DNA of 64,000 nt from contig JAFLBF010000002.1 of assembly GCA_017303895.1 (NCBI GenBank), forward strand, positions 1 through 64,000. Direction: 5' to 3'. The position numbers and the translations under genes were made by a program. The notes beneath the pieces were generated by a model that was given only the letters and a program-made list of their open reading frames with translations, was not told the DNA's origin and ran no database searches. This document shows, piece by piece, positions 1 to 64,000 of the stretch (the stretch's first letter is position 1; the number at the start of each line of letters is the position of its first letter). The DNA is from Bacteroidota bacterium. Lineage in GTDB: Bacteria > Bacteroidota > Bacteroidia > 2-12-FULL-35-15.

Positions 1-2
1 CG

Positions 3-1772
3 GGTGGTCCCATCAGCATGTTAAACAATAATGTGCTGGGTAATTCCGATTTTTTAACGGGTGCTTTTCCTGCTGAATATGGAAATAAAACAGCTGCTGT
101 TTTTGATCTGAAATTAAGAAATGGAAACAATGAGAAACGTGAATTTACAGGGCAGATCGGGATCAATGGTTTGGAGCTGGGAGCAGAAGGTCCGATCTCA
201 AAAAAACAAGGCAGTTCGTATTTAGTGAACTATCGTTATTCAACACTTGAAATGTTTAATAAACTAGGAATTCGCTTTGGTGTTTCGGCAAGTCCTGAAT
301 ATCAGGATGTATCCTATAAAGTGAATGTACCCACTCAAAAAGCAGGAATATTTCAATTGTGGGGAATAGGGGGGACGAGTAAATTATCATTATTGGATAG
401 TGAGTTAAAGCCCGAAGATTGGAGTTACATTTCCAAAGGAGAAGATCTGGTCTTCAAAACAAGTATGGGTGCAACAGGTTTTTCTCACATGTATTTTTTT
501 AACCCTAAAGTATCAGGGAAGTTGAATTTATCTGTTTCCGGAACTCTGTTAGATGCTTATATTGATACCATTTCTCCGGTGGATAATTCCAAGTTCTTAG
601 ATCGAAAGAACAAATCGACAGAAGCAAATTATATTGCTAATTATACATTAACAGCAAAGATGAATGCCAAGCATTTATTCAAAGCAGGTGCTACCTATCA
701 ACTGATCTATTTTAATGCAGAATCGTATGTGTATTCAACCGATTACAATAAATACATTTATGACCTGAATGTAAAGAATTCTACGGCAGGATTGCTACAA
801 GGCTTTTTGCATTGGCAGTTCCGGCCAACCGATAAGATCACGGTGAATAGTGGATTACATTATCAGAATTTTTTACTCAACAACACATCTGCTGTGGAGC
901 CGCGCTTAGGGGCACGTTTCCAATTGAATAAAAAACAAAATTTAAGTATTGCCTATGGTATGCACAGTCAGATGCAGCCTACTATCTATTATTTTTATGA
1001 AACGTATATTCCTTTTGATAGCAGTTATTTTAGAAGCAACAGAAATTTGGACTTGAGTAAAAGTCAGCATGCCGTGTTGAGTTACGATTACAATTTTGCA
1101 AAAGATTTCCGGTTCAAACTGGAAACCTATTATCAGTACCTCTACAATATTCCCGTTCAGAAAAATTGGAATTCCTCCTTCAGTATGATGAATGTAGGAA
1201 ATGCATTGGAAGGTATTCCATTGGTAGATACTTTAGTGAATGAAGGTAATGGCGAGAATTACGGAGTGGAGTTGACATTAGAAAAATTCTTTAGCAATCA
1301 TTTTTATTTTTTGACAACCGTTTCATTGTATGATTCAAAGTATAAGGATAAAAATGGTGTTGTTCGTAATACGAGCTACAATGGAGGTTATGTGGGGAAT
1401 GCACTTGCAGGATATGAGTGGCAGCTCGGGAAAAGTAAGAACAAAGCATTTGCACTGGATCTGAAATATACACATGCAGGTGGAAACCGCTATACACCAA
1501 TTGACCTGGAATTGTCCAAATTAGCAGGAAAAGCCATTTATATCGATGATCAGGCGTTTTCTAAAAAGCAAAAAGATTACTCCCGTTTTGATATAAAAGT
1601 GTCGTATAAGACCAACCGTAAGCGAACTTCACAAAGTGTATTTTTTGTCGTGGAAAACATATTCAATACGCAAAATATTCTCCGGGAATCATACAACGAT
1701 GACTCGCAAAGCATCCAAAAAGAATACCAATTGGGCTTGTTCTATTACTTTGGATATCGGATCGAGTTTTAG
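3..1772 (+). CDS. TonB-dependent outer-membrane receptor, 3' part (5' end outside window)
   Basis: The frame is open to the left edge of the window, so the gene starts upstream and about 590 C-terminal residues are visible. The first residues (GGPISMLNNNVLGNSDFLTG, then FPAEYGN) look like the end of a TonB plug domain as found in Bacteroidota receptors that carry an N-terminal carboxypeptidase-like domain. The rest alternates short aromatic-rich strands as in a 22-stranded barrel and ends in YYFGYRIEF, a C-terminal aromatic typical of outer-membrane proteins. Such receptors import a substrate across the outer membrane using TonB energy; the substrate cannot be told from this part. It ends 55 bases before purB. 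Confidence 0.85.
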   Translation, partial: GGPISMLNNNVLGNSDFLTGAFPAEYGNKTAAVFDLKLRNGNNEKREFTGQIGINGLELGAEGPISKKQGSSYLVNYRYSTLEMFNKLGIRFGVSASPEYQDVSYKVNVPTQKAGIFQLWGIGGTSKLSLLDSELKPEDWSYISKGEDLVFKTSMGATGFSHMYFFNPKVSGKLNLSVSGTLLDAYIDTISPVDNSKFLDRKNKSTEANYIANYTLTAKMNAKHLFKAGATYQLIYFNAESYVYSTDYNKYIYDLNVKNSTAGLLQGFLHWQFRPTDKITVNSGLHYQNFLLNNTSAVEPRLGARFQLNKKQNLSIAYGMHSQMQPTIYYFYETYIPFDSSYFRSNRNLDLSKSQHAVLSYDYNFAKDFRFKLETYYQYLYNIPVQKNWNSSFSMMNVGNALEGIPLVDTLVNEGNGENYGVELTLEKFFSNHFYFLTTVSLYDSKYKDKNGVVRNTSYNGGYVGNALAGYEWQLGKSKNKAFALDLKYTHAGGNRYTPIDLELSKLAGKAIYIDDQAFSKKQKDYSRFDIKVSYKTNRKRTSQSVFFVVENIFNTQNILRESYNDDSQSIQKEYQLGLFYYFGYRIEF

Positions 1773-1793
1773 GTGCTGAACCTATATTTTTCT

Positions 1794-1801
1794 TATCTTC
1801 G
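1794..1801 (+). promoter_or_regulatory. Possible -7 element for purB
   Basis: TATCTTCG lies 26 bases before the purB start and matches the Bacteroidota -7 consensus TAnnTTTG at all but one position. No clear -33 TTG at the right spacing was seen, so this is a weak call. Confidence 0.3.
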
Positions 1802-1827
1802 TGCTTCATTTTTAATATGTAAAACAA

Positions 1828-3174
1828 ATGAGCACCCTAACAAAATTGAATGCCATTTCTCCTGTTGATGGACGTTACCGTAATACTACCGAAAAGCTGG
1901 CCGATTATTTTTCGGAAGCAGCATTGATCAAATACCGTGTTTTGGTAGAGATCGAATATTTTATTGCATTATGTGAATTGCCACTTCCACAATTAAAAGG
2001 TTTTGATAAAGCGTTATATCCTTCTTTAAGAAATATCTACAAGAATTTTTCAGAAGCGGATGCACAGCAGATAAAAGATATTGAGAAAACTACCAATCAT
2101 GATGTGAAAGCGGTGGAGTATTTTATCAAAGAGAAGTTGGATGGTTTGAAGATCGCTGATCAAAAAGAATTCATTCATTTTGGTTTAACATCTCAAGACA
2201 TTAATAATACGGCCATTCCCTATTCCGTAAAAGATGCCATGAACGAATGTTTGTTGCCTGTGTTGGAGGAAGTTGTTACAAAGTTAAATGCTTTAAGTGA
2301 AGAGTGGAAAGATGTATCCATGTTAGCACGTACACACGGGCAACCTGCTTCGCCTACCCGTTTAGGAAAAGAGATACAGGTTTTTGTTGCCCGTTTACAA
2401 TCACAAATTGTACAGTTAAAATTAGTTCCTTACGGAGCAAAGTTTGGTGGTGCTACCGGAAATATGAATGCACATCATGTAGCTTATCCGGAGATCAACT
2501 GGTTAGGTTTTGCCAATGATTTTGTAAACAAAACATTAGGATTGAGTCGTTCTTACCCAACCACTCAAATTGAGCACTACGATAATTTTGCAGCTTATTG
2601 CGATGCATTAAAACGTATCAATACGATTCTGATCGATCTTGACCGCGATGTCTGGACGTACATCTCTATGGATTATTTTAAGCAGAAGATCAAAGCTGGG
2701 GAGATCGGATCATCGGCCATGCCGCATAAAGTAAATCCGATCGATTTTGAAAATTCGGAAGGTAATTTAGGAATTGCGAATGCCATATTGGAACATCTTT
2801 CTGCGAAGCTTCCTATTTCACGTATGCAGCGCGATCTTACAGATTCAACTGTGTTGCGTAATGTAGGTGTGCCTTTGGCGCATAGCTTGATCGCCTATAA
2901 GTCATTGTTGAAAGGACTTGACAAATTGATCTTGAACAAAGAAGCATTTGAAAGAGATCTGGAAAATAACTGGGCAGTAGTGGCTGAAGCCATTCAAACG
3001 GTATTGCGTAGAGAAGGCTATCCAAAACCGTATGAAGCCTTAAAAGAATTGACCCGTACAAATACCCACATCACAAAAGATAGCATTGCTGTTTTTATTG
3101 ATGGCTTAAAAGTAAGTCACGAAATAAAAGCAGAATTGAAAAAGATCACACCATCTAACTACACCGGAATTTAA
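1828..3174 (+). CDS. purB: Adenylosuccinate lyase
   Basis: PurB cleaves SAICAR to AICAR and adenylosuccinate to AMP, releasing fumarate, in cytoplasmic purine synthesis. The 448 residues match the E. coli-type enzyme (about 456). The fumarase/aspartase superfamily signature is present as SSAMPHKVNP at residues 295-304, with Ser295 in the flexible catalytic loop position. TSQDINNTA and ARTHGQPA supply the two conserved His/Thr regions further upstream. The N-terminus (LNAISPVDGRY) is the usual family start. The stop is four bases before the next ATG, so the downstream lipoprotein gene is probably on the same transcript. Confidence 0.96.
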   Translation: MSTLTKLNAISPVDGRYRNTTEKLADYFSEAALIKYRVLVEIEYFIALCELPLPQLKGFDKALYPSLRNIYKNFSEADAQQIKDIEKTTNHDVKAVEYFIKEKLDGLKIADQKEFIHFGLTSQDINNTAIPYSVKDAMNECLLPVLEEVVTKLNALSEEWKDVSMLARTHGQPASPTRLGKEIQVFVARLQSQIVQLKLVPYGAKFGGATGNMNAHHVAYPEINWLGFANDFVNKTLGLSRSYPTTQIEHYDNFAAYCDALKRINTILIDLDRDVWTYISMDYFKQKIKAGEIGSSAMPHKVNPIDFENSEGNLGIANAILEHLSAKLPISRMQRDLTDSTVLRNVGVPLAHSLIAYKSLLKGLDKLILNKEAFERDLENNWAVVAEAIQTVLRREGYPKPYEALKELTRTNTHITKDSIAVFIDGLKVSHEIKAELKKITPSNYTGI

Positions 3175-3178
3175 TAAT

Positions 3179-4600
3179 ATGAAAAAATATTTTTGGTTTA
3201 TCGCTGCATCTTGTTTCGCTTTATTCTTAACGGCATGCTCTTCGGGGAATGAAAATGAGGGAAGTGTTGACAAAAAAGATTCTGTAATAGCTCAAAAAGA
3301 GGAATTCAAAAAAGCAGAGGTGATCGATCAGGTCACGATCAAGTTGAAGCCTGCAGAGAGCTATGCTTTATATGTTCCGAGTACATATGATCCTGCTAAA
3401 AAATATCCGTTGGTGCTTGCTTTTGATCCACATGCAGATGGCCGTTTACCTGTTTCACAATACAAGGAATTAGCGGAACGCTATGGTTATATCATTGCCG
3501 GATCGAACGTTTCCAAAAATGGTGTTTCCTGGGAGGATTCAAAGTTTATTGTCAATAATCTTTATACGGATGTGTTGCAACGTTTGTCTGTTGATTCTCA
3601 ACGGGTTTATATGATGGGCTTTTCGGGTGGTGCACGTATTGCCAATGGCGCTACCATTCTTCATAGTGGAATCGCAGGTGTAATATGTGCAGGTGCTGCA
3701 TATCCGGCTGTCAATTCAGAAAACCCTAGAAATAACTATGTGTTTTTAGGTATCGTTGGACTTGACGATTTTAACTACACAGAAATGCGCAAGTATGATC
3801 TGGTGGATCTGGCAGGACATAATTTAAAACATTCATTGATCACCTATAATGGCAAGCATGAATGGCCTCCTATGGAAATTATGAATGAAGGCTTTTTGTA
3901 TTTTGAATTTCAGAATATGCGAAAAGACCTGAAGAACAAAAACGATGCGTTGGTCAATCAATACTATCAGCCTAAACTGAAGGAGCTGGACTCATTAATG
4001 AATGGGAAGCATAGCTATGCAGCGTATCAATTATGTCGCAGAACCATTAACTTTTATGATGCTTTGGTAGATCTAAAGCCTTTTTATGATGCTTATAATA
4101 TTTTAAAAACAAATAAAGATGTTGATCAGGCTCTTCAGCAAAGTGAGAAACAAATGCAAGATGAGGATAAGTTGAAACAACAATATCTACAGTGTTTTCA
4201 GACAAAAGACGTTAGCTGGTGGCAAAAAGAAGTAAAAACACTTTCACAAAAAGCTCAAAATTCAAAAGATGATTTTGAGAAACATTCATCAGCCCGGATC
4301 TTATCATATTTAAGTTTGATCGCTTATATTCAAACCAATGGGGCTTTGGCACAAAACAATGTATTGGCTGCCGAACAAATGGTGAAGGTTTATCTGGTGG
4401 TGGATCCAAGCAATAATGAAGCACATTATTTAAATGCGATCGTTGCTGTAAAATCGAATAAGGTCAAAGAAGTTTATTCCTCTTTAAATAAAGCCATCGA
4501 GCTTGGGTTTAATGATAAAGGACGTTTGGAGAATGAAAGCTCTTTTGTTTCTCTAAAAGCGGAGAAAGAATTTCAAGATATCCTTGGAAAACTTAAATAA
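3179..4600 (+). CDS. Lipoprotein with alpha/beta-hydrolase domain and TPR-like C-terminus
   Basis: The 473-residue protein has a lipoprotein signal (LFLTAC, lipid-modified Cys20), so it should sit in the cell envelope. Residues about 50-250 look like an esterase of the PHB-depolymerase/LpqC type: YPLVLAFDPHADG, nucleophile elbow GFSGGARIA (Ser149), and a late GKHEWPP that could supply the catalytic His. The C-terminal half is helical, with a final segment (EAHYLNAIVAVKSNKVKEVY) like tetratricopeptide repeats. The substrate is unknown. It follows purB by four bases and ends at a strong terminator. The hydrolase fold is fairly secure; the function is not. Confidence 0.7.
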   Translation: MKKYFWFIAASCFALFLTACSSGNENEGSVDKKDSVIAQKEEFKKAEVIDQVTIKLKPAESYALYVPSTYDPAKKYPLVLAFDPHADGRLPVSQYKELAERYGYIIAGSNVSKNGVSWEDSKFIVNNLYTDVLQRLSVDSQRVYMMGFSGGARIANGATILHSGIAGVICAGAAYPAVNSENPRNNYVFLGIVGLDDFNYTEMRKYDLVDLAGHNLKHSLITYNGKHEWPPMEIMNEGFLYFEFQNMRKDLKNKNDALVNQYYQPKLKELDSLMNGKHSYAAYQLCRRTINFYDALVDLKPFYDAYNILKTNKDVDQALQQSEKQMQDEDKLKQQYLQCFQTKDVSWWQKEVKTLSQKAQNSKDDFEKHSSARILSYLSLIAYIQTNGALAQNNVLAAEQMVKVYLVVDPSNNEAHYLNAIVAVKSNKVKEVYSSLNKAIELGFNDKGRLENESSFVSLKAEKEFQDILGKLK

Positions 4601-4613
4601 CAAATATTATAAT

Positions 4614-4648
4614 AAAAAATCCCTGAATGTTTTATTCAGGGATTTTTT
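4614..4648. terminator. Bidirectional intrinsic terminator
   Basis: An eight-base-pair stem CCCTGAAT/ATTCAGGG with a five-base loop is flanked by an A run on the left and a T run on the right. It lies between the convergent hydrolase lipoprotein gene and pdhC and can work for both strands. Confidence 0.85.
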
Positions 4649-4672
4649 TATGGTTTGTTATTCTTATATCTT

Positions 4673-6292
4673 TTATATCGATCCGGCACCTAACATCAAT
4701 ACCGGATTTTCTAAATTGTGTTTTAATGTTTGTAGGAATGCTGAGCCTAACGCTCCGTCAACCACTCTGTGGTCGCAGGATAAGGTTACTTTCATAATAT
4801 TTCCTGGAACGATCTGGCCGTTCTTTACTACTGGTGTTTGTTTGATTCCACCAACAGCAAGGATACAAGCATCAGGAGGGTTAATAATGGCCGTGAATTC
4901 ATCAATGCCAAACATTCCTAAATTTGAAATAGTAAATGTATTTCCTTCCCAATCACTTGGTTGAAGTTTTTTCTCTTTTGCTTTCACAGCGTAGTTACGT
5001 ACCTCTGTTCCAATTTGTGTTAATGTTTTTCCATCGGCAAAACGAACAACAGGAACCAATAATCCTTCTTCCACTGCTACAGCTACTCCAATATGAATAT
5101 GATTGTTGTAACGGATACGGTCGCCCAGCCATGAAGAGTTGATCTTTGGATGTTTGCGCAAGCTCATGGCCACTGCTTTGATCACCATATCATTGAATGA
5201 TATTTTAATTCCGGCAACGGTATTGATCGCTTCACGTGCTTTGATCGCTTCATCCATATCAATTTCCATTGTTAAATAGAAATGTGGAGCAGAGAATTTG
5301 CTTTCACCTAATCTGCGTGCAATGGTTTTACGCATTTGTGAAACAGACTCTTCGGTGAAGCTTTCTACACCAACAAATGCAGGCATAGCACTTCCATTCG
5401 ATTTAAAATTATCGATGTCGCGTTTAACAATTCTTCCATGATCACCACTGCCTTTCAAGGCTGAAATGCTGATTCCTTTTTCTTCTGCTAGTTTTTTAGC
5501 TAGAGGCGAAATTTTTGTTCTGCTTCCATCAGATGCAACAGTAGCAGTTGCCGTTTGTGCAACAGCTTTTTTCTCAACAACAACTTCTGTTTTAGCAGCA
5601 GGTTTTGAATCTGCAACAGCTGCCGGAGCAGCAGAACGGTTAGCATCAGCAGCAACAATCGCAGCAACATCTTCGCCACCTTTTCCTAAGATAGCCAGGA
5701 TAGAATCTACAGGAGCTCCTTTGCCTTCTTGAACGCCAATGTGTAATAATACGCCATCCTGGAATGATTCAAATTCCATGGTGGCTTTATCAGTTTGTAT
5801 ATCCGCCAATAATTCGCCCGACTTTACTTTATCGCCTACTTTTTTATGCCATTTCGCAACAACCCCTTCGGTCATTGTATCGCTCAATTTAGGCATACGA
5901 ACTATTTGTACTGTATCAGGAATTTTTACCTCTGCTTTTTTTTCTGCAATAGGAGACTCAACTTTCGAACTTTCCAACGTTGAATTTTGAACTGCCGCTT
6001 TGCTATCTACTGCATTGCCTGCCTGAGATGCTAATAAAGCGGTGATATCTTCCCCTTCTTTTCCTAGAATAGCAAGGATAGAATCAACAGGTGCACCTTT
6101 TCCTTCATTCACACCAATGTGAAGTAATACACCATTTTGAAATGATTCAAATTCCATGGTAGCTTTATCGGTTTCGATCTCCGCCAATACTTCACCCGAT
6201 TTAACTTTATCACCCACTTTTTTATGCCACTTAGCAACAACCCCTTCGGTCATTGTATCACTTAATTTGGGCATGCGTACTATTTCAGCCAT
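4673..6292 (-). CDS. pdhC: Pyruvate dehydrogenase E2, dihydrolipoyl acetyltransferase
   Basis: E2 transfers the acetyl group from lipoamide to CoA and forms the core of the cytoplasmic pyruvate dehydrogenase complex. The 539 residues show two N-terminal lipoyl domains (residues 3-82 and 129-208, lipoyl lysines Lys43 and Lys169 in DKATMEFE), Ala/Pro-rich linkers, a peripheral subunit-binding domain at about 258-294, and the catalytic domain ending with HRVVDG (His508, Asp512). The two lipoyl domains are nearly identical in protein sequence but differ at many synonymous sites. It follows pdhA by 48 bases. No E1-beta gene is present nearby. Confidence 0.95.
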   Translation of the reverse strand: MAEIVRMPKLSDTMTEGVVAKWHKKVGDKVKSGEVLAEIETDKATMEFESFQNGVLLHIGVNEGKGAPVDSILAILGKEGEDITALLASQAGNAVDSKAAVQNSTLESSKVESPIAEKKAEVKIPDTVQIVRMPKLSDTMTEGVVAKWHKKVGDKVKSGELLADIQTDKATMEFESFQDGVLLHIGVQEGKGAPVDSILAILGKGGEDVAAIVAADANRSAAPAAVADSKPAAKTEVVVEKKAVAQTATATVASDGSRTKISPLAKKLAEEKGISISALKGSGDHGRIVKRDIDNFKSNGSAMPAFVGVESFTEESVSQMRKTIARRLGESKFSAPHFYLTMEIDMDEAIKAREAINTVAGIKISFNDMVIKAVAMSLRKHPKINSSWLGDRIRYNNHIHIGVAVAVEEGLLVPVVRFADGKTLTQIGTEVRNYAVKAKEKKLQPSDWEGNTFTISNLGMFGIDEFTAIINPPDACILAVGGIKQTPVVKNGQIVPGNIMKVTLSCDHRVVDGALGSAFLQTLKHNLENPVLMLGAGSI

Positions 6293-6340
6293 ATTTTAAT
6301 TTCGAATTTCGGAATTACGATTTTTTGATTTAAACTATAA

Positions 6341-7390
6341 TTATTCTACAATGTATGGATAATCATCTTGAACATATACATCTTTGTATAGTTCATCAGC
6401 AGTAGGATATGGGGACTCTTCACCAAACTGAACAGATTCTGCAACGATATCATCTACACGTTTTTCTATTGCTTCAATATCTGCATCTGTAGCCCATTTG
6501 TTTTTCTTAATGGTTGCTAACACTTTCTCGATCGGATCTTGTGCCTGATACTCTTTTACTTCATCTTTGGTTCTGTATGTTTGAGCATCACTCATAGAGT
6601 GTCCTTTGTAACGGTAGGTTTTCATTTCCAACAAAGTTGGACCATTTCCTTTGCGGGCATGAGCAACTGCTTCTTCAATAGCCTCATGAACAGCTTCTAC
6701 TGTCATTCCATCTACAGCTTTTGAAGGCATGTCGTATGCTAAGCCTAATTTCCAAAGATCATGAACATTAGAAGTACGTTCTACCGATGTTCCCATCGCA
6801 TAATTATTATTCTCAATAATGAAAATCACAGGTAATTTCCAAAGCATTGCCATATTGAATGCTTCGTGCAATGCGCCTTGACGGACAGCACCATCGCCCA
6901 TGTAACAAAGTGTTACCAGGTCGTTACCATTGTATTTATCAGCAAATGCAATTCCTGCACCTAACGGGATTTGACCACCTACGATCCCATGACCACCAAA
7001 GAAGTTGAATTCTTTAGAGAACATGTGCATCGACCCTCCTTTTCCTTTGGAGCATCCGGTAACTTTTGCCATCATTTCGGCCATTACATATTTTGGATGC
7101 ATGCCTCGTCCAATTGGATGCGCATGGTCGCGGTAAGCGGTGATCACTCTATCCTCTCTTCGTAGTACAGATTCTGCACCTGCTACCAATGCTTCCTGCC
7201 CGATATACAAGTGGCAAAAGCCTCTGATCTTTTGTTGGATATATAAGTGTCCTGTTTTTTCTTCGAATTTACGCATCAACAACATGGATTCATACCAGTT
7301 CATGTAGGTTTCCTTGCTGAATTTTGTGGCCGATTTGGAGTCGGTAGATGCTTTTTTACTTTTAGCTGCAACTTTTTCCATTTTCTTCAT
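6341..7390 (-). CDS. pdhA: Pyruvate dehydrogenase E1 component, alpha subunit
   Basis: E1 alpha pairs with E1 beta to decarboxylate pyruvate using thiamine diphosphate. The cofactor-binding motif begins GDGAVRQG (Gly165-Asp166-Gly167) and continues to ENNNYAMGTS; the phosphorylation-loop region reads YRYKGHSMSD. At 349 residues it has the usual length, preceded by a Lys/Ser/Ala-rich N-terminal extension of about 25 residues that may be disordered. The gene is transcribed with pdhC. The E1 beta gene must lie elsewhere. A TAAATTTG element at 7404-7411 could serve as its -7 box. Confidence 0.94.
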   Translation of the reverse strand: MKKMEKVAAKSKKASTDSKSATKFSKETYMNWYESMLLMRKFEEKTGHLYIQQKIRGFCHLYIGQEALVAGAESVLRREDRVITAYRDHAHPIGRGMHPKYVMAEMMAKVTGCSKGKGGSMHMFSKEFNFFGGHGIVGGQIPLGAGIAFADKYNGNDLVTLCYMGDGAVRQGALHEAFNMAMLWKLPVIFIIENNNYAMGTSVERTSNVHDLWKLGLAYDMPSKAVDGMTVEAVHEAIEEAVAHARKGNGPTLLEMKTYRYKGHSMSDAQTYRTKDEVKEYQAQDPIEKVLATIKKNKWATDADIEAIEKRVDDIVAESVQFGEESPYPTADELYKDVYVQDDYPYIVE

Positions 7391-7465
7391 AGTTTAGAGA
7401 AAACAAATTTAACGATAATATTGATATAAAACATCCATTTTCATGGATTGTTTAGCCTTCGAAAA

Positions 7466-7957
7466 TTAGGATTTTTTGAGCTCTTCAGCCTTGAACATGA
7501 AGGGTAAAAGATCAGAAATGCTCTTCACCACCCTTATTTTGCCTGTTTCACCGGCCAAAATGATCTTGATATTGGTTTTATAACGCATTTCATACTCGGC
7601 AATGGCCTGACGGCAGGCTCCGCAAGGGGATAAAGGTTCATTCACATGAAAGGTTTTTGATTTGCAGGTTACAGCAATTGCCTCAATTGGCACCTCCGGA
7701 TAATGGGCTCCTGCAGCATAGATCGCCACCCTTTCAGCACATAAACCGCTGGGATAAGCCACATTTTCCTGGTTGTTTCCTGTAACGATCTTTCCATTTT
7801 TCAGAAGCAAAGCGGCTCCCACATGAAATTGAGAATATGGTGCATAAGCCGAATCGGTAATGATCCTCGCCTGCTTCAGTAATTCCTGTTCTTGAGCACT
7901 TAATTCTTGCTCCGTATCATACTCCCAATAATCGATCTTGATCTCCTTTTTATTCAT
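7466..7957 (-). CDS. cdd: Cytidine deaminase
   Basis: The enzyme deaminates cytidine and deoxycytidine to uridine forms in pyrimidine salvage. The zinc site is complete: CAERVAIY supplies Cys73 and the catalytic Glu75, and PCGACRQ supplies Cys112 and Cys115. The 163 residues include about 25 extra N-terminal residues over the short tetrameric type. It lies 75 bases upstream of pdhA on the same strand and may share its transcript. A TATATTTG element at 7977-7984 is 19 bases upstream of the start and could be its -7 box. Confidence 0.93.
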   Translation of the reverse strand: MNKKEIKIDYWEYDTEQELSAQEQELLKQARIITDSAYAPYSQFHVGAALLLKNGKIVTGNNQENVAYPSGLCAERVAIYAAGAHYPEVPIEAIAVTCKSKTFHVNEPLSPCGACRQAIAEYEMRYKTNIKIILAGETGKIRVVKSISDLLPFMFKAEELKKS

Positions 7958-8092
7958 TTTTATGAATTTTAGACATCAAATATACTTCATTTGTATCAAA
8001 TGCTCTGTTTTATGTGAATCCGTTGTACCTCAAATCTCTCTGTCACATTTATAAATGTTCTAAATAAGATACCATTCTGAAAATAATTTTTT

Positions 8093-8151
8093 TTAACCAA
8101 GGGGTTAACATAAATTTAACGTCCAATAATAGTAGTTAACCTATTATTAAC
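8093..8151 (+). promoter_or_regulatory. Phased TTAAC boxes upstream of the CotH/VTC operon
   Basis: Five copies of TTAAC start at 8093, 8105, 8116, 8136 and 8147, with steps of 12, 11, 20 and 11 bases, close to one or two helix turns. The first two face each other as an inverted repeat TTAACC-aagg-GGTTAA (8093-8108). The last box ends 15 bases before the first start codon. It looks like a regulator-binding array, but no known regulator was recognised, and the DNA is AT-rich, so chance cannot be excluded. Confidence 0.4.
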
Positions 8152-8166
8152 TTTTAAAAAACAAAG

Positions 8167-9855
8167 ATGAGAACAAACATTTTCAAATTTTTAGCATTTG
8201 CTTTTGCCTTTTTGCTGGTTTATACGGCCAATGCTCAACAGTATCCGGGATACACTTCTTATAGCATTAAAAATACGTCTACCGCTTTTTTGCTGGATAC
8301 GAATGGTACTACTTATCATACCTGGACCGATGCAACAGCTAAAAAAACAGGTTATTCCACCTACGTAATGCCGGGAGGTTATTTGTGGAGAGGGATCGCT
8401 AAAACTGGAAATTCATTTACCGGTGGACCAATCTGTGGGGAAGTGCAAAAGCTAGATTATAATGGGAATGTGATTTGGGATTATGTTTATTCTACTACTG
8501 CTTATTGCTCACACCATGATATTTGTCCGATGCCCAATGGAAATGTTTTGCTGATCGCCTACGAAACAAAAACATCCGGTGAAGTTGCTGCTGCGGGCTG
8601 CTCTACTTATAGTGGTACCATGTGGCCGGATAAGATCGTTGAAGTGATGCCTACCGGAGCAACCACTGGAACTGTTGTTTGGGAATGGCATGCATGGGAT
8701 CATTTGGTGCAAAACACAAATGCTTCTGCTGCAAACTATCAAACATCTATTGTAAATCATCCGGAATTGTTGAACATTAATTACAATGCCCAAAAGGATT
8801 GGTTGCATGTGAATGGGGTTCATTATAATCCAATTTTGGATCAAGTAACATTCAGTTCACATAATTTAAGTGAGATCTATGTGATTGACCATAGTACAAC
8901 TACTGCTGAAGCAGCATCTCATTCCGGTGGAAATTCAGGAAAAGGTGGCGATATTCTTTATCGTTGGGGAAATCCTGCCGCTTATGGTGCAACGGGGACA
9001 AAAATTTTGAATGTCGTGCATGATGCACATTGGATAGCCGAAGATTGTCCGAATGGTGGTGAACTAATGGGTTATAATAATCAAGGAATTTCTACTACAG
9101 CTTCTTGTACCGATATCTTTAATCCTCCTGTTGCCGGATATAATTATAGTATAACTTTGGGTTCGGCTTATCTTCCTTCTACTTATACCTTGCGTCAGGC
9201 TTCCGGAGGCTACAACAGTAATGAAGGAAGTGCACAGCAATTACCAAATGGAAATATTTTGGTGAATATGGGTATTTCGGGATATATCAAAGAATTTAGT
9301 CCAACCGGAACACTTTTATGGTCAAAAACATTAACAGGAGGCAATGCAAAAGCATTTCGTTATCCGGAATGCTACATCAATAATGCTGCTCCTGCAATTC
9401 CTACGATCTCTGAATCAGCCGGAACGCTGAATTCAACATCAGCGACTTCGTATCAATGGTATTTAAATGGTCAGCCAATTGCCGGAGCAACCAATCAATC
9501 ATACACGCCAACTCAATCGGGTATTTATTTGGTGTGTATCACTGATGCAAATGGTTGTGTATATCAATACTCTCAAGGTTATTCATTTGCTGTTCCTACA
9601 GGGATCAATGAGTTGGAAGAAATAACATTCAATGTTTTCCCTAACCCATCTTCCGGTATTGTTAACATACAAGATACATTCAGTACAGGTAAGCGCTTCG
9701 ATGTTTTTGTGTACGATGCACTGGGTAAATTAGTTCTTCAAAATAAAACATTGTATCAATTGGATCTTTCAGAATATGGAAATGGAATGTACACGATCGC
9801 CATTCAACCTGAAAATGCAAAACCAATTCATACACGTGTGATCATTTCTAAATAA
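8167..9855 (+). CDS. Arylsulfotransferase-like protein with T9SS sorting domain
   Basis: The 562-residue protein starts with a signal peptide ending near ANAQ (residue 24). Residues about 25-400 resemble the arylsulfotransferase/ASST propeller family: HHDICPMPNGNVLLIAYE, HVNGVHYNPILDQVTFSSHN, SEIYVID and VVHDAHWI match its repeated His-rich blade motifs. An Ig-like segment follows (about 415-470, YQWYLNGQPIAGATNQSYTP), then a type A T9SS sorting domain starting FPNPSSG. It should therefore be exported across the outer membrane. Whether it transfers sulfate is unproved; propeller relatives often lack that activity. It is the first gene of an eight-gene operon. Confidence 0.75.
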   Translation: MRTNIFKFLAFAFAFLLVYTANAQQYPGYTSYSIKNTSTAFLLDTNGTTYHTWTDATAKKTGYSTYVMPGGYLWRGIAKTGNSFTGGPICGEVQKLDYNGNVIWDYVYSTTAYCSHHDICPMPNGNVLLIAYETKTSGEVAAAGCSTYSGTMWPDKIVEVMPTGATTGTVVWEWHAWDHLVQNTNASAANYQTSIVNHPELLNINYNAQKDWLHVNGVHYNPILDQVTFSSHNLSEIYVIDHSTTTAEAASHSGGNSGKGGDILYRWGNPAAYGATGTKILNVVHDAHWIAEDCPNGGELMGYNNQGISTTASCTDIFNPPVAGYNYSITLGSAYLPSTYTLRQASGGYNSNEGSAQQLPNGNILVNMGISGYIKEFSPTGTLLWSKTLTGGNAKAFRYPECYINNAAPAIPTISESAGTLNSTSATSYQWYLNGQPIAGATNQSYTPTQSGIYLVCITDANGCVYQYSQGYSFAVPTGINELEEITFNVFPNPSSGIVNIQDTFSTGKRFDVFVYDALGKLVLQNKTLYQLDLSEYGNGMYTIAIQPENAKPIHTRVIISK

Positions 9856-9863
9856 TAAACAAC

Positions 9864-10871
9864 ATGAAAAAAGTATTTTTAATTCTTATTGCATCTGTTC
9901 TGGTATCGGGTTCTGCTTTTGCAAAAAAAGTAAAATTTGCCGTGGATATGAGTGGTGTAACTGTTAGTCCGCTAGGGGTGAGAGTAACCGGTGATTTTCA
10001 AACTGCAGCAGGCTTTCCCGGGGGCGACTGGACCACCAATACCTTGCTTACTCAAGAAACGGCTGATACCAATATCTATAGCACGGTGGTAGATATTCCA
10101 GCTTTTGCTAAATATGAATATAAGTTTGTAAACGGAGATCAATTCTATGAAGCAGAGTTCGTACCTCTAGAGTCGAGAGTGGGATATAATTTTAATGATA
10201 ACCGCTGGATCTATATCGATTCATTGGCTAATGATACCACTTTCGTTGGTGCGATACGTTTTGCAGGCAATGCCCCTAAAAACAAAAAGCTGGTACGCTT
10301 TTATGTGGACATGCAGAATGAAACCGTTTCATCAAACGGAGTGCATGTAGCAGGAAGCTTTCAATCGTGGAATGCAGCGAGTACGATCATGTACACTTTT
10401 TCTGATCCTTCTGCAGTTTCTGTTTATGAAGTAATTGCTTATGTAGATTCATTATCTACTTACGAGTATAAATTTTACAATGGAAATGCATTGATCAATA
10501 CCGAGATCGTTCCCGGAGCATGTGCAACCAATTCCAATCGATCTTTTACTTCTGTTAATGATACATTAATGAGCACAGTATGTTTCTCTGCTTGTTCAGC
10601 TTGTGGTTCAACAAGTATTGCGGAAGAAACAGTGGCATCATTCAAATTTTATCCGAACCCGACAGATGACCAATCGGTATTCATGTTCGATGTGCCAATC
10701 AATAAAGCATCGGTATTTGTATATGATGTAGCAGGTCGACTTGTTCAAAATTTTAATATTTCTAATCAATCTAATTTTACATTGCAAAGAGGGGCTTTGT
10801 CGGCCGGTATTTACACGATTACAGTGGATGCAGAGAATACCCGTTCGAATGTAAAATGGATCATTAAATAA
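9864..10871 (+). CDS. T9SS-exported protein with two glycogen-binding-like beta domains
   Basis: A signal peptide (to about residue 20) is followed by two related domains: residues 21-130 (KVKFAVDMSGVTVSPLGVRV) and 132-240 (LVRFYVDMQNETVSSNGVHV). Both read like early-set domains of the AMPK/CBM48 glycogen-recognition type, with the pattern VDM-x-V-S-x-GV-x-V-x-G-x-F and later YEYKFxNG. A T9SS type A sorting domain beginning FYPNPTDD closes the 335-residue protein. No catalytic residues are apparent, so a glycan-binding or scaffold role is likely. It sits eight bases after the ASST-like gene and six before cotH. Confidence 0.7.
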   Translation: MKKVFLILIASVLVSGSAFAKKVKFAVDMSGVTVSPLGVRVTGDFQTAAGFPGGDWTTNTLLTQETADTNIYSTVVDIPAFAKYEYKFVNGDQFYEAEFVPLESRVGYNFNDNRWIYIDSLANDTTFVGAIRFAGNAPKNKKLVRFYVDMQNETVSSNGVHVAGSFQSWNAASTIMYTFSDPSAVSVYEVIAYVDSLSTYEYKFYNGNALINTEIVPGACATNSNRSFTSVNDTLMSTVCFSACSACGSTSIAEETVASFKFYPNPTDDQSVFMFDVPINKASVFVYDVAGRLVQNFNISNQSNFTLQRGALSAGIYTITVDAENTRSNVKWIIK

Positions 10872-10877
10872 AGCTAA

Positions 10878-13169
10878 ATGCGTTTCAGATCATTTTTTTT
10901 GAACTATCGTTTTTTATTACTCTTTGTAATAACTTGTTACTCGAATGTTTTTTCTCAAACTACTTTTTATGATCTGAATACCATTCAGAAGATAGAAATA
11001 TTTTTCTCTATTCCTGATTGGGATTACCGGATGGATACGGCCAAATACGGGGCAGAAGGATACCTTATTGCAGATTCGGTGCTCGTCAACGGAGTTGCAT
11101 TTGATAGTGCCGGTGTTAAGTACAAAGGGAATAGTTCTTACGATTCTACACAAATAAAAAATCCACTGCACATTGAATTGGATAATGTACTGAACCAATC
11201 ATATCAGGGAGTCTCCGATATTAAATTAGGAAACGGTTATGCCGATCCTTCTATGATTCGCGAAGTACTGTCGTATGATATACTTCAAAATTACATGCAT
11301 TGTCCAAGAGCAAATTTTGCTCAAGTGTATATCAATGGAACTTATATTGGTTTGTATTCCAATGCGGAGAATATTGGAAAAGATTTTGTTTCCACTCATT
11401 TTAATTCCTCTTCCAATACCTTTTTCAAATGTAATCCGATTACAGTTCCTACACCATTAACTAAAAGTAATTTGAGATACATCAATACCGATAGCTCCAG
11501 CTATTTTAATTATTATGAATTAAAATCAGATACAGGCTGGAACGATCTGGTGAAACTATGTGATACAGTCACCAATTTTTCTTCGAGTTTGGGAAATGTA
11601 TTAGATATGGATCGTGTGATCTGGATGCTGGCCTTCAACAATGTGTTGGTCAATCTGGATAGTTATACCGGTGTGTTTTGTCAGAATTACTATTTGTACA
11701 AAGACAATACAGCTCATTTTAACCCGATCGTTTGGGATCTGAATATGGCTTTGGGCGGCTTTCCTTATGTAGGAAGTGGAGCTAGTAGTATGGGTAGTTT
11801 GACGGTTGCGAATATGCAACAACTGCCTGCTACTATTCATTCTACTGATGTTTATTGGCCACTGATAAAAAATACATTGTCGAATCCGATGTATAAAAGA
11901 ATGTATATTGCACACATACGTACCATCATGAATGAAATGTTTGCCAGTGGAGCCTATCAAACGCTTGCAACACAAATTCAGGCAACCATTGATACAGCGG
12001 TTCAATCGGATAGTCATAAGTTTTTCAGCTATTCACAATTTCAAAATGCGATGAGCACTGATAATGTGGTAGGCACCTATACCGTTCCGGGAATTAGCAA
12101 TTTGATGAGTGCACGTATCTCTTATTTGCAAGGTACAGCCGATTTTACGGCAACGCCTCCTGCTATTTCAAATATATTGGCAAGTAATTCAAGTCCGGCA
12201 TTAAATAGCACAGTTACTATTACAGCACAAGTTACGGGCTCAAGTGCTGTTTATTTGGGATACCGGACCGACCTCAATGCAAAGTTTGTGAGAGTAAACA
12301 TGTTTGATGATGGAACGCATAACGATGGCGCTGCAGGTGATAATGTTTTTGGTGCCGACTTCATCATGTCATCAGCCCAAGCCCAGTATTATATCTATGC
12401 GGAGAATTCAACAGCAGGGATATTTTCTCCTGAACGTGCCGAGCATGAATTTTACAATTTGGTATCCAGTGTTCAAACAGCTGGTCCGGGACAAGTCGCC
12501 ATCAATGAATTTTTAGCGATCAATCAAACGGGGCAAACAAATGAAACCGGAAACTATGAAGATTGGATAGAGTTGTATAATACCACTTCCAATCCATTAG
12601 AATTATTCGGATTGTATCTTACAGATGAATTGAGCAATCTAACCAAATATGCCTTTCCTATCAATACGATCATTCAACCGAATGATCATCTGATCATTTG
12701 GGCTGATGATGGAACTTCAACGGCTTCTTATTTACATTCTAATTTTAAACTTTCCGGAAATGGAGAAAAGATCATTTTAAGTAATTCCTCCGGAACGATC
12801 ATCGACAGTGTTTCATTTGGCCCACAAACAGCTGATGTTTCTGTTGGCCGTTGTCCGGATGGTACCGGACCATTCGCTACTTTAATAAGCCCAAGTTTTG
12901 ATATGCAAAACTGTGCAGTTGGAATTGAAGAAAATGAATTGGGAAATGTTCAAGTGTATCCAAATCCAGCCAACTCATTTATTACCATCTTCCGCTCACT
13001 CGATAATGAAAAGGCTAACATAGAAGTGCTGAATGCTACTGGCACACTTGTATATACTGCTCAAATGCAGGGCAGTTTTATGAAGCTGGATGTGAGTAAT
13101 TGGGCAAACGGCATTTATTTTGTTAGAATAAATAACCTGTCGGTTCAGAAAATAGTCGTTAATCGCTAA
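10878..13169 (+). CDS. CotH-family protein kinase with lamin-tail and T9SS sorting domains
   Basis: CotH proteins are atypical secreted kinases, first known from Bacillus spore coats, where CotH phosphorylates CotB and CotG. In this 763-residue protein a signal peptide is followed by a CotH domain (about 35-425). Visible motifs are VKYKGNSSY, LGNGYADPSMIREVLSYD, the probable catalytic NLDSYTG (Asn259, Asp261) and the metal-binding WDLNMALGG (Asp287, Asn289). After a beta domain comes a lamin-tail domain (about 540-670, VAINEFLAINQTG and EDWIELYNT) and a T9SS type A sorting domain (VYPNPANSF). It should act at the cell surface or outside. Its target is unknown; other operon products are candidates. 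Confidence 0.85.
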   Translation: MRFRSFFLNYRFLLLFVITCYSNVFSQTTFYDLNTIQKIEIFFSIPDWDYRMDTAKYGAEGYLIADSVLVNGVAFDSAGVKYKGNSSYDSTQIKNPLHIELDNVLNQSYQGVSDIKLGNGYADPSMIREVLSYDILQNYMHCPRANFAQVYINGTYIGLYSNAENIGKDFVSTHFNSSSNTFFKCNPITVPTPLTKSNLRYINTDSSSYFNYYELKSDTGWNDLVKLCDTVTNFSSSLGNVLDMDRVIWMLAFNNVLVNLDSYTGVFCQNYYLYKDNTAHFNPIVWDLNMALGGFPYVGSGASSMGSLTVANMQQLPATIHSTDVYWPLIKNTLSNPMYKRMYIAHIRTIMNEMFASGAYQTLATQIQATIDTAVQSDSHKFFSYSQFQNAMSTDNVVGTYTVPGISNLMSARISYLQGTADFTATPPAISNILASNSSPALNSTVTITAQVTGSSAVYLGYRTDLNAKFVRVNMFDDGTHNDGAAGDNVFGADFIMSSAQAQYYIYAENSTAGIFSPERAEHEFYNLVSSVQTAGPGQVAINEFLAINQTGQTNETGNYEDWIELYNTTSNPLELFGLYLTDELSNLTKYAFPINTIIQPNDHLIIWADDGTSTASYLHSNFKLSGNGEKIILSNSSGTIIDSVSFGPQTADVSVGRCPDGTGPFATLISPSFDMQNCAVGIEENELGNVQVYPNPANSFITIFRSLDNEKANIEVLNATGTLVYTAQMQGSFMKLDVSNWANGIYFVRINNLSVQKIVVNR

Positions 13170-13220
13170 TACAAGTCCTTTCATTTTCTTAATATTGTAT
13201 TCATGTTAAATTGATACCTC

Positions 13221-13616
13221 ATGAAAAAAGCATTGTTCATTTTTAGTTTGTTTACAGTTGTCTTATCTGTATCCTGTAAAAAGCCGGCTGGTGAAGGCGG
13301 AAATTCTTCCATCAAAGGAAATATTTGGGTAGAAGAGTGGGATGCTACATTTACAGTTCATTTATCTGCAAACGACCGTGTTGGAATGGGGGAGGATGTA
13401 TATATTATTTATGGAGACGATGTGTCCTATGGTGATAAAATAGAGTGTAGTTACGATGGGACATTCGAATTCAAATATTTAAGAAAAGGAACCTATACCA
13501 TTTATGTGTATTCGAAAGATTCCGGTCCATCAGGAACAAAAGCGATTGTGAAAACAGTAGACATTACCGGTAAAAAACAAACTGTTGATGCCGGACAATT
13601 TGTAATTAAAGATTAA
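13221..13616 (+). CDS. Small lipoprotein with beta-sandwich (carboxypeptidase regulatory-like) domain
   Basis: The 131 residues begin with a lipoprotein signal (LSVSC, Cys19 or nearby). The mature part is a single small beta domain: a GNIWVEEWDATF strand, an acidic loop, then FEFKYLRKGTYTIYVYSKD, which resembles carboxypeptidase regulatory-like or transthyretin-like folds of Bacteroidota surface proteins. No enzymatic motif is seen. The gene lies 51 bases after the CotH gene and its stop codon overlaps the next ATG by one base, which ties it to the operon. Confidence 0.6.
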   Translation: MKKALFIFSLFTVVLSVSCKKPAGEGGNSSIKGNIWVEEWDATFTVHLSANDRVGMGEDVYIIYGDDVSYGDKIECSYDGTFEFKYLRKGTYTIYVYSKDSGPSGTKAIVKTVDITGKKQTVDAGQFVIKD

Positions 13617-14179
13617 TGATCATGATGCGAATAATTTCATTATTGTTTCTTGTTTTGTTCTCTTTGTCTGCTTTTTCACAGAGCAAAAAAGATATCAAAA
13701 AGTATAAACTAAAGTCAACTACCGTTACGGTTACCGATGCATCCTCTTCTAAAACACAAAAAGAGTTGTATGAAAAATACGATGGAAACGGAAATGTGAT
13801 CGAGGAAGAAGAATATTCCAAAGAGGGTGTGCTCAAAAAAAAATCATCTAAAAAATATAACAAGAACAACGATGTAGTTGAAGAGATCAGTTATGATGAA
13901 AAAACATTGGCTATCAAAAAGAAAACCGTAACAGAATATGCTGATGAGAATCCGGTGACCGAATTGGTGTACGATGCGCATGGAAAGTTGTTGGAGAAAA
14001 CCATTTTTTCCTATAATTCATTAGGAGAAAAAATTCAGGAATTGACTTATGATGATAAAGGAAAGACGATTAAAAAGTCTCTTTTTACATACGACAAGAA
14101 TGGATTTAAAACAGAGAAGAAGACCTATAATGGCAATGGGGATTTGATCCAAACTAAAAAGTATACTTACACCTATTGA
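13616..14179 (+). CDS. Secreted repeat protein (YD/RHS-like short repeats)
   Basis: A signal peptide ending near AFSQ is followed by about seven repeats of some 22 residues built on the pattern YDxxGxxxEExxYxxxGxxxKK, for example YDGNGNVIEEEEYSKEG and YDDKGKTIKKSLFTYDKNG. They resemble YD/RHS-type or antitoxin-like beta-hairpin repeats. The mature protein is very rich in Lys and Glu. The start ATG overlaps the previous stop; ATGs at 13622 and 13625 are also possible. The next gene begins directly after the stop. Function unknown; a periplasmic or surface binding protein is a reasonable guess. Confidence 0.6.
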   Translation: MIMMRIISLLFLVLFSLSAFSQSKKDIKKYKLKSTTVTVTDASSSKTQKELYEKYDGNGNVIEEEEYSKEGVLKKKSSKKYNKNNDVVEEISYDEKTLAIKKKTVTEYADENPVTELVYDAHGKLLEKTIFSYNSLGEKIQELTYDDKGKTIKKSLFTYDKNGFKTEKKTYNGNGDLIQTKKYTYTY

Positions 14180-14944
14180 TTGGAATCAATTAATGACATA
14201 TTAAACCGCTTTGAACCTATTACCCTTGCGGAAATGGACAGTGTGAAATTAATGGACAGAACCGACATCAAATTTCTGATCCATTCTTCTATATTGCCCT
14301 CTCTTTTGACTGAATTAGATCAAAGTTATCGCATACTCGATGTGAATGGAAACCGGATCAGTCGTTATGAGTCGCTGTATTTCGATACGCCCGGTTTCGA
14401 TCTTTTTCATAATCACCGCAGAGGAAAGCTAAATCGATACAAGGTACGTATTAGAAAATATGTAGAATCGGAACTCAATTTTTTTGAAGTGAAATTCAAA
14501 AATAACAAAGGAAGAACGATCAAAGACAGAGTAAAACAAAAAGTGATCGATGGATCTATTCAGGATAAAGCAGAAGGTTTATTGAAGGAAAAAACAAGTC
14601 TGGTTCCTGATTCATTGGAGCCGAAGCTTTGGGTGAATTATTCCAGGATAACACTCGTGAATAAGCATTCTCCTGAGCGTGTAACACTCGATCTGAATTT
14701 GCATTTTAAGAATAACGACATATTAAAAAATGTTGAAAATCTGGTGATCGCAGAGGTGAAACAGGATAAAGCAGTTGCATCGCCTTTTATCCGTTTGATG
14801 CGAAAACATCATGTTCGCGAAGGTTCCATCAGCAAATATTGCTTTGGAGTGATCAGTTTATTCGAAAAAATAAAGCACAACAATTTTAAACCGAAATTAA
14901 TCTCATTAAAAAAAGTAACTCATGGAATTATTGCAAGCAGTTAA
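14180..14944 (+). CDS. VTC-domain polyphosphate polymerase-like protein
   Basis: VTC domains make polyphosphate from ATP on a basic tunnel surface at the cytoplasmic membrane. This 254-residue protein has the family motifs in order: MDRTDIKF (Arg27, Lys31), SLYFDTP (66-71), RYKVRIRKY (basic cluster, residues 86-94), FEVKFKNNKGR (Glu103, Lys105, Lys107), and late AEVKQDK and SISKYC. The start is a TTG directly after the preceding stop; the next in-frame ATG would remove the conserved ILNRFEPITLAEM start. The gene overlaps the DUF4956 gene by 23 bases, an adjacency also known in other bacteria. Confidence 0.85.
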   Translation: MESINDILNRFEPITLAEMDSVKLMDRTDIKFLIHSSILPSLLTELDQSYRILDVNGNRISRYESLYFDTPGFDLFHNHRRGKLNRYKVRIRKYVESELNFFEVKFKNNKGRTIKDRVKQKVIDGSIQDKAEGLLKEKTSLVPDSLEPKLWVNYSRITLVNKHSPERVTLDLNLHFKNNDILKNVENLVIAEVKQDKAVASPFIRLMRKHHVREGSISKYCFGVISLFEKIKHNNFKPKLISLKKVTHGIIASS

Positions 14945-15542
14945 CGAAGAAACAGTTGGTGTAACATTTGATCTGTTTGAAAAGCTTTCAGCGAAGTTTT
15001 TCTCACGTTTGTGTATCGATTTTGTTTCGGTGTTCATTCTTATTCGTTTTATCTATTATCCAATTTATAAGAACAGAGAATTCTTCTTCACCTTCTTTAT
15101 TTTTAATTTGATCATTTTCCTCATCACCTTTTTATTGAATAAAGTGGAGATGAGTATGGGAGCCGCTTTTGGTTTGTTTGCTGTATTCTCGATGTTGCGC
15201 TACCGCACCGAAGGCATCTCCATGAAAGATATGACCTATTTGTTTTTGGTCATTGCTATGGGATTGATCACAGCCATCAGTAAAGGAAATTGGGATGAGT
15301 TATCCTTGTTGAATGGGATTATCTTGGTGTTTACCTATTTGTTGGAAAGTAATGTTTTGCTTAAAAAAGAAGCATCCAAAACCATTCAGTACGAGAATAT
15401 CGAAATGATCAAGCCTGAGTTCCGTCAGCAATTGATTCTGGATCTCGAATCGCGTACAGGTATCAAGATCAATCGTATCAGCATTAATAAAGTTGATTTT
15501 TTAAAAGATACAGCTGTTATCCGTATCTATTACTATGAATAA
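14922..15542 (+). CDS. DUF4956 integral membrane protein
   Basis: The 206 residues hold about five hydrophobic segments (near residues 30-46, 53-70, 76-92, 102-120 and 126-146) and a soluble C-terminal tail. The motif GAAFGLFAVFSMLRYRTEGI is the hallmark of DUF4956. The family is commonly next to VTC-domain genes, and here the two overlap by 23 bases, which suggests a complex in which DUF4956 anchors the polymerase or moves its product through the inner membrane. No biochemical function is established to my knowledge. Confidence 0.85.
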   Translation: MELLQAVNEETVGVTFDLFEKLSAKFFSRLCIDFVSVFILIRFIYYPIYKNREFFFTFFIFNLIIFLITFLLNKVEMSMGAAFGLFAVFSMLRYRTEGISMKDMTYLFLVIAMGLITAISKGNWDELSLLNGIILVFTYLLESNVLLKKEASKTIQYENIEMIKPEFRQQLILDLESRTGIKINRISINKVDFLKDTAVIRIYYYE

Positions 15543-16231
15543 TGAAATACATTCTTAAACATATCCTTTTTGTTTTTTTATGTGTGTGGAGCTTAAGTAG
15601 CACTGCTCAGGTGATCAACGATGCCGGTTTGTGGACCACCTTGAATTTTGAAAAGAAGATCAACAAAAAATTTGCAGTATTACTAACTGAAGAATTTCGT
15701 ATGCGGGAGAACATCACCCGCTTGAATTTATTTTATACTGACTTAGGTATTTCTTACAAACCGGTTGATTTTTTTAAGGCCAGCATCTCTTACCGTTGGA
15801 TCGATAAATATCAGGTAGAAGGATATTTTAGTTTTCGTCATCGCTTTTCTTTGGATCTTTTGTTCAAGAAAAAGATCGAGAATTTTAGTATTTCATACCG
15901 TCATCGTTTGCAACGTGAGGTAAGGGATATTAATTCCAGTTATGATGGACGTTTGCCGGAATGGTATTCACGGAGTAAAGTAGAATTGAAATACGATATG
16001 GGTAATCGTTTAACTCCTTATGTGTCGTTCGAAGCCCGTTACCAGATCGTGAACCCAAGAATGCAGGAGTCGGATAATTCCTGGCATAGAAGCCGTTATG
16101 CTTTAGGATTTAACTATGAATTGGACAAACGGAATACGCTAGGTGCTTACTATCTGATCCAAAACGAATACAATGTTTCTTCCCCTCAAAACCAATACAT
16201 CATCGGATTGGAGTATTCGCTTTCTTTATAA
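15542..16231 (+). CDS. DUF2490-type outer-membrane beta-barrel protein
   Basis: The 229-residue protein has a signal peptide (to about STAQ, residue 22) followed by regularly alternating amphipathic strands. DAGLWTTLNFEKKINKKF at the start of the mature part and repeated short barrel strands such as FKASISYRWIDKY are typical of the DUF2490 family of outer-membrane proteins; the last strand ends QYIIGLEYSLSL. Its ATG overlaps the stop of the DUF4956 gene by one base, so it is the last gene of the operon. It would give the inner-membrane VTC/DUF4956 pair an outer-membrane partner. It ends five bases from lipA on the opposite strand. Confidence 0.75.
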   Translation: MKYILKHILFVFLCVWSLSSTAQVINDAGLWTTLNFEKKINKKFAVLLTEEFRMRENITRLNLFYTDLGISYKPVDFFKASISYRWIDKYQVEGYFSFRHRFSLDLLFKKKIENFSISYRHRLQREVRDINSSYDGRLPEWYSRSKVELKYDMGNRLTPYVSFEARYQIVNPRMQESDNSWHRSRYALGFNYELDKRNTLGAYYLIQNEYNVSSPQNQYIIGLEYSLSL

Positions 16232-16236
16232 TTTCC

Positions 16237-17115
16237 TTAAAAAATATGTTTTTCTGCGTGGTAGGACGATCTTACCAATGGCCCACTCTCCACAAAACGG
16301 AATCCTTTTTTCAAACCCGCTTCTTTGTATTTAGCAAATGCTTCCGGACGGATAAATTCCGTTACCGGTAAATGTTTGGGTGTAGGTTGTAAATATTGTC
16401 CCATGGTCATTACATCGCATCCTGCAGCACGCAAGTCATCCATCGTTTCATAGATCTCTTCTTCTGTTTCGCCTAAGCCCAGCATAATTCCTGATTTGGT
16501 TTTTACTCCGGCATCGTGTAATCGTTTGATCACTTCCAAACTTCTGTCGTATTTCGCTTGAATACGTACTTGCTTGGTCAATCGTCTAACTGTTTCTAAA
16601 TTGTGAGAAACAATATCAGGCTTGGCATCAATGATGCGTTGCAGGTTTTCCCATTTTCCTTGAAAATCGGGGATCAATGTTTCGAATTTTGTTTGCGGAC
16701 TTGCCTTACGGATCGCATTGATGGTTTCTACCCAAATGGTAGATCCGCCATCCTTCAGGTCATCGCGGTCAACAGAAGTGATCACACAATGTTTGATGTT
16801 CATCAATCGAACAGATTCTGCTACACGTTCAGGCTCTTTTAAGTCTGCCGGTAAAGGTCGTCCTGTTGCTACGGCACAAAATCCGCAGGAACGTGTACAA
16901 ATATTTCCAAGGATCATGAAGGTAGCTGTTCCTGCTCCCCAGCATTCGCCCATATTCGGACAGTTTCCACTTTCGCAAATGGTATGTAGTTTATGGGTGG
17001 ATACAATTTGACGTACTTGTGCGTATTCCTTTCCGGTAGGAAGTTTTACTCTTAACCAGTCGGGTTTTCTTGCAAATTGTTTTTCTTCTGTTTTGTTAGC
17101 GGTGTCTATCATCAC
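16237..17115 (-). CDS. lipA: Lipoyl synthase (radical SAM)
   Basis: LipA inserts two sulfur atoms into octanoyl groups on E2 and glycine-cleavage H proteins, making lipoyl cofactors such as those needed by the pdhC product in this window. Both iron-sulfur clusters are visible: the auxiliary cluster Cys47, Cys52 and Cys58 ([12 protein letters not shown]) and the radical SAM cluster Cys73, Cys77 and Cys80 (CTRSCGFC), with RSSYHA at the C-terminus supplying the conserved serine ligand. At 292 residues it is of normal length. Confidence 0.96.
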
Positions 17116-17142
17116 GAAAAAGCGTTCTCTATTGTTTATTGA

Positions 17143-17919
17143 CTAAAACCATTTTTTACCCCAGATCATTTTGAGGTACAATTGAACATAAAATTGTTGG
17201 TTCTTTTGATGTGCCATCATGGGCAGTTCCCAAGGGTACGCATCTACTACGGCTCCCGTTTCTATTGCTTTGATACGGTTGTAACGGTCGGCATATTCAA
17301 AGCTGAATGCTAATTTTGCATATAAGCCGGGATGTATCGTTGTTTTCTCTATCCCACGGAAAAAAGAGGCTTTTCCATATACATTGGATACCGTATCATT
17401 GTAGGTTCCTGGAACATAACGTTCGGTGGCAATGGTTGGTGTTTCCAATGCACCACGTTTGTAGATCACTTCCAGATACGTTGGTTTAGCAAAGGTAAGG
17501 TCGGCTCCCAGAAAATACGACATCCGGATCTCTACACTTTTTTTATCGCCCTTTTGATACAAGGTGTTTTGAAAACCAACACCCGGACGAAGGATCAGGA
17601 AAGAATTTAATTTTCCATATACAAATCCTTTGGCATTATCATATACCGGATTAACCGTTTTTACTTCTTTGGGATGTTTAAAATTTTGAGCTTCTATCTC
17701 CAGCATCCGTTTGCGTGTCCCGCTTACATGCTGTCCTCTGCGGTAGCTCAAGCCCAAGCCTCCATGTGTATGAATATAAACGCCAAAAGTACCTTCGTTG
17801 CGGTATAGCACATTGCGATCCTCCCCACGGTCGATTCTCGATTGATCGTCTTGCAGCTGAGCAGCTAAAGGAAGAGCTGTTACTAAAATGAATATAAAAG
17901 CAAGAATGTTTTTAGACAT
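17143..17919 (-). CDS. Probable outer-membrane beta-barrel protein
   Basis: The ATG at 17919 gives a clean signal peptide (MSKNILAFIFILVTALPLAA); a longer frame exists upstream but has no better start, and AAAGGTAATATA just before this ATG is a plausible ribosome site. The mature part (about 237 residues) is rich in Tyr/Phe/Arg with strand patterns such as GGLGLSYRRGQHVSG and NSFLILRPGVGFQNT and ends with Phe after KMIWGKKW, as in outer-membrane proteins. Homologues are common in Bacteroidota and usually unnamed. It sits 27 bases upstream of lipA on the same strand. Function unknown. Confidence 0.6.
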   Translation of the reverse strand: MSKNILAFIFILVTALPLAAQLQDDQSRIDRGEDRNVLYRNEGTFGVYIHTHGGLGLSYRRGQHVSGTRKRMLEIEAQNFKHPKEVKTVNPVYDNAKGFVYGKLNSFLILRPGVGFQNTLYQKGDKKSVEIRMSYFLGADLTFAKPTYLEVIYKRGALETPTIATERYVPGTYNDTVSNVYGKASFFRGIEKTTIHPGLYAKLAFSFEYADRYNRIKAIETGAVVDAYPWELPMMAHQKNQQFYVQLYLKMIWGKKWF

Positions 17920-17987
17920 TATATTACCTTTGTTGTAATTACAAATGTAACTATAAAAACGCAAAAATCATTAAATTGTTTTCTCAA

Positions 17988-18392
17988 ATGGCAACTTCAA
18001 AAATAACATACACAGGTAATTTACGCACCGAGGCTATTCATTTACAGTCGGGCACCACCATCATTACCGATGCTCCAACCGATAACAATGGCAAGGGAGA
18101 GGCTTTTTCTCCAACCGACCTCTTGGCAACCTCCCTGGGTTGTTGCATGCTTACCATTATGGGAATTGTGGCCGAAAGACATGCGATCGATATTGTAGGA
18201 ACCACCATCGATATTACCAAAATAATGGAATCAAATCCCAGAAGAGTAGGTGAGGTGATCGTTTCCTTTACTATGCCCAAGAATAATTATTCCGATAAAG
18301 AAAAAGAATTATTGGAGCATGCTGCACATACTTGTCCTGTTGCAAAAAGCTTAAGTGCAGAGCTAAAACAAACGATCGTTTTTAATTATTAA
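17988..18392 (+). CDS. OsmC/Ohr family peroxide-reductase protein
   Basis: OsmC-family proteins reduce organic peroxides with a pair of cysteines. The ATG at 17988 gives 134 residues. Both reactive positions are visible: GCCML (Cys52/Cys53), within SPTDLLATSLGCCM, and HTCPVAKSL (Cys116). It starts divergently from the barrel-protein gene. Its 3' end overlaps the convergent ytxJ-like gene by 11 bases. The reductant is unknown; the neighbouring bacillithiol-type protein is suggestive. Confidence 0.88.
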   Translation: MATSKITYTGNLRTEAIHLQSGTTIITDAPTDNNGKGEAFSPTDLLATSLGCCMLTIMGIVAERHAIDIVGTTIDITKIMESNPRRVGEVIVSFTMPKNNYSDKEKELLEHAAHTCPVAKSLSAELKQTIVFNY

Positions 18393-18729
18393 AAAGCTGT
18401 TCGATGTCGGATACAATGATATCGGAGTGGGAAGCAGTATAGATACATTTACCGTCTTTGATCACCAACACTTGCGGTGATTGGTGTTCCACCTGAAACT
18501 CATCCGCTATTTGGTTGGAAATGTTTCTATGATTCAACAGATCCAAATAATACGCAGGTAATTCTTGTTCTGAAAAGTTCCAGTTTCTTTCGAAACGTGA
18601 AAGTGCCATGTGGCTAATGGAACAGCGTGTGCTGTGCTTAAATAGAACAACTCCTTTGATGTTGGTATCAAAGGAGTTGCTTTTTATGGTCTCTAATTGG
18701 TTTTCGTTTTCGAGTTTCAGCCAATTCAT
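18382..18729 (-). CDS. ytxJ: YtxJ-like bacillithiol-system redox protein
   Basis: The thioredoxin-like fold of 115 residues carries a single active-site cysteine in the motif FKHSTRCSISHMAL (Cys36), where thioredoxin would have CxxC. This motif is characteristic of YtxJ, a monothiol bacilliredoxin-type protein of bacillithiol-using bacteria, including many Bacteroidota. The ATG at 18729 is used rather than a TTG nine bases upstream. It immediately follows a 43-residue lipoprotein gene and overlaps the convergent OsmC gene by 11 bases. Confidence 0.8.
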   Translation of the reverse strand: MNWLKLENENQLETIKSNSFDTNIKGVVLFKHSTRCSISHMALSRFERNWNFSEQELPAYYLDLLNHRNISNQIADEFQVEHQSPQVLVIKDGKCIYTASHSDIIVSDIEQLFNN

Positions 18730-18738
18730 AGAATACAA

Positions 18739-18870
18739 TTAAATAGATTTTGCCTTGCTAACAGGAGCATCTGCTTTTGAATAAGCAGCACAACCACCAT
18801 GTGATTTACAAGATGAAAGAAATAATACAGTTACAGTAATGATAGTGGTGATTGTTGCGATCTTTTTCAT
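18739..18870 (-). CDS. 43-residue lipoprotein with CKSHGGCAAY motif
   Basis: The frame encodes 43 residues: a hydrophobic signal beginning MKKIATITTI, a lipobox LSSC (Cys21), and the short mature part CKSHGGCAAYSKADAP. It is a paralogue of the next upstream gene (18900-19052), sharing C-[KR]-S-H-x-x-C-A-A-Y at the same positions. It ends nine bases before the ytxJ start. A second cysteine and a histidine six or fewer residues from the lipid anchor hint at thiol or metal chemistry, but the function is unknown. Confidence 0.65.
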   Translation of the reverse strand: MKKIATITTIITVTVLFLSSCKSHGGCAAYSKADAPVSKAKSI

Positions 18871-18899
18871 CCGGTAAATGAGGGCTTTAAATATGAATA

Positions 18900-19052
18900 T
18901 TAGATTGATTTTTCAGTTTTGTCAGTGAAAGATTTTCCGCTCTCAATTTTGTTGATCTTTCCGTATGCAGCACAACGTTCGTGGCTACGGCAAGAGGTTA
19001 ATAATGAACCTACAAAAACAACTGATAATGTAAAAAGTGCAATTTTTTTCAT
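18900..19052 (-). CDS. 50-residue lipoprotein with CRSHERCAAY motif
   Basis: Fifty residues: signal MKKIALFTLSVVFVGSLLTS, lipid-modified Cys21, then RSHERCAAYGKINKIES and a charged tail. Cys21, His24, Cys27 and Tyr30 coincide with those of the neighbouring 43-residue lipoprotein, showing a tandem duplication. The two genes are 29 bases apart and lie upstream of ytxJ on the same strand. Conservation between the copies, with differing tails, supports both being real genes. Confidence 0.65.
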   Translation of the reverse strand: MKKIALFTLSVVFVGSLLTSCRSHERCAAYGKINKIESGKSFTDKTEKSI

Positions 19053-19177
19053 GTCTTTCTTATAAAAAGGTTAGAGCAATCTTTTATTAGACTCACAAAA
19101 TTACAATTATTCCTGATTTATGCAAGTTGCTAGATAAATATTTTTTGCACAAAGCCTAAAAATTGCACTTTTGGGGC

Positions 19178-19185
19178 TACTTTTG
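19178..19185 (+). promoter_or_regulatory. Possible -7 element for ung
   Basis: TACTTTTG matches TAnnTTTG and lies 19 bases before the ung ATG. No -33 TTTG at 19-21 bases upstream was found, so support is partial. Confidence 0.35.
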
Positions 19186-19204
19186 TCAAAAAAACGGGAA
19201 TAAA

Positions 19205-19879
19205 ATGGCTGATGTAGAGATCGAGAAAAGCTGGAAAGAAGTGCTGAAAGAGCAGTTTGAAGCTCCTTATTTTCAAACACTGAAAGATTTTTTGGTGTCG
19301 GAGAAAAAACAATTTGTCATTTATCCTCCCGGGAAACAGATCTTTTCAGCCTTCGATCATACGCCTTTTGATAAGGTAAAAGTGGTGATCATTGGCCAGG
19401 ATCCCTATCACGGACCGGGACAAGCCAATGGTTTATGTTTTTCGGTCAGTCCGGGCATTGCCAAACCTCCTTCACTCAATAATATTTTTAAAGAACTGAA
19501 TACCGATCTGGGAATTCCCATTGCACAAACAGGTAATCTGGAAGCCTGGGCCGGTCAGGGTGTTTTATTACTCAATGCTACATTGACCGTAAGAGCCAAT
19601 ACACCCGGTTCGCATCAAAAAAAGGGATGGGAAACATTTACCGATGCAGTGATTAAAGCCGTTTCCGACCGTAAAAAAGGGGTCGTGTTTTTGTTATGGG
19701 GCAATTTTGCACAAACAAAAGAGGCCTTGATCGATGCCAATAAACATTTTGTGCTGAAAGCGGCACACCCTTCTCCTTTGGCCAGGGGCGCATTTTTTGG
19801 CTGTAAACATTTTTCAAAGACTAACCGCATTCTTGAAACGCAAGGTATTATGCCTGTCGACTGGAGAGTAGAAAAATAG
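19205..19879 (+). CDS. ung: Uracil-DNA glycosylase
   Basis: Ung removes uracil from DNA at the start of base-excision repair. With the ATG at 19205 the protein has 224 residues, the family's usual size; a longer upstream frame lacks homologous sequence. The catalytic water-activating loop GQDPYHGPGQANGLCFSV (Asp66, His69) and the DNA-intercalating loop HPSPLARG (His188) are intact, marking family 1 enzymes. Confidence 0.96.
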   Translation: MADVEIEKSWKEVLKEQFEAPYFQTLKDFLVSEKKQFVIYPPGKQIFSAFDHTPFDKVKVVIIGQDPYHGPGQANGLCFSVSPGIAKPPSLNNIFKELNTDLGIPIAQTGNLEAWAGQGVLLLNATLTVRANTPGSHQKKGWETFTDAVIKAVSDRKKGVVFLLWGNFAQTKEALIDANKHFVLKAAHPSPLARGAFFGCKHFSKTNRILETQGIMPVDWRVEK

Positions 19880-19882
19880 AAA

Positions 19883-19911
19883 AGCCCGCAGTTCAGAAGA
19901 ACATACGGGCT
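19883..19911 (-). terminator. Intrinsic terminator of the T9SS hydrolase gene
   Basis: AGCCCG and CGGGCT form a six-base-pair stem; read on the minus strand it is followed by a T-rich stretch (TTTTCTATTTTTC). It lies just past the hydrolase stop codon at 19935. The plus-strand side lacks a T run, so ung is less clearly terminated here. Confidence 0.6.
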
Positions 19912-19934
19912 AATCGTCCCCAACAAAAAATCGT

Positions 19935-21302
19935 TTATTGAATGGTCAGTTTTTGAACCTTCACTCCATTGTTGTTTGATCCTCTTACAAAATAGATCCC
20001 TTGCTCATAAGTAGAAACATCGATAGATGCTTTTGTTTCAGCTTTGTTGATCTGTTTTTGAAATACAACTTGTCCCAACATGTTTACCAATTCGATGGTA
20101 GTCGTTTCTGAATAATGAAAAAATTCTACTGTTACTAATTCCGAAGCAGGGTTCGGATAAGCATTGAAATACTCGTTCTGAAAAGCCTCCCCGATAGAAG
20201 TAAGCGTCAACGAGATGGTGTTTGACTGGTATGGACACGTATTGTAATACATGGTTGTTACATAATAGTTTCCTGATTGAGTAGGAGTGTACGTTTGTGC
20301 ATTTGCTCCCGGGATAGGATTTCCGTTCATATACCATTGGTAAGATGGTGCAGTGGTTGACTGCAGTTGAGGTCCTACCTGAGTAATAACCGGATTGCTG
20401 ATGTTGCAGCTTTGCTCACCGGTAACGCGGGGTGATGAATTCAGTGAATCATTGAATATATTCCATGCGTTACAATTGTCTTTTAAGTAGTACTCGAACC
20501 ATAATTTAGTAAAATCAGAAGTCACATCTTTTTGTTCGGCTCCCGAAATGGCCGGTTGAGGTGAGCAGGTTGATTGTCCAAAAGAGCAGTTTACATTGAA
20601 GTTCGCAAATTCACAGTGTGCAGCGCCCGTAATACTTAAGTAGGTTTTGCAGGCAGATGCCAATGAATCGTACATTTTTATCTGATGGTCAGCCGGTGGT
20701 GCAACACAGTCATTAGCCCCTGCTATCACTAGGCTAGGGATAGAGATGAATTGCGCAGCAGTAATGGAAGACGGATTTGTATTGGCCGCTGCCAGCGTTA
20801 CCATTGTTGTTACATTGGTATTATTCTTTGCAGCTAAGAATGAACTTCCTCCACCCATGGAGTGTCCCATCAAGGCTGATTTATTATTTACATGGTTAAA
20901 AAACGGAGAGGCAGCATTGCTATTCTCATTTTGTAATTTAGTGATCAGGAATGCAAGGTCTTTTCCAAAAGCATCATGATCCGGAGCAGGGATCAAGCTT
21001 CCTTCAGTTCTAGGGAAAGCCATAATATATCCTTGAGGAACCAGGTCTTCCCAAATATTTTGATAGGCATCCCAGGCCATTGCAAATCCGTGTCCGAATA
21101 CGATCACAGGAAAGGCACCTGTTTCAACCGCAACATTATTTCCTGCTGTTGCAGCCGGATAATAGATCTCGGTTTGTATATTTCTGTTGCCTCTTGCCGG
21201 ATCCTGATAGGTGATCTGACGATGACCGATCTGATAAGGTTGGGCTGTTGCTGTTACCACCGAAATGATCAGTAGAAGAAATAAAGAAAGAGCTTTTCTC
21301 AT
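19935..21302 (-). CDS. T9SS-exported alpha/beta hydrolase, cutinase/polyesterase-like
   Basis: The 455 residues comprise a signal peptide (to about residue 20), an alpha/beta-hydrolase domain (22-280), an Ig-like segment (315-355, [20 protein letters not shown]) and a T9SS type A sorting domain ([12 protein letters not shown]). The catalytic triad is visible: Ser148 in GHSMGGGSS, Asp198 in GANDCVAP and His229 in GAAHCEF. The GHSMGGG elbow and the late Asp-His arrangement resemble cutinases and PET hydrolases; Cys199 and Cys230, next to the catalytic Asp and His, could form a disulfide. It may equally be an esterase or a platelet-activating-factor-acetylhydrolase relative. It has its own promoter and terminator. 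Confidence 0.72.
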
Positions 21303-21324
21303 GATGATTGATTTTTGATTTTGA

Positions 21325-21355
21325 CAAATGTAGAGCCGGAAAAAACAGATTACAA
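21325..21355 (-). promoter_or_regulatory. Promoter of the T9SS hydrolase gene
   Basis: Read on the minus strand, TTG (21353-21355), 20 bases, then TACATTTG (21325-21332). This matches the Bacteroidota -33/-7 pattern, and the -7 box lies 22 bases before the start codon. Confidence 0.55.
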
Positions 21356-21601
21356 TGATCGTTTACCGATCTTTCATCAGACACTTTTTTTGAGAAATAA
21401 ACTATGTTCTCTACCAGTAAATGCAAGTTTATAGCCTGTTTTTTATTCTGAAACAGCCATGAATATCAGAATGTTTATTTCTTGTTGAAGAAATGATCTG
21501 TTAAAAGCATTTAAGAACATCTTATTTATGTGAAAGAATGAAATTATTTATTTATTTTAGGGCACTCTAAACTACTATAATCTATTTATAAAACTACTAC
21601 G
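21356..21601. other. AT-rich spacer between divergent genes
   Basis: About 245 bases without a credible reading frame or structured RNA. It should hold the promoter of the 21602 gene, but no TAnnTTTG element stands out near that start. A nine-base direct repeat AAACTACTA occurs at 21569 and 21591, just before the start codon. Confidence 0.4.
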
Positions 21602-23107
21602 ATGTTAAGCATACAAAAAGTTATATTATTGCTTGATGACTTTCATTTCAATGAATTTAAAAATCATTTGAAAGAAAGTAATGCAGAATTGCCTTACAAA
21701 TTAGTTACTCAGATCAGAAAAGATGAATGGGCGCAGTTGGAGTCCGATGATCTTTGTAAAGCTGTATATGGAACAAAAGACGAAAAGAGTAAAAAAAAAT
21801 TCTTTCAGTTGGTTCACTACACGTTCCGTTTAACATCTTACCTAAGTCGTAACTATCCTTCTTACCTGACACATAATATTTCTGCGATTGAAAAATTCAT
21901 TAATAAAGGAGAGCTTCAGAAAGCGAACGATGTTGCCGAAATATTGCTGGATATTGCCGATAAGATAGAAGATTTTACCACCTTAAATGCTGTTCTGAAA
22001 TATTATGCACAGCAAGCACAAATTACCGAGAATAAAAATGCCTCTATCAAATACCATCAGCGTATCAACGAGGTGTTGAAAAGCGAACACATCATCAATC
22101 AGATGTATCTGTATATGCGCGAAAACCTTAATTTCAAAGGAAAGAGTGTGCTTTCGGATGCAGAAATGCAAGAACATTTGAAGTTTTACGATCTGTATCG
22201 CAATAGCAAAACATTAAGTATTCAGTTCATGAGCCGTTTTGCTTACTGTCAAACTTTGAACTATTTGAATGATGCCCGTTTTTATAACGATGAGATCCTT
22301 GATGAGTTGAATCGCTTAACAGATGATCTGGAAAAGAATGGTTTCGTTGTCTTCTCTTTTTCTGATGATATTCAGTTGAATGTTGATTACCTGAAATTGA
22401 AACATCTGATTTATAAGATGAATAAGGATGATCTTCAAAAAGAAGCTACCAACCTCATCAAAAAACGTGAGCCGTTGCGTTTCTGGAAAAATTACCTGAA
22501 CACACCGGAGATCATCTACTTGAGTATTCAAGCCAGTTATTATCTAACGCATTACAATCAAGGGTATAAAAAGGATTATTACGAGCATTTGCCAAAAGAG
22601 ATCAAGCAGCAGATCGAATTCTATAAAAAGAAATGTGAGGAAATTCTTGAAAAGCCAATTTGGAATGAAGGGCTTTATGTTCGATACATCAATCTGAATA
22701 GCATCTATTGCGGCTTTTTAGTTTTAGGTCCGCGTGAAGACGTAAAAAAATCAGTTGAAAAGCTAGAATTACTATTGGTTAATTTTCAGCAGATCGCTTT
22801 TCAACGTTTGTATGATGCCTTGTTTGCCATCCTGATCCTTGGTTATTTCTTTTTGGAAGACCACGAGAATGTTCAGGAGTGCTATAAACGTTATGAGAAA
22901 TTGACAGCTACTACCAGTAAGAATACCGAGAACGACCTTACGATCAAGTCGATCTATTATGCTTCTCAATGGTTAAATAATGGTCGAAAGCAATATGTGG
23001 AGAAGTTCCAGGGCGTATTGGACAAAGTGCGTGAAAATGATAAATTGCAGCACTTACAAGCTTCTTTGGAAGATATGGCATCTTACCTTCAGCTTCCGAT
23101 CAAATAA
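21602..23107 (+). CDS. Helical protein of unknown function, 501 residues
   Basis: I do not recognise this family by name. There is no signal peptide or membrane segment, so it is probably cytoplasmic. Almost the whole protein reads as amphipathic helices in antiparallel pairs, as in TPR or solenoid proteins (for example LQKANDVAEILLDIADKIED and YFFLEDHENVQECYKRYEKL), with a high Lys/Glu/Leu/Tyr content. It begins VILLLDDFHFNEFKNHLKES, which may be a small helical cap domain. It is followed 75 bases later by yidC, but a promoter lies between them. A scaffold or regulatory role is a guess only. Confidence 0.6.
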   Translation: MLSIQKVILLLDDFHFNEFKNHLKESNAELPYKLVTQIRKDEWAQLESDDLCKAVYGTKDEKSKKKFFQLVHYTFRLTSYLSRNYPSYLTHNISAIEKFINKGELQKANDVAEILLDIADKIEDFTTLNAVLKYYAQQAQITENKNASIKYHQRINEVLKSEHIINQMYLYMRENLNFKGKSVLSDAEMQEHLKFYDLYRNSKTLSIQFMSRFAYCQTLNYLNDARFYNDEILDELNRLTDDLEKNGFVVFSFSDDIQLNVDYLKLKHLIYKMNKDDLQKEATNLIKKREPLRFWKNYLNTPEIIYLSIQASYYLTHYNQGYKKDYYEHLPKEIKQQIEFYKKKCEEILEKPIWNEGLYVRYINLNSIYCGFLVLGPREDVKKSVEKLELLLVNFQQIAFQRLYDALFAILILGYFFLEDHENVQECYKRYEKLTATTSKNTENDLTIKSIYYASQWLNNGRKQYVEKFQGVLDKVRENDKLQHLQASLEDMASYLQLPIK

Positions 23108-23152
23108 TTCTTTTTGTTCTGCCTTTTTAGGTTCAAAGAACCTAATTATTAC

Positions 23153-23160
23153 TATCTTTG
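23153..23160 (+). promoter_or_regulatory. Possible -7 element for yidC
   Basis: TATCTTTG, an exact TAnnTTTG match, lies 22 bases before the yidC ATG at 23183. A small inverted repeat GGTTCnnnGAACC just upstream overlaps where the -33 region should be. Confidence 0.45.
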
Positions 23161-23182
23161 CGCCCTAAATTTTAGTGTCAAA

Positions 23183-25072
23183 ATGGATAGAAATTCGATC
23201 ATTGGTCTCTTATTAATTGGCGGGATCCTAATCGGTTGGTTGGTAATGTCGCAACCAACAAAAGAAGAATTAGCTCAAAAGCAGCATTTAACCGATTCAA
23301 TTGCTCAGTACGAAGAAGCTCAGAAAGTAAAAAACGAGGCAGTTGCTGCTACAGCAGTTAGTCCTGTTGCAAAAGCTGCTCAAGCGCTTGCCATTCCCGA
23401 TAGCTTAATGAATTCCGATTCTGTAAAATTATTGTTGAAACAACAAGTGTATGGCGATTTTGCAGCAGCAGCAATGGGTGAAAATAAAACCATTGTATTG
23501 GAGAATGATGTTTTCAAATTGAATATTCATTCAAAAGGAGGTAGAGTAGGTTCAGTGGAATTGAAGAATTATAAAACATTTGATGGAAAACCATTGATCC
23601 TGTTTCATGCGGATTCTTCTACTCAAAATATTTCTTTCACAGCCAACGCTAAAAAGATCAATACCGATTCATTGTTTTTTGAAACAGAGGAAAAAGGTTT
23701 TACTGTTAATGGAGACGCTTCAAAGTCGCTTTCTTTAAAGCTGTATGCGGGCGACCGTTCCAAATACATTGAATATGTTTATACCTTAAAAGGAAATGAC
23801 TACATGCTGGGTTATACCGTGAATGTGGTAGGTTTACAAAATGTGATCGCATCTTCCAATAAATCACTGGATCTGAACTGGGGAATGAAAACTCCGAAAC
23901 AGGAAAAGCATAGTGAGACACAGCAAACTACTTCTACGGTATATTATATGAATGCAGAAGAAGATGTGGATAAGATCTCTGAAGCATCTGATGAAAAAGT
24001 GGTGATGCCCGGTAAAACAAAATGGATCGGATTTAAACAACAGTTCTTCACTTCTGTATTGATCGCTGAAAAAGAGTTTGCTGCATTGGCTGAGGTGGAA
24101 AGTAAAAAAGTAAACAGTCCGAATTATATTAAAGAATATTCAGCCGCTATTGATATTCCATACAATCATGGTGCAAACGAAGCTTTTGCCATGAAATTCT
24201 ATTTCGGCCCAAATCACTATCAGACACTAAAAGAATATGATCTTAGTTTAGAGAAACAGATCAATCTAGGCTGGAAGATCTTTGGTTGGATCAACCGCTT
24301 TTTAGTGATCCCGATCTTTAATGCTTTGGATAATTTGAACCTGAATTATGGTATCATCATTTTGATCCTAACCATCATCATTAAAGTATTGTTATTGCCG
24401 ATTGCATATAAAACGGTTCTTTCTTCCGCTAAGATGCGTGTGTTGAAGCCGGAGATCGATGAGTTGAATGAAAAATACAAGGATGGCGATCCTATGCAAA
24501 AGCAACAAGCTACCATGGCTTTGTATAAAGAAGCAGGAGTAAATCCGATGGCAGGTTGTATTCCGGTATTATTGCAAATGCCGATCCTGATCGCATTGTT
24601 CAATTTCTTCCCTGCATCTATCGAAATGCGTCAGCAAGGTTTCCTTTGGGCACACGATCTTTCAACATACGATTCAGTGTATGATTTCGGATTCAATATC
24701 CCTTGGTATGGCGATCACGTGAGTTTGTTTGCCTTATTGATGACTGCTTCTACATTGTTGTATACTTGGAGTAACAGTCAGTTAATGGGTAATACCAACC
24801 AAATGCCGGGCATGAAGTGGATGATGTATTTGATGCCGATCTTGTTCTTAGGATTCTTGAATAACTATTCAGCAGCTTTGAGCTGGTATTACTTCTTAGC
24901 GAACATGTTCACATTCGGTCAAACATGGGTGATGCAAAAGTTTGTGATCGATCACGATGCTTTGCATAAAAAGATCCAGGAGAATAAGTTAAAGCCGAAG
25001 AAGGTCTCTAAGTTCCAACAAAAGTTGGAAGAGATGGCGAAGCAACAACAACAAGCGAAAAAGAAGAAATAA
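23183..25072 (+). CDS. yidC: Membrane protein insertase YidC
   Basis: YidC inserts and folds inner-membrane proteins alone or with Sec. The ATG at 23183 gives 629 residues and the expected N-terminal anchor (NSIIGLLLIGGILIGWLVM); the longer frame upstream runs through the promoter. A large periplasmic beta domain (about 70-340) is followed by the Oxa1-type core with five membrane segments, including NLNYGIIILILTIIIKVLLL (with its basic residue in the groove), GCIPVLLQMPILIALFNFFP and FLGFLNNYSAALSWYYFLAN. The C-terminal tail is rich in Lys and Gln, as in ribosome-binding tails. Confidence 0.95.
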   Translation: MDRNSIIGLLLIGGILIGWLVMSQPTKEELAQKQHLTDSIAQYEEAQKVKNEAVAATAVSPVAKAAQALAIPDSLMNSDSVKLLLKQQVYGDFAAAAMGENKTIVLENDVFKLNIHSKGGRVGSVELKNYKTFDGKPLILFHADSSTQNISFTANAKKINTDSLFFETEEKGFTVNGDASKSLSLKLYAGDRSKYIEYVYTLKGNDYMLGYTVNVVGLQNVIASSNKSLDLNWGMKTPKQEKHSETQQTTSTVYYMNAEEDVDKISEASDEKVVMPGKTKWIGFKQQFFTSVLIAEKEFAALAEVESKKVNSPNYIKEYSAAIDIPYNHGANEAFAMKFYFGPNHYQTLKEYDLSLEKQINLGWKIFGWINRFLVIPIFNALDNLNLNYGIIILILTIIIKVLLLPIAYKTVLSSAKMRVLKPEIDELNEKYKDGDPMQKQQATMALYKEAGVNPMAGCIPVLLQMPILIALFNFFPASIEMRQQGFLWAHDLSTYDSVYDFGFNIPWYGDHVSLFALLMTASTLLYTWSNSQLMGNTNQMPGMKWMMYLMPILFLGFLNNYSAALSWYYFLANMFTFGQTWVMQKFVIDHDALHKKIQENKLKPKKVSKFQQKLEEMAKQQQQAKKKK

Positions 25073-25090
25073 TAATTGAATGAATAAATA

Positions 25091-25118
25091 AAAAGGGCTG
25101 ATGATTCAGCCCTTTTTT
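25091..25118 (+). terminator. Intrinsic terminator of yidC
   Basis: GGGCTGA/TCAGCCC stem with a four-base loop, flanked by AAAA and TTTTTT, 18 bases after the yidC stop. Confidence 0.85.
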
Positions 25119-25144
25119 GTTGGAAATTGATTAGGTATGATCGG

Positions 25145-25756
25145 TTAATTTTCTATCGTGTACTTTATTCCCCATGATGCAGCATATTGCTCCAAACTTT
25201 CCAGTCCGATTTTTTTTCGTCTATCATTAACGTTCATTTCATCTTTTATTGGTGCAATATAATATTTACCGGTTTTTTGATCTGTTTTTACTTGTGTGCC
25301 GTAAAGTTGTTTTCCTGTGGTCGCCAATGAAACTCGATCTTCTAAAAGAACCCATGATCTGCCTGATAGTTTGCCTTCAATAACTGCTCTTCTGGCCATA
25401 GGTAAATATTTTCGTTGCACAGATATATGTGAGTGCTGTAACACCAATAGAATAGTTTCTGAACCGTATTCCCCTATTGTCTCAGGATCAGGCCAACCAT
25501 AGATGTTTAATAGATTTTCAATTTTATGGAGATTTAGTGCATCATCTTTGGCTTGAGTTAATTTACCTACCGAAGATGTATCAGCTCGGTGTTCCTGATC
25601 ATATCTTCTGATACTATTCAGTTCTTTAACTAAAGAATCATTAAGTGTTTTTCTTTTGGTGGCAACGGATTCATGTTTTGCATTGTTGCAGGATATGAAT
25701 AGAAGTATCAAGCAAGTCCAAGATAATATATTATTGCTGGTCAAAATTTTTCCCAT
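25145..25756 (-). CDS. DUF6624 lipoprotein
   Basis: The 203-residue product has a lipobox-like LFISC (Cys23) after a hydrophobic stretch. The mature part contains the pattern GWPDPETIGEYGSETILLVL, QHSHISVQRKYLPMARRAV and LLEDRVSLATTGKQLYGTQV, which I recognise as DUF6624, a family frequent in Bacteroidota with no assigned activity. It lies downstream of gldJ on the same strand, but a strong terminator separates them, so it must have its own promoter in a very short interval or depend on read-through. Confidence 0.7.
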   Translation of the reverse strand: MGKILTSNNILSWTCLILLFISCNNAKHESVATKRKTLNDSLVKELNSIRRYDQEHRADTSSVGKLTQAKDDALNLHKIENLLNIYGWPDPETIGEYGSETILLVLQHSHISVQRKYLPMARRAVIEGKLSGRSWVLLEDRVSLATTGKQLYGTQVKTDQKTGKYYIAPIKDEMNVNDRRKKIGLESLEQYAASWGIKYTIEN

Positions 25757-25784
25757 CCCTTTGAAAATTTGGACTTCATTTCAC

Positions 25785-25818
25785 AAAAAAAGCGAGAGGT
25801 TTTCCTCTCGCTTTTTTA
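25785..25818 (-). terminator. Intrinsic terminator of gldJ
   Basis: GCGAGAGG/CCTCTCGC stem with a four-base loop, bordered by A and T runs so it can work in both directions. It lies 18 bases past the gldJ stop on the minus strand. Confidence 0.85.
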
Positions 25819-25835
25819 TATCTATTTTTAATATG

Positions 25836-27374
25836 TTAGTTTCCTAAACCTTGTGGACTACCTACACGTGTCATTGCACAACGGAATCCGATCCATGCTG
25901 TTGACTGACGTTGATCCAAGAATCTTCTGGTTCCAGGTACCATCCAATACGCACGGTCTTTCCAGCTACCACCTTTATAAACACGAGCTTTATCGTTGAT
26001 CATAGAGGTTACGCTATACTCGTACATACCGTTTGATTCAGGTTTTCCTGATGCAGCTGCATCCCAAGGAGCATCCCAAGTAGATCCTAAGATACCTACA
26101 GCTTGTGATTGAACATCACCATCTAAGTAGTTGATGTTGTCAGCATATTTGTAGTTTCTTCTTTCATCCAAGTTATCATCCGGCACAGCGATACTTACAT
26201 CTCTCCAACGAACCATACCCGGGATAGAGATGATGTTACTGTCAGCATCATACTTAATTGTATCGTTGATCATGATACCATCCACATCACGCTCTTGTGT
26301 TTTGAATACGTTACCACGGAATGGACGGAAATCAGCTTTGTCTTCAGGAGATAAAGGACGATAAACATCCATTACCCATTCTGATACGTTACCAGCCATG
26401 TTATATAAACCATAATCGTTTGGCCAATAAGAGAATACTGGAGTTGTAACATCTCCGGCATCATTTAACTGTCCGGCAACACCCATCATATCACCATTAC
26501 TTCTTTGGTAGTTCGCTAAAATTTGTCCTAAGTATTTTGAGTCAGGGTTACGAACACCGGCACCATTCCAAGGGTATAATCTTCTGTCAGTGATACGCTC
26601 ACCGATCGTGTTACCGATCAACCCGTATGCAGCATATTCCCACTCCGCTTCTGTCGGTAGGCGGTAACGTGGTAAGAAGATACCATCTTCCATACGTACT
26701 AAACGGTCGCCACCATTTGGATCCATAGAAGGAATTGGAGTAACAACAGTTCCTTGCCATTTACCAGCTAAATATTGATCCGTATTAAAATATACGTTTT
26801 CGTCAGGAGTAGGATTGTGTTCTAAGATACCTTCACGAATTAAGATAAACTCATTCACGCGGTCAGTTCTCCAAGCACAAAAGTCAGATGCTTGTAACCA
26901 GTTAACACCTACTACAGGATAATCTCTGTAAGATGGATGTCTTAAATAATATTCTACGTAAGGCTCATTGTAAGCCAAACGATCACGCCATACTAATGTA
27001 TCAGGCATTGCTTTCTTAACCACATCATAAAAGTTAGGTCCAAATACACGGTTAGTCCAGTGTAAGTATTCCAAGTAGTCAAGATTACGAACCTCTGTTT
27101 GATCCATATAAAAAGAAGAAACAGTTACACGTCTTGGAATACTATTCCATTCGTATGTAACATCTTGCTCAGCTCTACCCATTGTGAAGGTACCACCTTC
27201 TACAAGGATCAAGCCCGGACCGGTTTCTTGTTCTTCGTAGGGAACAACTTCAAATCCACCATTTTTTGGTTGGTTGTATTCCCAGGCAGTTACCGGTGAG
27301 CGTTCTTTTTGACATGAAGCTAATGTTGCAATTGCTGCACCCACTAGAAGTATTTTGCTCGATACTTTTTTCAT
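25836..27374 (-). CDS. gldJ: Gliding motility lipoprotein GldJ
   Basis: GldJ is an outer-membrane lipoprotein needed for gliding and for T9SS function, where it stabilises GldK. The 512 residues start with a lipoprotein signal (LASC, Cys21) and then form one long sulfatase-modifying-factor (FGE-like) domain: GGTFTMGRAEQDV, RRVTVSSFYMDQTEVRN, MPDTLVWRDRLAYNEPYVEY, YRLPTEAEWEYAAYG, YGLYNMAGNVSEWVMDVYRP and WIGFRCAMTR near the end. The TMGRAEQDV and NEPYVEYYLRHP wording fits GldJ better than GldK. It follows a porP/sprF-type gene and is divergent from porU. Confidence 0.88.
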   Translation of the reverse strand: MKKVSSKILLVGAAIATLASCQKERSPVTAWEYNQPKNGGFEVVPYEEQETGPGLILVEGGTFTMGRAEQDVTYEWNSIPRRVTVSSFYMDQTEVRNLDYLEYLHWTNRVFGPNFYDVVKKAMPDTLVWRDRLAYNEPYVEYYLRHPSYRDYPVVGVNWLQASDFCAWRTDRVNEFILIREGILEHNPTPDENVYFNTDQYLAGKWQGTVVTPIPSMDPNGGDRLVRMEDGIFLPRYRLPTEAEWEYAAYGLIGNTIGERITDRRLYPWNGAGVRNPDSKYLGQILANYQRSNGDMMGVAGQLNDAGDVTTPVFSYWPNDYGLYNMAGNVSEWVMDVYRPLSPEDKADFRPFRGNVFKTQERDVDGIMINDTIKYDADSNIISIPGMVRWRDVSIAVPDDNLDERRNYKYADNINYLDGDVQSQAVGILGSTWDAPWDAAASGKPESNGMYEYSVTSMINDKARVYKGGSWKDRAYWMVPGTRRFLDQRQSTAWIGFRCAMTRVGSPQGLGN

Positions 27375-27433
27375 TTTCTTATTTTTGGTTGATGTAATTT
27401 AAAAACTAAAATTGTTGTGATTTATTGCTTTGT

Positions 27434-28390
27434 TTAGAATGAAGGACAACTTACTGTTCTAAACTTTTTCTTCTTTGGTTTACATTCAAATTGTAATGAG
27501 AAAGAAACCTCGTGCGATCCGGCTGTAGCATTTGTTAATTTAGATACAGTAACATCGTAGCTATATCCGATCTTAAAGAAATGCTGAGTGAATCCGATCA
27601 AAGCAATGAAAGAATCTTGATTTCTGTACCATAAACCACCTACAATAGAACCTCTGTTCACATAAACACCTAAGTTCAATTGTTGGAAGTCCTGCTGTTT
27701 TTGGTACAATACGTTTGGAGAAATATAGGTCTCATTTCCTTTGTCACCAACAGGTAATACCGCACCGGCATGACCTGTTAATTTCATTGGTAATTTACTT
27801 GGCCCGATCAATCCTTCATCAGGTTGTGTTAAGTGATGTGCAGCAAATCCAAAGAAATAACGTTTACTGTATCCTAATAAACCAGCAGAAATATCAACAT
27901 TTGATTTTCTGGATTGTCCTGGAACTTCATTTGTGTTGTAAACAAAACCTCTGCGTTCATCGATCATATCGCCAAATGTTAGTTTGCTCCAGTCGATACT
28001 TTTTTGGAAGTAAGTAGCTTGAAATCCAAACTTCATGGAGAACTCACGATTGATATTCAATTGATATGAATACATCGCAGAAACATTGGTTGTGGTAAGC
28101 GTTCCTTGTCCTGCTTTGTCGTTTGTAACCAATAAACCTAAACCACCTGCCAAGGCATCGAAGTGTTGGTCATAAGAAGCAGAGTAAGTAACATATGTAC
28201 CGGAAATGGCCGGCCACTGATTTCTATAGTTTAAGTTGATTCTAGGGCAACGTGCTGTACCGGCAAAAGCAGGATTCAGATAGAGTGGGTTTGCATAAAA
28301 CTGAGTAAACTCAGGGTCTTGAGCGAATGCGGTTTCGCTAAATCCTAATGAAAACAACACAGTTAAAATTAAAACAATACGCTTTAACAT
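27434..28390 (-). CDS. PorP/SprF family T9SS outer-membrane protein
   Basis: The ATG at 28390 gives a signal peptide cleaved after AFAQ. The mature start DPEFTQFYANPLYLNPAFAG is the hallmark of the PorP/SprF family, outer-membrane barrels that help attach SprB-like adhesins or belong to the T9SS trans-envelope ring. Strand patterns such as GGLGLLVTNDKAGQGT and FSMKFGFQATYFQKSIDWSK follow. With many paralogues per genome, it cannot be said which T9SS role this copy has. It is followed by gldJ after 59 bases. Position next to gldJ and porU argues for a core role. Confidence 0.85.
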   Translation of the reverse strand: MLKRIVLILTVLFSLGFSETAFAQDPEFTQFYANPLYLNPAFAGTARCPRINLNYRNQWPAISGTYVTYSASYDQHFDALAGGLGLLVTNDKAGQGTLTTTNVSAMYSYQLNINREFSMKFGFQATYFQKSIDWSKLTFGDMIDERRGFVYNTNEVPGQSRKSNVDISAGLLGYSKRYFFGFAAHHLTQPDEGLIGPSKLPMKLTGHAGAVLPVGDKGNETYISPNVLYQKQQDFQQLNLGVYVNRGSIVGGLWYRNQDSFIALIGFTQHFFKIGYSYDVTVSKLTNATAGSHEVSFSLQFECKPKKKKFRTVSCPSF

Positions 28391-28518
28391 AATAAACCTA
28401 GTTTTAATGGGACACAATTATACACCTTTTTTTTAATAAAGTTTCAATTTAAACAAAATATTACACAATAAAGCATGGAATACTTCGTTCAAATCTCTAA
28501 ATGAAATGTTATAAGTTA

Positions 28519-28548
28519 CAAATTTAATTAAAATTTAATACCAAACAA
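28519..28548 (-). promoter_or_regulatory. Possible promoter of the porP/sprF-gldJ transcript
   Basis: On the minus strand TTG (28546-28548), 19 bases, then TAAATTTG (28519-28526). It leaves a 5' leader of roughly 120 bases before the porP start at 28390. Confidence 0.4.
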
Positions 28549-28569
28549 CTATTTTACCTTAATTTTAGT

Positions 28570-28577
28570 TAAATTTG
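28570..28577 (+). promoter_or_regulatory. Possible -7 element for porU
   Basis: TAAATTTG matches TAnnTTTG and lies 18 bases before the porU ATG at 28596. No clear -33 box, and the divergent porP promoter lies close by. Confidence 0.35.
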
Positions 28578-28595
28578 GGATCCAATTTTTCCAAT

Positions 28596-31500
28596 ATGAT
28601 GAGAAAAAAAATAAGCTTGTTGATTGCCTTCTTTTTAGTTGTGAGTTCTTATGCTCAAAAGAAGATTGATCAAGCACAGTACCAGATCCGCTGGGATGGT
28701 TTGAGGGAAGAAAAGTACCTCGAGACTGATTTTATGCGCTTGCTTAGCTTTGAGGGGGCCCAATATGCCTTTGAAGATGCATTTTTACCAAGGTATTTCC
28801 AAAAAGTGGAACTTTCTTCCGATGTGGATCAGTTTTCTGCGACTATAGTTAATGCAAAATATGGTTTATTGTCTGATAATGAGACTTCTACAATAAAAGA
28901 TCTTTCTAAAATAACACAGTCAATAAGCATTCGTTCCAATGTATTAAGATCCAAGGGAAACAAAAGCGGAATGATATCTTTTATCCCGCTTCGTAAAAAT
29001 CCGACAACCGGGCAAATAGAAAAATTAGTATCCTTCGATTTACAAATAAATGTCGAAAATTCAACGCGAAGTTCAATTCGTGCTAATTCATATGTTTCTA
29101 ATTCGGTTCTAAAAACTGGAGATTGGTACAAAATAGCAATTGCCGCAGATGGAGTATATAAGATCGATAAAACTTTTTTAGAAAATTTAGGCTTAGATCT
29201 AGATAATCTTGATCCAAGAAATATCCGTATTTATGGTAATGGTGGAGTAATGTTGCCAGAACTTAACTCTGAAATGCATTCTGACGATTTATTAGAAAAC
29301 GCAATTTATGTCCAAGGGGAAAGTGATGGTGTGTTTAATGCTTCGGATTATGTTTTGTTCTATGGTAAGGCAACAGTTGGTTGGGAATACGACTCAACAA
29401 CAAGTTGTCCTTCGTTTCAACATATAGAACATTTGTATGCCGATTCGGCTTTTTATTTTTTAACAGTTGATCTGGGGCCTGGTAAAAGGATTCAGGATAT
29501 AGCATCTTCATCTGCAAGCCCAACACATGTGGTATCATCTTTTGATGACTACGCATTTCATGAAAGCGATAATGTGAATTTTATTAAAACGGGTAGACAA
29601 TGGTTTGGAGAGTTATTTGATAATGTTTCTTCTTATAATTTTTCTTTTTCTTTTCCGAATATTGTTACCACATCACCTGTGAATGTAAAAGTTGCTTTAG
29701 CATCCCGTCTGGTTATTTCAGGTTCATCTTCAAATGCTAATTATGCTATTAATAGCGGTTCGGGAAGTGCCACCTTGTCAATTCCAAGTGTAGATGGAAG
29801 TTTATATAGTGATTATGCTCGTGTGGCCTCCACTTGTTACAGTTATAATTCATCTTCTTCTGTAATAACTGTAAATGTGAGTAAACAAACGGCTAATGCA
29901 ACAGCTTGGTTGGATTACATCATTGTAAATGCCAGAAGGAGTTTGATCATGAGTGGCGCTCAAATGAAATTTAGAGATACTCAATCAGCAGGCCTTGGAA
30001 ATATTGCACAATACAGTTTGACGAGTACTACTCCTGTTACTGTTTGGAATATTACGGATATAACAAATGTGAATAATCAAATGTTGTCTGTTTCAGGTTC
30101 TAATTACCAGTTCACGTTACCAACGGATTCAATCAATGAATTTATTGCATTTGCATCCTCTTCTTTTTTGTCACCCAAAAAGGTAGGTAAAATAGAAAAT
30201 CAGGATCTACATGGAATCGGACCAAAAGACTATATCATTGTTGCTCATCCCAATTTTTACAACGAAGCTGTTCAATTAGCTTTGTTTCATGAAACAAACG
30301 ATACAATCTCAACAGTAGTTGTTACCCCTCAGCAGATCTATAATGAATTTTCATCAGGAACCAGAGATGCATCAGCTATACGTAATTTTTTAAAGATGTT
30401 TTATGATAGAGCAACAACTGCCTCTGAATACCCTAAATACCTTTTGCTATTTGGCGATGGCTCTTACGAAAATAAAAAAGATTATTCAGGCAACACTAAT
30501 TTCATTCCAACTTATCAATCATTTAACTCTACGATCATTACTCAGTCATATGTGTCGGATGATTATTTTGGATTGCTGGATGATGGTGAGGGTTTATTTA
30601 CATCTGATGCCGTAGATATAGGAATTGGACGTTTTCCTGTAAAAACAAAAGCGGAAGCGATCAGTTGTATCAATAAGGTGTTTTCATACACAAGAAAAGG
30701 GTTTGATTATAATGCTGTAGCAGATGCTTGTACTTCCGGATCTGCATCATCTTCCCCTTTTGGAGATTGGAGAAATGTCATTTCTTTTGTTGCAGACGAT
30801 GAAGATGGTGGCTTGCATCAAAAAGATGCGGATAAGTTAGCTACATTGGTTGATACAACTTATAATAACTACAATGTCGACAAGGTTTATTTAGATGCAT
30901 TTGTACAAGAAACTACGCCTGGTGGACAACGTTATCCTGCAGCTAAAGAAGCAGTGAATAAACGTTTTGAAAAAGGGTGTTTGATCTGGAATTACACTGG
31001 TCATGGCGGTGAGTTAGGCTTGGCTCATGAGCGTTTGGTAGAAGTGTCGGATGTTAATAGCTGGACGAACATTAATAATTTACCATTGGTATTTACTGCC
31101 ACTTGTGAGTTTACTCGTTATGATGACCCTGAAAGAACTTCGGCCGGTGAAATGGTCTTCTTAAACCCTTCCGGTGGTGCTATTGCTATGTTCAGTACTG
31201 TGCGTGTAGTGTTTGCAGGGCCTAATTTTTTATTGAATCAGGAATTTTATAAAGCATTAGAAACCCCGGTAAATGGCAAAAAACCTACTCTTGGCGATCT
31301 TTATTATTACATGAAAAATCAGCCGATTGGTACAGCTCTGAATAGCCGGAGTTTTACTTTAGTTGGAGATCCTGCCTTACGGTTGGCGTATCCAGAGTAT
31401 AATGTATCAACTGATTCTATCAATTCTATTGCAATAACGAGTACTTCTTTAGATACCATTAAAGCACTTTCAACAATAACCATAAGTGGATTTGTTAGAG

Positions 31501-32483
31501 ATGGTAATAATAATATAATGACGGGATTTAACGGGATACTTTATCCTACGGTTTACGACAAAACCCAAAGTGTTAATACACTTGTGAATGATGGGCCTGC
31601 AACTCCTCCTTTTACATTTAAATTTCAGAAGAACGTGCTTTACAAAGGAAAAGTGAGTGTTTCAAATGGCTATTTCAAATATTCATTTATTGTTCCCAAA
31701 GATATCTTATATAATTATGGAATTGGTCGTATCAGTTATTATGTTCAAAATGGATCAGAGGATGGTCGTGGGTTTTATGAAAAGATAATTATTGGTGGGA
31801 CAGATAACAATGCGCCAGCTGATTCTAAAGGGCCGGAAGTTAGCTTATATCTGAACGATGATAAATTCGTATTTGGAGGTATTACAGATGAAACGCCTGA
31901 TCTGTTCGCAAAAGTTAAAGATGACAACGGAGTTAATACGGTTGGTAATGGTATTGGGCATGATATTACAGCGGTGTTGGATGCTAATACTGATAATTCC
32001 ATTGTGCTAAATGACTATTACCAATCTGATCTCAATAGTTATAAAACAGGAACTATCCGATATCCATTCTCAACATTATCTGAGGGGCAACATACACTTA
32101 CCCTAAAGGTTTGGGATGTATATAATAATTCTTCTCAAACCTATACGGAGTTTGTTGTTGCAAAATCTGCCGATCTAGCACTGAGTCATGTTTTGAATTA
32201 TCCGAATCCATTCACGACTAAAACGGCATTTTATTTTGAACATAATCAGTGTTGTCAAACATTGGAAGTGGAGCTTCAAGTGTTTACTATATCAGGTAAA
32301 TTAGTTAAAACGATCACCGATTTTGTTACTGCTGAAGGAAATCGATCAGATCCTATTTACTGGGATGGTCGTGATGACTTTGGCGATAAGATCGGAAAAG
32401 GAGTATATGTTTATAAGTTGAAAGTGAAGAACTCTACAGGCAGTTCAGCAGAACAAATAGAAAAGCTTGTCATTTTAAATTAA
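28596..32483 (+). CDS. porU: Type IX secretion system sortase PorU
   Basis: PorU is the cell-surface cysteine protease that removes C-terminal sorting domains from T9SS cargo and attaches the cargo to the surface. The ATG at 28596 gives 1295 residues with a signal peptide ending near SYAQ. A gingipain-like C25 peptidase domain lies in the second half, with catalytic His803 in NYTGHGGELGLAH and Cys837 in FTATCEFTRYDDPERTS, 34 residues apart. The end (LNYPNPFTTKTAFYF to GKGVYVYKLKV) is a FlgD-like Ig domain. It is followed 25 bases later by porV, its partner. Its cargo would include the six sorting-domain proteins in this window. Confidence 0.93.
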   Translation: MMRKKISLLIAFFLVVSSYAQKKIDQAQYQIRWDGLREEKYLETDFMRLLSFEGAQYAFEDAFLPRYFQKVELSSDVDQFSATIVNAKYGLLSDNETSTIKDLSKITQSISIRSNVLRSKGNKSGMISFIPLRKNPTTGQIEKLVSFDLQINVENSTRSSIRANSYVSNSVLKTGDWYKIAIAADGVYKIDKTFLENLGLDLDNLDPRNIRIYGNGGVMLPELNSEMHSDDLLENAIYVQGESDGVFNASDYVLFYGKATVGWEYDSTTSCPSFQHIEHLYADSAFYFLTVDLGPGKRIQDIASSSASPTHVVSSFDDYAFHESDNVNFIKTGRQWFGELFDNVSSYNFSFSFPNIVTTSPVNVKVALASRLVISGSSSNANYAINSGSGSATLSIPSVDGSLYSDYARVASTCYSYNSSSSVITVNVSKQTANATAWLDYIIVNARRSLIMSGAQMKFRDTQSAGLGNIAQYSLTSTTPVTVWNITDITNVNNQMLSVSGSNYQFTLPTDSINEFIAFASSSFLSPKKVGKIENQDLHGIGPKDYIIVAHPNFYNEAVQLALFHETNDTISTVVVTPQQIYNEFSSGTRDASAIRNFLKMFYDRATTASEYPKYLLLFGDGSYENKKDYSGNTNFIPTYQSFNSTIITQSYVSDDYFGLLDDGEGLFTSDAVDIGIGRFPVKTKAEAISCINKVFSYTRKGFDYNAVADACTSGSASSSPFGDWRNVISFVADDEDGGLHQKDADKLATLVDTTYNNYNVDKVYLDAFVQETTPGGQRYPAAKEAVNKRFEKGCLIWNYTGHGGELGLAHERLVEVSDVNSWTNINNLPLVFTATCEFTRYDDPERTSAGEMVFLNPSGGAIAMFSTVRVVFAGPNFLLNQEFYKALETPVNGKKPTLGDLYYYMKNQPIGTALNSRSFTLVGDPALRLAYPEYNVSTDSINSIAITSTSLDTIKALSTITISGFVRDGNNNIMTGFNGILYPTVYDKTQSVNTLVNDGPATPPFTFKFQKNVLYKGKVSVSNGYFKYSFIVPKDILYNYGIGRISYYVQNGSEDGRGFYEKIIIGGTDNNAPADSKGPEVSLYLNDDKFVFGGITDETPDLFAKVKDDNGVNTVGNGIGHDITAVLDANTDNSIVLNDYYQSDLNSYKTGTIRYPFSTLSEGQHTLTLKVWDVYNNSSQTYTEFVVAKSADLALSHVLNYPNPFTTKTAFYFEHNQCCQTLEVELQVFTISGKLVKTITDFVTAEGNRSDPIYWDGRDDFGDKIGKGVYVYKLKVKNSTGSSAEQIEKLVILN

Positions 32484-32508
32484 TTAGTACATTAGCAATC
32501 CCAAAAAA

Positions 32509-33765
32509 ATGAGTAGGATGAATTATATGAATAGATATGGTATTTGTGCGGTAGCAACATTGGTTTTATTTTCTTTTGGAAATACAGTTCAGGCACAGTC
32601 AACACAAAATCAAAGAGCCGATGAGGTGCAGTTAAATACAATCACTACAGCTGTTCCGTTCTTGTTGATCACTCCTGATTCAAGAGCCGGTGGAATGGGT
32701 GATGTGGGTGTTGCTTCTTCAACGGATGTAAACTCCATTCATTGGAATCCATCCAAATTGGCGTTTGCAGATAAAAAAATGGGTATTGGTGTTTCATATA
32801 CACCTTGGTTAAGAGCATTGGTTCCGGATATCAACTTGGCTTACTTGTCGGGTTATTACAAAACAAAAAAACGCGGAACGATCGGTGCATCACTTCGCTA
32901 TTTTTCATTAGGCGATATTACCTTTACAGATAATAATGGTAATACAATTGGCCAATTCCGTCCCAATGAATTTGCTGTTGATGTTGCTTATGCAATTAAG
33001 TTGTCGGATAATTTTTCTGCCGGTGGTGCTGTTCGATTTGTAAATTCTAATTTAACCGGTGGTGCATTGGTGGAAGGTTCTCAAACAAAGGCAGGTCGTT
33101 CTATTGCTGTTGACGTTTCTGCATTGTATAAAAAAGACAAGATTAAATTGCAAGATAAAAAAGCAACAGCAGCGGTTGGTTTAAATATTTCGAATATTGG
33201 GAATAAGATGTCGTATTCCGATAGAGGCGGAGCAAACAGTGCTAATTTTATTCCGATCAATTTACGTTTAGGAGGATCATTAACGGTTCTGTTAGATGAT
33301 TACAACAGCATTGCGATCATGGCCGATGTAAATAAATTATTGGTACCTACACCACCCACTTATGAGTTGGATACAAATGGAGCGGTAGTGTATAAAGGTG
33401 GTCAGCCTGTTATTTTAGCCGGTAAAGATCCTAACAGAGGTGTTGCTGAAGGAATGTTTGGTTCTTTCAACGATGCTCCGGGTGGAAGTAAAGAAGAGTT
33501 GAGAGAGATCAATTATTCTTTGGGTATGGAATATTGGTACAACAAATTGTTTGCTGTTCGTGTAGGTTATTTCTACGAGCATCCAACAAAAGGAAACCGT
33601 CAGTATTTTACACTTGGAGCAGGTGTTAAATACAATGTATTCGGTTTAGATTTTGCTTATTTGATCCCGACACAGCAACGTAATCCATTAGAGAATACAT
33701 TACGATTTACACTCACATTCGACTTTGATGCATTCAAAGCTCAGAATGATGAAAAAACAGAATAG
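32509..33765 (+). CDS. porV: Type IX secretion system outer-membrane protein PorV
   Basis: PorV is the FadL-like barrel that collects cargo from the SprA translocon and delivers it to PorU. The 418 residues begin with a signal peptide (ending VQAQ). The mature N-terminal part contains the family's AVPFLLITPDSRAGGMGDVG, followed by VASSTDVNSIHWNPSKLAFA, which is diagnostic for PorV/LptO, and barrel strands to the end (LRFTLTFDFDAF). It is co-transcribed with porU and ends at a strong terminator. Confidence 0.94.
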   Translation: MSRMNYMNRYGICAVATLVLFSFGNTVQAQSTQNQRADEVQLNTITTAVPFLLITPDSRAGGMGDVGVASSTDVNSIHWNPSKLAFADKKMGIGVSYTPWLRALVPDINLAYLSGYYKTKKRGTIGASLRYFSLGDITFTDNNGNTIGQFRPNEFAVDVAYAIKLSDNFSAGGAVRFVNSNLTGGALVEGSQTKAGRSIAVDVSALYKKDKIKLQDKKATAAVGLNISNIGNKMSYSDRGGANSANFIPINLRLGGSLTVLLDDYNSIAIMADVNKLLVPTPPTYELDTNGAVVYKGGQPVILAGKDPNRGVAEGMFGSFNDAPGGSKEELREINYSLGMEYWYNKLFAVRVGYFYEHPTKGNRQYFTLGAGVKYNVFGLDFAYLIPTQQRNPLENTLRFTLTFDFDAFKAQNDEKTE

Positions 33766-33771
33766 TCATTG

Positions 33772-33797
33772 ATCCCGCAATTGCGGGATTTTTTTTG
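33772..33797 (+). terminator. Intrinsic terminator of porUV
   Basis: ATCCCGC-aatt-GCGGGAT palindrome followed by eight T residues, seven bases after the porV stop codon. It ends 12 bases before the ispF start. Confidence 0.85.
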
Positions 33798-33809
33798 AAA
33801 ATAAAATGT

Positions 33810-34289
33810 ATGAAAATTAAAGTAGGTTTTGGTTTTGATGTTCATCAGCTGAAAGAAGGAAAAGAGCTTTGGCTGGGTGGAATTAAATTAGAAGCAGTAA
33901 AAGGTGCTGTTGGTCATTCCGATGCGGATGTTTTGATACATGCTATTTGCGATGCTTTGCTGGGAGCTGCAGGAATGCGTGATATTGGCTATCATTTTCC
34001 GGATACATCAGGAGAGTTCAAAGGAATTGATAGTAAGATCCTGTTGGCGCGTGTGGTTGAATTATTGAAAAAAGAAAATTATTCGATCGGGAATATTGAT
34101 TGTTCTCTGGTATTAGAAAAGCCTAAGATCAATCCGCATATAGAAACCATGAAACAAACATTGGCTCCTATCCTGGGAGTTGACATTACTGATATCGGTA
34201 TAAAAGCAACCACCAATGAGAAATTGGGATATGTAGGACGGGAAGAAGGGGTTTGTGCTTATGCAGTGGCATTGATACAAAAAGGCTAA
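33810..34289 (+). CDS. ispF: 2-C-methyl-D-erythritol 2,4-cyclodiphosphate synthase
   Basis: IspF closes the cyclic diphosphate in the MEP pathway to isoprenoids. The ATG at 33810 gives 159 residues, exactly the usual length; an upstream TTG would begin inside the terminator. Zinc ligands and active-site residues are visible in GFGFDVHQL (Asp8 and His10) and in GHSDADVLIHAICDALLGAA. ATTNEKLGYVGREEGV is the conserved C-terminal signature. It shows that this organism uses the MEP route. Confidence 0.96.
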   Translation: MKIKVGFGFDVHQLKEGKELWLGGIKLEAVKGAVGHSDADVLIHAICDALLGAAGMRDIGYHFPDTSGEFKGIDSKILLARVVELLKKENYSIGNIDCSLVLEKPKINPHIETMKQTLAPILGVDITDIGIKATTNEKLGYVGREEGVCAYAVALIQKG

Positions 34290-34310
34290 TGAAATTTCAT
34301 TAGCCTTTTT
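34279..34310. terminator. Bidirectional terminator between ispF and thyA
   Basis: A near-perfect palindrome, AAAGGCTAATGAAA facing TTTCATTAGCCTTT, includes the ispF stop codon and has A and T runs on its flanks. It ends six bases before the thyA stop, so it serves both genes. Confidence 0.85.
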
Positions 34311-34315
34311 CCTTT

Positions 34316-35110
34316 TTAAACTGCTACAGCAGCTTTTATGTGTGGATGCGGATCGTATCCTTCTAATGTAAAGTCTTCGAATTTAAATCCAAAAATATCT
34401 TTTACTTCAGGGTTGATCTTCAGTGTAGGTAATTTTCTGAAATCACGTGTGAGCTGCAATTTTGCTTGTTCAATGTGATTGGAGTAGAGGTGTGCATCGC
34501 CTAATGTATGAACAAACTCTCCGGGTTTTAAATTGCAAACTTGCGCCATCATCATTGTTAAGATAGCATACGATGCAATGTTAAATGGAACGCCTAAAAA
34601 TATATCAGCGCTGCGTTGATAAAGCTGGCAGCTTAATTTTCCATCGGCTACATAAAACTGAAAAAATGCATGACAAGGAGGTAATTTCATTTTATCGATC
34701 TCGCCCACATTCCAGGCACTTACGATCATTCGTCTGCTATCCGGGTTATTTTTAATTTGATTGACTACTTGTGTGATCTGATCGATGGTTCTGCCATCGG
34801 CCGCTTGCCAGCTTCTCCATTGTGAACCGTAAACCGGACCCAAATTCCCGTTCTCATCAGCCCATTCATCCCAAATACTTACGCCATTTTCTTTTAAATA
34901 TTTGATATTGGTCTCACCTTTCAAGAACCATAATAATTCATGTAAAATGGATTTTAAATGCAATTTTTTTGTAGTAAGCATTGGAAATCCTTCTTGCAGA
35001 TCGAATCGCATTTGATAGCCAAAAAGACTGATAGTTCCTGTTCCTGTTCTATCTGTTTTGGTAGCACCTGTTTCCAAAACATGCTTCATTAGATCGTGAT
35101 ATTGTTTCAT
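34316..35110 (-). CDS. thyA: Thymidylate synthase
   Basis: ThyA methylates dUMP to dTMP using methylenetetrahydrofolate. The protein has 264 residues, the same as E. coli ThyA, and the nucleophile is Cys146 in [29 protein letters not shown] and [11 protein letters not shown] are the other family signatures. It has a 158-base upstream gap and no obvious operon partner. Confidence 0.97.
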
Positions 35111-35268
35111 TCTATCGAATATTTCAATTGGTTAGTTTGTAATAAAGATCAGCTGTATCAGCAATGATTTTACTGAGTAAAGTTACAGCGATTTTTGAAG
35201 CATCCTTCCTTTGGAAGTTGCCATAATATTCACAAATAATTAACTATTGAAAAAATTGGGAGGTGTTA

Positions 35269-36522
35269 TTAATGATGAATCTCCTCAAATTCATTGGGAT
35301 CATGCTTGTGCTTAAAGAATATAGCAAATGCTATTGCTACAATTAAGGCATAGATAGAAAAGGAGATCCAGATCGTTTGCCAGTCTTTTTGACCTCCGGC
35401 AGAAAAATAAGTGTCGATAATATATCCGCTTACATAACTTCCTAAAACAGCACCAAAGCCGTTGGTCATCACCATAAACAATCCTTGGGCACTTGAACGC
35501 ATTTTTGGGTCGGTTGAAGTTTCGATGAACAGAGAGCCTGAAATATTAAAAAAGTCGAATGCCATTCCATAAACAATGCAGGAAAGGATGATCATCCATA
35601 AACCGCCTGAAGGATCACCAAATGCAAAGAAACCAAAGCGAAGCACCCAGGCGATCATCGCCATCAGCATCACCTGTTTGATGCCGAAGCGTTTCAGGAA
35701 AAATGGGATCGCCAAAATGAAGAGCGTCTCTGAAATTTGTGAGATCGACATGATGATCGTAGAATATTTTACAACAAAGGAGTCGGCATATTCAGGGATC
35801 TTTTCAAAATCGGAAAGAAAAGCATCGCCATACATATTGGTCAATTGTAGCGCAGCACCTAAAAACATTGAAAATACAAAGAACAAGGCGATCTTGTATG
35901 TGCCAAATAATTTGAATGCATCTAAGCCTAATTTTTGCGCCCAGGATGATTTCTCTGAGATCAGTTTTTGTGGAGGGCAATTAGGTAAAAAGAATGAATA
36001 GATCCCTAAAGCGATTGCTGAAGCTGCGGAAATATAGAACATGTTTGCCGATGCTTTATTTCCGGAAATATTGGTGGTCCACATGGCAATAATAAATCCG
36101 ATGGTTCCCCATACACGAATAGGAGGAAAGACTTTAATGACATCAAAGTTGTTGTTTTTAAGAATAGTATAGGCTATGGAGTTGGATAAAGAGATGGTAG
36201 GCATATAGCAAAGCATGGCTGCAAATATGACCCAGAAAAATCCACTTGGCGTTTCTACCTGCGGGATGAAGCAAAGTGCTACTCCTCCTAAAATATGTAA
36301 AATGCCATATAGTTTTTCAGCACTTATCCATTTATCGGCAACGATTCCAGTTAATGCAGGCATAATAATGGATGAAATCCCTAAAGTAGAAAAGATAGCC
36401 CCGAATTCAGATCCACTCCATTGTTTGGTTGCAAACCAATAATTACCAACAGTGATCAGCCAGGCTCCCCAAACAAAAAACTGAAGAAAACTCATTAAAG
36501 TAAGGCGGATCTTTATATTCAT
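35269..36522 (-). CDS. Nucleoside transporter, NupG-type MFS permease
   Basis: The 417-residue protein has about 12 hydrophobic segments with short loops. The start, LTLMSFLQFFVWGAWLITVG, followed by FSTLGISSIIMPALTGIVAD, is typical of the NHS (NupG/XapB) nucleoside:H+ symporters in the inner membrane. A second half marker is VFPPIRVWGTIGFIIAMW. Substrates would be purine or pyrimidine nucleosides, but specificity cannot be read from the sequence. It faces the same direction as thyA downstream. Confidence 0.85.
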   Translation of the reverse strand: MNIKIRLTLMSFLQFFVWGAWLITVGNYWFATKQWSGSEFGAIFSTLGISSIIMPALTGIVADKWISAEKLYGILHILGGVALCFIPQVETPSGFFWVIFAAMLCYMPTISLSNSIAYTILKNNNFDVIKVFPPIRVWGTIGFIIAMWTTNISGNKASANMFYISAASAIALGIYSFFLPNCPPQKLISEKSSWAQKLGLDAFKLFGTYKIALFFVFSMFLGAALQLTNMYGDAFLSDFEKIPEYADSFVVKYSTIIMSISQISETLFILAIPFFLKRFGIKQVMLMAMIAWVLRFGFFAFGDPSGGLWMIILSCIVYGMAFDFFNISGSLFIETSTDPKMRSSAQGLFMVMTNGFGAVLGSYVSGYIIDTYFSAGGQKDWQTIWISFSIYALIVAIAFAIFFKHKHDPNEFEEIHH

Positions 36523-36582
36523 TGAGTTTAGTTTTAAGGTTTAGCTCTGAATGGCTTCCGTCAGAAATAAAATGAAGAAATG

Positions 36583-37176
36583 TTATGATTTTTTCCGGTT
36601 GTTCAATTCATCACGGATGCGCGATGCCTTTTCGTAATCCTCTTCATCCAATGCCGAATCGAGTAATTGTTTGAGTTCTTCGGTCGATTTTTTTAGATAG
36701 TCGTTTGAATCGGCTTCTACCAATTCATCAATGTCTGCTCCTTCATTGGCAGGAGCAATGGTTTCATCATCAAGCAGGATGCCTGCCTGTGAAAGAATAA
36801 ATTCGAATGTGTTGATCGGGCAGTTAAAACGTACAGCAAGAGCAATGGCATCGGAGGTACGGGCATCGATCTCCACTTCTTTCCCTTCGCCATTACAAAT
36901 GATCTTCGCAAAGAAAATTCCTTCTACTAAATTGTAGATAAGTACTTCACTTACTTCAATATTAAATCCTTCTGCAAAACTTTTGAATAGATCGTGGGTA
37001 AGCGGACGGCTGGGGGTCATTTTTTCTAACTCAATGGCGATCGCCTGAGCTTCGAAACCACCAATAATGATGGGTAATCTTCTTTTACCTTTTGCCTCGC
37101 CCAAAACAAGTGCATAAGCACCTGTTTGGGTTTGACTATATGATAATCCTACAATTTCTAATTTAACTTTTTTCAC
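36583..37176 (-). CDS. Bifunctional nuclease family (DUF151) protein with UVR motif
   Basis: The first 130 or so residues form a bifunctional nuclease/DUF151 domain: LPIIIGGFEAQAIAIELE, SRPLTHDLF and DARTSDAIALAVRFNCPI are its conserved blocks. The end (LDEEDYEKASRIRDELNNRK) is a UVR motif, the short helical hairpin found in UvrB/UvrC and other proteins. The 197 residues match the Bacteroidota version of the family. Substrate and role are unsettled. It lies downstream of etfA with a 77-base gap on the same strand. Confidence 0.85.
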   Translation of the reverse strand: MKKVKLEIVGLSYSQTQTGAYALVLGEAKGKRRLPIIIGGFEAQAIAIELEKMTPSRPLTHDLFKSFAEGFNIEVSEVLIYNLVEGIFFAKIICNGEGKEVEIDARTSDAIALAVRFNCPINTFEFILSQAGILLDDETIAPANEGADIDELVEADSNDYLKKSTEELKQLLDSALDEEDYEKASRIRDELNNRKKS

Positions 37177-37253
37177 TACAGAAATCTTTTCTAAATACGC
37201 TTCACGTTTCTAAAAACTAAAATACAAAATAATTGCCAATGGGCAATCAAATT

Positions 37254-38225
37254 TTAGTTGTGATTTGCTTTGAAATTTTTAACTGCAGCAACCAGTTTTG
37301 GAACGATCTCAAATGCATCGCCCACAATTCCGTAGTCAGCCGATTTAAAGAAAGGAGCTTCTTTATCGGAATTGATAACCACAATTGTTTTACTTCCGTT
37401 TACTCCCGCTAAATGCTGGATAGCACCGGAAATACCAATTGCGATGTATAAGTTCGGACGGATAGCAACGCCTGTTTGACCAACGTGTTCGTGGTGTGGA
37501 CGCCAGTGCATATCGGCAACAGGACGGGAACAAGCAGTAGCCGCTCCTAATTCTTTTGCCAATTCTTCTACCATACCCCAGTTTTCAGGTCCTTTTAAAC
37601 CACGACCGGCAGATACAACTAATTCAGCATCCGGCAAGTTCAATTCAGTAGTTACCTTTTTCACTTCTTTCACTTTAATAGGAGAATTTACTGCATCTAA
37701 ATTAACAGCAAAGTCAGCTACTTCAGCTGATCCATCTTTTAGCTCCACCTGAAATGAATTTGGTAACAAAGAGATGATCTTCTTTGCAGAGTTGATCGCG
37801 TATAAAGCAGTAGCTTTTCCGGAGAATACATTTTTCTTAACAGCGAATGAATCACCTGAAATAACAGGATTATCAACTGCACCGGCAACAATACCTGCTT
37901 TTAATTTAGCAGCTAAACGTGGAGCAACTTCTTTTCCTGTAAAGTCGTGAGAGAAAACGATCACATTTGCTCCTTCTGCATTTGCAGCCTGCTCAATAGC
38001 AGTTGTTAAATACATTCCATCCAAAGAAGTTAATTTATCGTTTTTTAATTTTAATACTTTTTTAGCACCCGCTTTTCCAAGCTCCGCTGTGTCGGCATCG
38101 CCAACAATAACGGCTGTAACAGATGTATTTAATTGTGCAGCAATACGGCTTCCGTAGTTAACGGCTTCTAATGAAGATTTTTTGATCTTGCCTTTTGCTA
38201 TTTCTGTATATATTAGAACTGACAT
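37254..38225 (-). CDS. etfA: Electron transfer flavoprotein, alpha subunit
   Basis: EtfA holds FAD and, with EtfB, passes electrons from acyl-CoA dehydrogenases to ETF:quinone oxidoreductase. The 323 residues contain the FAD-binding C-terminal domain signature: SAGRGLKGPENWGMVEELA, then HVGQTGVAIRPNLYIAIGIS and VVINSDKEAPFFKSADYGIV. It follows etfB by 25 bases, an invariant pairing. Confidence 0.95.
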   Translation of the reverse strand: MSVLIYTEIAKGKIKKSSLEAVNYGSRIAAQLNTSVTAVIVGDADTAELGKAGAKKVLKLKNDKLTSLDGMYLTTAIEQAANAEGANVIVFSHDFTGKEVAPRLAAKLKAGIVAGAVDNPVISGDSFAVKKNVFSGKATALYAINSAKKIISLLPNSFQVELKDGSAEVADFAVNLDAVNSPIKVKEVKKVTTELNLPDAELVVSAGRGLKGPENWGMVEELAKELGAATACSRPVADMHWRPHHEHVGQTGVAIRPNLYIAIGISGAIQHLAGVNGSKTIVVINSDKEAPFFKSADYGIVGDAFEIVPKLVAAVKNFKANHN

Positions 38226-38250
38226 GTTTTAAAAGTTTGTAGGTTAAAAA

Positions 38251-38991
38251 TTAGATGGCTTTTGCTTCGTTGTGTAACAACTCGATCAATTTCTCAGGAG
38301 TGGATGCATCAATAAATTTACATTCAGTACGTCCTTTTGCCAATTCATAAGAAGTAATGTTTGTTAATTTATCAGTAGCAACTGCAGGTACCACTTGTAA
38401 TGGTTTTGTACGTGCGCTCATGATCCCTTTCATGTTCGGGATACGTTGCTCTGCCATTCCTTTGTTTGCAGATAGAACAAGCGGTAAAGTACATTCTACT
38501 ACTTCTGTTCCTCCGTCAATATCATGCTCGATCGTTGCAACACCGCCAGCCACATCTAATTTGGTAGCCAATGATACATAAGGTAAATTCATTAATTCAG
38601 CTAACATAGCACCTACCATAGAACCGTTATAGTTGATGGTCTCTTTTCCGGCCATGATCAAGTCAAAACCTTTGTCTTTTGCATAAGCAGCAATTTGTTC
38701 TGCTACAGCAAAGGCATCATTTGGTTCTGCATCGATACGCACAGCATCATCAGCACCAATGGCTAATCCTTTACGGATAGTAGCTTCGCTATCAGCTGCA
38801 CCAACGTGTAGAATAGTAACATTACCTCCTTGTGCCTCTTTTAACTCAAGAGCACGTACCAATGCATACCATTCATCGTATGGGTTGATCACAAATTGAA
38901 CGCCTGCCGCATTAAAAGTGCTGTTATCTGCCGAAAAAGCAATTTTAGTGGTTGTATCAGGCACATTGCTTATACAAACTAATATTTTCAT
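38251..38991 (-). CDS. etfB: Electron transfer flavoprotein, beta subunit
   Basis: EtfB binds AMP in the soluble two-subunit electron carrier. The 246 residues start MKILVCISNVPDTTTKI and contain IMAGKETINYNGSMVGAMLA, IEHDIDGGTEVVE and IMSARTKPL, the family's conserved blocks. First gene of the etfBA transcript; a TAAATTTG element at 39030-39037 may be its -7 box. Confidence 0.95.
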   Translation of the reverse strand: MKILVCISNVPDTTTKIAFSADNSTFNAAGVQFVINPYDEWYALVRALELKEAQGGNVTILHVGAADSEATIRKGLAIGADDAVRIDAEPNDAFAVAEQIAAYAKDKGFDLIMAGKETINYNGSMVGAMLAELMNLPYVSLATKLDVAGGVATIEHDIDGGTEVVECTLPLVLSANKGMAEQRIPNMKGIMSARTKPLQVVPAVATDKLTNITSYELAKGRTECKFIDASTPEKLIELLHNEAKAI

Positions 38992-39120
38992 CTTTTATCT
39001 TGTTTTTATGTGAATTTTTAAACGAAGCGCAAATTTAACAATATCTGCCATAAAAAAAAATGAATTTTTATGGGGTTTTTATATGCTTGACTTATACAAC
39101 AAAGTGGACTATGATTATGT

Positions 39121-39151
39121 TTTGGCAGTCCAAATTTATTATGTACCTTTG
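39121..39151 (+). promoter_or_regulatory. Promoter of the DUF4290 gene
   Basis: TTTG (39121-39124), a 19-base spacer, and TACCTTTG (39144-39151) match the Bacteroidota consensus TTTG-N19-TAnnTTTG fully. The -7 box lies 43 bases before the start codon at 39195. Confidence 0.65.
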
Positions 39152-39194
39152 ATTTCCTTTGTAAAGGATATACTACCTCAAAAAAATACATTAG

Positions 39195-39887
39195 ATGGAA
39201 TATAATACGAGTCTGCCACGACTGATTATCCCCGAATATGGCAGAAACATTCAAAAGATGATCGACTTTGCGATCACAGTTGCTGATAGAGAAGAACGTA
39301 ACAAAGTGGCACGTGCCATTATTGATGTAATGGGACAGTTAAATCCTCATTTGCGTGATGTGACCGATTTCAAACATAAACTATGGGATCATTTGTTCAT
39401 TATCTCTGATTTTAAGCTGGATGTGGATTCGCCTTATCCAAAGCCTACTCCTGAAACATTTCAGACAAAACCTGAATTATTAACATATCCAAGTAATGAT
39501 ATCCGCTACAAGCACTATGGTAAAACAGTGGAGCGTATCATTGAAAAAGCAAAAGAATATCCGGAAGGTGATGAGCGCAATGCTTTGGTAGAACAAATTG
39601 CCAATTTGATGAAGCGCTCTTATCTTAACTGGAATAGAGATAGTGTTAGTGATGATGTGATCTTAAATCAGTTGGAAGAGCTATCAAAAGGTCAGTTAAA
39701 ATTGTCTGAAAACAGTTTATTGAGAAGTACACAAACGTTTGTACAGAGAAACAATAACAGTAATAACAATCAGCACAGAGGCGACAGAGATAAGAAAAGA
39801 AATAATGGTGGAGGGAAGCAGCATAACAACAACAATCCGCATCGCCACAAGAACAATAATCAAAATTTTAAACGTAAGCCCTTTTAA
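39195..39887 (+). CDS. DUF4290 protein with basic Asn-rich tail
   Basis: Residues 1-175 match DUF4290, a conserved Bacteroidota family of unknown function: EYNTSLPRLIIPEYGRNIQK, ADREERNKVARAIIDVMGQL and KHKLWDHLFIISDFKLDVDS. The C-terminal 45 residues are disordered, made of Asn, His, Arg and Lys (for example QRNNNSNNNQHRGDRDKKRN), which suggests nucleic-acid or ribosome binding. It has a textbook promoter and terminator and stands alone. Confidence 0.82.
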   Translation: MEYNTSLPRLIIPEYGRNIQKMIDFAITVADREERNKVARAIIDVMGQLNPHLRDVTDFKHKLWDHLFIISDFKLDVDSPYPKPTPETFQTKPELLTYPSNDIRYKHYGKTVERIIEKAKEYPEGDERNALVEQIANLMKRSYLNWNRDSVSDDVILNQLEELSKGQLKLSENSLLRSTQTFVQRNNNSNNNQHRGDRDKKRNNGGGKQHNNNNPHRHKNNNQNFKRKPF

Positions 39888-39890
39888 AAT

Positions 39891-39921
39891 AAAAAAGCCT
39901 CACAATTTGTGAGGCTTTTTT
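39891..39921 (+). terminator. Intrinsic terminator of the DUF4290 gene
   Basis: AAAAAAGCCTCACAA facing TTGTGAGGCTTTTTT, four bases after the stop. A/T flanks would also allow termination of the convergent gene at 39941. Confidence 0.85.
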
Positions 39922-39940
39922 ATTTGGAAGGATATGATCC

Positions 39941-40234
39941 TTATTTTTTCTCTTCACTGTGAGAAGCACCTTTTTTGCAGCAAGATTTTGCTTCACCTGC
40001 TTTTGCTTCACCTGAACAAGCTTTTGCTTCCGCTTTTTTTGCTTCACCAGAGCAAGCTTTAGCGCTTCCTTCTTTTTTGCAGCAAGATTTTTCATCTTTC
40101 TTCTTTTTGTCATCACCTTTTTTCTCTTCACCACCTAAAGTGATTACAGTTGAATGAGTGATAGTAGCAATTGAGTTTGCTGATGCAGCACCTACAACTC
40201 CTGTGAATGCTAACAATAAAAATAATTTTTTCAT
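39941..40234 (-). CDS. Secreted Lys/Cys-rich low-complexity peptide
   Basis: The 97-residue product has a clear signal peptide (LFLLLAFTGVVGAASA) and a mature part of about 77 residues dominated by Lys, Glu, Ala, Ser and Cys. Cysteines come as CC, C, C, CC: SCCKKEGSAKACSGEAKK then AEAKACSGEAKAGEAKSCCK. The repeated ACSGEAK and CCKK units indicate internal duplication. Such a pattern fits metal binding or cross-linking, but no family was recognised. An overlapping Lys-rich frame on the same strand has no signal peptide or start context and is not considered real. Confidence 0.6.
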   Translation of the reverse strand: MKKLFLLLAFTGVVGAASANSIATITHSTVITLGGEEKKGDDKKKKDEKSCCKKEGSAKACSGEAKKAEAKACSGEAKAGEAKSCCKKGASHSEEKK

Positions 40235-40334
40235 TTGATATTGGTTTAAGGTTTTGGTTTACAGTTTAATTACACAATAAAAGTACCAAAAAAAGGACTC
40301 AAATAAAACGATTTGTTATTAATAATTGTTAAAA

Positions 40335-40991
40335 TTAATTAAAAGTAGCGATAACCGTTTCGTTTCCCTTCACTTTTTGCTCTAATCCAACTTTTACTTT
40401 TACTGTGGTTGGTAAAAGCAAATCGACACGGGAGCCAAACTTGATGAATCCAAACTCACTGCCTTGAACGGCCGGGTCGCCATCTTTACAATAAAATACG
40501 ATCCTGCGTGCAAGAGCTCCTGCGATCTGACGGAATAGAACTTCTTGCCCATTTTTATGCTGAACAACAATTGTGGTTCTCTCGTTATCGGTTGATGATT
40601 TTGGGTGCCATGCAACCAAAAATAAGCCCGGATGATATTTTGCATATTTTACAATTCCACCAATTGGGAATCTATTCACATGCACATTGATGGGCGACAT
40701 GAAAATAGAGATCTGTAAGCGCTTTTCTTTGAAATATTCAGTTTCCATTACTTCTTCGATCACCACCACTTTGCCATCAGCCGGAGCGGTGATCGTGTTT
40801 TCATCGATGATGATCTTACGGGCAGGATTTCTGAAAAATTGTAGGATAGTGATCAATAGAAATGCAGATAGTGCATAGCCCAGCCATAAAACGATAGCGT
40901 AGGAGCCGGCAAAATAGTGTGTCAGAAAATTAATAATGGCGACAACAATCAGTGTCAGAATAATGGAGGGATAACCTTCTTTGTGGATCAT
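40335..40991 (-). CDS. psd: Phosphatidylserine decarboxylase proenzyme
   Basis: Psd makes phosphatidylethanolamine at the inner membrane. The 218-residue protein is the short type found in Bacteroidota and archaea: two N-terminal membrane segments (about 10-50), APADGKVVVIEEV, FMSPINVHVNRFPIGG, and the self-cleavage site in KFGSRVDLLLP, where Ser187 would become the pyruvoyl group of the small subunit. Confidence 0.94.
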   Translation of the reverse strand: MIHKEGYPSIILTLIVVAIINFLTHYFAGSYAIVLWLGYALSAFLLITILQFFRNPARKIIIDENTITAPADGKVVVIEEVMETEYFKEKRLQISIFMSPINVHVNRFPIGGIVKYAKYHPGLFLVAWHPKSSTDNERTTIVVQHKNGQEVLFRQIAGALARRIVFYCKDGDPAVQGSEFGFIKFGSRVDLLLPTTVKVKVGLEQKVKGNETVIATFN

Positions 40992-41036
40992 TTGTTTTTT
41001 GTGTTTATGAGCGCAAAAATAACAAACCCTTTTTAA

Positions 41037-41534
41037 TTATGCCGGATTTGATCGTATTAAATGCTGTTTTTTTAGTTCTCCGATCAATTTTCTAAGCTCA
41101 TCTGCCTGTTGTGTACCGATCAGAATTTTGTCGCCATTTTTTAGAATGATCTGTAAGCCTTGATTGCCCATGGTGTTAAATGCTTTGCCATTCCGGAAGG
41201 AGTAGCGTAATCCCCAGCCACCATATTCCCATATCGGTTTGTATTCGCGCACAAAACAATCAGCAATATTTTCCCATTCCATTAAATGAAATTTTGAATG
41301 AAAAAAACTGAATTTATAAGCGATTCCCTTTTCTGTGATCTCTGTTCTGAGGTTTAACGACAGTATTGTTAAAGCAATGATGGTAACAATTAGAATTCCA
41401 ATTGCCAATTCTTTTATATCACCTGTTGATGCTCCGTTCTGCAAGATAGAAAAAAGAATGCCTGTGAATGGTAAAACGAGTATCAACCACAACCACCATT
41501 GTTTGAATTTCTGTTTTTCTGTAAAGTAGATCAT
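41037..41534 (-). CDS. Membrane protein of unknown function, two N-terminal TM segments
   Basis: Using the ATG at 41534 the product has 165 residues: two membrane segments (about 10-31 and 40-61) followed by a soluble domain of about 100 residues rich in Trp/Gly strands (EWENIADCFVREYKPIWEYG, RYSFRNGKAFNTMGNQGLQI). The layout resembles small PH-like-domain membrane proteins common in Bacteroidota. It sits 45 bases upstream of psd on the same strand and might be transcribed with it. No function assigned. Confidence 0.65.
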   Translation of the reverse strand: MIYFTEKQKFKQWWLWLILVLPFTGILFSILQNGASTGDIKELAIGILIVTIIALTILSLNLRTEITEKGIAYKFSFFHSKFHLMEWENIADCFVREYKPIWEYGGWGLRYSFRNGKAFNTMGNQGLQIILKNGDKILIGTQQADELRKLIGELKKQHLIRSNPA

Positions 41535-41592
41535 GGTGTTTTTTACAAAATTATTCAAAAAACAAATACTGTACTTTTAAATCGGATATTGA

Positions 41593-42624
<1,032 letters not shown>

Positions 42625-42659
42625 TAAAAAAGCCCCCGATAAAATCGGGGGCTTTTTTA
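42625..42659. terminator. Bidirectional terminator between gapA and the PLP lyase gene
   Basis: GCCCCCGAT/ATCGGGGGC stem with a three-base loop and A/T flanks. It lies between two convergent genes and serves both. Confidence 0.9.
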
Positions 42660-42661
42660 TT

Positions 42662-43927
42662 TTAGATCTTAGCCAGTGCTTGTTCAATATCACTGATGAT
42701 GTCTTCATAGTGTTCAACACCAACAGATAAACGGATCATTTTTTCGGTTAAGTTCATTTTCTTTTTCAGATCATCATTCACCGGAGTATGTGTCATTGAG
42801 TAAGGATGCTCTGCTAAAGATTCTGTACTTCCTAAACTCACAGCAAGTTTAATCAGTTTCATTGCATTCAATACTTTAAATGCTTGTTTTTCTCCACCTT
42901 TCACATCAAAGCTGATCATTGCTCCCGGGGATAAGCATTGTGTTTTATAAGTGTTGTATTGTTTGTCACCTTTTTTCAAAAGACCTAAGTAATATACTTT
43001 CTCCACTTTCGGATGTTTGTCTAGCCATGCGGCTACTTTTTTCGCATTCTCTGCCTGAACGGTCATTCGCATTTTTAATGTTTCCAAGCTGCGCATCAAT
43101 AGCCATCCTGTATTAGGTGATGCCATTGTACCCATGATACTGCGGAATGATTTTACACGCTTCATTAATTCTTTAGAACCTACACAAGCACCTGCAATGA
43201 CATCGCTATGCCCACCGATGTATTTGGTTGCTGAATATAATACCAAGTCGAATCCGTGTTTTAATGGATGGGAGAACACAGGACCCAAGAATGTATTATC
43301 AATAGCGGTGATCACTTTCTTGTCTTTGGTTGAATATTTTTTTGCGATCTCCACACACATTTTCATATCGATCAAATCGTTGGTCGGGTTGGCAGGGCTT
43401 TCGATAAAAATCATGGCTAATCGATCCGCTTTTCCAGTTGCTTCGATCATTTTCATGATCTCTGCTTTTGATTGATTCGGCATAAAACCAACACTATGGA
43501 TTCCGTATTTTAATAATACATGTTTAAAGAAATGATCGGTACCACCGTAGATCGGTTCGCTATGAAGTAATAGATCGCCAGGTTTAAGTAGTTCTAATAC
43601 TGTAGTGCTGATGGCAGCCATTCCACTTTCAAATACAGCTCCATCTTCCGCTTCATCCCATAAGCACAAACGGTCCTCTAATATTTCCAGATCGGGGTTG
43701 TTGATACGGCTGTAGATCAAGCCTACTTCCTCTTTTGGTTTTAATGTCCGCTTTCCATAAGCTATTTCAAAAAATGATTTCCCTTCTTCTGCCGTTTTGA
43801 AAACGAAAGTAGAGGTTTGAAAAATCGGACATTTTACTGCACCTTCTGATAATTCAGGTTTGTAGCCATGACTCATCATTAAACTTTCAGGATGCATCTT
43901 TTTAGATTTTGTGCTTTTTGTTGCCAT
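42662..43927 (-). CDS. Cys/Met metabolism PLP enzyme (methionine gamma-lyase or cystathionine gamma-synthase type)
   Basis: The 421-residue protein belongs to the trans-sulfuration PLP family: PIFQTSTFVFKTAEEG, YSRINNPDLEILEDRL, ESPANPTNDLIDMKM, and the PLP lysine in YSATKYIGGHSDVIAG. The C-terminal SLGSTESLAEHPYSMTH is conserved. Substrate choice between methionine gamma-lyase, cystathionine gamma-synthase and gamma-lyase cannot be settled by eye; the divergent Lrp-type regulator favours an amino-acid-responsive catabolic lyase. The N-terminus has a short Lys/Ser-rich extension. Confidence 0.85.
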   Translation of the reverse strand: MATKSTKSKKMHPESLMMSHGYKPELSEGAVKCPIFQTSTFVFKTAEEGKSFFEIAYGKRTLKPKEEVGLIYSRINNPDLEILEDRLCLWDEAEDGAVFESGMAAISTTVLELLKPGDLLLHSEPIYGGTDHFFKHVLLKYGIHSVGFMPNQSKAEIMKMIEATGKADRLAMIFIESPANPTNDLIDMKMCVEIAKKYSTKDKKVITAIDNTFLGPVFSHPLKHGFDLVLYSATKYIGGHSDVIAGACVGSKELMKRVKSFRSIMGTMASPNTGWLLMRSLETLKMRMTVQAENAKKVAAWLDKHPKVEKVYYLGLLKKGDKQYNTYKTQCLSPGAMISFDVKGGEKQAFKVLNAMKLIKLAVSLGSTESLAEHPYSMTHTPVNDDLKKKMNLTEKMIRLSVGVEHYEDIISDIEQALAKI

Positions 43928-43948
43928 TGTTTGAGAGATTTATGAAAT

Positions 43949-43988
43949 CAAAGATAGTATCGTGTTGTTTTAATTCTAAATAATTAGA
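43949..43988 (-). promoter_or_regulatory. Lyase promoter with overlapping Lrp-like palindrome
   Basis: On the minus strand TATCTTTG (43949-43956) is an exact -7 match, 21 bases before the lyase start. In the -33 region lies a palindrome, TCTAA-ataa-TTAGA (43975-43988), similar in size and AT-rich centre to Lrp/AsnC binding sites. The divergent Lrp gene makes regulation of this promoter likely; this is inference. Confidence 0.5.
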
Positions 43989-44060
43989 CTATTTTAGATT
44001 ATTATTCTATTTTATTGTTAATTAAAAGATAAAATATCTTTATTCGTTTGATAAATGTTT

Positions 44061-44068
44061 TATTTTTG
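44061..44068 (+). promoter_or_regulatory. Possible -7 element for the Lrp-type gene
   Basis: TATTTTTG matches TAnnTTTG and lies 14 bases before the Lrp start at 44083. The -33 region is only T-rich. Confidence 0.35.
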
Positions 44069-44082
44069 GAAAAAAAAACTAC

Positions 44083-44547
44083 ATGGAAAAGCTGGATAAG
44101 TTGGATAAGCAGATCTTGAAATTGTTGCAGAAGGATTGCACCCTAAATACGAAAGAGATTGCAGATAAAGTGGGTTTGAGTATTACACCTACTTACGAGC
44201 GCATTAAGCGGATGGAAAGAAAAGGTGTGATCGAACACTATGTTGCACTGTTGAATAAGACAAAGATCGGGAAAGGGTTGGTGGTATATTGTAATGTTTC
44301 ACTGCAATTGCATTCAAAGCCTTTGCTAAAACGATTTGAGCAAACAGTTGTGAAGTTTGATGAAGTGATGGAGTGTTATCATACAGCCGGGACGTTTGAT
44401 TATCTTTTAAAGATCGTAGCGACTGATATGAATAATTATCAGGATTTTATTACAAATAAGCTTGCTGCACTTGAGAATATCTCACATGTGCAGAGTTCGT
44501 TTGTAATGACAGAAGTAAAGCATAAAACCGAGATCCGGCTGGATTAG
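44083..44547 (+). CDS. Lrp/AsnC family transcriptional regulator
   Basis: The 154 residues comprise an N-terminal helix-turn-helix (KLDKQILKLLQKDCTLNTKE, then IADKVGLSITPTYERIKRME) and a C-terminal RAM ligand-binding domain (ECYHTAGTFDYLLKIVATDM). Lrp-type regulators sense amino acids such as leucine or methionine. It is divergent from the sulfur-amino-acid lyase over 155 bases that hold a candidate palindromic operator, so it probably controls that gene and itself. Confidence 0.9.
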   Translation: MEKLDKLDKQILKLLQKDCTLNTKEIADKVGLSITPTYERIKRMERKGVIEHYVALLNKTKIGKGLVVYCNVSLQLHSKPLLKRFEQTVVKFDEVMECYHTAGTFDYLLKIVATDMNNYQDFITNKLAALENISHVQSSFVMTEVKHKTEIRLD

Positions 44548-44572
44548 ATAATGCCTTTATCTCTTAATATAA

Positions 44573-45619
44573 TTAGGGTGCTTTTTGGTAAACAATAGGA
44601 ACTGCTCCTGTTAATGTTTTAAGAAAAGCAACGATATTGGTTTTCTCATCTTTTGACAGGTTGTAATTTAATTGTGCAATAGCCATAATTTCAACTGCCT
44701 CTTCCAATGATGTTATACTTCCATCGTGGAAATAAGGATGTGTTTTTTCAATGTTGCGGAGAGAAGGAACTTTAAATACGTGCTTATCTGATTCGATTCC
44801 TGTTACCTTAAATTTGCCCTCATCAATTGTTTTGCTTTTGGTAAGTTCCCAGTAATTTTTATGAATTCCGAATTTTTGAAACATATTGCCTCCTAATATT
44901 TCACCAGCATGACAAGTTGTACAGCCAATATTTATAAAACTTGACAATCCTTTTTTTTCTTGCAATGTAAGTGCATTTACATTTCCTTTTAAGTAATCGT
45001 CAAATCGTGAAGGAGTGATTAATTCACGTTCAAAACTGGCAATTGCCAGACGCAAATTTTCATAATTAATAGGATTATTCTGATTTGGGAATGCTTCTGA
45101 AAATAGTTTTTTATATTTCTCGTCTTTTGATAAACGGTCTATTAGAAAGGACTCATTGGGTATTGCCATTTCTATCGGATTTAAAATTGGCATGCCGGCT
45201 TGCTCTTCTACATTTTTCGCTCTTCCATCCCAAAACTGAGTACTATGTAATGCTGCATTTAAAACGGTTGGAGAATTCCTATCACCGTTTTTCCCTTCAT
45301 CACCTGGAGAATTTGCCAAATTGTCTACTCCAAATGTTTCAAGATTGTGGCAGGAGTTACAACTGATATTACCTTCTTTCGATAATTGTTTGTCAAAATA
45401 TAAATTATGACCCAATCTTATTTTTGCAGGACTGGATACATTTAATTCTGTTTGTGCAGTTAAAGGAAGCGGACTAAATGCCCCAAGTTTTTCCTTTAAG
45501 CTGACATCATAGCGCTCATTCTCAATTTCTTCAGGAGTTTTTTCTTTAGAAGAATCAGTTCCACATGAAAAAAAAATAATACAAAAGATAGAAAAGAGTG
45601 TATGTTTCAATAACTTCAT
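44573..45619 (-). CDS. Di-haem cytochrome c peroxidase, lipoprotein
   Basis: This family (CcpA/MauG-like) reduces hydrogen peroxide in the periplasm using two c-type haems. The 348 residues start with a lipoprotein signal (FFSC, Cys19). Haem sites are CNSCH (Cys87, Cys90, His91) and CTTCH (Cys233, Cys236, His237). PTVLNAALHSTQFWDGRAKN, PILNPIEMAI and KVPSLRNIEKTHPYFHDGSI are family blocks. As the last gene of the haem-uptake operon it might oxidise haem or handle peroxide made by it, which is inference. Confidence 0.9.
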   Translation of the reverse strand: MKLLKHTLFSIFCIIFFSCGTDSSKEKTPEEIENERYDVSLKEKLGAFSPLPLTAQTELNVSSPAKIRLGHNLYFDKQLSKEGNISCNSCHNLETFGVDNLANSPGDEGKNGDRNSPTVLNAALHSTQFWDGRAKNVEEQAGMPILNPIEMAIPNESFLIDRLSKDEKYKKLFSEAFPNQNNPINYENLRLAIASFERELITPSRFDDYLKGNVNALTLQEKKGLSSFINIGCTTCHAGEILGGNMFQKFGIHKNYWELTKSKTIDEGKFKVTGIESDKHVFKVPSLRNIEKTHPYFHDGSITSLEEAVEIMAIAQLNYNLSKDEKTNIVAFLKTLTGAVPIVYQKAP

Positions 45620-45668
45620 GGCAAAATGTTTTTATCACACAAAGTTACTATTTTATATTAAAATTGAT

Positions 45669-45779
45669 TTATTTTAGAGTGAAATAAGCGAAAACGATCC
45701 AAATAATTCCCTTAAGGAAAAAGATTAAAATCCCCCAAAAGCCAATTCTTTTCCAATTGTTTTTTATCCATTGAATCAT
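45669..45779 (-). CDS. 36-residue membrane protein in haem operon
   Basis: The frame encodes MIQWIKNNWKRIGFWGILIF and 16 more residues: a basic, Trp-rich N-terminus and one hydrophobic span (about 12-34). It starts five bases after the hmuY-like stop and precedes the peroxidase gene, so it is probably translated from the operon mRNA. A single-pass micro-protein of this kind could be a subunit or assembly factor. Short length limits certainty. Confidence 0.55.
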   Translation of the reverse strand: MIQWIKNNWKRIGFWGILIFFLKGIIWIVFAYFTLK

Positions 45780-45783
45780 CTTT

Positions 45784-46752
45784 CTAAAGTTGTTGAAATT
45801 CCCATTTTGGATTTCCTTTTATTCCAGAAGCATTATAAAAATCAATGAAATGCAATTTATAATAGTATCCTTCCTGATCTTTTATAATATAATTATAGTA
45901 AGGGTGGGTGATATAGGTGCTTCCTGAATATGTTTTCCAATTATAACCGATGGTGTTTATATTTGAAGATAATGAGTAAGAGGTAAGTAGGGTAAAGTTA
46001 ATTGTGTTAAAGCTAGTTGTGCTGTCGATGGTTGCCATTGTTTGGTGTCTATTTAAAAGACATCCTGTTACTAAATATGGCGTGGGTTCAGGCTCATAAA
46101 AAATATGTGTATATTGGCTAAATACGAGATCCCATGTGTTTTTAGGTGGTTCTACGATAACGCTACTTGCATTTGTGAATGATAAAAATGTGAAATTGTA
46201 ATTTGTGTCTTTTGCAACTTGAATAGTTGTGTCATTATTGCCATTTAGGTCAGCAAATCGGATAGTGTAGGAAGTTGATGTTGCATTTAAAAATTGGATC
46301 TTTTTGTAGCCTTGGTGTATTCCATTTTCATTATATCCCCTGTCTATAATGTAGACGTTGTTAAACCCTTCCCATTCTCCAATTGCAGTAGAGTCTGGGT
46401 GACCGGATGGATGGTCGCATTTTTTATCCGATGAAAATCCGGAAGTGTCTGTTACGGTATTGAAGTTGCTATTTAGCGTATTATAACAAAACATTGATTT
46501 CGCTGAATTAAGAATAATATGATTTTCTGTTTCCGAACACGCAAACCCAAGATCCCATATTGATTTTAAGTTTTGCCCAACAACTGTATTGGTTTTAAGA
46601 TCGAAATAGATCTGCCATTTATAGTCGCTGTTCATGTTTACAGAATTGGTAATCACATGACCGGGGTCGTGTTTTGGAACAGGAATTTCCTCTTTTTCAC
46701 ATGCATAGAGAATGAATGTTGAAAATAGGGCAATGAAATATTTTTTATGCAT
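45784..46752 (-). CDS. HmuY-family haem-binding lipoprotein
   Basis: HmuY is the Porphyromonas gingivalis haemophore that takes haem from host proteins and hands it to the TonB receptor HmuR. This 322-residue relative has a lipobox LYAC (Cys18) and two HmuY-like stretches: YKWQIYFDLKTNTVV followed by SIWDLGFACSE, and NTWDLVFSQYTHIF followed by NTIGYNWKTYSGS. WDLxF and GYxWK recur in the family. It begins next to the TonB-receptor stop, so the two are translationally close. His/Met ligands cannot be assigned by eye. Confidence 0.82.
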   Translation of the reverse strand: MHKKYFIALFSTFILYACEKEEIPVPKHDPGHVITNSVNMNSDYKWQIYFDLKTNTVVGQNLKSIWDLGFACSETENHIILNSAKSMFCYNTLNSNFNTVTDTSGFSSDKKCDHPSGHPDSTAIGEWEGFNNVYIIDRGYNENGIHQGYKKIQFLNATSTSYTIRFADLNGNNDTTIQVAKDTNYNFTFLSFTNASSVIVEPPKNTWDLVFSQYTHIFYEPEPTPYLVTGCLLNRHQTMATIDSTTSFNTINFTLLTSYSLSSNINTIGYNWKTYSGSTYITHPYYNYIIKDQEGYYYKLHFIDFYNASGIKGNPKWEFQQL

Positions 46753-49038
46753 TTATTTTTTGCTATTTAAATAAAAATCTAATTTTAAAAAGTAAGTTCT
46801 TCCCATTCCAATTGTTACACTGTTACTATTCCCATTATGAGCACCATTTGCAACTGTGCCATTAATGTTTTTAATGTTAAATAAGTTTTTTGCTCCAATT
46901 GAAATTGCTACTTTTTTATTGAAAAAGAATTTAGAAACAGAACAATCCGCCATGTGATAATCGTCAATTGTGGTTCTAATAATATTATTGTTTTCATCAA
47001 CAGCATAACCTGGCATTTCTCCTGTGTATTTATAAAATAAAGCAAGGGTTGTTTGAAGCTTGTGCCACTCATAGAAAATGTTAAATTTCGCTTCTGGGGA
47101 GTAGCTAAACTTTTCAGGAACTTGAGTATTTTGAAGTTGGTTGTATCTGCCAATGCAGCCTGCACCTAAAGTTAATTTTACGTGATTGAAACTGATCTCG
47201 TTTTGGAACTGAATACCATTTGTTTGGAATTGATCAATATTAAAATAGCTATATTCCGTTCCGCTTACCTGAGCTAGGGAAATCATGTTTTCTATTAAGT
47301 TGTAAAAAAAGATCACATCGCTTTTTATTGATGTTTGTCGTTTAGTAGTGTTATAAGTGTAACTTATGTTGAAATTATGAGATTGTTCTGCTTTCAAATT
47401 TTTGTTTCCGGTTATATTATGATTGATATCAACAAAATAGAAATATAATTCTTTTAATGAAGGGGCTCTATATCCCCTTGCGTAAGAGAAACGAAATGCA
47501 TGTGAGTTTTTTTTATTTGCGTAGCTATTAGGAGATAACTTTATGTTTAAAGAAGGAATAATTGGTGCTTTATATGCTGTATTGTATATCACTCTTATCC
47601 CAGGTCTAATGATTACTGAAGAAAAGGGTTTGTATTCAGCTGTAGCAAACAATGCATAATCTCCCATTTGTTGTTTTGAGTTTTTTATTCTCAATCCTGT
47701 TGCAGTTTCATGATTAAGGTCGTACCCGATCTCAGCGTTTATTTTGGATGAGTCAATTGTACTGCTTATCGTTCCTCTGCTCATAATGTTTTTAAATGAA
47801 GTGGAGTCTTGATCATTTTCGTTTTCTGTTAGTATTTCATTTAGATTTGTCAGATCTCTGAAATATGTGTTTTTTATTCGGTTGAAATAGCTTTGGGCGG
47901 CTAAAATATTGATGTGTATATTCTTTGTAATATTCCCAGTTGAGTTAATTGAGTTTGTAATTCTATTAGTGATATATCTATCATCAAATGCTGTTTCAGA
48001 GTATGGAGCACGAGGCAGTCCTTTATTTATTATTTTTTCGTAGAAATAATCTCCTGTATAATTTATTTTTATTTTTTGAAAAAAGTGACTATAAAATAAT
48101 GTAGCAAAATATTGTTCTTTAGGTTTCCAAGCTTGGTGTCTTAGACTGTCTGCAATTCGTTTTTTTTCAATTAAAAAGGGTTTGTCGTTCGTTCTCCATC
48201 CATCGAAATAGTTTCTTCCACCTGACAAGCTGATCATATTATTCTTTTTCTGAAATCCAATCTTGCCTGTTAAATTATATTGACCATTACTTTCGTAATA
48301 ATTGCTGTTAGATAAGGAAAATGTTTTTACTTGATTTTTTTTTGTAATAATATTAATAGTTCCTCCTAATGCATCTGTGCCAAAGTTAACAGAAAGCGGT
48401 CCTTCAACAATCTCTATTCGTTCTACATTGTTCATGTTTATCTGAGACAGATCTATGTTGCCATTTAATCTCCCTGTTAAGGGAACACCATCAATTAATA
48501 TCTTAATATTCTGACCGGATATTCCTTGCAAATTTATACTGCTCCCTAAAATATTATCCTGACTTAATCTTATATTTAGTTCATTTGACAAAACATCTTT
48601 TAAGTTTTGTGCTGCCATGCTTTGTATTTTTTTATTGTCGATGATCTTTATTTTGTGCACAGTTTTTTCAGGTGAATTGGGGGCATATTGTGCTGTAACG
48701 ACCACTTCATTCAGGGCAGTTTTTTCAGTTTCAAGGAAAATTTTCTTTACACCAATTCTATTGATGACTTCTGATTTTTTTTTAAATCCCAGATACCCTG
48801 CAGTAATTTCTATTTGGTTTTCGTCTGGCTCAAATTGACTTACATCGATAATGCCTAAAGTGTCCGTAATAAATATTTTTTCTATTCCATGTTTAATGTC
48901 TTTACATGTGATATGTGCAGATGGAATTGACTGAAGGTCCTCAGCTGAAATAATTTGTATTTTTTGAGAATAACTAATCATCACACTTCCACAAAAAAGT
49001 GCTATGATTATGCTGATCCTCTTTTTTTTCAAAAACAT
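46753..49038 (-). CDS. TonB-dependent receptor, probable haem receptor
   Basis: The 761 residues comprise a signal peptide, a carboxypeptidase-like N-terminal domain (about 28-110), a plug (VVVTAQYAPNSPEKTVHKIK, LKDVLSNELNIRLSQDN, GINLQ-type and IKILIDGVPLTGRLNGNIDL, RIEIVEGPLSVNFGTDALGG) and a 22-strand barrel. Flanking HmuY genes make haem or another tetrapyrrole the likely ligand. It starts one base after the PepSY gene's stop and ends one base from the HmuY start. C-terminus YFLKLDFYLNSKK lacks the usual final aromatic. Confidence 0.88.
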   Translation of the reverse strand: MFLKKKRISIIIALFCGSVMISYSQKIQIISAEDLQSIPSAHITCKDIKHGIEKIFITDTLGIIDVSQFEPDENQIEITAGYLGFKKKSEVINRIGVKKIFLETEKTALNEVVVTAQYAPNSPEKTVHKIKIIDNKKIQSMAAQNLKDVLSNELNIRLSQDNILGSSINLQGISGQNIKILIDGVPLTGRLNGNIDLSQINMNNVERIEIVEGPLSVNFGTDALGGTINIITKKNQVKTFSLSNSNYYESNGQYNLTGKIGFQKKNNMISLSGGRNYFDGWRTNDKPFLIEKKRIADSLRHQAWKPKEQYFATLFYSHFFQKIKINYTGDYFYEKIINKGLPRAPYSETAFDDRYITNRITNSINSTGNITKNIHINILAAQSYFNRIKNTYFRDLTNLNEILTENENDQDSTSFKNIMSRGTISSTIDSSKINAEIGYDLNHETATGLRIKNSKQQMGDYALFATAEYKPFSSVIIRPGIRVIYNTAYKAPIIPSLNIKLSPNSYANKKNSHAFRFSYARGYRAPSLKELYFYFVDINHNITGNKNLKAEQSHNFNISYTYNTTKRQTSIKSDVIFFYNLIENMISLAQVSGTEYSYFNIDQFQTNGIQFQNEISFNHVKLTLGAGCIGRYNQLQNTQVPEKFSYSPEAKFNIFYEWHKLQTTLALFYKYTGEMPGYAVDENNNIIRTTIDDYHMADCSVSKFFFNKKVAISIGAKNLFNIKNINGTVANGAHNGNSNSVTIGMGRTYFLKLDFYLNSKK

Positions 49039-49039
49039 A

Positions 49040-49612
49040 TTATTGAAATGCTTGTATTATGATTGCAATTATTGGAGGGAGAAACCCTGCTGCGATCAAC
49101 CATTTTCCTCGACCTGTTATTCCGTGTTTCCCTTTTAGGATGAACAATCCTGTAATTGTTATTACAATCAGCAATACTGCAAAGATATCAGAGGCCCATT
49201 TCCATCCTTTTAAACTGTTCCTATGAATGACATTAGTTTGATAAAAAAATGGCCTCTTAGAAACTTGTTCATATATAGCTTTGTTTTTGTCTAAATAAAC
49301 ATGAAGAGACGCATTGTTATAATATATTTTTACTTGATCATGTGTTGGGAAGTCAAACACTTTATAATCCTCTTCTTGTACTAATTCGCCTAATTTTCTT
49401 ATTATGGGATCAGAAATTTGGCTTTTGCTATATTTTTCAGTAATCGACACCTCTTTTTTGGTTAATATAAAATCTGCATTCCAATCATCAACATGATTCA
49501 ATGCAATTCCTGAAATACAGTAGATCAATATTAATGTTGAAAAAAAATATCCCAGATCGCGATGTGTCGCAACATTTAATCTTCTAATTTTTTTAATATC
49601 CCATTTTGGCAT
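49040..49612 (-). CDS. PepSY-associated membrane protein
   Basis: This 190-residue protein has a membrane segment near residues 19-38 (YFFSTLILIYCISGIALNHV), a soluble loop with PepSY-like content (RKLGELVQEEDYKVFDFPTH, YYNNASLHVYLDKNKAIYEQ), a second pair of segments (IFAVLLIVITITGLFILKGK) and a third near the end (WLIAAGFLPPIIAIIIQAF). PepSY-TM proteins accompany iron and siderophore receptors and are thought to act as reductases or in iron release. It follows the chelatase gene by eight bases. Confidence 0.8.
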   Translation of the reverse strand: MPKWDIKKIRRLNVATHRDLGYFFSTLILIYCISGIALNHVDDWNADFILTKKEVSITEKYSKSQISDPIIRKLGELVQEEDYKVFDFPTHDQVKIYYNNASLHVYLDKNKAIYEQVSKRPFFYQTNVIHRNSLKGWKWASDIFAVLLIVITITGLFILKGKHGITGRGKWLIAAGFLPPIIAIIIQAFQ

Positions 49613-49620
49613 ATCGCTTT

Positions 49621-50559
49621 TTATTTGTTTTCTATTTTGGCTGCATATTCTGCACTGATATCAATTACCCATTTTTCAACATTAGGATCAGGGAGTATAG
49701 CATTGGGTTTGTAAATAACTTTGTTTTTATTGTCGTTTACTTTCTCAATACCACCACCAATGATCTTTATTTGAAAGTTCTCATCATGAGCTACCAAAAC
49801 GGGTATGACGATAGCTTTTTTCTTTTTCTGTAAAACGGCATTTATTGCTTCTGTTGTTTTTTCTGAGTCGTAGTGTACAATGTGTCCGCACCAGCCATAT
49901 GAGTGTTCTGAAATGCCTATCTCTTGTTTTACTGATTCTGCTACTTTATCAAATAATTCTCCCCATTCTTTGTCATATGTTTCATCCCCATAACCAATCA
50001 AAACTAGACCTTCATTTGCAGGATCTTGTGATAATTCCTTTGCTCTTCTTAGGATGTTTTTTTTAAGAATGTCTGTAAAATCTAGATTTGGTGTGATATG
50101 GGTTCTTGCTTTGGGCTTGTAACATTCAATTTTTTCTACCTTAAGCATTTCTTTGGATTGTGGATCCTCTTTCATGCCAATTATGGTTGGAATATCATCA
50201 AAAGTGTGTGGACTAACGGTTAAGAATACAGGGATAATAATAATATCCGTATAACCTTCTGCATCAAATTCTTTTAATCGTGTAGCAATAGATGGTTCCG
50301 TATATTCCATATGAGCAGTTTTAGTGCCTTTTACTTTTCCACTTGATAGAATCTGTTCTTTCACTTCTTCTTCGAGATTCATTAATGCCTTTCTCCAAGT
50401 TTCTGATCGTGAGCCATGGTTGACTAATAGCACGCCTATTTTTTGTGTTTGTTTATTTTCTTCTTCTTTTTCTTTTTTAGTATTGCAGGAAGAAAGAATC
50501 CCTCCTGCAATGATAGTTATTATGAAAAATATTTTTGATATTGCTAAATGTACTTTCAT
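49621..50559 (-). CDS. CbiX/CbiK-type chelatase as a lipoprotein
   Basis: The family inserts Co or Fe into sirohydrochlorin, normally in the cytoplasm. This 312-residue copy begins with a lipoprotein signal (ILSSC, Cys25), so it should lie outside the inner membrane. The two-domain chelatase fold is visible: GVLLVNHGSRSETW (His47 in the catalytic position), TDIIIIPVFLTVSPHTFDDI, LVLIGYGDETYDKEWG and KKAIVIPVLVAHDENFQIKI, with GWCGHIVHYDSEKT between. Periplasmic CbiK of Desulfovibrio is a known precedent. Here, inside a haem operon, it may remove or exchange metal from tetrapyrroles; direction and substrate are inference. Confidence 0.82.
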   Translation of the reverse strand: MKVHLAISKIFFIITIIAGGILSSCNTKKEKEEENKQTQKIGVLLVNHGSRSETWRKALMNLEEEVKEQILSSGKVKGTKTAHMEYTEPSIATRLKEFDAEGYTDIIIIPVFLTVSPHTFDDIPTIIGMKEDPQSKEMLKVEKIECYKPKARTHITPNLDFTDILKKNILRRAKELSQDPANEGLVLIGYGDETYDKEWGELFDKVAESVKQEIGISEHSYGWCGHIVHYDSEKTTEAINAVLQKKKKAIVIPVLVAHDENFQIKIIGGGIEKVNDNKNKVIYKPNAILPDPNVEKWVIDISAEYAAKIENK

Positions 50560-50583
50560 CTGTAAGTGTATTTGTATTGAAGA

Positions 50584-51831
50584 TTATTTAATAATTAATT
50601 TCTGCTGAATTTTTTCTTGTCCATTAAACAGACATACAAAATATATCCCTGGTTCCATTCTCTTATTAGTTATGTTTATTTGGTTTAATCCAACTGTATT
50701 GTTTATTTGTTGTGAATAGATTGTTTTTCCTAGAAGATCGTAGATGACCAAGTTTGAAAAAGATGAGCCATTTGTTATCTCAAATAATATGTTCAACTGA
50801 TCTCCAGATGAAGGATTTGGATATACTGTCAGGAAAGCTGATTGAGATGAATGAATATCTTTAATGCTTACTGTACTTAATTTCTCTTTGGTGAATATAT
50901 AGTTGCCGTTACTACTGCCTCCAAATCCCGTAAATACTAATTTCCACAGATCACCCGGTTTACTTTTTACAAAGTATACTAACGAGTCAGTAATTTCCCA
51001 TACTCCTGTATATGCTTTCCAATCGTAACCAATCTCATTGATAGGAGTATTTAGCGGATGTGCCTGCCAATTACTATATGTACTAACATCGGCTACATTG
51101 TTGACTTGAGCTGTTTTTACTCCTTTATTGGTTAAAACTCCAGCAACTGTATAAGGTGTTGGTATGAAAGTTGTGTACTGTGTGAAAAGCAGATCCCAAT
51201 CAGCAGCTGCAGGTTCTCTATCCAATGCCGAATTCGTTTGTAAAGAGTAATATGCAAAATTCTTTCCCGTATAATTTGCTCTTATCAAACTAACATTTTG
51301 TTGATTTGTACCATTAAGATCAGCATATTTTAAATTATATGCTCCGCCTGATATGTCTTGGATCCATAATTTTTTAAAGCTACCGTTTGATAACTTGATA
51401 ACGAATAGCGAGTCTCCAGTTATAATGTGGGTTATAGGATTGTATATTCCCCAGCCTACATCATTTGGATTTGTTGGAACTGCATTTTTGTCAAAAGCTC
51501 CTAATGTCCATGAAGTGTCTGAATTGTATTGCGGTGCCCATGTGTAAAGACCTGTTGTATCGAATGTGCTCCATCCTGTTGTATCGTTTGTTGGGTAAGT
51601 CCATAGCATGGTCCCAATTATAGAATTTATATGGATGGAGGTTCCATAACCTGAAACCTCAAAAGCAATATCCCAATTATTTTTTGGAGCAGATCCTTGT
51701 TCATCATTATCTAAACTGTACCATTTTTGGTTCGCATATCCTGCACCAATGGATACTGTATCTGTTATGGATTGAGCATTACTTGTTACAATTGCTAATA
51801 AGCAACAAGTACATAGTATAAGTTTTTTCAT
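50584..51831 (-). CDS. HmuY-like haemophore with T9SS sorting domain
   Basis: The 415 residues have a signal peptide (to SNAQ), two HmuY-like halves (TVSIGAGYANQKWYSLDND with NNWDIAFEVSGYG; then AADWDLLFTQYTTFIPTPYT and NEIGYDWKAYTGVWE) and a C-terminal T9SS type A sorting domain (VYPNPSSGDQLNILFE). Unlike the lipoprotein HmuY of the same operon it should be secreted or surface-attached by PorU. It is the promoter-proximal gene of the operon, consistent with a highly made scavenger. Confidence 0.82.
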   Translation of the reverse strand: MKKLILCTCCLLAIVTSNAQSITDTVSIGAGYANQKWYSLDNDEQGSAPKNNWDIAFEVSGYGTSIHINSIIGTMLWTYPTNDTTGWSTFDTTGLYTWAPQYNSDTSWTLGAFDKNAVPTNPNDVGWGIYNPITHIITGDSLFVIKLSNGSFKKLWIQDISGGAYNLKYADLNGTNQQNVSLIRANYTGKNFAYYSLQTNSALDREPAAADWDLLFTQYTTFIPTPYTVAGVLTNKGVKTAQVNNVADVSTYSNWQAHPLNTPINEIGYDWKAYTGVWEITDSLVYFVKSKPGDLWKLVFTGFGGSSNGNYIFTKEKLSTVSIKDIHSSQSAFLTVYPNPSSGDQLNILFEITNGSSFSNLVIYDLLGKTIYSQQINNTVGLNQINITNKRMEPGIYFVCLFNGQEKIQQKLIIK

Positions 51832-51867
51832 GTTATTTATTATTTAGATTAATTCTTATTTACGGTG

Positions 51868-51898
51868 CAAAGATTCTGTTTAATCTTTTGTAAGGCAA
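51868..51898 (-). promoter_or_regulatory. Promoter of the haem operon
   Basis: On the minus strand TTG (51896-51898), 20 bases, then AATCTTTG (51868-51875), one mismatch from TAnnTTTG. The -7 box lies 36 bases before the first start codon. No Fur-type palindrome was seen here. Confidence 0.5.
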
Positions 51899-51979
51899 TA
51901 CCTATAGAAGGGCAATTTGTGCCATAGCTTATTTAGGTTATGCTACCATTTTTACGGTATGCTTTAGAGGGTATTCTTT

Positions 51980-52645
51980 TTATGTGCGGGATGCAATTCC
52001 ATTTTCTATTGCATAGATAATGGCTTCGGAAGCTTTTTTAAATCCTAATTTTTTGAAAATGTTTTTTCGGTGGGTATTAATCGTGTGTATACTTGATCCT
52101 AATCTATTTGCTATTCGTTGGTTGGTATTTCCTTGGGCGATTAATTTTAATATTTCCGTTTCTCTTTCTGTAAGCAGAGTGGTTCTATTATTCACTTTTT
52201 TTGTCTCTTTAGAAAATTTATTATCTATAAAAGCATCAATTACTTTACCGCATAAGAATCTTTTATTTTCTAAAGTAGCTTTTACAGCTTTTTTTAATTC
52301 TATATCATCTGCCGTTCTAAGTATATAATTCTGTACTCCATAATCAAGAACTTTTATCATTTCCTCTTTGTTGTCAGAGTTTGAGATGATCAGTATTTTG
52401 GCGATCTTGTTTGATGCATATATTGTTTTTAACTTATCAATCGTAAATCCATCTAAATTGTTATAATCTACAATTATAAATGGCTTTTTTAACTCTTTTG
52501 ATTTTTTAATCAATGCTTGTCCGTTTGATACTTCATAGAAATTTCCACCCCTTATTTCTTGTGAAAGGACTTGAATGATCCCTTTTCTTGTAAAAGTTTC
52601 ATTGTCAGCTATAATAAATGATATTTCGGATATTTCAGAAGACAT
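51980..52645 (-). CDS. LuxR/NarL-type response regulator with atypical receiver
   Basis: The ATG at 52645 gives 221 residues: a receiver domain (1-120) and a LuxR helix-turn-helix (about 153-210: LTERETEILKLIAQGNTNQR and SIHTINTHRKNIFKKLG). The receiver keeps the phospho-acceptor Asp60 and Ser88 but has Asn15 for one acidic-pocket residue and Arg110 where the invariant Lys should be (NYILRTAD). This suggests weak or no phosphorylation control. No histidine kinase gene is nearby. It sits 148 bases upstream of the haem operon in the same direction and may regulate it. Confidence 0.85.
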   Translation of the reverse strand: MSSEISEISFIIADNETFTRKGIIQVLSQEIRGGNFYEVSNGQALIKKSKELKKPFIIVDYNNLDGFTIDKLKTIYASNKIAKILIISNSDNKEEMIKVLDYGVQNYILRTADDIELKKAVKATLENKRFLCGKVIDAFIDNKFSKETKKVNNRTTLLTERETEILKLIAQGNTNQRIANRLGSSIHTINTHRKNIFKKLGFKKASEAIIYAIENGIASRT

Positions 52646-52758
52646 TTTTTTGTTTAGAATTATTCTTAACAAAAATACTTGCCTTTGAATATTGTTCAAT
52701 ACCCAGAAAGTGGTAAAATGTATCGCCTTATTGTGCTAGTAATATTGTATTTGAGTTT

Positions 52759-53745
52759 CTATTTTTTAAATTCCATTACGAATCGAAAACCTCTTTGTGC
52801 TGATACGGAGTTAAGTGTGTCATAGTTTTCGTATACATTATTTAGCAAATAAAATCCGGGATCGCGCCAGCTGCCACCATGTGTTTTCCCTTTTTCTCTC
52901 ATCAATTCCTCAACGTTTCCGGCCATATTGTAAAGTCCGTAACCATTTGGCTGGAATGACATGACCGGCATGGTCACATCACCGGAATGACCTTTTATTT
53001 TTGAAAAGCTGTTTGAGTAGAATGTCCCTCCGGATCGATAGATCTGAATCTTCTCAAATTGCCCCAAGAAATTTTTTTGATAAACAGAATCTCTCAAAAT
53101 AGAAGCTTGGTCAATATATAAAAAATTAGCTAAAAGCTCACCTTTTGAATTTTGCATATCAACTCCATTCCAGGGGAATGGAGCCATATCCAATTTCCCT
53201 TTTGCTGCAAACACCCATTGCTCACTTGTTGGCAGTTTAAATGTTACATTCTTAAATTTTCTTTTGGGTTCATTCATGTATTTTTTTGTGAGCCATGTGC
53301 AATAGGCTTGCGCTTGTTCATAGCTAACTCCCACTACAGGATAGTTGCCATAAGCAGGGTGACGGAGATAATATTCGACATAAGGTTCATTATAGGCATA
53401 TTTTTCTCGCCATACCAGCGTGTCGGGCAACATTGATCTGTAAAGGTTGGTATCAATCTTAAATAATTCCTTTAAAAATTCTACGTATTGTGCATTACTT
53501 ACTTCAAATTTGCTGATGTAAAAAGACTCGACTGAGACCGTTCTAGAGGGGAATTCGTAGGTGACATTATTAGGAATGTCTTCATCAGATGGGCCAATAT
53601 TGAAAGAACCTTTTGGGATATAGGCAAGTGAACTTTCAAATGCCTTTAATGAAAATCCTTTATAGGTTTCATATTTGTCCTTAAATGATGTTATTCCTAT
53701 GTACATGAATGTACATAAGGAAAGAATGAGTATAGCCTTTTTCAT
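52759..53745 (-). CDS. GldJ/GldK-like FGE-domain protein
   Basis: The 328 residues have an N-terminal hydrophobic segment and one sulfatase-modifying-factor-like domain: IPKGSFNIGPSDEDIPNNVT, RTVSVESFYISKFEVSNAQY, LPDTLVWREKYAYNEPYVEY, VTFKLPTSEQWVFAAKGKL and YGLYNMAGNVEELMREKGKT. The block with PDTLVWR and NEPYVEYYLRHP is almost the same as in GldJ of this window (25836-27374), whereas GPSDEDI resembles GldK. No lipobox is evident, and the catalytic Cys region of true formylglycine enzymes is missing (RGFRFVMEF). It is a paralogue, not a core T9SS gene as far as can be seen. Confidence 0.75.
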   Translation of the reverse strand: MKKAILILSLCTFMYIGITSFKDKYETYKGFSLKAFESSLAYIPKGSFNIGPSDEDIPNNVTYEFPSRTVSVESFYISKFEVSNAQYVEFLKELFKIDTNLYRSMLPDTLVWREKYAYNEPYVEYYLRHPAYGNYPVVGVSYEQAQAYCTWLTKKYMNEPKRKFKNVTFKLPTSEQWVFAAKGKLDMAPFPWNGVDMQNSKGELLANFLYIDQASILRDSVYQKNFLGQFEKIQIYRSGGTFYSNSFSKIKGHSGDVTMPVMSFQPNGYGLYNMAGNVEELMREKGKTHGGSWRDPGFYLLNNVYENYDTLNSVSAQRGFRFVMEFKK

Positions 53746-53825
53746 AAAAGTATAACGGGGTAATACTCAAAAGATACAATTTTGGCTAAAAAAATTAAAA
53801 ATGATAAAACAAAGATAGGATCAGG

Positions 53826-55688
53826 TTAATCCTCTTCTTCAAATTCCAGCTCGGCATCTTTCTCCCAAATCTCCATTTCACAAGGCTTACAATTGAACTT
53901 GAGTTTGTATTCATTCTCGCCATGTTTCAAGACCAGAGGCTCTACCATTTTTTCGCCCATGGTTTCTCTTTGGTATCTGGCACATTTACCCAGTTCGTAT
54001 TTAACGCAGTATTTGGTGGTCATTACCCTTGATTTTCCAGGGTCCCATTGCAACTCAAATGCTTTTTCAATTTCAGTAACACCATGGCGTTTGTAAAAGT
54101 TACGTGCCATCTGATTAGCAACGTTATAGGTGAAGTCTAATTTAGAAACAGGGTAGGGGTGATCTGTTTTCGTGATCTGAAATTCATCGCGGTGATATTC
54201 TCTAATTCTGGTATCGATTAATTGTTCAAGTGTAGCTCTTCGGATTTCATTTATTTTGGAGATCGGTAAAAACCAGTTTCCGGAAAATTGGATATCGATC
54301 TCATCTACTATGAATGGAGTATTTCCGGTTTTGGATAGATTTTTTTTGATATTGCTTTCAAAGTTGCTTTCATTTTTGGCTACTTCTTTTTCGGTTTGAA
54401 TTGCCACCTTACTTTCATGTCCATCTTCATCTATTGCTTTTAATTCAAAGCCATCTTTCGTTTCGGAGAATATAAGTTTTATGCTAATCTTTCTTATTGC
54501 ACTATCTTCCCGTTCAACCAGTCTGTTAAACGTGGAATCGGAGTTTCTGAAAATGAGTGTTCCCGGTTTTACAGGTTTAAAACCATTAGGAAAAACAATA
54601 TTATTCTCAATGGTATTTATTTGCATACCATCAGCCAAACCTTCTTCGTTGATAAAATAAAGCCCATCACCATTGTTTAGTTTTTCGGAATTCTCAATGA
54701 TATAACCATTATTTTTTACTTCTAATAATTTACCGATCAATTGTCCTTGTGATTTAGGACTTTCCCATGAGCCGATCTTTTCTGTACGTTTATTTACAAA
54801 GTAATTGGTGTATCCTCTGTTAAAGCTACGATCCATTTCAGCTTCAAAATTATAGAAGGTTTTTCCGGAAGAAGCTTTTTGATATTTATCATTATTCTCT
54901 AAAAAGGCATCCAGTTTTTTACGTAAAAAAGAGGTGTTATTCTTTACATATACAATATCTTTTAATCGACCTTCTATTTTAAATGAGGTAATGCCTGCTT
55001 CAATTAAATTAGGTAGCTGATCGCTGAGATCGAGGTCTTTTATAGAAAGTAAATGACTATTCGAAATCAAGGTCTTTCCTGTACCATCAACCAGGTTGTA
55101 AGGTAGACGACAGTTTTGAGCGCAAGAACCTCTGTTAGCACTGCGTTCTCCATTCGCAATACTCATGTAGCAGTTTCCACTGAAAGAAACACAGAGTGCT
55201 CCGGAAACGAAAAACTCCAACTCTACATCTGTGGCACTGCTGATATCTCTTATTTGGTCTAAATTCAATTCTCTGGCTAATACCACACGTTTCATTCCTG
55301 CATCTTTCAAGAATTTCACATGTTGCGGATCTCTATTGTTAGCTTGTGTACTTGCATGTATAACAATTGGAGGAAGATCCATTTCCATAATGGCCATGTC
55401 TTGAACAATTAAAGCATCTACTCCAATGTCATATAATTCATAGATCAATTTTTTGCAATCAGCTAATTCGTCATCATATAATATGGTATTAATTACCACA
55501 AATACTTGAGCTTTAAAAAGGTGGGCGTATTTAACTAGTTCGGCTATATCTTCAACAGAGTTAGTTGCATTTGAACGGGCACCGAATTGTGGTGCTCCAA
55601 TGTATACAGCATCGGCACCCGCATTGATGGCAGCCATTCCTTGTATTAGATTTTTAGCCGGTGAAAGAATTTCAATTTTCTTTTTCAT
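53826..55688 (-). CDS. U32 peptidase-family protein (TrhP/RlhA-like)
   Basis: U32 family members in bacteria mostly hydroxylate RNA, for example TrhP (tRNA U34) and RlhA (23S rRNA). The 620 residues (ATG at 55688) begin ILSPAKNLIQGMAAINAGAD, continue VYIGAPQFGARSNATNS, and contain the family cluster EFFVSGALCVSFSGNCYMS followed by GSCAQNCRLPYNL with four Cys positions, likely iron-sulfur ligands. The C-terminal region adds another Cys set (TKYCVKYELGKCARYQ and KFNCKPCEMEIWE), as in the longer TrhP-like form. Target RNA cannot be chosen from sequence alone. Confidence 0.85.
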   Translation of the reverse strand: MKKKIEILSPAKNLIQGMAAINAGADAVYIGAPQFGARSNATNSVEDIAELVKYAHLFKAQVFVVINTILYDDELADCKKLIYELYDIGVDALIVQDMAIMEMDLPPIVIHASTQANNRDPQHVKFLKDAGMKRVVLARELNLDQIRDISSATDVELEFFVSGALCVSFSGNCYMSIANGERSANRGSCAQNCRLPYNLVDGTGKTLISNSHLLSIKDLDLSDQLPNLIEAGITSFKIEGRLKDIVYVKNNTSFLRKKLDAFLENNDKYQKASSGKTFYNFEAEMDRSFNRGYTNYFVNKRTEKIGSWESPKSQGQLIGKLLEVKNNGYIIENSEKLNNGDGLYFINEEGLADGMQINTIENNIVFPNGFKPVKPGTLIFRNSDSTFNRLVEREDSAIRKISIKLIFSETKDGFELKAIDEDGHESKVAIQTEKEVAKNESNFESNIKKNLSKTGNTPFIVDEIDIQFSGNWFLPISKINEIRRATLEQLIDTRIREYHRDEFQITKTDHPYPVSKLDFTYNVANQMARNFYKRHGVTEIEKAFELQWDPGKSRVMTTKYCVKYELGKCARYQRETMGEKMVEPLVLKHGENEYKLKFNCKPCEMEIWEKDAELEFEEED

Positions 55689-55726
55689 GTCAAGCACTCA
55701 ATATGTTTTTAAAATTATGATATTTT

Positions 55727-55748
55727 TATAGTGGCTCCGACAGGAATC
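55727..55748. repeat. Duplicated 3' end of tRNA-Arg (partial tRNA remnant)
   Basis: The 22 bases here are identical to 55771-55792, which hold the last part of the tRNA-Arg gene and four bases beyond it. Only the acceptor and part of the T arm are repeated; the flanking bases do not form a complete tRNA. It may be the trace of an old integration event or a decayed tandem tRNA. Confidence 0.7.
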
Positions 55749-55775
55749 CCCGCCTGAATACATTTTGTTATATAG

Positions 55776-55847
55776 TGGCTCCGACAGGAATCGAACCTGT
55801 ATCAAAAGTTTAGGAAACTTCTATTCTATCCATTGAACTACGGTGCC
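55776..55847 (-). tRNA. tRNA-Arg(CCU)
   Basis: Read on the minus strand, 72 bases fold as a tRNA: acceptor GGCACCG/CGGAGCC, anticodon stem GAAGT/ACTTT with loop TTCCTAA (anticodon CCU, reading AGG), and T stem ACAGG/CCTGT with loop TTCGATT. The acceptor has an A-A mismatch at pair 4-69. CCA is not encoded. It lies five bases from the lpxH stop. Confidence 0.9.
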
Positions 55848-55852
55848 AATTG

Positions 55853-56602
55853 TTAGTTGAATTTTTTCAGTTCAACTGTATTCCCATCGAACACTGCATA
55901 GGTATTGTAATTGACCCATTCCCCCAAATTGATATACCTGCTGTTGTCTGCTAGTTTAATGTCTAATGGTAAATGCCTGTGACCAAAAATGAAATAGTCA
56001 AAATGTTTTGTTTGTAATATCTCTTTTGCAAAAACAACCAGCCATTCATTTTCTTCTCCCGTGAACTTTTCATCTTCCGGTCCATTGCTTAATCTACTTT
56101 TGCGCGACCAATAATTCGCCATTCCAATGCCGAAGTTAGGGTGTATGCGTGCAAAAAGCCACTGACAAAATCTATTGGAGAAAATTTTCTTAATGAATTT
56201 ATATCCTTTATCACCAGGTCCCAAACCATCGCCATGGCCAAGGAAAAATTTCTTCCCATTGAATTCTTTTTCAATTGGATCTTTGTAAATGGTCACACCT
56301 ATTTCGCGAGGTAAGTAATCAAACATCCACATATCGTGATTTCCAGTAAAAAAAGTAACAGGAATGCCGGAGTCGGTTATTTCTGCAATTTTACCCAGCA
56401 GTCGTACAAATCCTTTGGGAGCAGCATATTTGTATTCAAACCAGAAATCGAACATGTCGCCCATCAAGTAGATCTCAGCGGCATCGTGCTTGATCTCATC
56501 CAGCCATTTGACAATACGCTTTTCACGTGCTAAACTTTTTTCGAAGCTAGGAACACCTAAATGAAAATCGGATGCAAAATATATTTTTTTACCTGCTTGC
56601 AC
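55853..56602 (-). CDS. lpxH: UDP-2,3-diacylglucosamine diphosphatase, LpxH family
   Basis: LpxH hydrolyses UDP-2,3-diacylglucosamine to lipid X at the inner membrane in lipid A synthesis. The 249-residue calcineurin-like phosphoesterase has all the metal-binding motifs: ASDFHLG, MGDMFDFWFE, FTGNHDMWMF, FLGHGDG and IFGHRHLP. It is longer by about ten residues than E. coli LpxH and of the Bacteroidota type. It begins one base after the M1 peptidase stop, so they share a transcript. Confidence 0.88.
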   Translation of the reverse strand: MQAGKKIYFASDFHLGVPSFEKSLAREKRIVKWLDEIKHDAAEIYLMGDMFDFWFEYKYAAPKGFVRLLGKIAEITDSGIPVTFFTGNHDMWMFDYLPREIGVTIYKDPIEKEFNGKKFFLGHGDGLGPGDKGYKFIKKIFSNRFCQWLFARIHPNFGIGMANYWSRKSRLSNGPEDEKFTGEENEWLVVFAKEILQTKHFDYFIFGHRHLPLDIKLADNSRYINLGEWVNYNTYAVFDGNTVELKKFN

Positions 56603-59600
56603 TTATATCTCAAATTTTCTGATCAATTCAAATGGATTGATCAAGTTAAGGTTTAACGTAAACCGGATGGTCTCCTCATAGCGGATACCATTTGCTTTGT
56701 TGTAATCCTGGAAATCTTTTGAGATCAGAATAGGGAAGTAGATCTCAAACAAATTCTTTCTGATGGATAAACAAACTCCAGCATTGTATAGAATGCTTTC
56801 ATTTAATATTCCATCAGCACCAGTGGTTCCAATATCTGCATACAAATTGATCGGGATCTTCATGTTTCCTAGTGAGGACTTTAAATTCAATGCAGCGATC
56901 CATTCTGCAGACTGACCAATTGGTGAATGGAATTTAAAAGCGCCTTCTCTTTCTGAAAATTGACTTGCTAGTATTCCGTCTGTTTCCGTTCTACCTAAAT
57001 AAATATTATCGTACATATAATCTTGATATCCTCTCCATCCACTTAAGCGGAAACGATATGCTCCGGCATTGACCTTGCTTGTTCCTAGGAATGTTCCTGC
57101 AAATAAACGAACATCAAAGCTCTTGTTTTTGTTTTTGAATTTATAGGAATAGTTGAACGTCAAGGATAATTTTGAAAATTCACCGTTTGAAAATCCCTGC
57201 TTTGTATCCAGTTGTTTTCCATACTGATAATTCAGGTCGATCTGATACGGTGTAATTGTTTTGTTATTCTTGTATGAATACGTTACATCTGTATAATTAT
57301 ATGAAGCTGTATCGTAAGAATAAATAGTAGGATCAACCGTATAATTAGCTTTGTAGGTATCCTTGATGATAGAAACATTGCGAAGTCTTAGGCTATTAGA
57401 AACCTTACTTCTGGCTGCTGATCGTTTAAAGTCGATGTTCACTTCCGGAGCAATTTTATTGAAGTTCATATCCAATGGGTCGTTGGAATAGGCATATCTT
57501 GCAGCAGTAGCTCCAATAGCTATTTTTTGGAATAAATTATTTTTTGGAAGTATGTTATAATTAAAATGAGCATAGCCAACAAGATCGTTGGTTGTATAAC
57601 TGTACATAGGCATAAGCTCAAATTCAAATTTCTTTTGAGGCAATAGGTTGTTGTAAAGCGCAAGTCCGAACATCCATTTGTTGTAGTTATTCCATCCTGC
57701 AACAGGTGACCAGAATAATTGTGTTTTATCAGGATTGTCTAAGCTGCCCAGGAATTGTATTTTTAGAGGCTCTGTTTTTTTGAACAAACCATGAGTTTTT
57801 ATTTTATTGTTATTTCTGTTTATTTCAGGGCTCACTTCTAAATAATCGATCTTGAAATAATCGATTTCAGATGAAGGAAAGCTTAAAGCTTGTTTCCCTT
57901 TGAATCCATCAAAGATCACTTCGCCAGCAATTTTTTTGTTTTTTATTCCTTGAATAATAACAGGTGATTTTATCTCTCCGGTATTTTTTACACCAATATC
58001 GTATGATCCATCTTTGTTTTTATGAACAAAGCTCACTTTATAGTCCAGTTTTTTGTCAGAGTTTATAAGGTCTTTGAAAAACCAATCCAAGTTCTTTCCT
58101 GTTGATTGTTCCAGAGATGCTATTAGATCAGCAGGTTGAGGGTGTTTAAAATGCCATTTATCAAAATACTCTCTCATGGCTTTGTTCATTTGTTCTTCTC
58201 CCAGATAGGCCATCAGGTAATCAAACACAACAGCTGTTTTAGAATAAACAATGCCTGCATAATTTAATTCAGTATAATCGTAAGAAGGAGTTTCAATGGG
58301 CTGATCTTCATTTTTGGCAGCAGATAAAAGATAGGTTAAATAGTATTGAATGTGTTGTTTATATCGCGATAGATCAAATGCTTTTCCTATACCACCTTCT
58401 GCAACATCTCCCAATAATTTGCGATCGGGATATTTTGTTCTGATGTAACGTAATTCATTGAATGAGTTTAATCCTTCGTCCATCCATGGGTGCACCCGTT
58501 CATTTGATCCTAACATTCCATAGAACCAGTTGTGTCCAACTTCATGTGTGATCACTACATCTAATTGAAATGCATTTCCGGAAGCTCCTATCACTGTAAT
58601 GTTAGGATATTCCATTCCTCCTCCCGCACTGATCGTTCCGTCCACAGCTGTGCAGTGTTTGTATGGATAATCACCATTCCATAATGAATAATAGTAAATA
58701 GCATCATTCATGTATTTGATGGAATTTTTCCAAAGGTTTCCTTCTGAGTTGGTAAACATCACCCAGGTGGTGACAACATTTTTTGTATGTGGAGTGGTTA
58801 CTTCGCCTTTTAATACATGATAACGTTTATCGCAAAACCATGCAAAATCGTGTACGTTACTTTGCTTAAATCGCAATGTTTTTGTAGCACTATCTGATTT
58901 AGGGAAGTCAAGATCGTTTTTATCGAATGATTCAATTGCTTCCGTAGCCTTAACTTTTTCGTCCAACCATTTTAATTCTTCTTCTCCATTTACCAAATCG
59001 CCCGTTGCTCCTAAAACATAATTCTTCGGAACGATGATCTGCACATCAAAGCTTCCAAATTCCGAATAAAATTCTCCTTGATTCAGATAGGGCATATAGT
59101 TCCATCCATTTTTGTCAAATACTGCAGGCTTTGGATACCACTGAGTTATTTGATACGATTGACCGATATGTCCTAAGCGTGAAAATTCTCCAGAAGGTAT
59201 CTTTACATGAAAGGGTGTACTAATATTGATCCTCTCTCCACTTTTTAATGGTTCATTTAAATAGATCTTACAAATGTCGATGCTGTCTTTGAGTAATTCC
59301 CATTTCACCGGTTTTGTATTTACTTTAAAATCGAGCATATCAATGTATCCTCTCTCTTCATCTTTTGCATAATACAGTTTCGTGTCACCGTTCTCCATTT
59401 GTTGTTTGCAAAGCGCTGTGCTTCTATCTTTGTAGGCATTTGGCCAAACATGCATGTAGATAACATCCAGTGTTTGAGGAGAATTGTTTTTGTATTCAAT
59501 GATCTCATCGGCAAACAACTCATGTTTAACATCGTCCAGTCGCACTTGCATAGTATAGTTTACTTCCTGCTGAAAGTAGTTTTGAGCAAGTGCAGCTGTT

Positions 59601-59647
59601 GAAATTAAAACAGCAATGATCAGAAGTAGGGAGTGAATACGTTTCAT
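56603..59647 (-). CDS. M1 metallopeptidase fused to a C-terminal beta-barrel-like region
   Basis: M1 peptidases release N-terminal amino acids using zinc. The 1014 residues have a signal peptide (to LAQN), an N-terminal beta domain, and the catalytic domain with GGGMEYP (342-348), HEVGH (His368, Glu369, His372) and the third zinc ligand Glu391 in MDEGLNSF. From about 660 to the end come about 350 residues of alternating aromatic strands (KFEFELMPMYSYTTNDLVGY, GYAHFNYNILPKNN, IRFTLNLNLINPF-like end), typical of an outer-membrane barrel. The fusion would place the enzyme at the outer membrane. Orientation is not known. Confidence 0.85.
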   Translation of the reverse strand: MKRIHSLLLIIAVLISTAALAQNYFQQEVNYTMQVRLDDVKHELFADEIIEYKNNSPQTLDVIYMHVWPNAYKDRSTALCKQQMENGDTKLYYAKDEERGYIDMLDFKVNTKPVKWELLKDSIDICKIYLNEPLKSGERINISTPFHVKIPSGEFSRLGHIGQSYQITQWYPKPAVFDKNGWNYMPYLNQGEFYSEFGSFDVQIIVPKNYVLGATGDLVNGEEELKWLDEKVKATEAIESFDKNDLDFPKSDSATKTLRFKQSNVHDFAWFCDKRYHVLKGEVTTPHTKNVVTTWVMFTNSEGNLWKNSIKYMNDAIYYYSLWNGDYPYKHCTAVDGTISAGGGMEYPNITVIGASGNAFQLDVVITHEVGHNWFYGMLGSNERVHPWMDEGLNSFNELRYIRTKYPDRKLLGDVAEGGIGKAFDLSRYKQHIQYYLTYLLSAAKNEDQPIETPSYDYTELNYAGIVYSKTAVVFDYLMAYLGEEQMNKAMREYFDKWHFKHPQPADLIASLEQSTGKNLDWFFKDLINSDKKLDYKVSFVHKNKDGSYDIGVKNTGEIKSPVIIQGIKNKKIAGEVIFDGFKGKQALSFPSSEIDYFKIDYLEVSPEINRNNNKIKTHGLFKKTEPLKIQFLGSLDNPDKTQLFWSPVAGWNNYNKWMFGLALYNNLLPQKKFEFELMPMYSYTTNDLVGYAHFNYNILPKNNLFQKIAIGATAARYAYSNDPLDMNFNKIAPEVNIDFKRSAARSKVSNSLRLRNVSIIKDTYKANYTVDPTIYSYDTASYNYTDVTYSYKNNKTITPYQIDLNYQYGKQLDTKQGFSNGEFSKLSLTFNYSYKFKNKNKSFDVRLFAGTFLGTSKVNAGAYRFRLSGWRGYQDYMYDNIYLGRTETDGILASQFSEREGAFKFHSPIGQSAEWIAALNLKSSLGNMKIPINLYADIGTTGADGILNESILYNAGVCLSIRKNLFEIYFPILISKDFQDYNKANGIRYEETIRFTLNLNLINPFELIRKFEI

Positions 59648-59653
59648 GTTGTT

Positions 59654-60793
59654 TTATTGGAAGATTTCTTCTAATTTCTTTTCAAGGTCTTCGCCTCTTA
59701 AATTTTTTGCAAGAATATTTCCTTCTTTATCGATCAACACATTGTAAGGGATGGCGTTGAAATTATAAAGGGATACGACAGGCGATTGCCAGAATTGGAA
59801 ATCGCAAACATGGTTGGGCCAGGATAAATTATCTTTTTTGATCGCATCTTTCCATTTTTGCATGTCTTTATCAAGCGATACGCTAAAAATATCAAATCCT
59901 TTTGCTTTAAATTTATTGTAGGCATTTACTACATTCGGATTTTCTGCTCTGCATGGTCCGCACCAGCTTGCCCAAAAGTCGATCAATACTACTTTGCCTT
60001 TTAATGAAGAAAGTGAAAGTGGTTTTTCATCAGGAGTATTCATTGTGATCTCCGGAGCGGGTGTTCCAATGCCTAGTTTTTTCTGACTGGCAACTCCTTC
60101 GTGAAAAGCTTTGATGTAGGAAGAATTAGGGTATTTAGAAAATAATCCATCGTCTAATTTGATATAGGTTGACAAAAACTCTTCGGGAGGAAGTTGTTGA
60201 ATGGCAGCTAATGCCGCAAATGAAGTATTATTCTTCTCTACAAAATTTTGTAAAAACTTGTTATGCTCATCGATGAGTGCCATGTATGGTTTTTCAAGTG
60301 CATTGCTCATGGAGTCGATACGTACTGAATCCATCTTACTCATGTTTACAAATGCTTGAAATGTTTTTTGCAAGGAGTCACGCTTTCTATAGTTGACCAT
60401 AGATGCCTGGTTGATCTCCCAAAATAATTTGGAGTCAGCTGATCCTTCAACCGTGTATGTGTTCCCCAGATCACCGGCATCACCTCCAACACTTACTTTT
60501 TCATTGGTGTCGAAAATGAATGTTGCGAAGTTTCTGTCGGAAATTCGTAAGCGGTAGAATCCTTTTTCAGGAATCGTTGCATTGATCTTTATTTCACCAT
60601 TTTCATCGATCACCGCAGTATCCAAGGCCTTTAATCCATCGGGCGACATTTGTTCAAAGATCACCGTTTCGCCTTTTGCATTGGTGAATTTACCTGTTAA
60701 TTCAAATCCTTCTTCCGTAGAGTTGCTATCCGAGCATGCGGCAAGCAATGCAAGTGAAGAGAATAATAATGTTATTTTTTTTATCATGATCAT
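59654..60793 (-). CDS. TlpA-family thioredoxin lipoprotein with DUF4369 domain
   Basis: The ATG at 60793 lies one base after the gatB stop; a second in-frame ATG at 60787 is equally possible. The 379 residues have a lipoprotein signal (LLAACSDSN), an N-terminal DUF4369-like beta domain (about 30-130: FTNAKGETVIFEQMSPDG), a helical linker, and a TlpA-type thioredoxin domain (about 240-375) with active site DFWASWCGPCRAENP. It would act as an envelope disulfide reductase. It sits between gatB and the M1 peptidase. Confidence 0.9.
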   Translation of the reverse strand: MIMIKKITLLFSSLALLAACSDSNSTEEGFELTGKFTNAKGETVIFEQMSPDGLKALDTAVIDENGEIKINATIPEKGFYRLRISDRNFATFIFDTNEKVSVGGDAGDLGNTYTVEGSADSKLFWEINQASMVNYRKRDSLQKTFQAFVNMSKMDSVRIDSMSNALEKPYMALIDEHNKFLQNFVEKNNTSFAALAAIQQLPPEEFLSTYIKLDDGLFSKYPNSSYIKAFHEGVASQKKLGIGTPAPEITMNTPDEKPLSLSSLKGKVVLIDFWASWCGPCRAENPNVVNAYNKFKAKGFDIFSVSLDKDMQKWKDAIKKDNLSWPNHVCDFQFWQSPVVSLYNFNAIPYNVLIDKEGNILAKNLRGEDLEKKLEEIFQ

Positions 60794-60794
60794 A

Positions 60795-62246
60795 TTAAGC
60801 TTTATCAAGCATTTCTTTTACTAGTTCATTGGCAATTTTTGGATCGGCCTTTCCTTTCGAAAGCTTCATTACTTCACCCATAAATAAACCGGCTAAATTT
60901 GTTTTTCCATTTTTGTATTCAACTACTTTCTCCGGATATTTTGCAATGGCTTGTTTTACAAACTCTGTCAAAGCATTGCTATCACTCTCTTGGATCCAGC
61001 CATTTTCTTCTGCAATTTGTGAAGGCGTTTTGTCAGCCGACTCGATCATTACAGGGAATATTTTTTGAGTAGCAATGGTATGGCTTACTTTTCCGGAATC
61101 GATCAGATCTACTAATTGAGCAACACGTTCAGGTGTGATCTTAAAGTCGGATATGTGCAGTGCATTATCATTCAGATATGATTTGATCTGAACGGTTAGC
61201 CAGTTTGCTGCCGACTTAGTATTCTTTGTTTTAGAAATGATCTCTTCAAAATATAATGCGATCTCTTTGCTGTCGGTTAGTACACCGGCATCGTATTCGG
61301 ATAGACCTAGATCTGTGTATTTTTTGAATAGGTCGTTTGGTAAAGGCGGTAAAGTGCTTTTTACTTTTGCTATGTACTCTTGTGATACAATTACCGGTTG
61401 CAGATCGGGTTCAGGGAAATAGCGATAATCATTTGCCATTTCTTTACTTCTCATTACAAATGTGGTTCCTGCTACTGCATCAAAGCTTCTGGTATCTTGT
61501 GATATTTCTCCTCCATTTTCAACTTCTTCGATCTGACGTTTTATTTCAAATTCGATCGCACGTTGAACATTACGGATGGAGTTCATGTTTTTTACCTCCA
61601 CACGTTTTCCAAATGTGGTAGCGCCTTTTAATCGAACAGAGATATTGGCATCGCAACGCAAACTGCCTTCTTCCATATTTCCATCGCAGATGTCGAGATA
61701 GCGAACTAGTTTACGAACTTCAGTGAGATACTTATAAGCTTCATCACCACTTCTGATATCGGGTGCACTAACGATCTCCACCAATGGAACGCCTGCACGG
61801 TTCAAATCGATCAATGTGTCAAAAGGATCAATATCATGGATGCTTTTCCCGGCATCCTCTTCCATGTGGATGCGGATCAGGTTGATCTTCTTTTCAGAAC
61901 CGTCTTCCAGTTTTATAGAGATGTATCCACCTTCACAGATTGGTGTTTTATCCTGAGTAATTTGATAACCTTTCGGAAGATCGGCATAAAAATAATTTTT
62001 ACGGGCATATTCATTTACTTCACGAATATTACTCTTGCAAGCCAATCCTAAACGGACGGCATATTCAACTACTTTTTTATTGGCTTTAGGTAATGTGCCG
62101 GGATGTCCTAATGTGATCGGACTAACGTTGGTATTTGGTAATACACCATATTCGGTAGAATCGCTCGAGTACGCTTTACTTTTCGTTACTAATTGTGCGT
62201 GAACTTCTAATCCGATAACAGCTTCATACTTGTCGTACATACTCAT
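60795..62246 (-). CDS. gatB: Asp-tRNA(Asn)/Glu-tRNA(Gln) amidotransferase subunit B
   Basis: GatB binds the mischarged tRNA and phosphorylates its Asp/Glu side chain in the GatCAB complex. The 483 residues begin YEAVIGLEVHAQLVTKSKAY and contain YFYADLPKGYQITQ, IHMEEDAGKSIHD, DLNRAGVPLVEIVS and FVMRSKEMANDYRYFPEPDL, then the tail domain (about 330-480) that holds tRNA. GatA and GatC genes are not in the window. A palindrome lies just upstream of the start. Confidence 0.95.
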   Translation of the reverse strand: MSMYDKYEAVIGLEVHAQLVTKSKAYSSDSTEYGVLPNTNVSPITLGHPGTLPKANKKVVEYAVRLGLACKSNIREVNEYARKNYFYADLPKGYQITQDKTPICEGGYISIKLEDGSEKKINLIRIHMEEDAGKSIHDIDPFDTLIDLNRAGVPLVEIVSAPDIRSGDEAYKYLTEVRKLVRYLDICDGNMEEGSLRCDANISVRLKGATTFGKRVEVKNMNSIRNVQRAIEFEIKRQIEEVENGGEISQDTRSFDAVAGTTFVMRSKEMANDYRYFPEPDLQPVIVSQEYIAKVKSTLPPLPNDLFKKYTDLGLSEYDAGVLTDSKEIALYFEEIISKTKNTKSAANWLTVQIKSYLNDNALHISDFKITPERVAQLVDLIDSGKVSHTIATQKIFPVMIESADKTPSQIAEENGWIQESDSNALTEFVKQAIAKYPEKVVEYKNGKTNLAGLFMGEVMKLSKGKADPKIANELVKEMLDKA

Positions 62247-62254
62247 TTTAAAAT

Positions 62255-62279
62255 GCGCTTAATTTAAGCGCGAAAGATA
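62255..62279 (-). promoter_or_regulatory. gatB 5' region: -7-like box followed by palindrome
   Basis: On the minus strand TATCTTTC (62272-62279) resembles the -7 consensus. Directly after it GCGCTTAA-a-TTAAGCGC (62255-62271) forms a perfect palindrome with a one-base centre, ending nine bases before the gatB start. It could be an operator or a hairpin that affects translation. Confidence 0.4.
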
Positions 62280-62350
62280 CGAAAAAATACGACTCGTTTT
62301 ATGGCAAAAATCGAGTGAGTAATAGCCGATTCAAGGTTACTGAATACCGG

Positions 62351-63775
62351 CTATTTTTTGATCACTTTTTGGGTGTAATTCAGCTCTTTTCCGGTGATCT
62401 TTAGGATATAGATACCAATAGCCAGTTCCGATAATTTTATGATCTTGGAATGGTTGCCACTGCTCATCCGCTCTCTGGAACTTAAAATACTACGTCCCGA
62501 AAGGTCAATCAACTCAAATACAATTTCATCATTGTCTTTTAAAAGGATCGATACGGATATGTTTTCAGAAGTAGGATTAGGGTAGATAAAAGCAGAGTTG
62601 TTGTTTGTTTGCATCGATTCATTTATTCCGAGGGCAATGTGTGCATCCAGAACAAATAATCCGTTTTGCATATCGTTGGCAACAATGTTTCCGCTTGGAA
62701 GATCCACGTATGCACCCCAATTCCCATGGTAGGCAGGGTTAGAATACCCATCATTTTGTCCCTTAAGTGTATCCGTGTCAAAATAGCCTGTTCTAACAGG
62801 TGTAGTTGGATTGCTGATGTCGAAAATTTGTAATCCATCCTGGTAATATGATAATATCAAACGGTCATTTCCAATAATGTATGGATTATGTGGTGTAGCC
62901 CCTTCATTTGATTTGAAAGTAGATGCAATGGACATGTTCTGCAGATCCGTTACATCAAGGATCTTTACAGCCATATTTACCGGTACTTCATCGCAGAAAA
63001 CAAGTGTTTTGCCATTGGCAGTTAAAAAACTGCTATGGTTGTAGCCTTGATCTGGATAGGATGTAAGTGAATTGATCGGGCTGAAAGTATTGCTGCCGGG
63101 ATTGTAGGTGTACATAAACAAACCTTGATATCCACAGGATGCATAAACCGTATCGTTTCTTACGAACATATCATGAACATGATTAATGTTTGCATCATCA
63201 TCATTCAGTTTTCGTAGAAGTGTAGGATTGGCAGGGTCTGCCAAGCTATAAACGATCATCGAATAGTGTCCACCGGTGCCAGGATAGGTAACGCTACCAC
63301 AATATAATTTGTCGCCATCTACATACAATGTATGAGAACGCTCAAAGATCGTTACATCGTCATGTACTACATGTACAGAATCCGGTAAATAGCTGAGGTC
63401 TATGATCTGAAAGCTATTGGGGGAACCATCGTCACTGATCGCGTACAGATAGTTGCCGTATGTTTTGTATTCCCTCCAAATACATTGATTTCTTCTGCCT
63501 GGAACATAGTCCACTTCGATAGGGTTTGTAGGTGTAGATATGTCGATAATATAAGTTCCGCTACTTGATCCCACAATAGCATATTCTTTGTTGTTGTCAC
63601 TCGTATCTACCCAGGCCCAGCAACCGTTATATTTAATGCCATATGCAGGCTCTGCAACTTCAGTAGGGTTATACCAGCGTCCTAATAAAGAGATATTTTG
63701 AGCATCGTATTGTGCTTGTAAGGTTGATGTAGTAGCAAAAATTAATATAGCTAAAAGGGATGATCTTGTTTTCAT
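62351..63775 (-). CDS. Choice-of-anchor B family protein with T9SS sorting domain
   Basis: The 474 residues start with a signal peptide (ending LQAQ). The mature part (25-385) reads as a beta-propeller of the choice-of-anchor B or LVIVD type: YAIVGSSSGTYIIDISTPTN, YKTYGNYLYAISDDGSPNSF, LYVDGDKLYCGSVTYPG, MFVRNDTVYASCGYQGLFMY, GLQIFDISNPTTPVRTGYFD. A T9SS type A sorting domain starts IYPNPTSENISVSI. It would be secreted or surface-bound. No enzymatic residues were recognised. Confidence 0.82.
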   Translation of the reverse strand: MKTRSSLLAILIFATTSTLQAQYDAQNISLLGRWYNPTEVAEPAYGIKYNGCWAWVDTSDNNKEYAIVGSSSGTYIIDISTPTNPIEVDYVPGRRNQCIWREYKTYGNYLYAISDDGSPNSFQIIDLSYLPDSVHVVHDDVTIFERSHTLYVDGDKLYCGSVTYPGTGGHYSMIVYSLADPANPTLLRKLNDDDANINHVHDMFVRNDTVYASCGYQGLFMYTYNPGSNTFSPINSLTSYPDQGYNHSSFLTANGKTLVFCDEVPVNMAVKILDVTDLQNMSIASTFKSNEGATPHNPYIIGNDRLILSYYQDGLQIFDISNPTTPVRTGYFDTDTLKGQNDGYSNPAYHGNWGAYVDLPSGNIVANDMQNGLFVLDAHIALGINESMQTNNNSAFIYPNPTSENISVSILLKDNDEIVFELIDLSGRSILSSRERMSSGNHSKIIKLSELAIGIYILKITGKELNYTQKVIKK

Positions 63776-63874
63776 GTTACGCAGTTAGGAGAGATAAAGA
63801 TACACATAAAATTGTGTTTTTAAAAGTGGAAAATATACATCTAAAACACTACATTTATCTTCACAACAAAATGT

Positions 63875-64000
63875 ATGAAAACATCCTTTAAAGCATTATT
63901 GGATCTACTTAAAAAGATCTGTAACAAATATGATACAGTTAGTGAGGAGCAAAAAAATAATTTACTCCTATCATTAGTGAAATGTAAACTTCCTGTTTCG
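63875..64000 (+). CDS. Start of a gene running out of the window
   Basis: An ATG opens a frame of 42 codons with no stop before the window ends. It begins MKTSFKALLDLLKKICNKYD and continues TVSEEQKNNLLLSLVKCKLP, a helical-looking N-terminus without a signal peptide. Too short to assign. The start is provisional because only this ATG and the open frame support it. Confidence 0.4.
   Translation, partial: MKTSFKALLDLLKKICNKYDTVSEEQKNNLLLSLVKCKLPVS

What the first reader, a model, noticed from the sequence alone, without database searches (positions are those of the whole stretch)
8167..16231. Eight-gene CotH kinase / VTC polyphosphate / DUF4956 operon with T9SS-exported partners
Eight genes are packed with gaps of 0-51 bases and four contacts or overlaps. 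They place an exported atypical kinase (CotH), two further exported proteins (an arylsulfotransferase-like propeller and a double glycogen-binding-like protein), a lipoprotein, a repeat protein, a polyphosphate polymerase (VTC), a DUF4956 membrane protein and a DUF2490 outer-membrane barrel under one control. Adjacency of VTC and DUF4956, often with CotH, is known in other bacteria, but its purpose is not. The layout suggests an envelope-spanning system that makes or moves polyphosphate or phosphorylated material and modifies surface proteins or glycans. Operon packing and domains are seen; the joint function is inference.
Basis: partly seen in the sequence, partly recalled or inferred. Interest (0 to 1): 0.78.

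Follow-up and report, generated by a model that had tools for sequence, protein, structure and literature searches.

The report
Polyphosphate–CotH surface locus with sulfotransferase-like cassette
Eight packed genes in a Bacteroidota genome join an inner-membrane polyphosphate-making pair (VTC and DUF4956) to an outer-membrane barrel and to surface-exported proteins, including a CotH kinase; the trio was described only beside Pel biofilm genes, but it recurs widely without room for them and with other phosphate-handling genes, which makes a surface phosphate system testable.

Summary
In detail: eight + strand genes, 8167-16231, gaps 8, 6, 51, -1, 0, -23, -1, with the domains named. It is not chance. 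VTC-DUF4956 are adjacent in 110 of 121 distinct relatives of this DUF4956, overlapping or within 5 bases in 97, and once fused. In 295 other Bacteroidota genomes all 47 with VTC have DUF4956 and 46 have CotH. But it is two units. A core (lipoprotein, repeat protein, VTC, DUF4956, DUF2490) is near constant in the genus. A separate ASST-CBM-CotH cassette occupies a variable slot, may lie elsewhere, and in one genome exists without VTC. The VTC keeps every Vtc4 catalytic residue tested. DUF4956 is MgtC-like (TM + ACT-like domain), as published for a streptococcal homologue. Elsewhere DUF2490's place is taken by a phosphate-selective porin or HlyD/OEP parts, and PHO4 or phosphatases sit alongside. 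Best reading: polyphosphate made at the inner face is delivered outward for CotH-linked surface or polysaccharide modification; export and CotH chemistry are inferred. The trio was known from Pel operons (2020, 2025); the 2025 paper found it only there, whereas these operons have no room for pel genes. New variant of a known kind.

The parts
8167..9855 (+). Exported ASST-like propeller with T9SS type A tail
   Evidence: Pfam PF05935 66 bits + PF18962; AF2 model closest to Cpz4 (9kf6) and AssT (3ett)
9864..10871 (+). Exported tandem CBM20/48-like protein with T9SS tail; fused to the ASST-like protein in L081, L209, L210
10878..13169 (+). Exported CotH-family atypical kinase + lamin-tail domain + T9SS tail; D261, D287, E164 kept
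13221..13616 (+). Putative lipoprotein (Cys19; loose lipobox), beta-sandwich-like; core member
13616..14179 (+). Exported YD-repeat-like protein; core member in the genus
14180..14944 (+). VTC-domain polyphosphate polymerase (TTG start), presumed cytosolic, all seven Vtc4 active-site residues tested are kept
14922..15542 (+). DUF4956 inner-membrane protein, about 5 predicted TM helices + ACT-like C-terminal domain, MgtC-like
15542..16231 (+). DUF2490 protein, presumed outer-membrane barrel
4673..7957 (-). Left flank (PDH E2, PDH E1-alpha, cytidine deaminase): conserved insertion site of the core
28575..34289 (+). porU-porV-ispF, which in related genomes abut the 3' end of the core; displaced about 12 kb here

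Best explanation
The locus is a VTC-DUF4956-CotH surface-phosphate module. The VTC enzyme makes polyphosphate from ATP at the cytosolic face of the inner membrane; the overlapping MgtC/ACT-type membrane protein DUF4956 receives or gates the product; an outer-membrane barrel (DUF2490 here, a phosphate-selective porin or HlyD/OEP parts elsewhere) lets phosphate or polyphosphate reach the cell surface. Outside, the T9SS-exported CotH, with its ASST-like and CBM-like partners, attaches phosphate to, or organises, surface proteins or exopolysaccharide. Shown: gene content, conservation, catalytic residues, partner swaps, co-occurrence. Inferred: that polymer crosses the membranes, and what CotH transfers and to what.
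For: VTC keeps Vtc4 K200, R264, R266, K281, R361, E426, K458 as K31, R90, R92, K105, R156, E192, K219. VTC adjacent to DUF4956 in 110/121 unique loci, 97 overlapping or within 5 bases; one in-frame fusion (L159). 47/47 VTC genomes have DUF4956 and 46/47 have CotH (p=5e-23 by genome, 3e-10 by genus). DUF4956 neighbours elsewhere: Porin_O_P (L164, E=2e-70; L093, E=2.5e-7), PHO4 (L254, L255), phytase-like (L255), purple-acid-type phosphatase (L089), HlyD/OEP-like (L110, L104, L111). The genome has a separate PPK1, so ordinary storage does not need VTC. Second locus in the same genome: DUF4956-VTC-CotH-Wzy-CotH beside glycosyltransferases (L064; homologues L069, L070).
Against: No direct evidence of transport; DUF4956 has no confident match to a solved channel. 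60 of 106 CotH genomes lack VTC, and G203 has a close ASST+CBM-CotH cassette with neither VTC nor DUF4956, so CotH does not always need this supply. Deleting the VTC gene in S. intermedius gave no aggregation phenotype (PMC12345266). DUF2490 showed no profile similarity to the porins.
Confidence: 0.4

Rival explanations
1. Inner-membrane phosphate/energy sensing: MgtC-like DUF4956 with its ACT-like domain senses a metabolite and controls VTC, setting cytosolic polyphosphate, ATP or phosphate; nothing crosses the membrane, and the exported genes are merely co-regulated outputs.
For: DUF4956-MgtC profile match and ACT-like predicted domain; MgtC in Salmonella acts on ATP synthase and PhoR (as cited in PMC12345266); PHO4 permease beside VTC in L254 and L255.
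Against: Repeated presence of outer-membrane and periplasmic export parts in the same operons (DUF2490 in 91/121 loci; Porin_O_P, HlyD/OEP); DUF4956 also occurs without VTC beside HlyD/OEP (L109, L110).
Confidence: 0.25
2. Exopolysaccharide accessory: CotH phosphorylates a polysaccharide or an assembly protein and DUF4956/VTC tune synthesis or anchoring, as in Pel loci; polyphosphate is secondary.
For: CotH-PPP-DUF4956 in Gram-positive Pel loci (PMC7112168); deletion of the DUF4956 and CotH genes changes Pel amount and aggregation while VTC deletion does not (PMC12345266); second locus lies among glycosyltransferases and a Wzy-type ligase/polymerase; CBM-like partner.
Against: The window locus has no glycosyltransferase in the operon, and most Bacteroidota type A operons are too short to hold a polysaccharide cluster; phosphate transport genes are neighbours elsewhere.
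Confidence: 0.2
3. The VTC domain is not a polymerase but a triphosphate-tunnel hydrolase that breaks down polyphosphate or triphosphate for the membrane partner.
For: The CYTH/TTM fold mostly hosts phosphatases (abstract of PMC8233210).
Against: The profile's best solved relatives are Vtc4 polymerases, and all seven Vtc4 residues tested are kept.
Confidence: 0.08
4. The ASST-CBM-CotH genes are a chance neighbour of the core.
For: They are absent from most core loci (ASST in 15 of 121) and exist without VTC in G203.
Against: The cassette meets the core in several families and on either side of it (L081, L091, L146, L150), and 5 of the 9 closest ASST homologues in the 296 genomes adjoin VTC/DUF4956 against 1 of 48 weaker ones (p=1.7e-4; the window itself is one of the 5).
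Confidence: 0.07

Closest known systems
CotH-PPP(VTC)-DUF4956 accessory genes of Gram-positive Pel operons (Whitfield et al. 2020, PMC7112168; S. intermedius SIR_1592-1594, 2025, PMC12345266)
   Same: Same three families in one gene string; the DUF4956 homologue described there as MgtC TM + ACT; secreted CotH.
   Different: No room for pel genes in these operons; Gram-negative; T9SS export, DUF2490 barrel, lipoprotein, and the ASST/CBM cassette. The 2025 paper reports not finding the trio outside Pel; searches find operons with no room for pel genes.
Eukaryotic VTC complex (Vtc4 with a VTC1-type membrane subunit)
   Same: Polymerase domain with an intact active site paired with a small membrane protein.
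   Different: No SPX domain; the membrane partner is an MgtC-like protein; location is the cell envelope.
MgtC/SapB family
   Same: Type B DUF4956 aligns to MgtC (96%, controls at most 2.2%).
   Different: The window's type A links only through type B (98.4%); carries its own conserved RYRT...M.Y.F motif.
PAPS-independent arylsulfate sulfotransferases (AssT, Cpz4)
   Same: Propeller fold, conserved histidines.
   Different: Divergent subfamily; Arg-374 equivalent is His in 16 of 19 aligned members.

Membership tests
VTC polyphosphate polymerase (Vtc4-type) | VTC domain with active-site K200/R264/R266/K281/R361/E426/K458 | tested here: met
   the residue list itself is from general knowledge of Vtc4
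VTC polyphosphate polymerase (Vtc4-type) | ATP-dependent polyphosphate synthesis | not testable with these tools
   needs purified protein
CotH atypical kinase | CotH domain with catalytic and metal Asp residues | tested here: met
   Pfam 153 bits; D261, D287, E164 kept; aligned to Spore coat protein H 5jd9
Arylsulfate sulfotransferase (AssT) | Propeller related to AssT/Cpz4 | tested here: met
Arylsulfate sulfotransferase (AssT) | Catalytic Arg-374 equivalent | tested here: not met
   His232 in the window; H in 16, R in 2, P in 1 of 19 aligned; so it is called ASST-like, not AssT
Pel-associated CotH-PPP-DUF4956 gene set | The three families in one gene string | tested here: met
Pel-associated CotH-PPP-DUF4956 gene set | Contiguous with pel genes | tested here: not met
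   Flanks are cdd/pdhA/pdhC and lipA on the opposite strand; pel families were not searched elsewhere in the genome
T9SS type A cargo | Signal peptide and C-terminal Por_Secre_tail | tested here: met
   three proteins; SprA in the genome, PorU/PorV in the window
MgtC/SapB superfamily | Profile similarity to MgtC | tested here: inconclusive
   type B 96%, type A direct 1.8%, A-B 98.4%; controls at most 2.2%

The most novel reading that the evidence does not exclude
VTC-DUF4956 plus an outer-membrane barrel is an envelope-spanning polyphosphate exporter that supplies the phosphoryl donor for extracytoplasmic CotH kinases, which work where there is no ATP; the ASST-CBM-CotH cassette would be a second, donor-driven surface-modification set coupled to it.
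Probability: 0.18. Interest if true: 0.88.

Novelty: new variant of a known kind. Interest (0 to 1): 0.57.

Why it matters
How a kinase outside the cell gets its phosphate is an open question, and bacterial VTC proteins and DUF4956 have almost no assigned role (3 papers in the library mention DUF4956). The survey shows that the trio is a general, shuffled, cross-phylum module, tied to phosphate porins and permeases, which gives clean deletion and biochemical tests outside Pel biology and questions the published statement that the trio occurs only in Pel loci.

Tried and rejected
A direct solved-structure match for DUF4956: none by sequence or by fold (no E below 0.001). Direct hhalign of type A DUF4956 to MgtC: 1.8%, not significant; only type B bridges. 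DUF2490 as a relative of Porin_O_P: no (at most 12.5%). Bacteroidota-type promoter splitting the locus: no TAnnTTTG motif in the window gaps or upstream of the first gene, so uninformative. The 778-aa VTC ORF of L099: the extra N-terminal part has no family and reads like out-of-frame sequence, so it is not counted as a fusion. The first gene-calling pass hid DUF4956 in several loci behind antisense ORFs; repeated with family-first calling. The strong form of the donor idea (every CotH needs VTC) is rejected by 60 CotH genomes without VTC. AssT residue mapping by solved-structure search failed, so Bacteroidota AssT homologues were used instead.
Full report
OBSERVATION. The eight ORFs exist as described, on the + strand at 8167-16231. 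Gaps are 8, 6, 51, -1, 0, -23, -1. Pfam and NCBIfam support CotH (with a lamin-tail domain), VTC, DUF4956, DUF2490 and three T9SS type A tails; the ASST match is real but divergent (66 bits against 230-350 for standard AssT proteins in other Bacteroidota), and the glycogen-binding-like matches are weak. The assembly also encodes SprA, and PorU and PorV lie in the window at 28575-33765, so T9SS export is plausible.

TWO UNITS. I took about 160 loci from related genomes and annotated them with profiles seeded from the window. In the genus, lipoprotein-repeat protein-VTC-DUF4956-DUF2490 is almost constant (25-27 of 27 unique loci for each gene). The place upstream of it varies: ASST-CBM-CotH, a 1026-aa CotH, a propeller-type exported protein, or nothing. 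The ASST-CBM-CotH cassette recurs with the core in other families, upstream (L081, L146, L150) or downstream (L091); ASST and CBM are fused in L081, L209 and L210. The genome of L209 keeps the core on another contig (L084), and the genome of L210 (G203) has no VTC or DUF4956 at all. In three congeners the CotH-lipoprotein gap is 298-397 bases. So 'one operon' fits this genome's packing but is not a fixed unit.

RECURRENCE BEYOND CHANCE. VTC lies immediately before DUF4956 in 110 of 121 unique type A loci, 97 of them overlapping or within 5 bases, and the two are fused in frame in L159 (the N-terminus is cut by the contig end, and an assembly error cannot be excluded). Among 295 other Bacteroidota genomes VTC is in 47; all 47 have DUF4956 and 46 have CotH. 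By genus this is 36 of 37 VTC genera with CotH against 43 of 103 others (p=3e-10). The relation is nested: 60 CotH genomes have no VTC. Outside Bacteroidota the trio appears in shuffled order: CotH-VTC-DUF4956 in L164 and L263, and DUF4956-CotH-VTC in L257-L260. DUF4956 is rare in the phylum of L164 (8 of 398 genomes).

ACTIVE SITES. A profile of 28 VTC proteins finds Vtc4 as its best solved relative. Counting residues along the printed alignment places Vtc4 K200, R264, R266, K281, R361, E426 and K458 on window K31, R90, R92, K105, R156, E192 and K219, all kept (that these are the catalytic residues is general knowledge). CotH keeps E164, D261 and D287, of which the two Asp align with Asp of the solved spore coat kinase. 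In the ASST-like protein the histidines at 116, 117, 179, 214, 242, 252 and 285 and Arg266 are invariant, but the position matching AssT Arg-374 is His in 16 of 19 aligned members, so sulfotransfer is unproven. Its model is nearest to Cpz4 and AssT by fold.

DUF4956. The model has five helices in the membrane part and an ACT/ferredoxin-like C-terminus (mean pLDDT 83). The type B subfamily aligns with MgtC (96%, score 67) while 21 control families, including two with 10 or more predicted TM helices, reach at most 2.2% (score 24); type A joins through type B (98.4%). A 2025 paper already described the S. intermedius homologue as MgtC TM + ACT, so this is confirmation, not discovery.

PARTNER SWAPS POINT TO PHOSPHATE AND TO THE ENVELOPE. 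Where DUF2490 is missing, DUF4956 may sit beside a phosphate-selective porin O/P (L164, E=2e-70; L093, E=2.5e-7), or HlyD-type and OEP-type proteins (L104, L110, L111; the ~355-aa protein before VTC in type B loci resembles the HlyD-like L111 protein, 95%). In two Pseudomonadota genomes DUF4956-VTC is followed by the PHO4 phosphate permease, once with a phytase-like gene. A type A DUF4956 without VTC is followed, after one unknown gene, by a calcineurin-type phosphatase (L089). A second locus in the window's own genome is DUF4956-VTC-CotH-Wzy-CotH beside glycosyltransferases (L064).

LITERATURE. Whitfield et al. 2020 noted cotH, a poly-phosphate polymerase and DUF4956 next to pel in streptococci, clostridia and bifidobacteria. 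In S. intermedius, deleting the DUF4956 or CotH gene reduced aggregation and shifted Pel amount, no reduction was reported for the VTC deletion, and the authors report no such synteny outside Pel. The operons found here (for example L082, L156, L164) are complete runs of same-strand genes with no room for five pel genes; I did not search the genomes for pel genes. A B. thetaiotaomicron DUF4956-DUF2490 pair is listed as iron-responsive (PMC10434189).

CONSERVED ADDRESS. In many Flavobacteriales-like genomes of several families the core sits exactly between pdhC-pdhA-cytidine deaminase and ispF-porV-porU. The window keeps the first border, while porU-porV-ispF is about 12 kb away, so the site is old and next to T9SS genes; this is consistent with, but does not prove, a functional tie.

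VERDICT. A real, conserved, cross-phylum VTC-DUF4956-CotH module with a new exported partner cassette. Polyphosphate synthesis is likely; outward delivery and its use by CotH are the best-supported inference but unproven (0.4).

Noticed in passing
L032-L060, L075, L141, L156, L167, L169, L188: The core is inserted at one conserved site between pdhC-pdhA-cytidine deaminase and ispF-porV-porU (T9SS) in several families; the window has lost the right border (porU-porV-ispF at 28575-34289).
   Followed up: partly
L064 (G000:C10:38500-56500): A second DUF4956-VTC pair in the same genome, of another subfamily (type B), next to two CotH genes, a Wzy-like gene and glycosyltransferases.
   Followed up: partly
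L089, L090, L165, L174: Type A DUF4956 without VTC, followed by an unknown ~340-aa exported protein (one weak CotH match) and a similar-sized pair to the purple-acid-type phosphatase gene seen in L089: a possible phosphatase version of the module.
   Followed up: no
L095, L097, L092: A short (185 aa) DUF4956 form next to a conserved ~625-aa gene in genomes without VTC.
   Followed up: no
window 5669-6285: 239-base direct repeat (84%) inside the PDH E2 gene: two tandem lipoyl domains, ordinary.
   Followed up: yes
L213, L216, L217: Tandem ASST-like propeller genes (2-3 copies) away from VTC/CotH in other Bacteroidota: a larger unassigned exported family.
   Followed up: no
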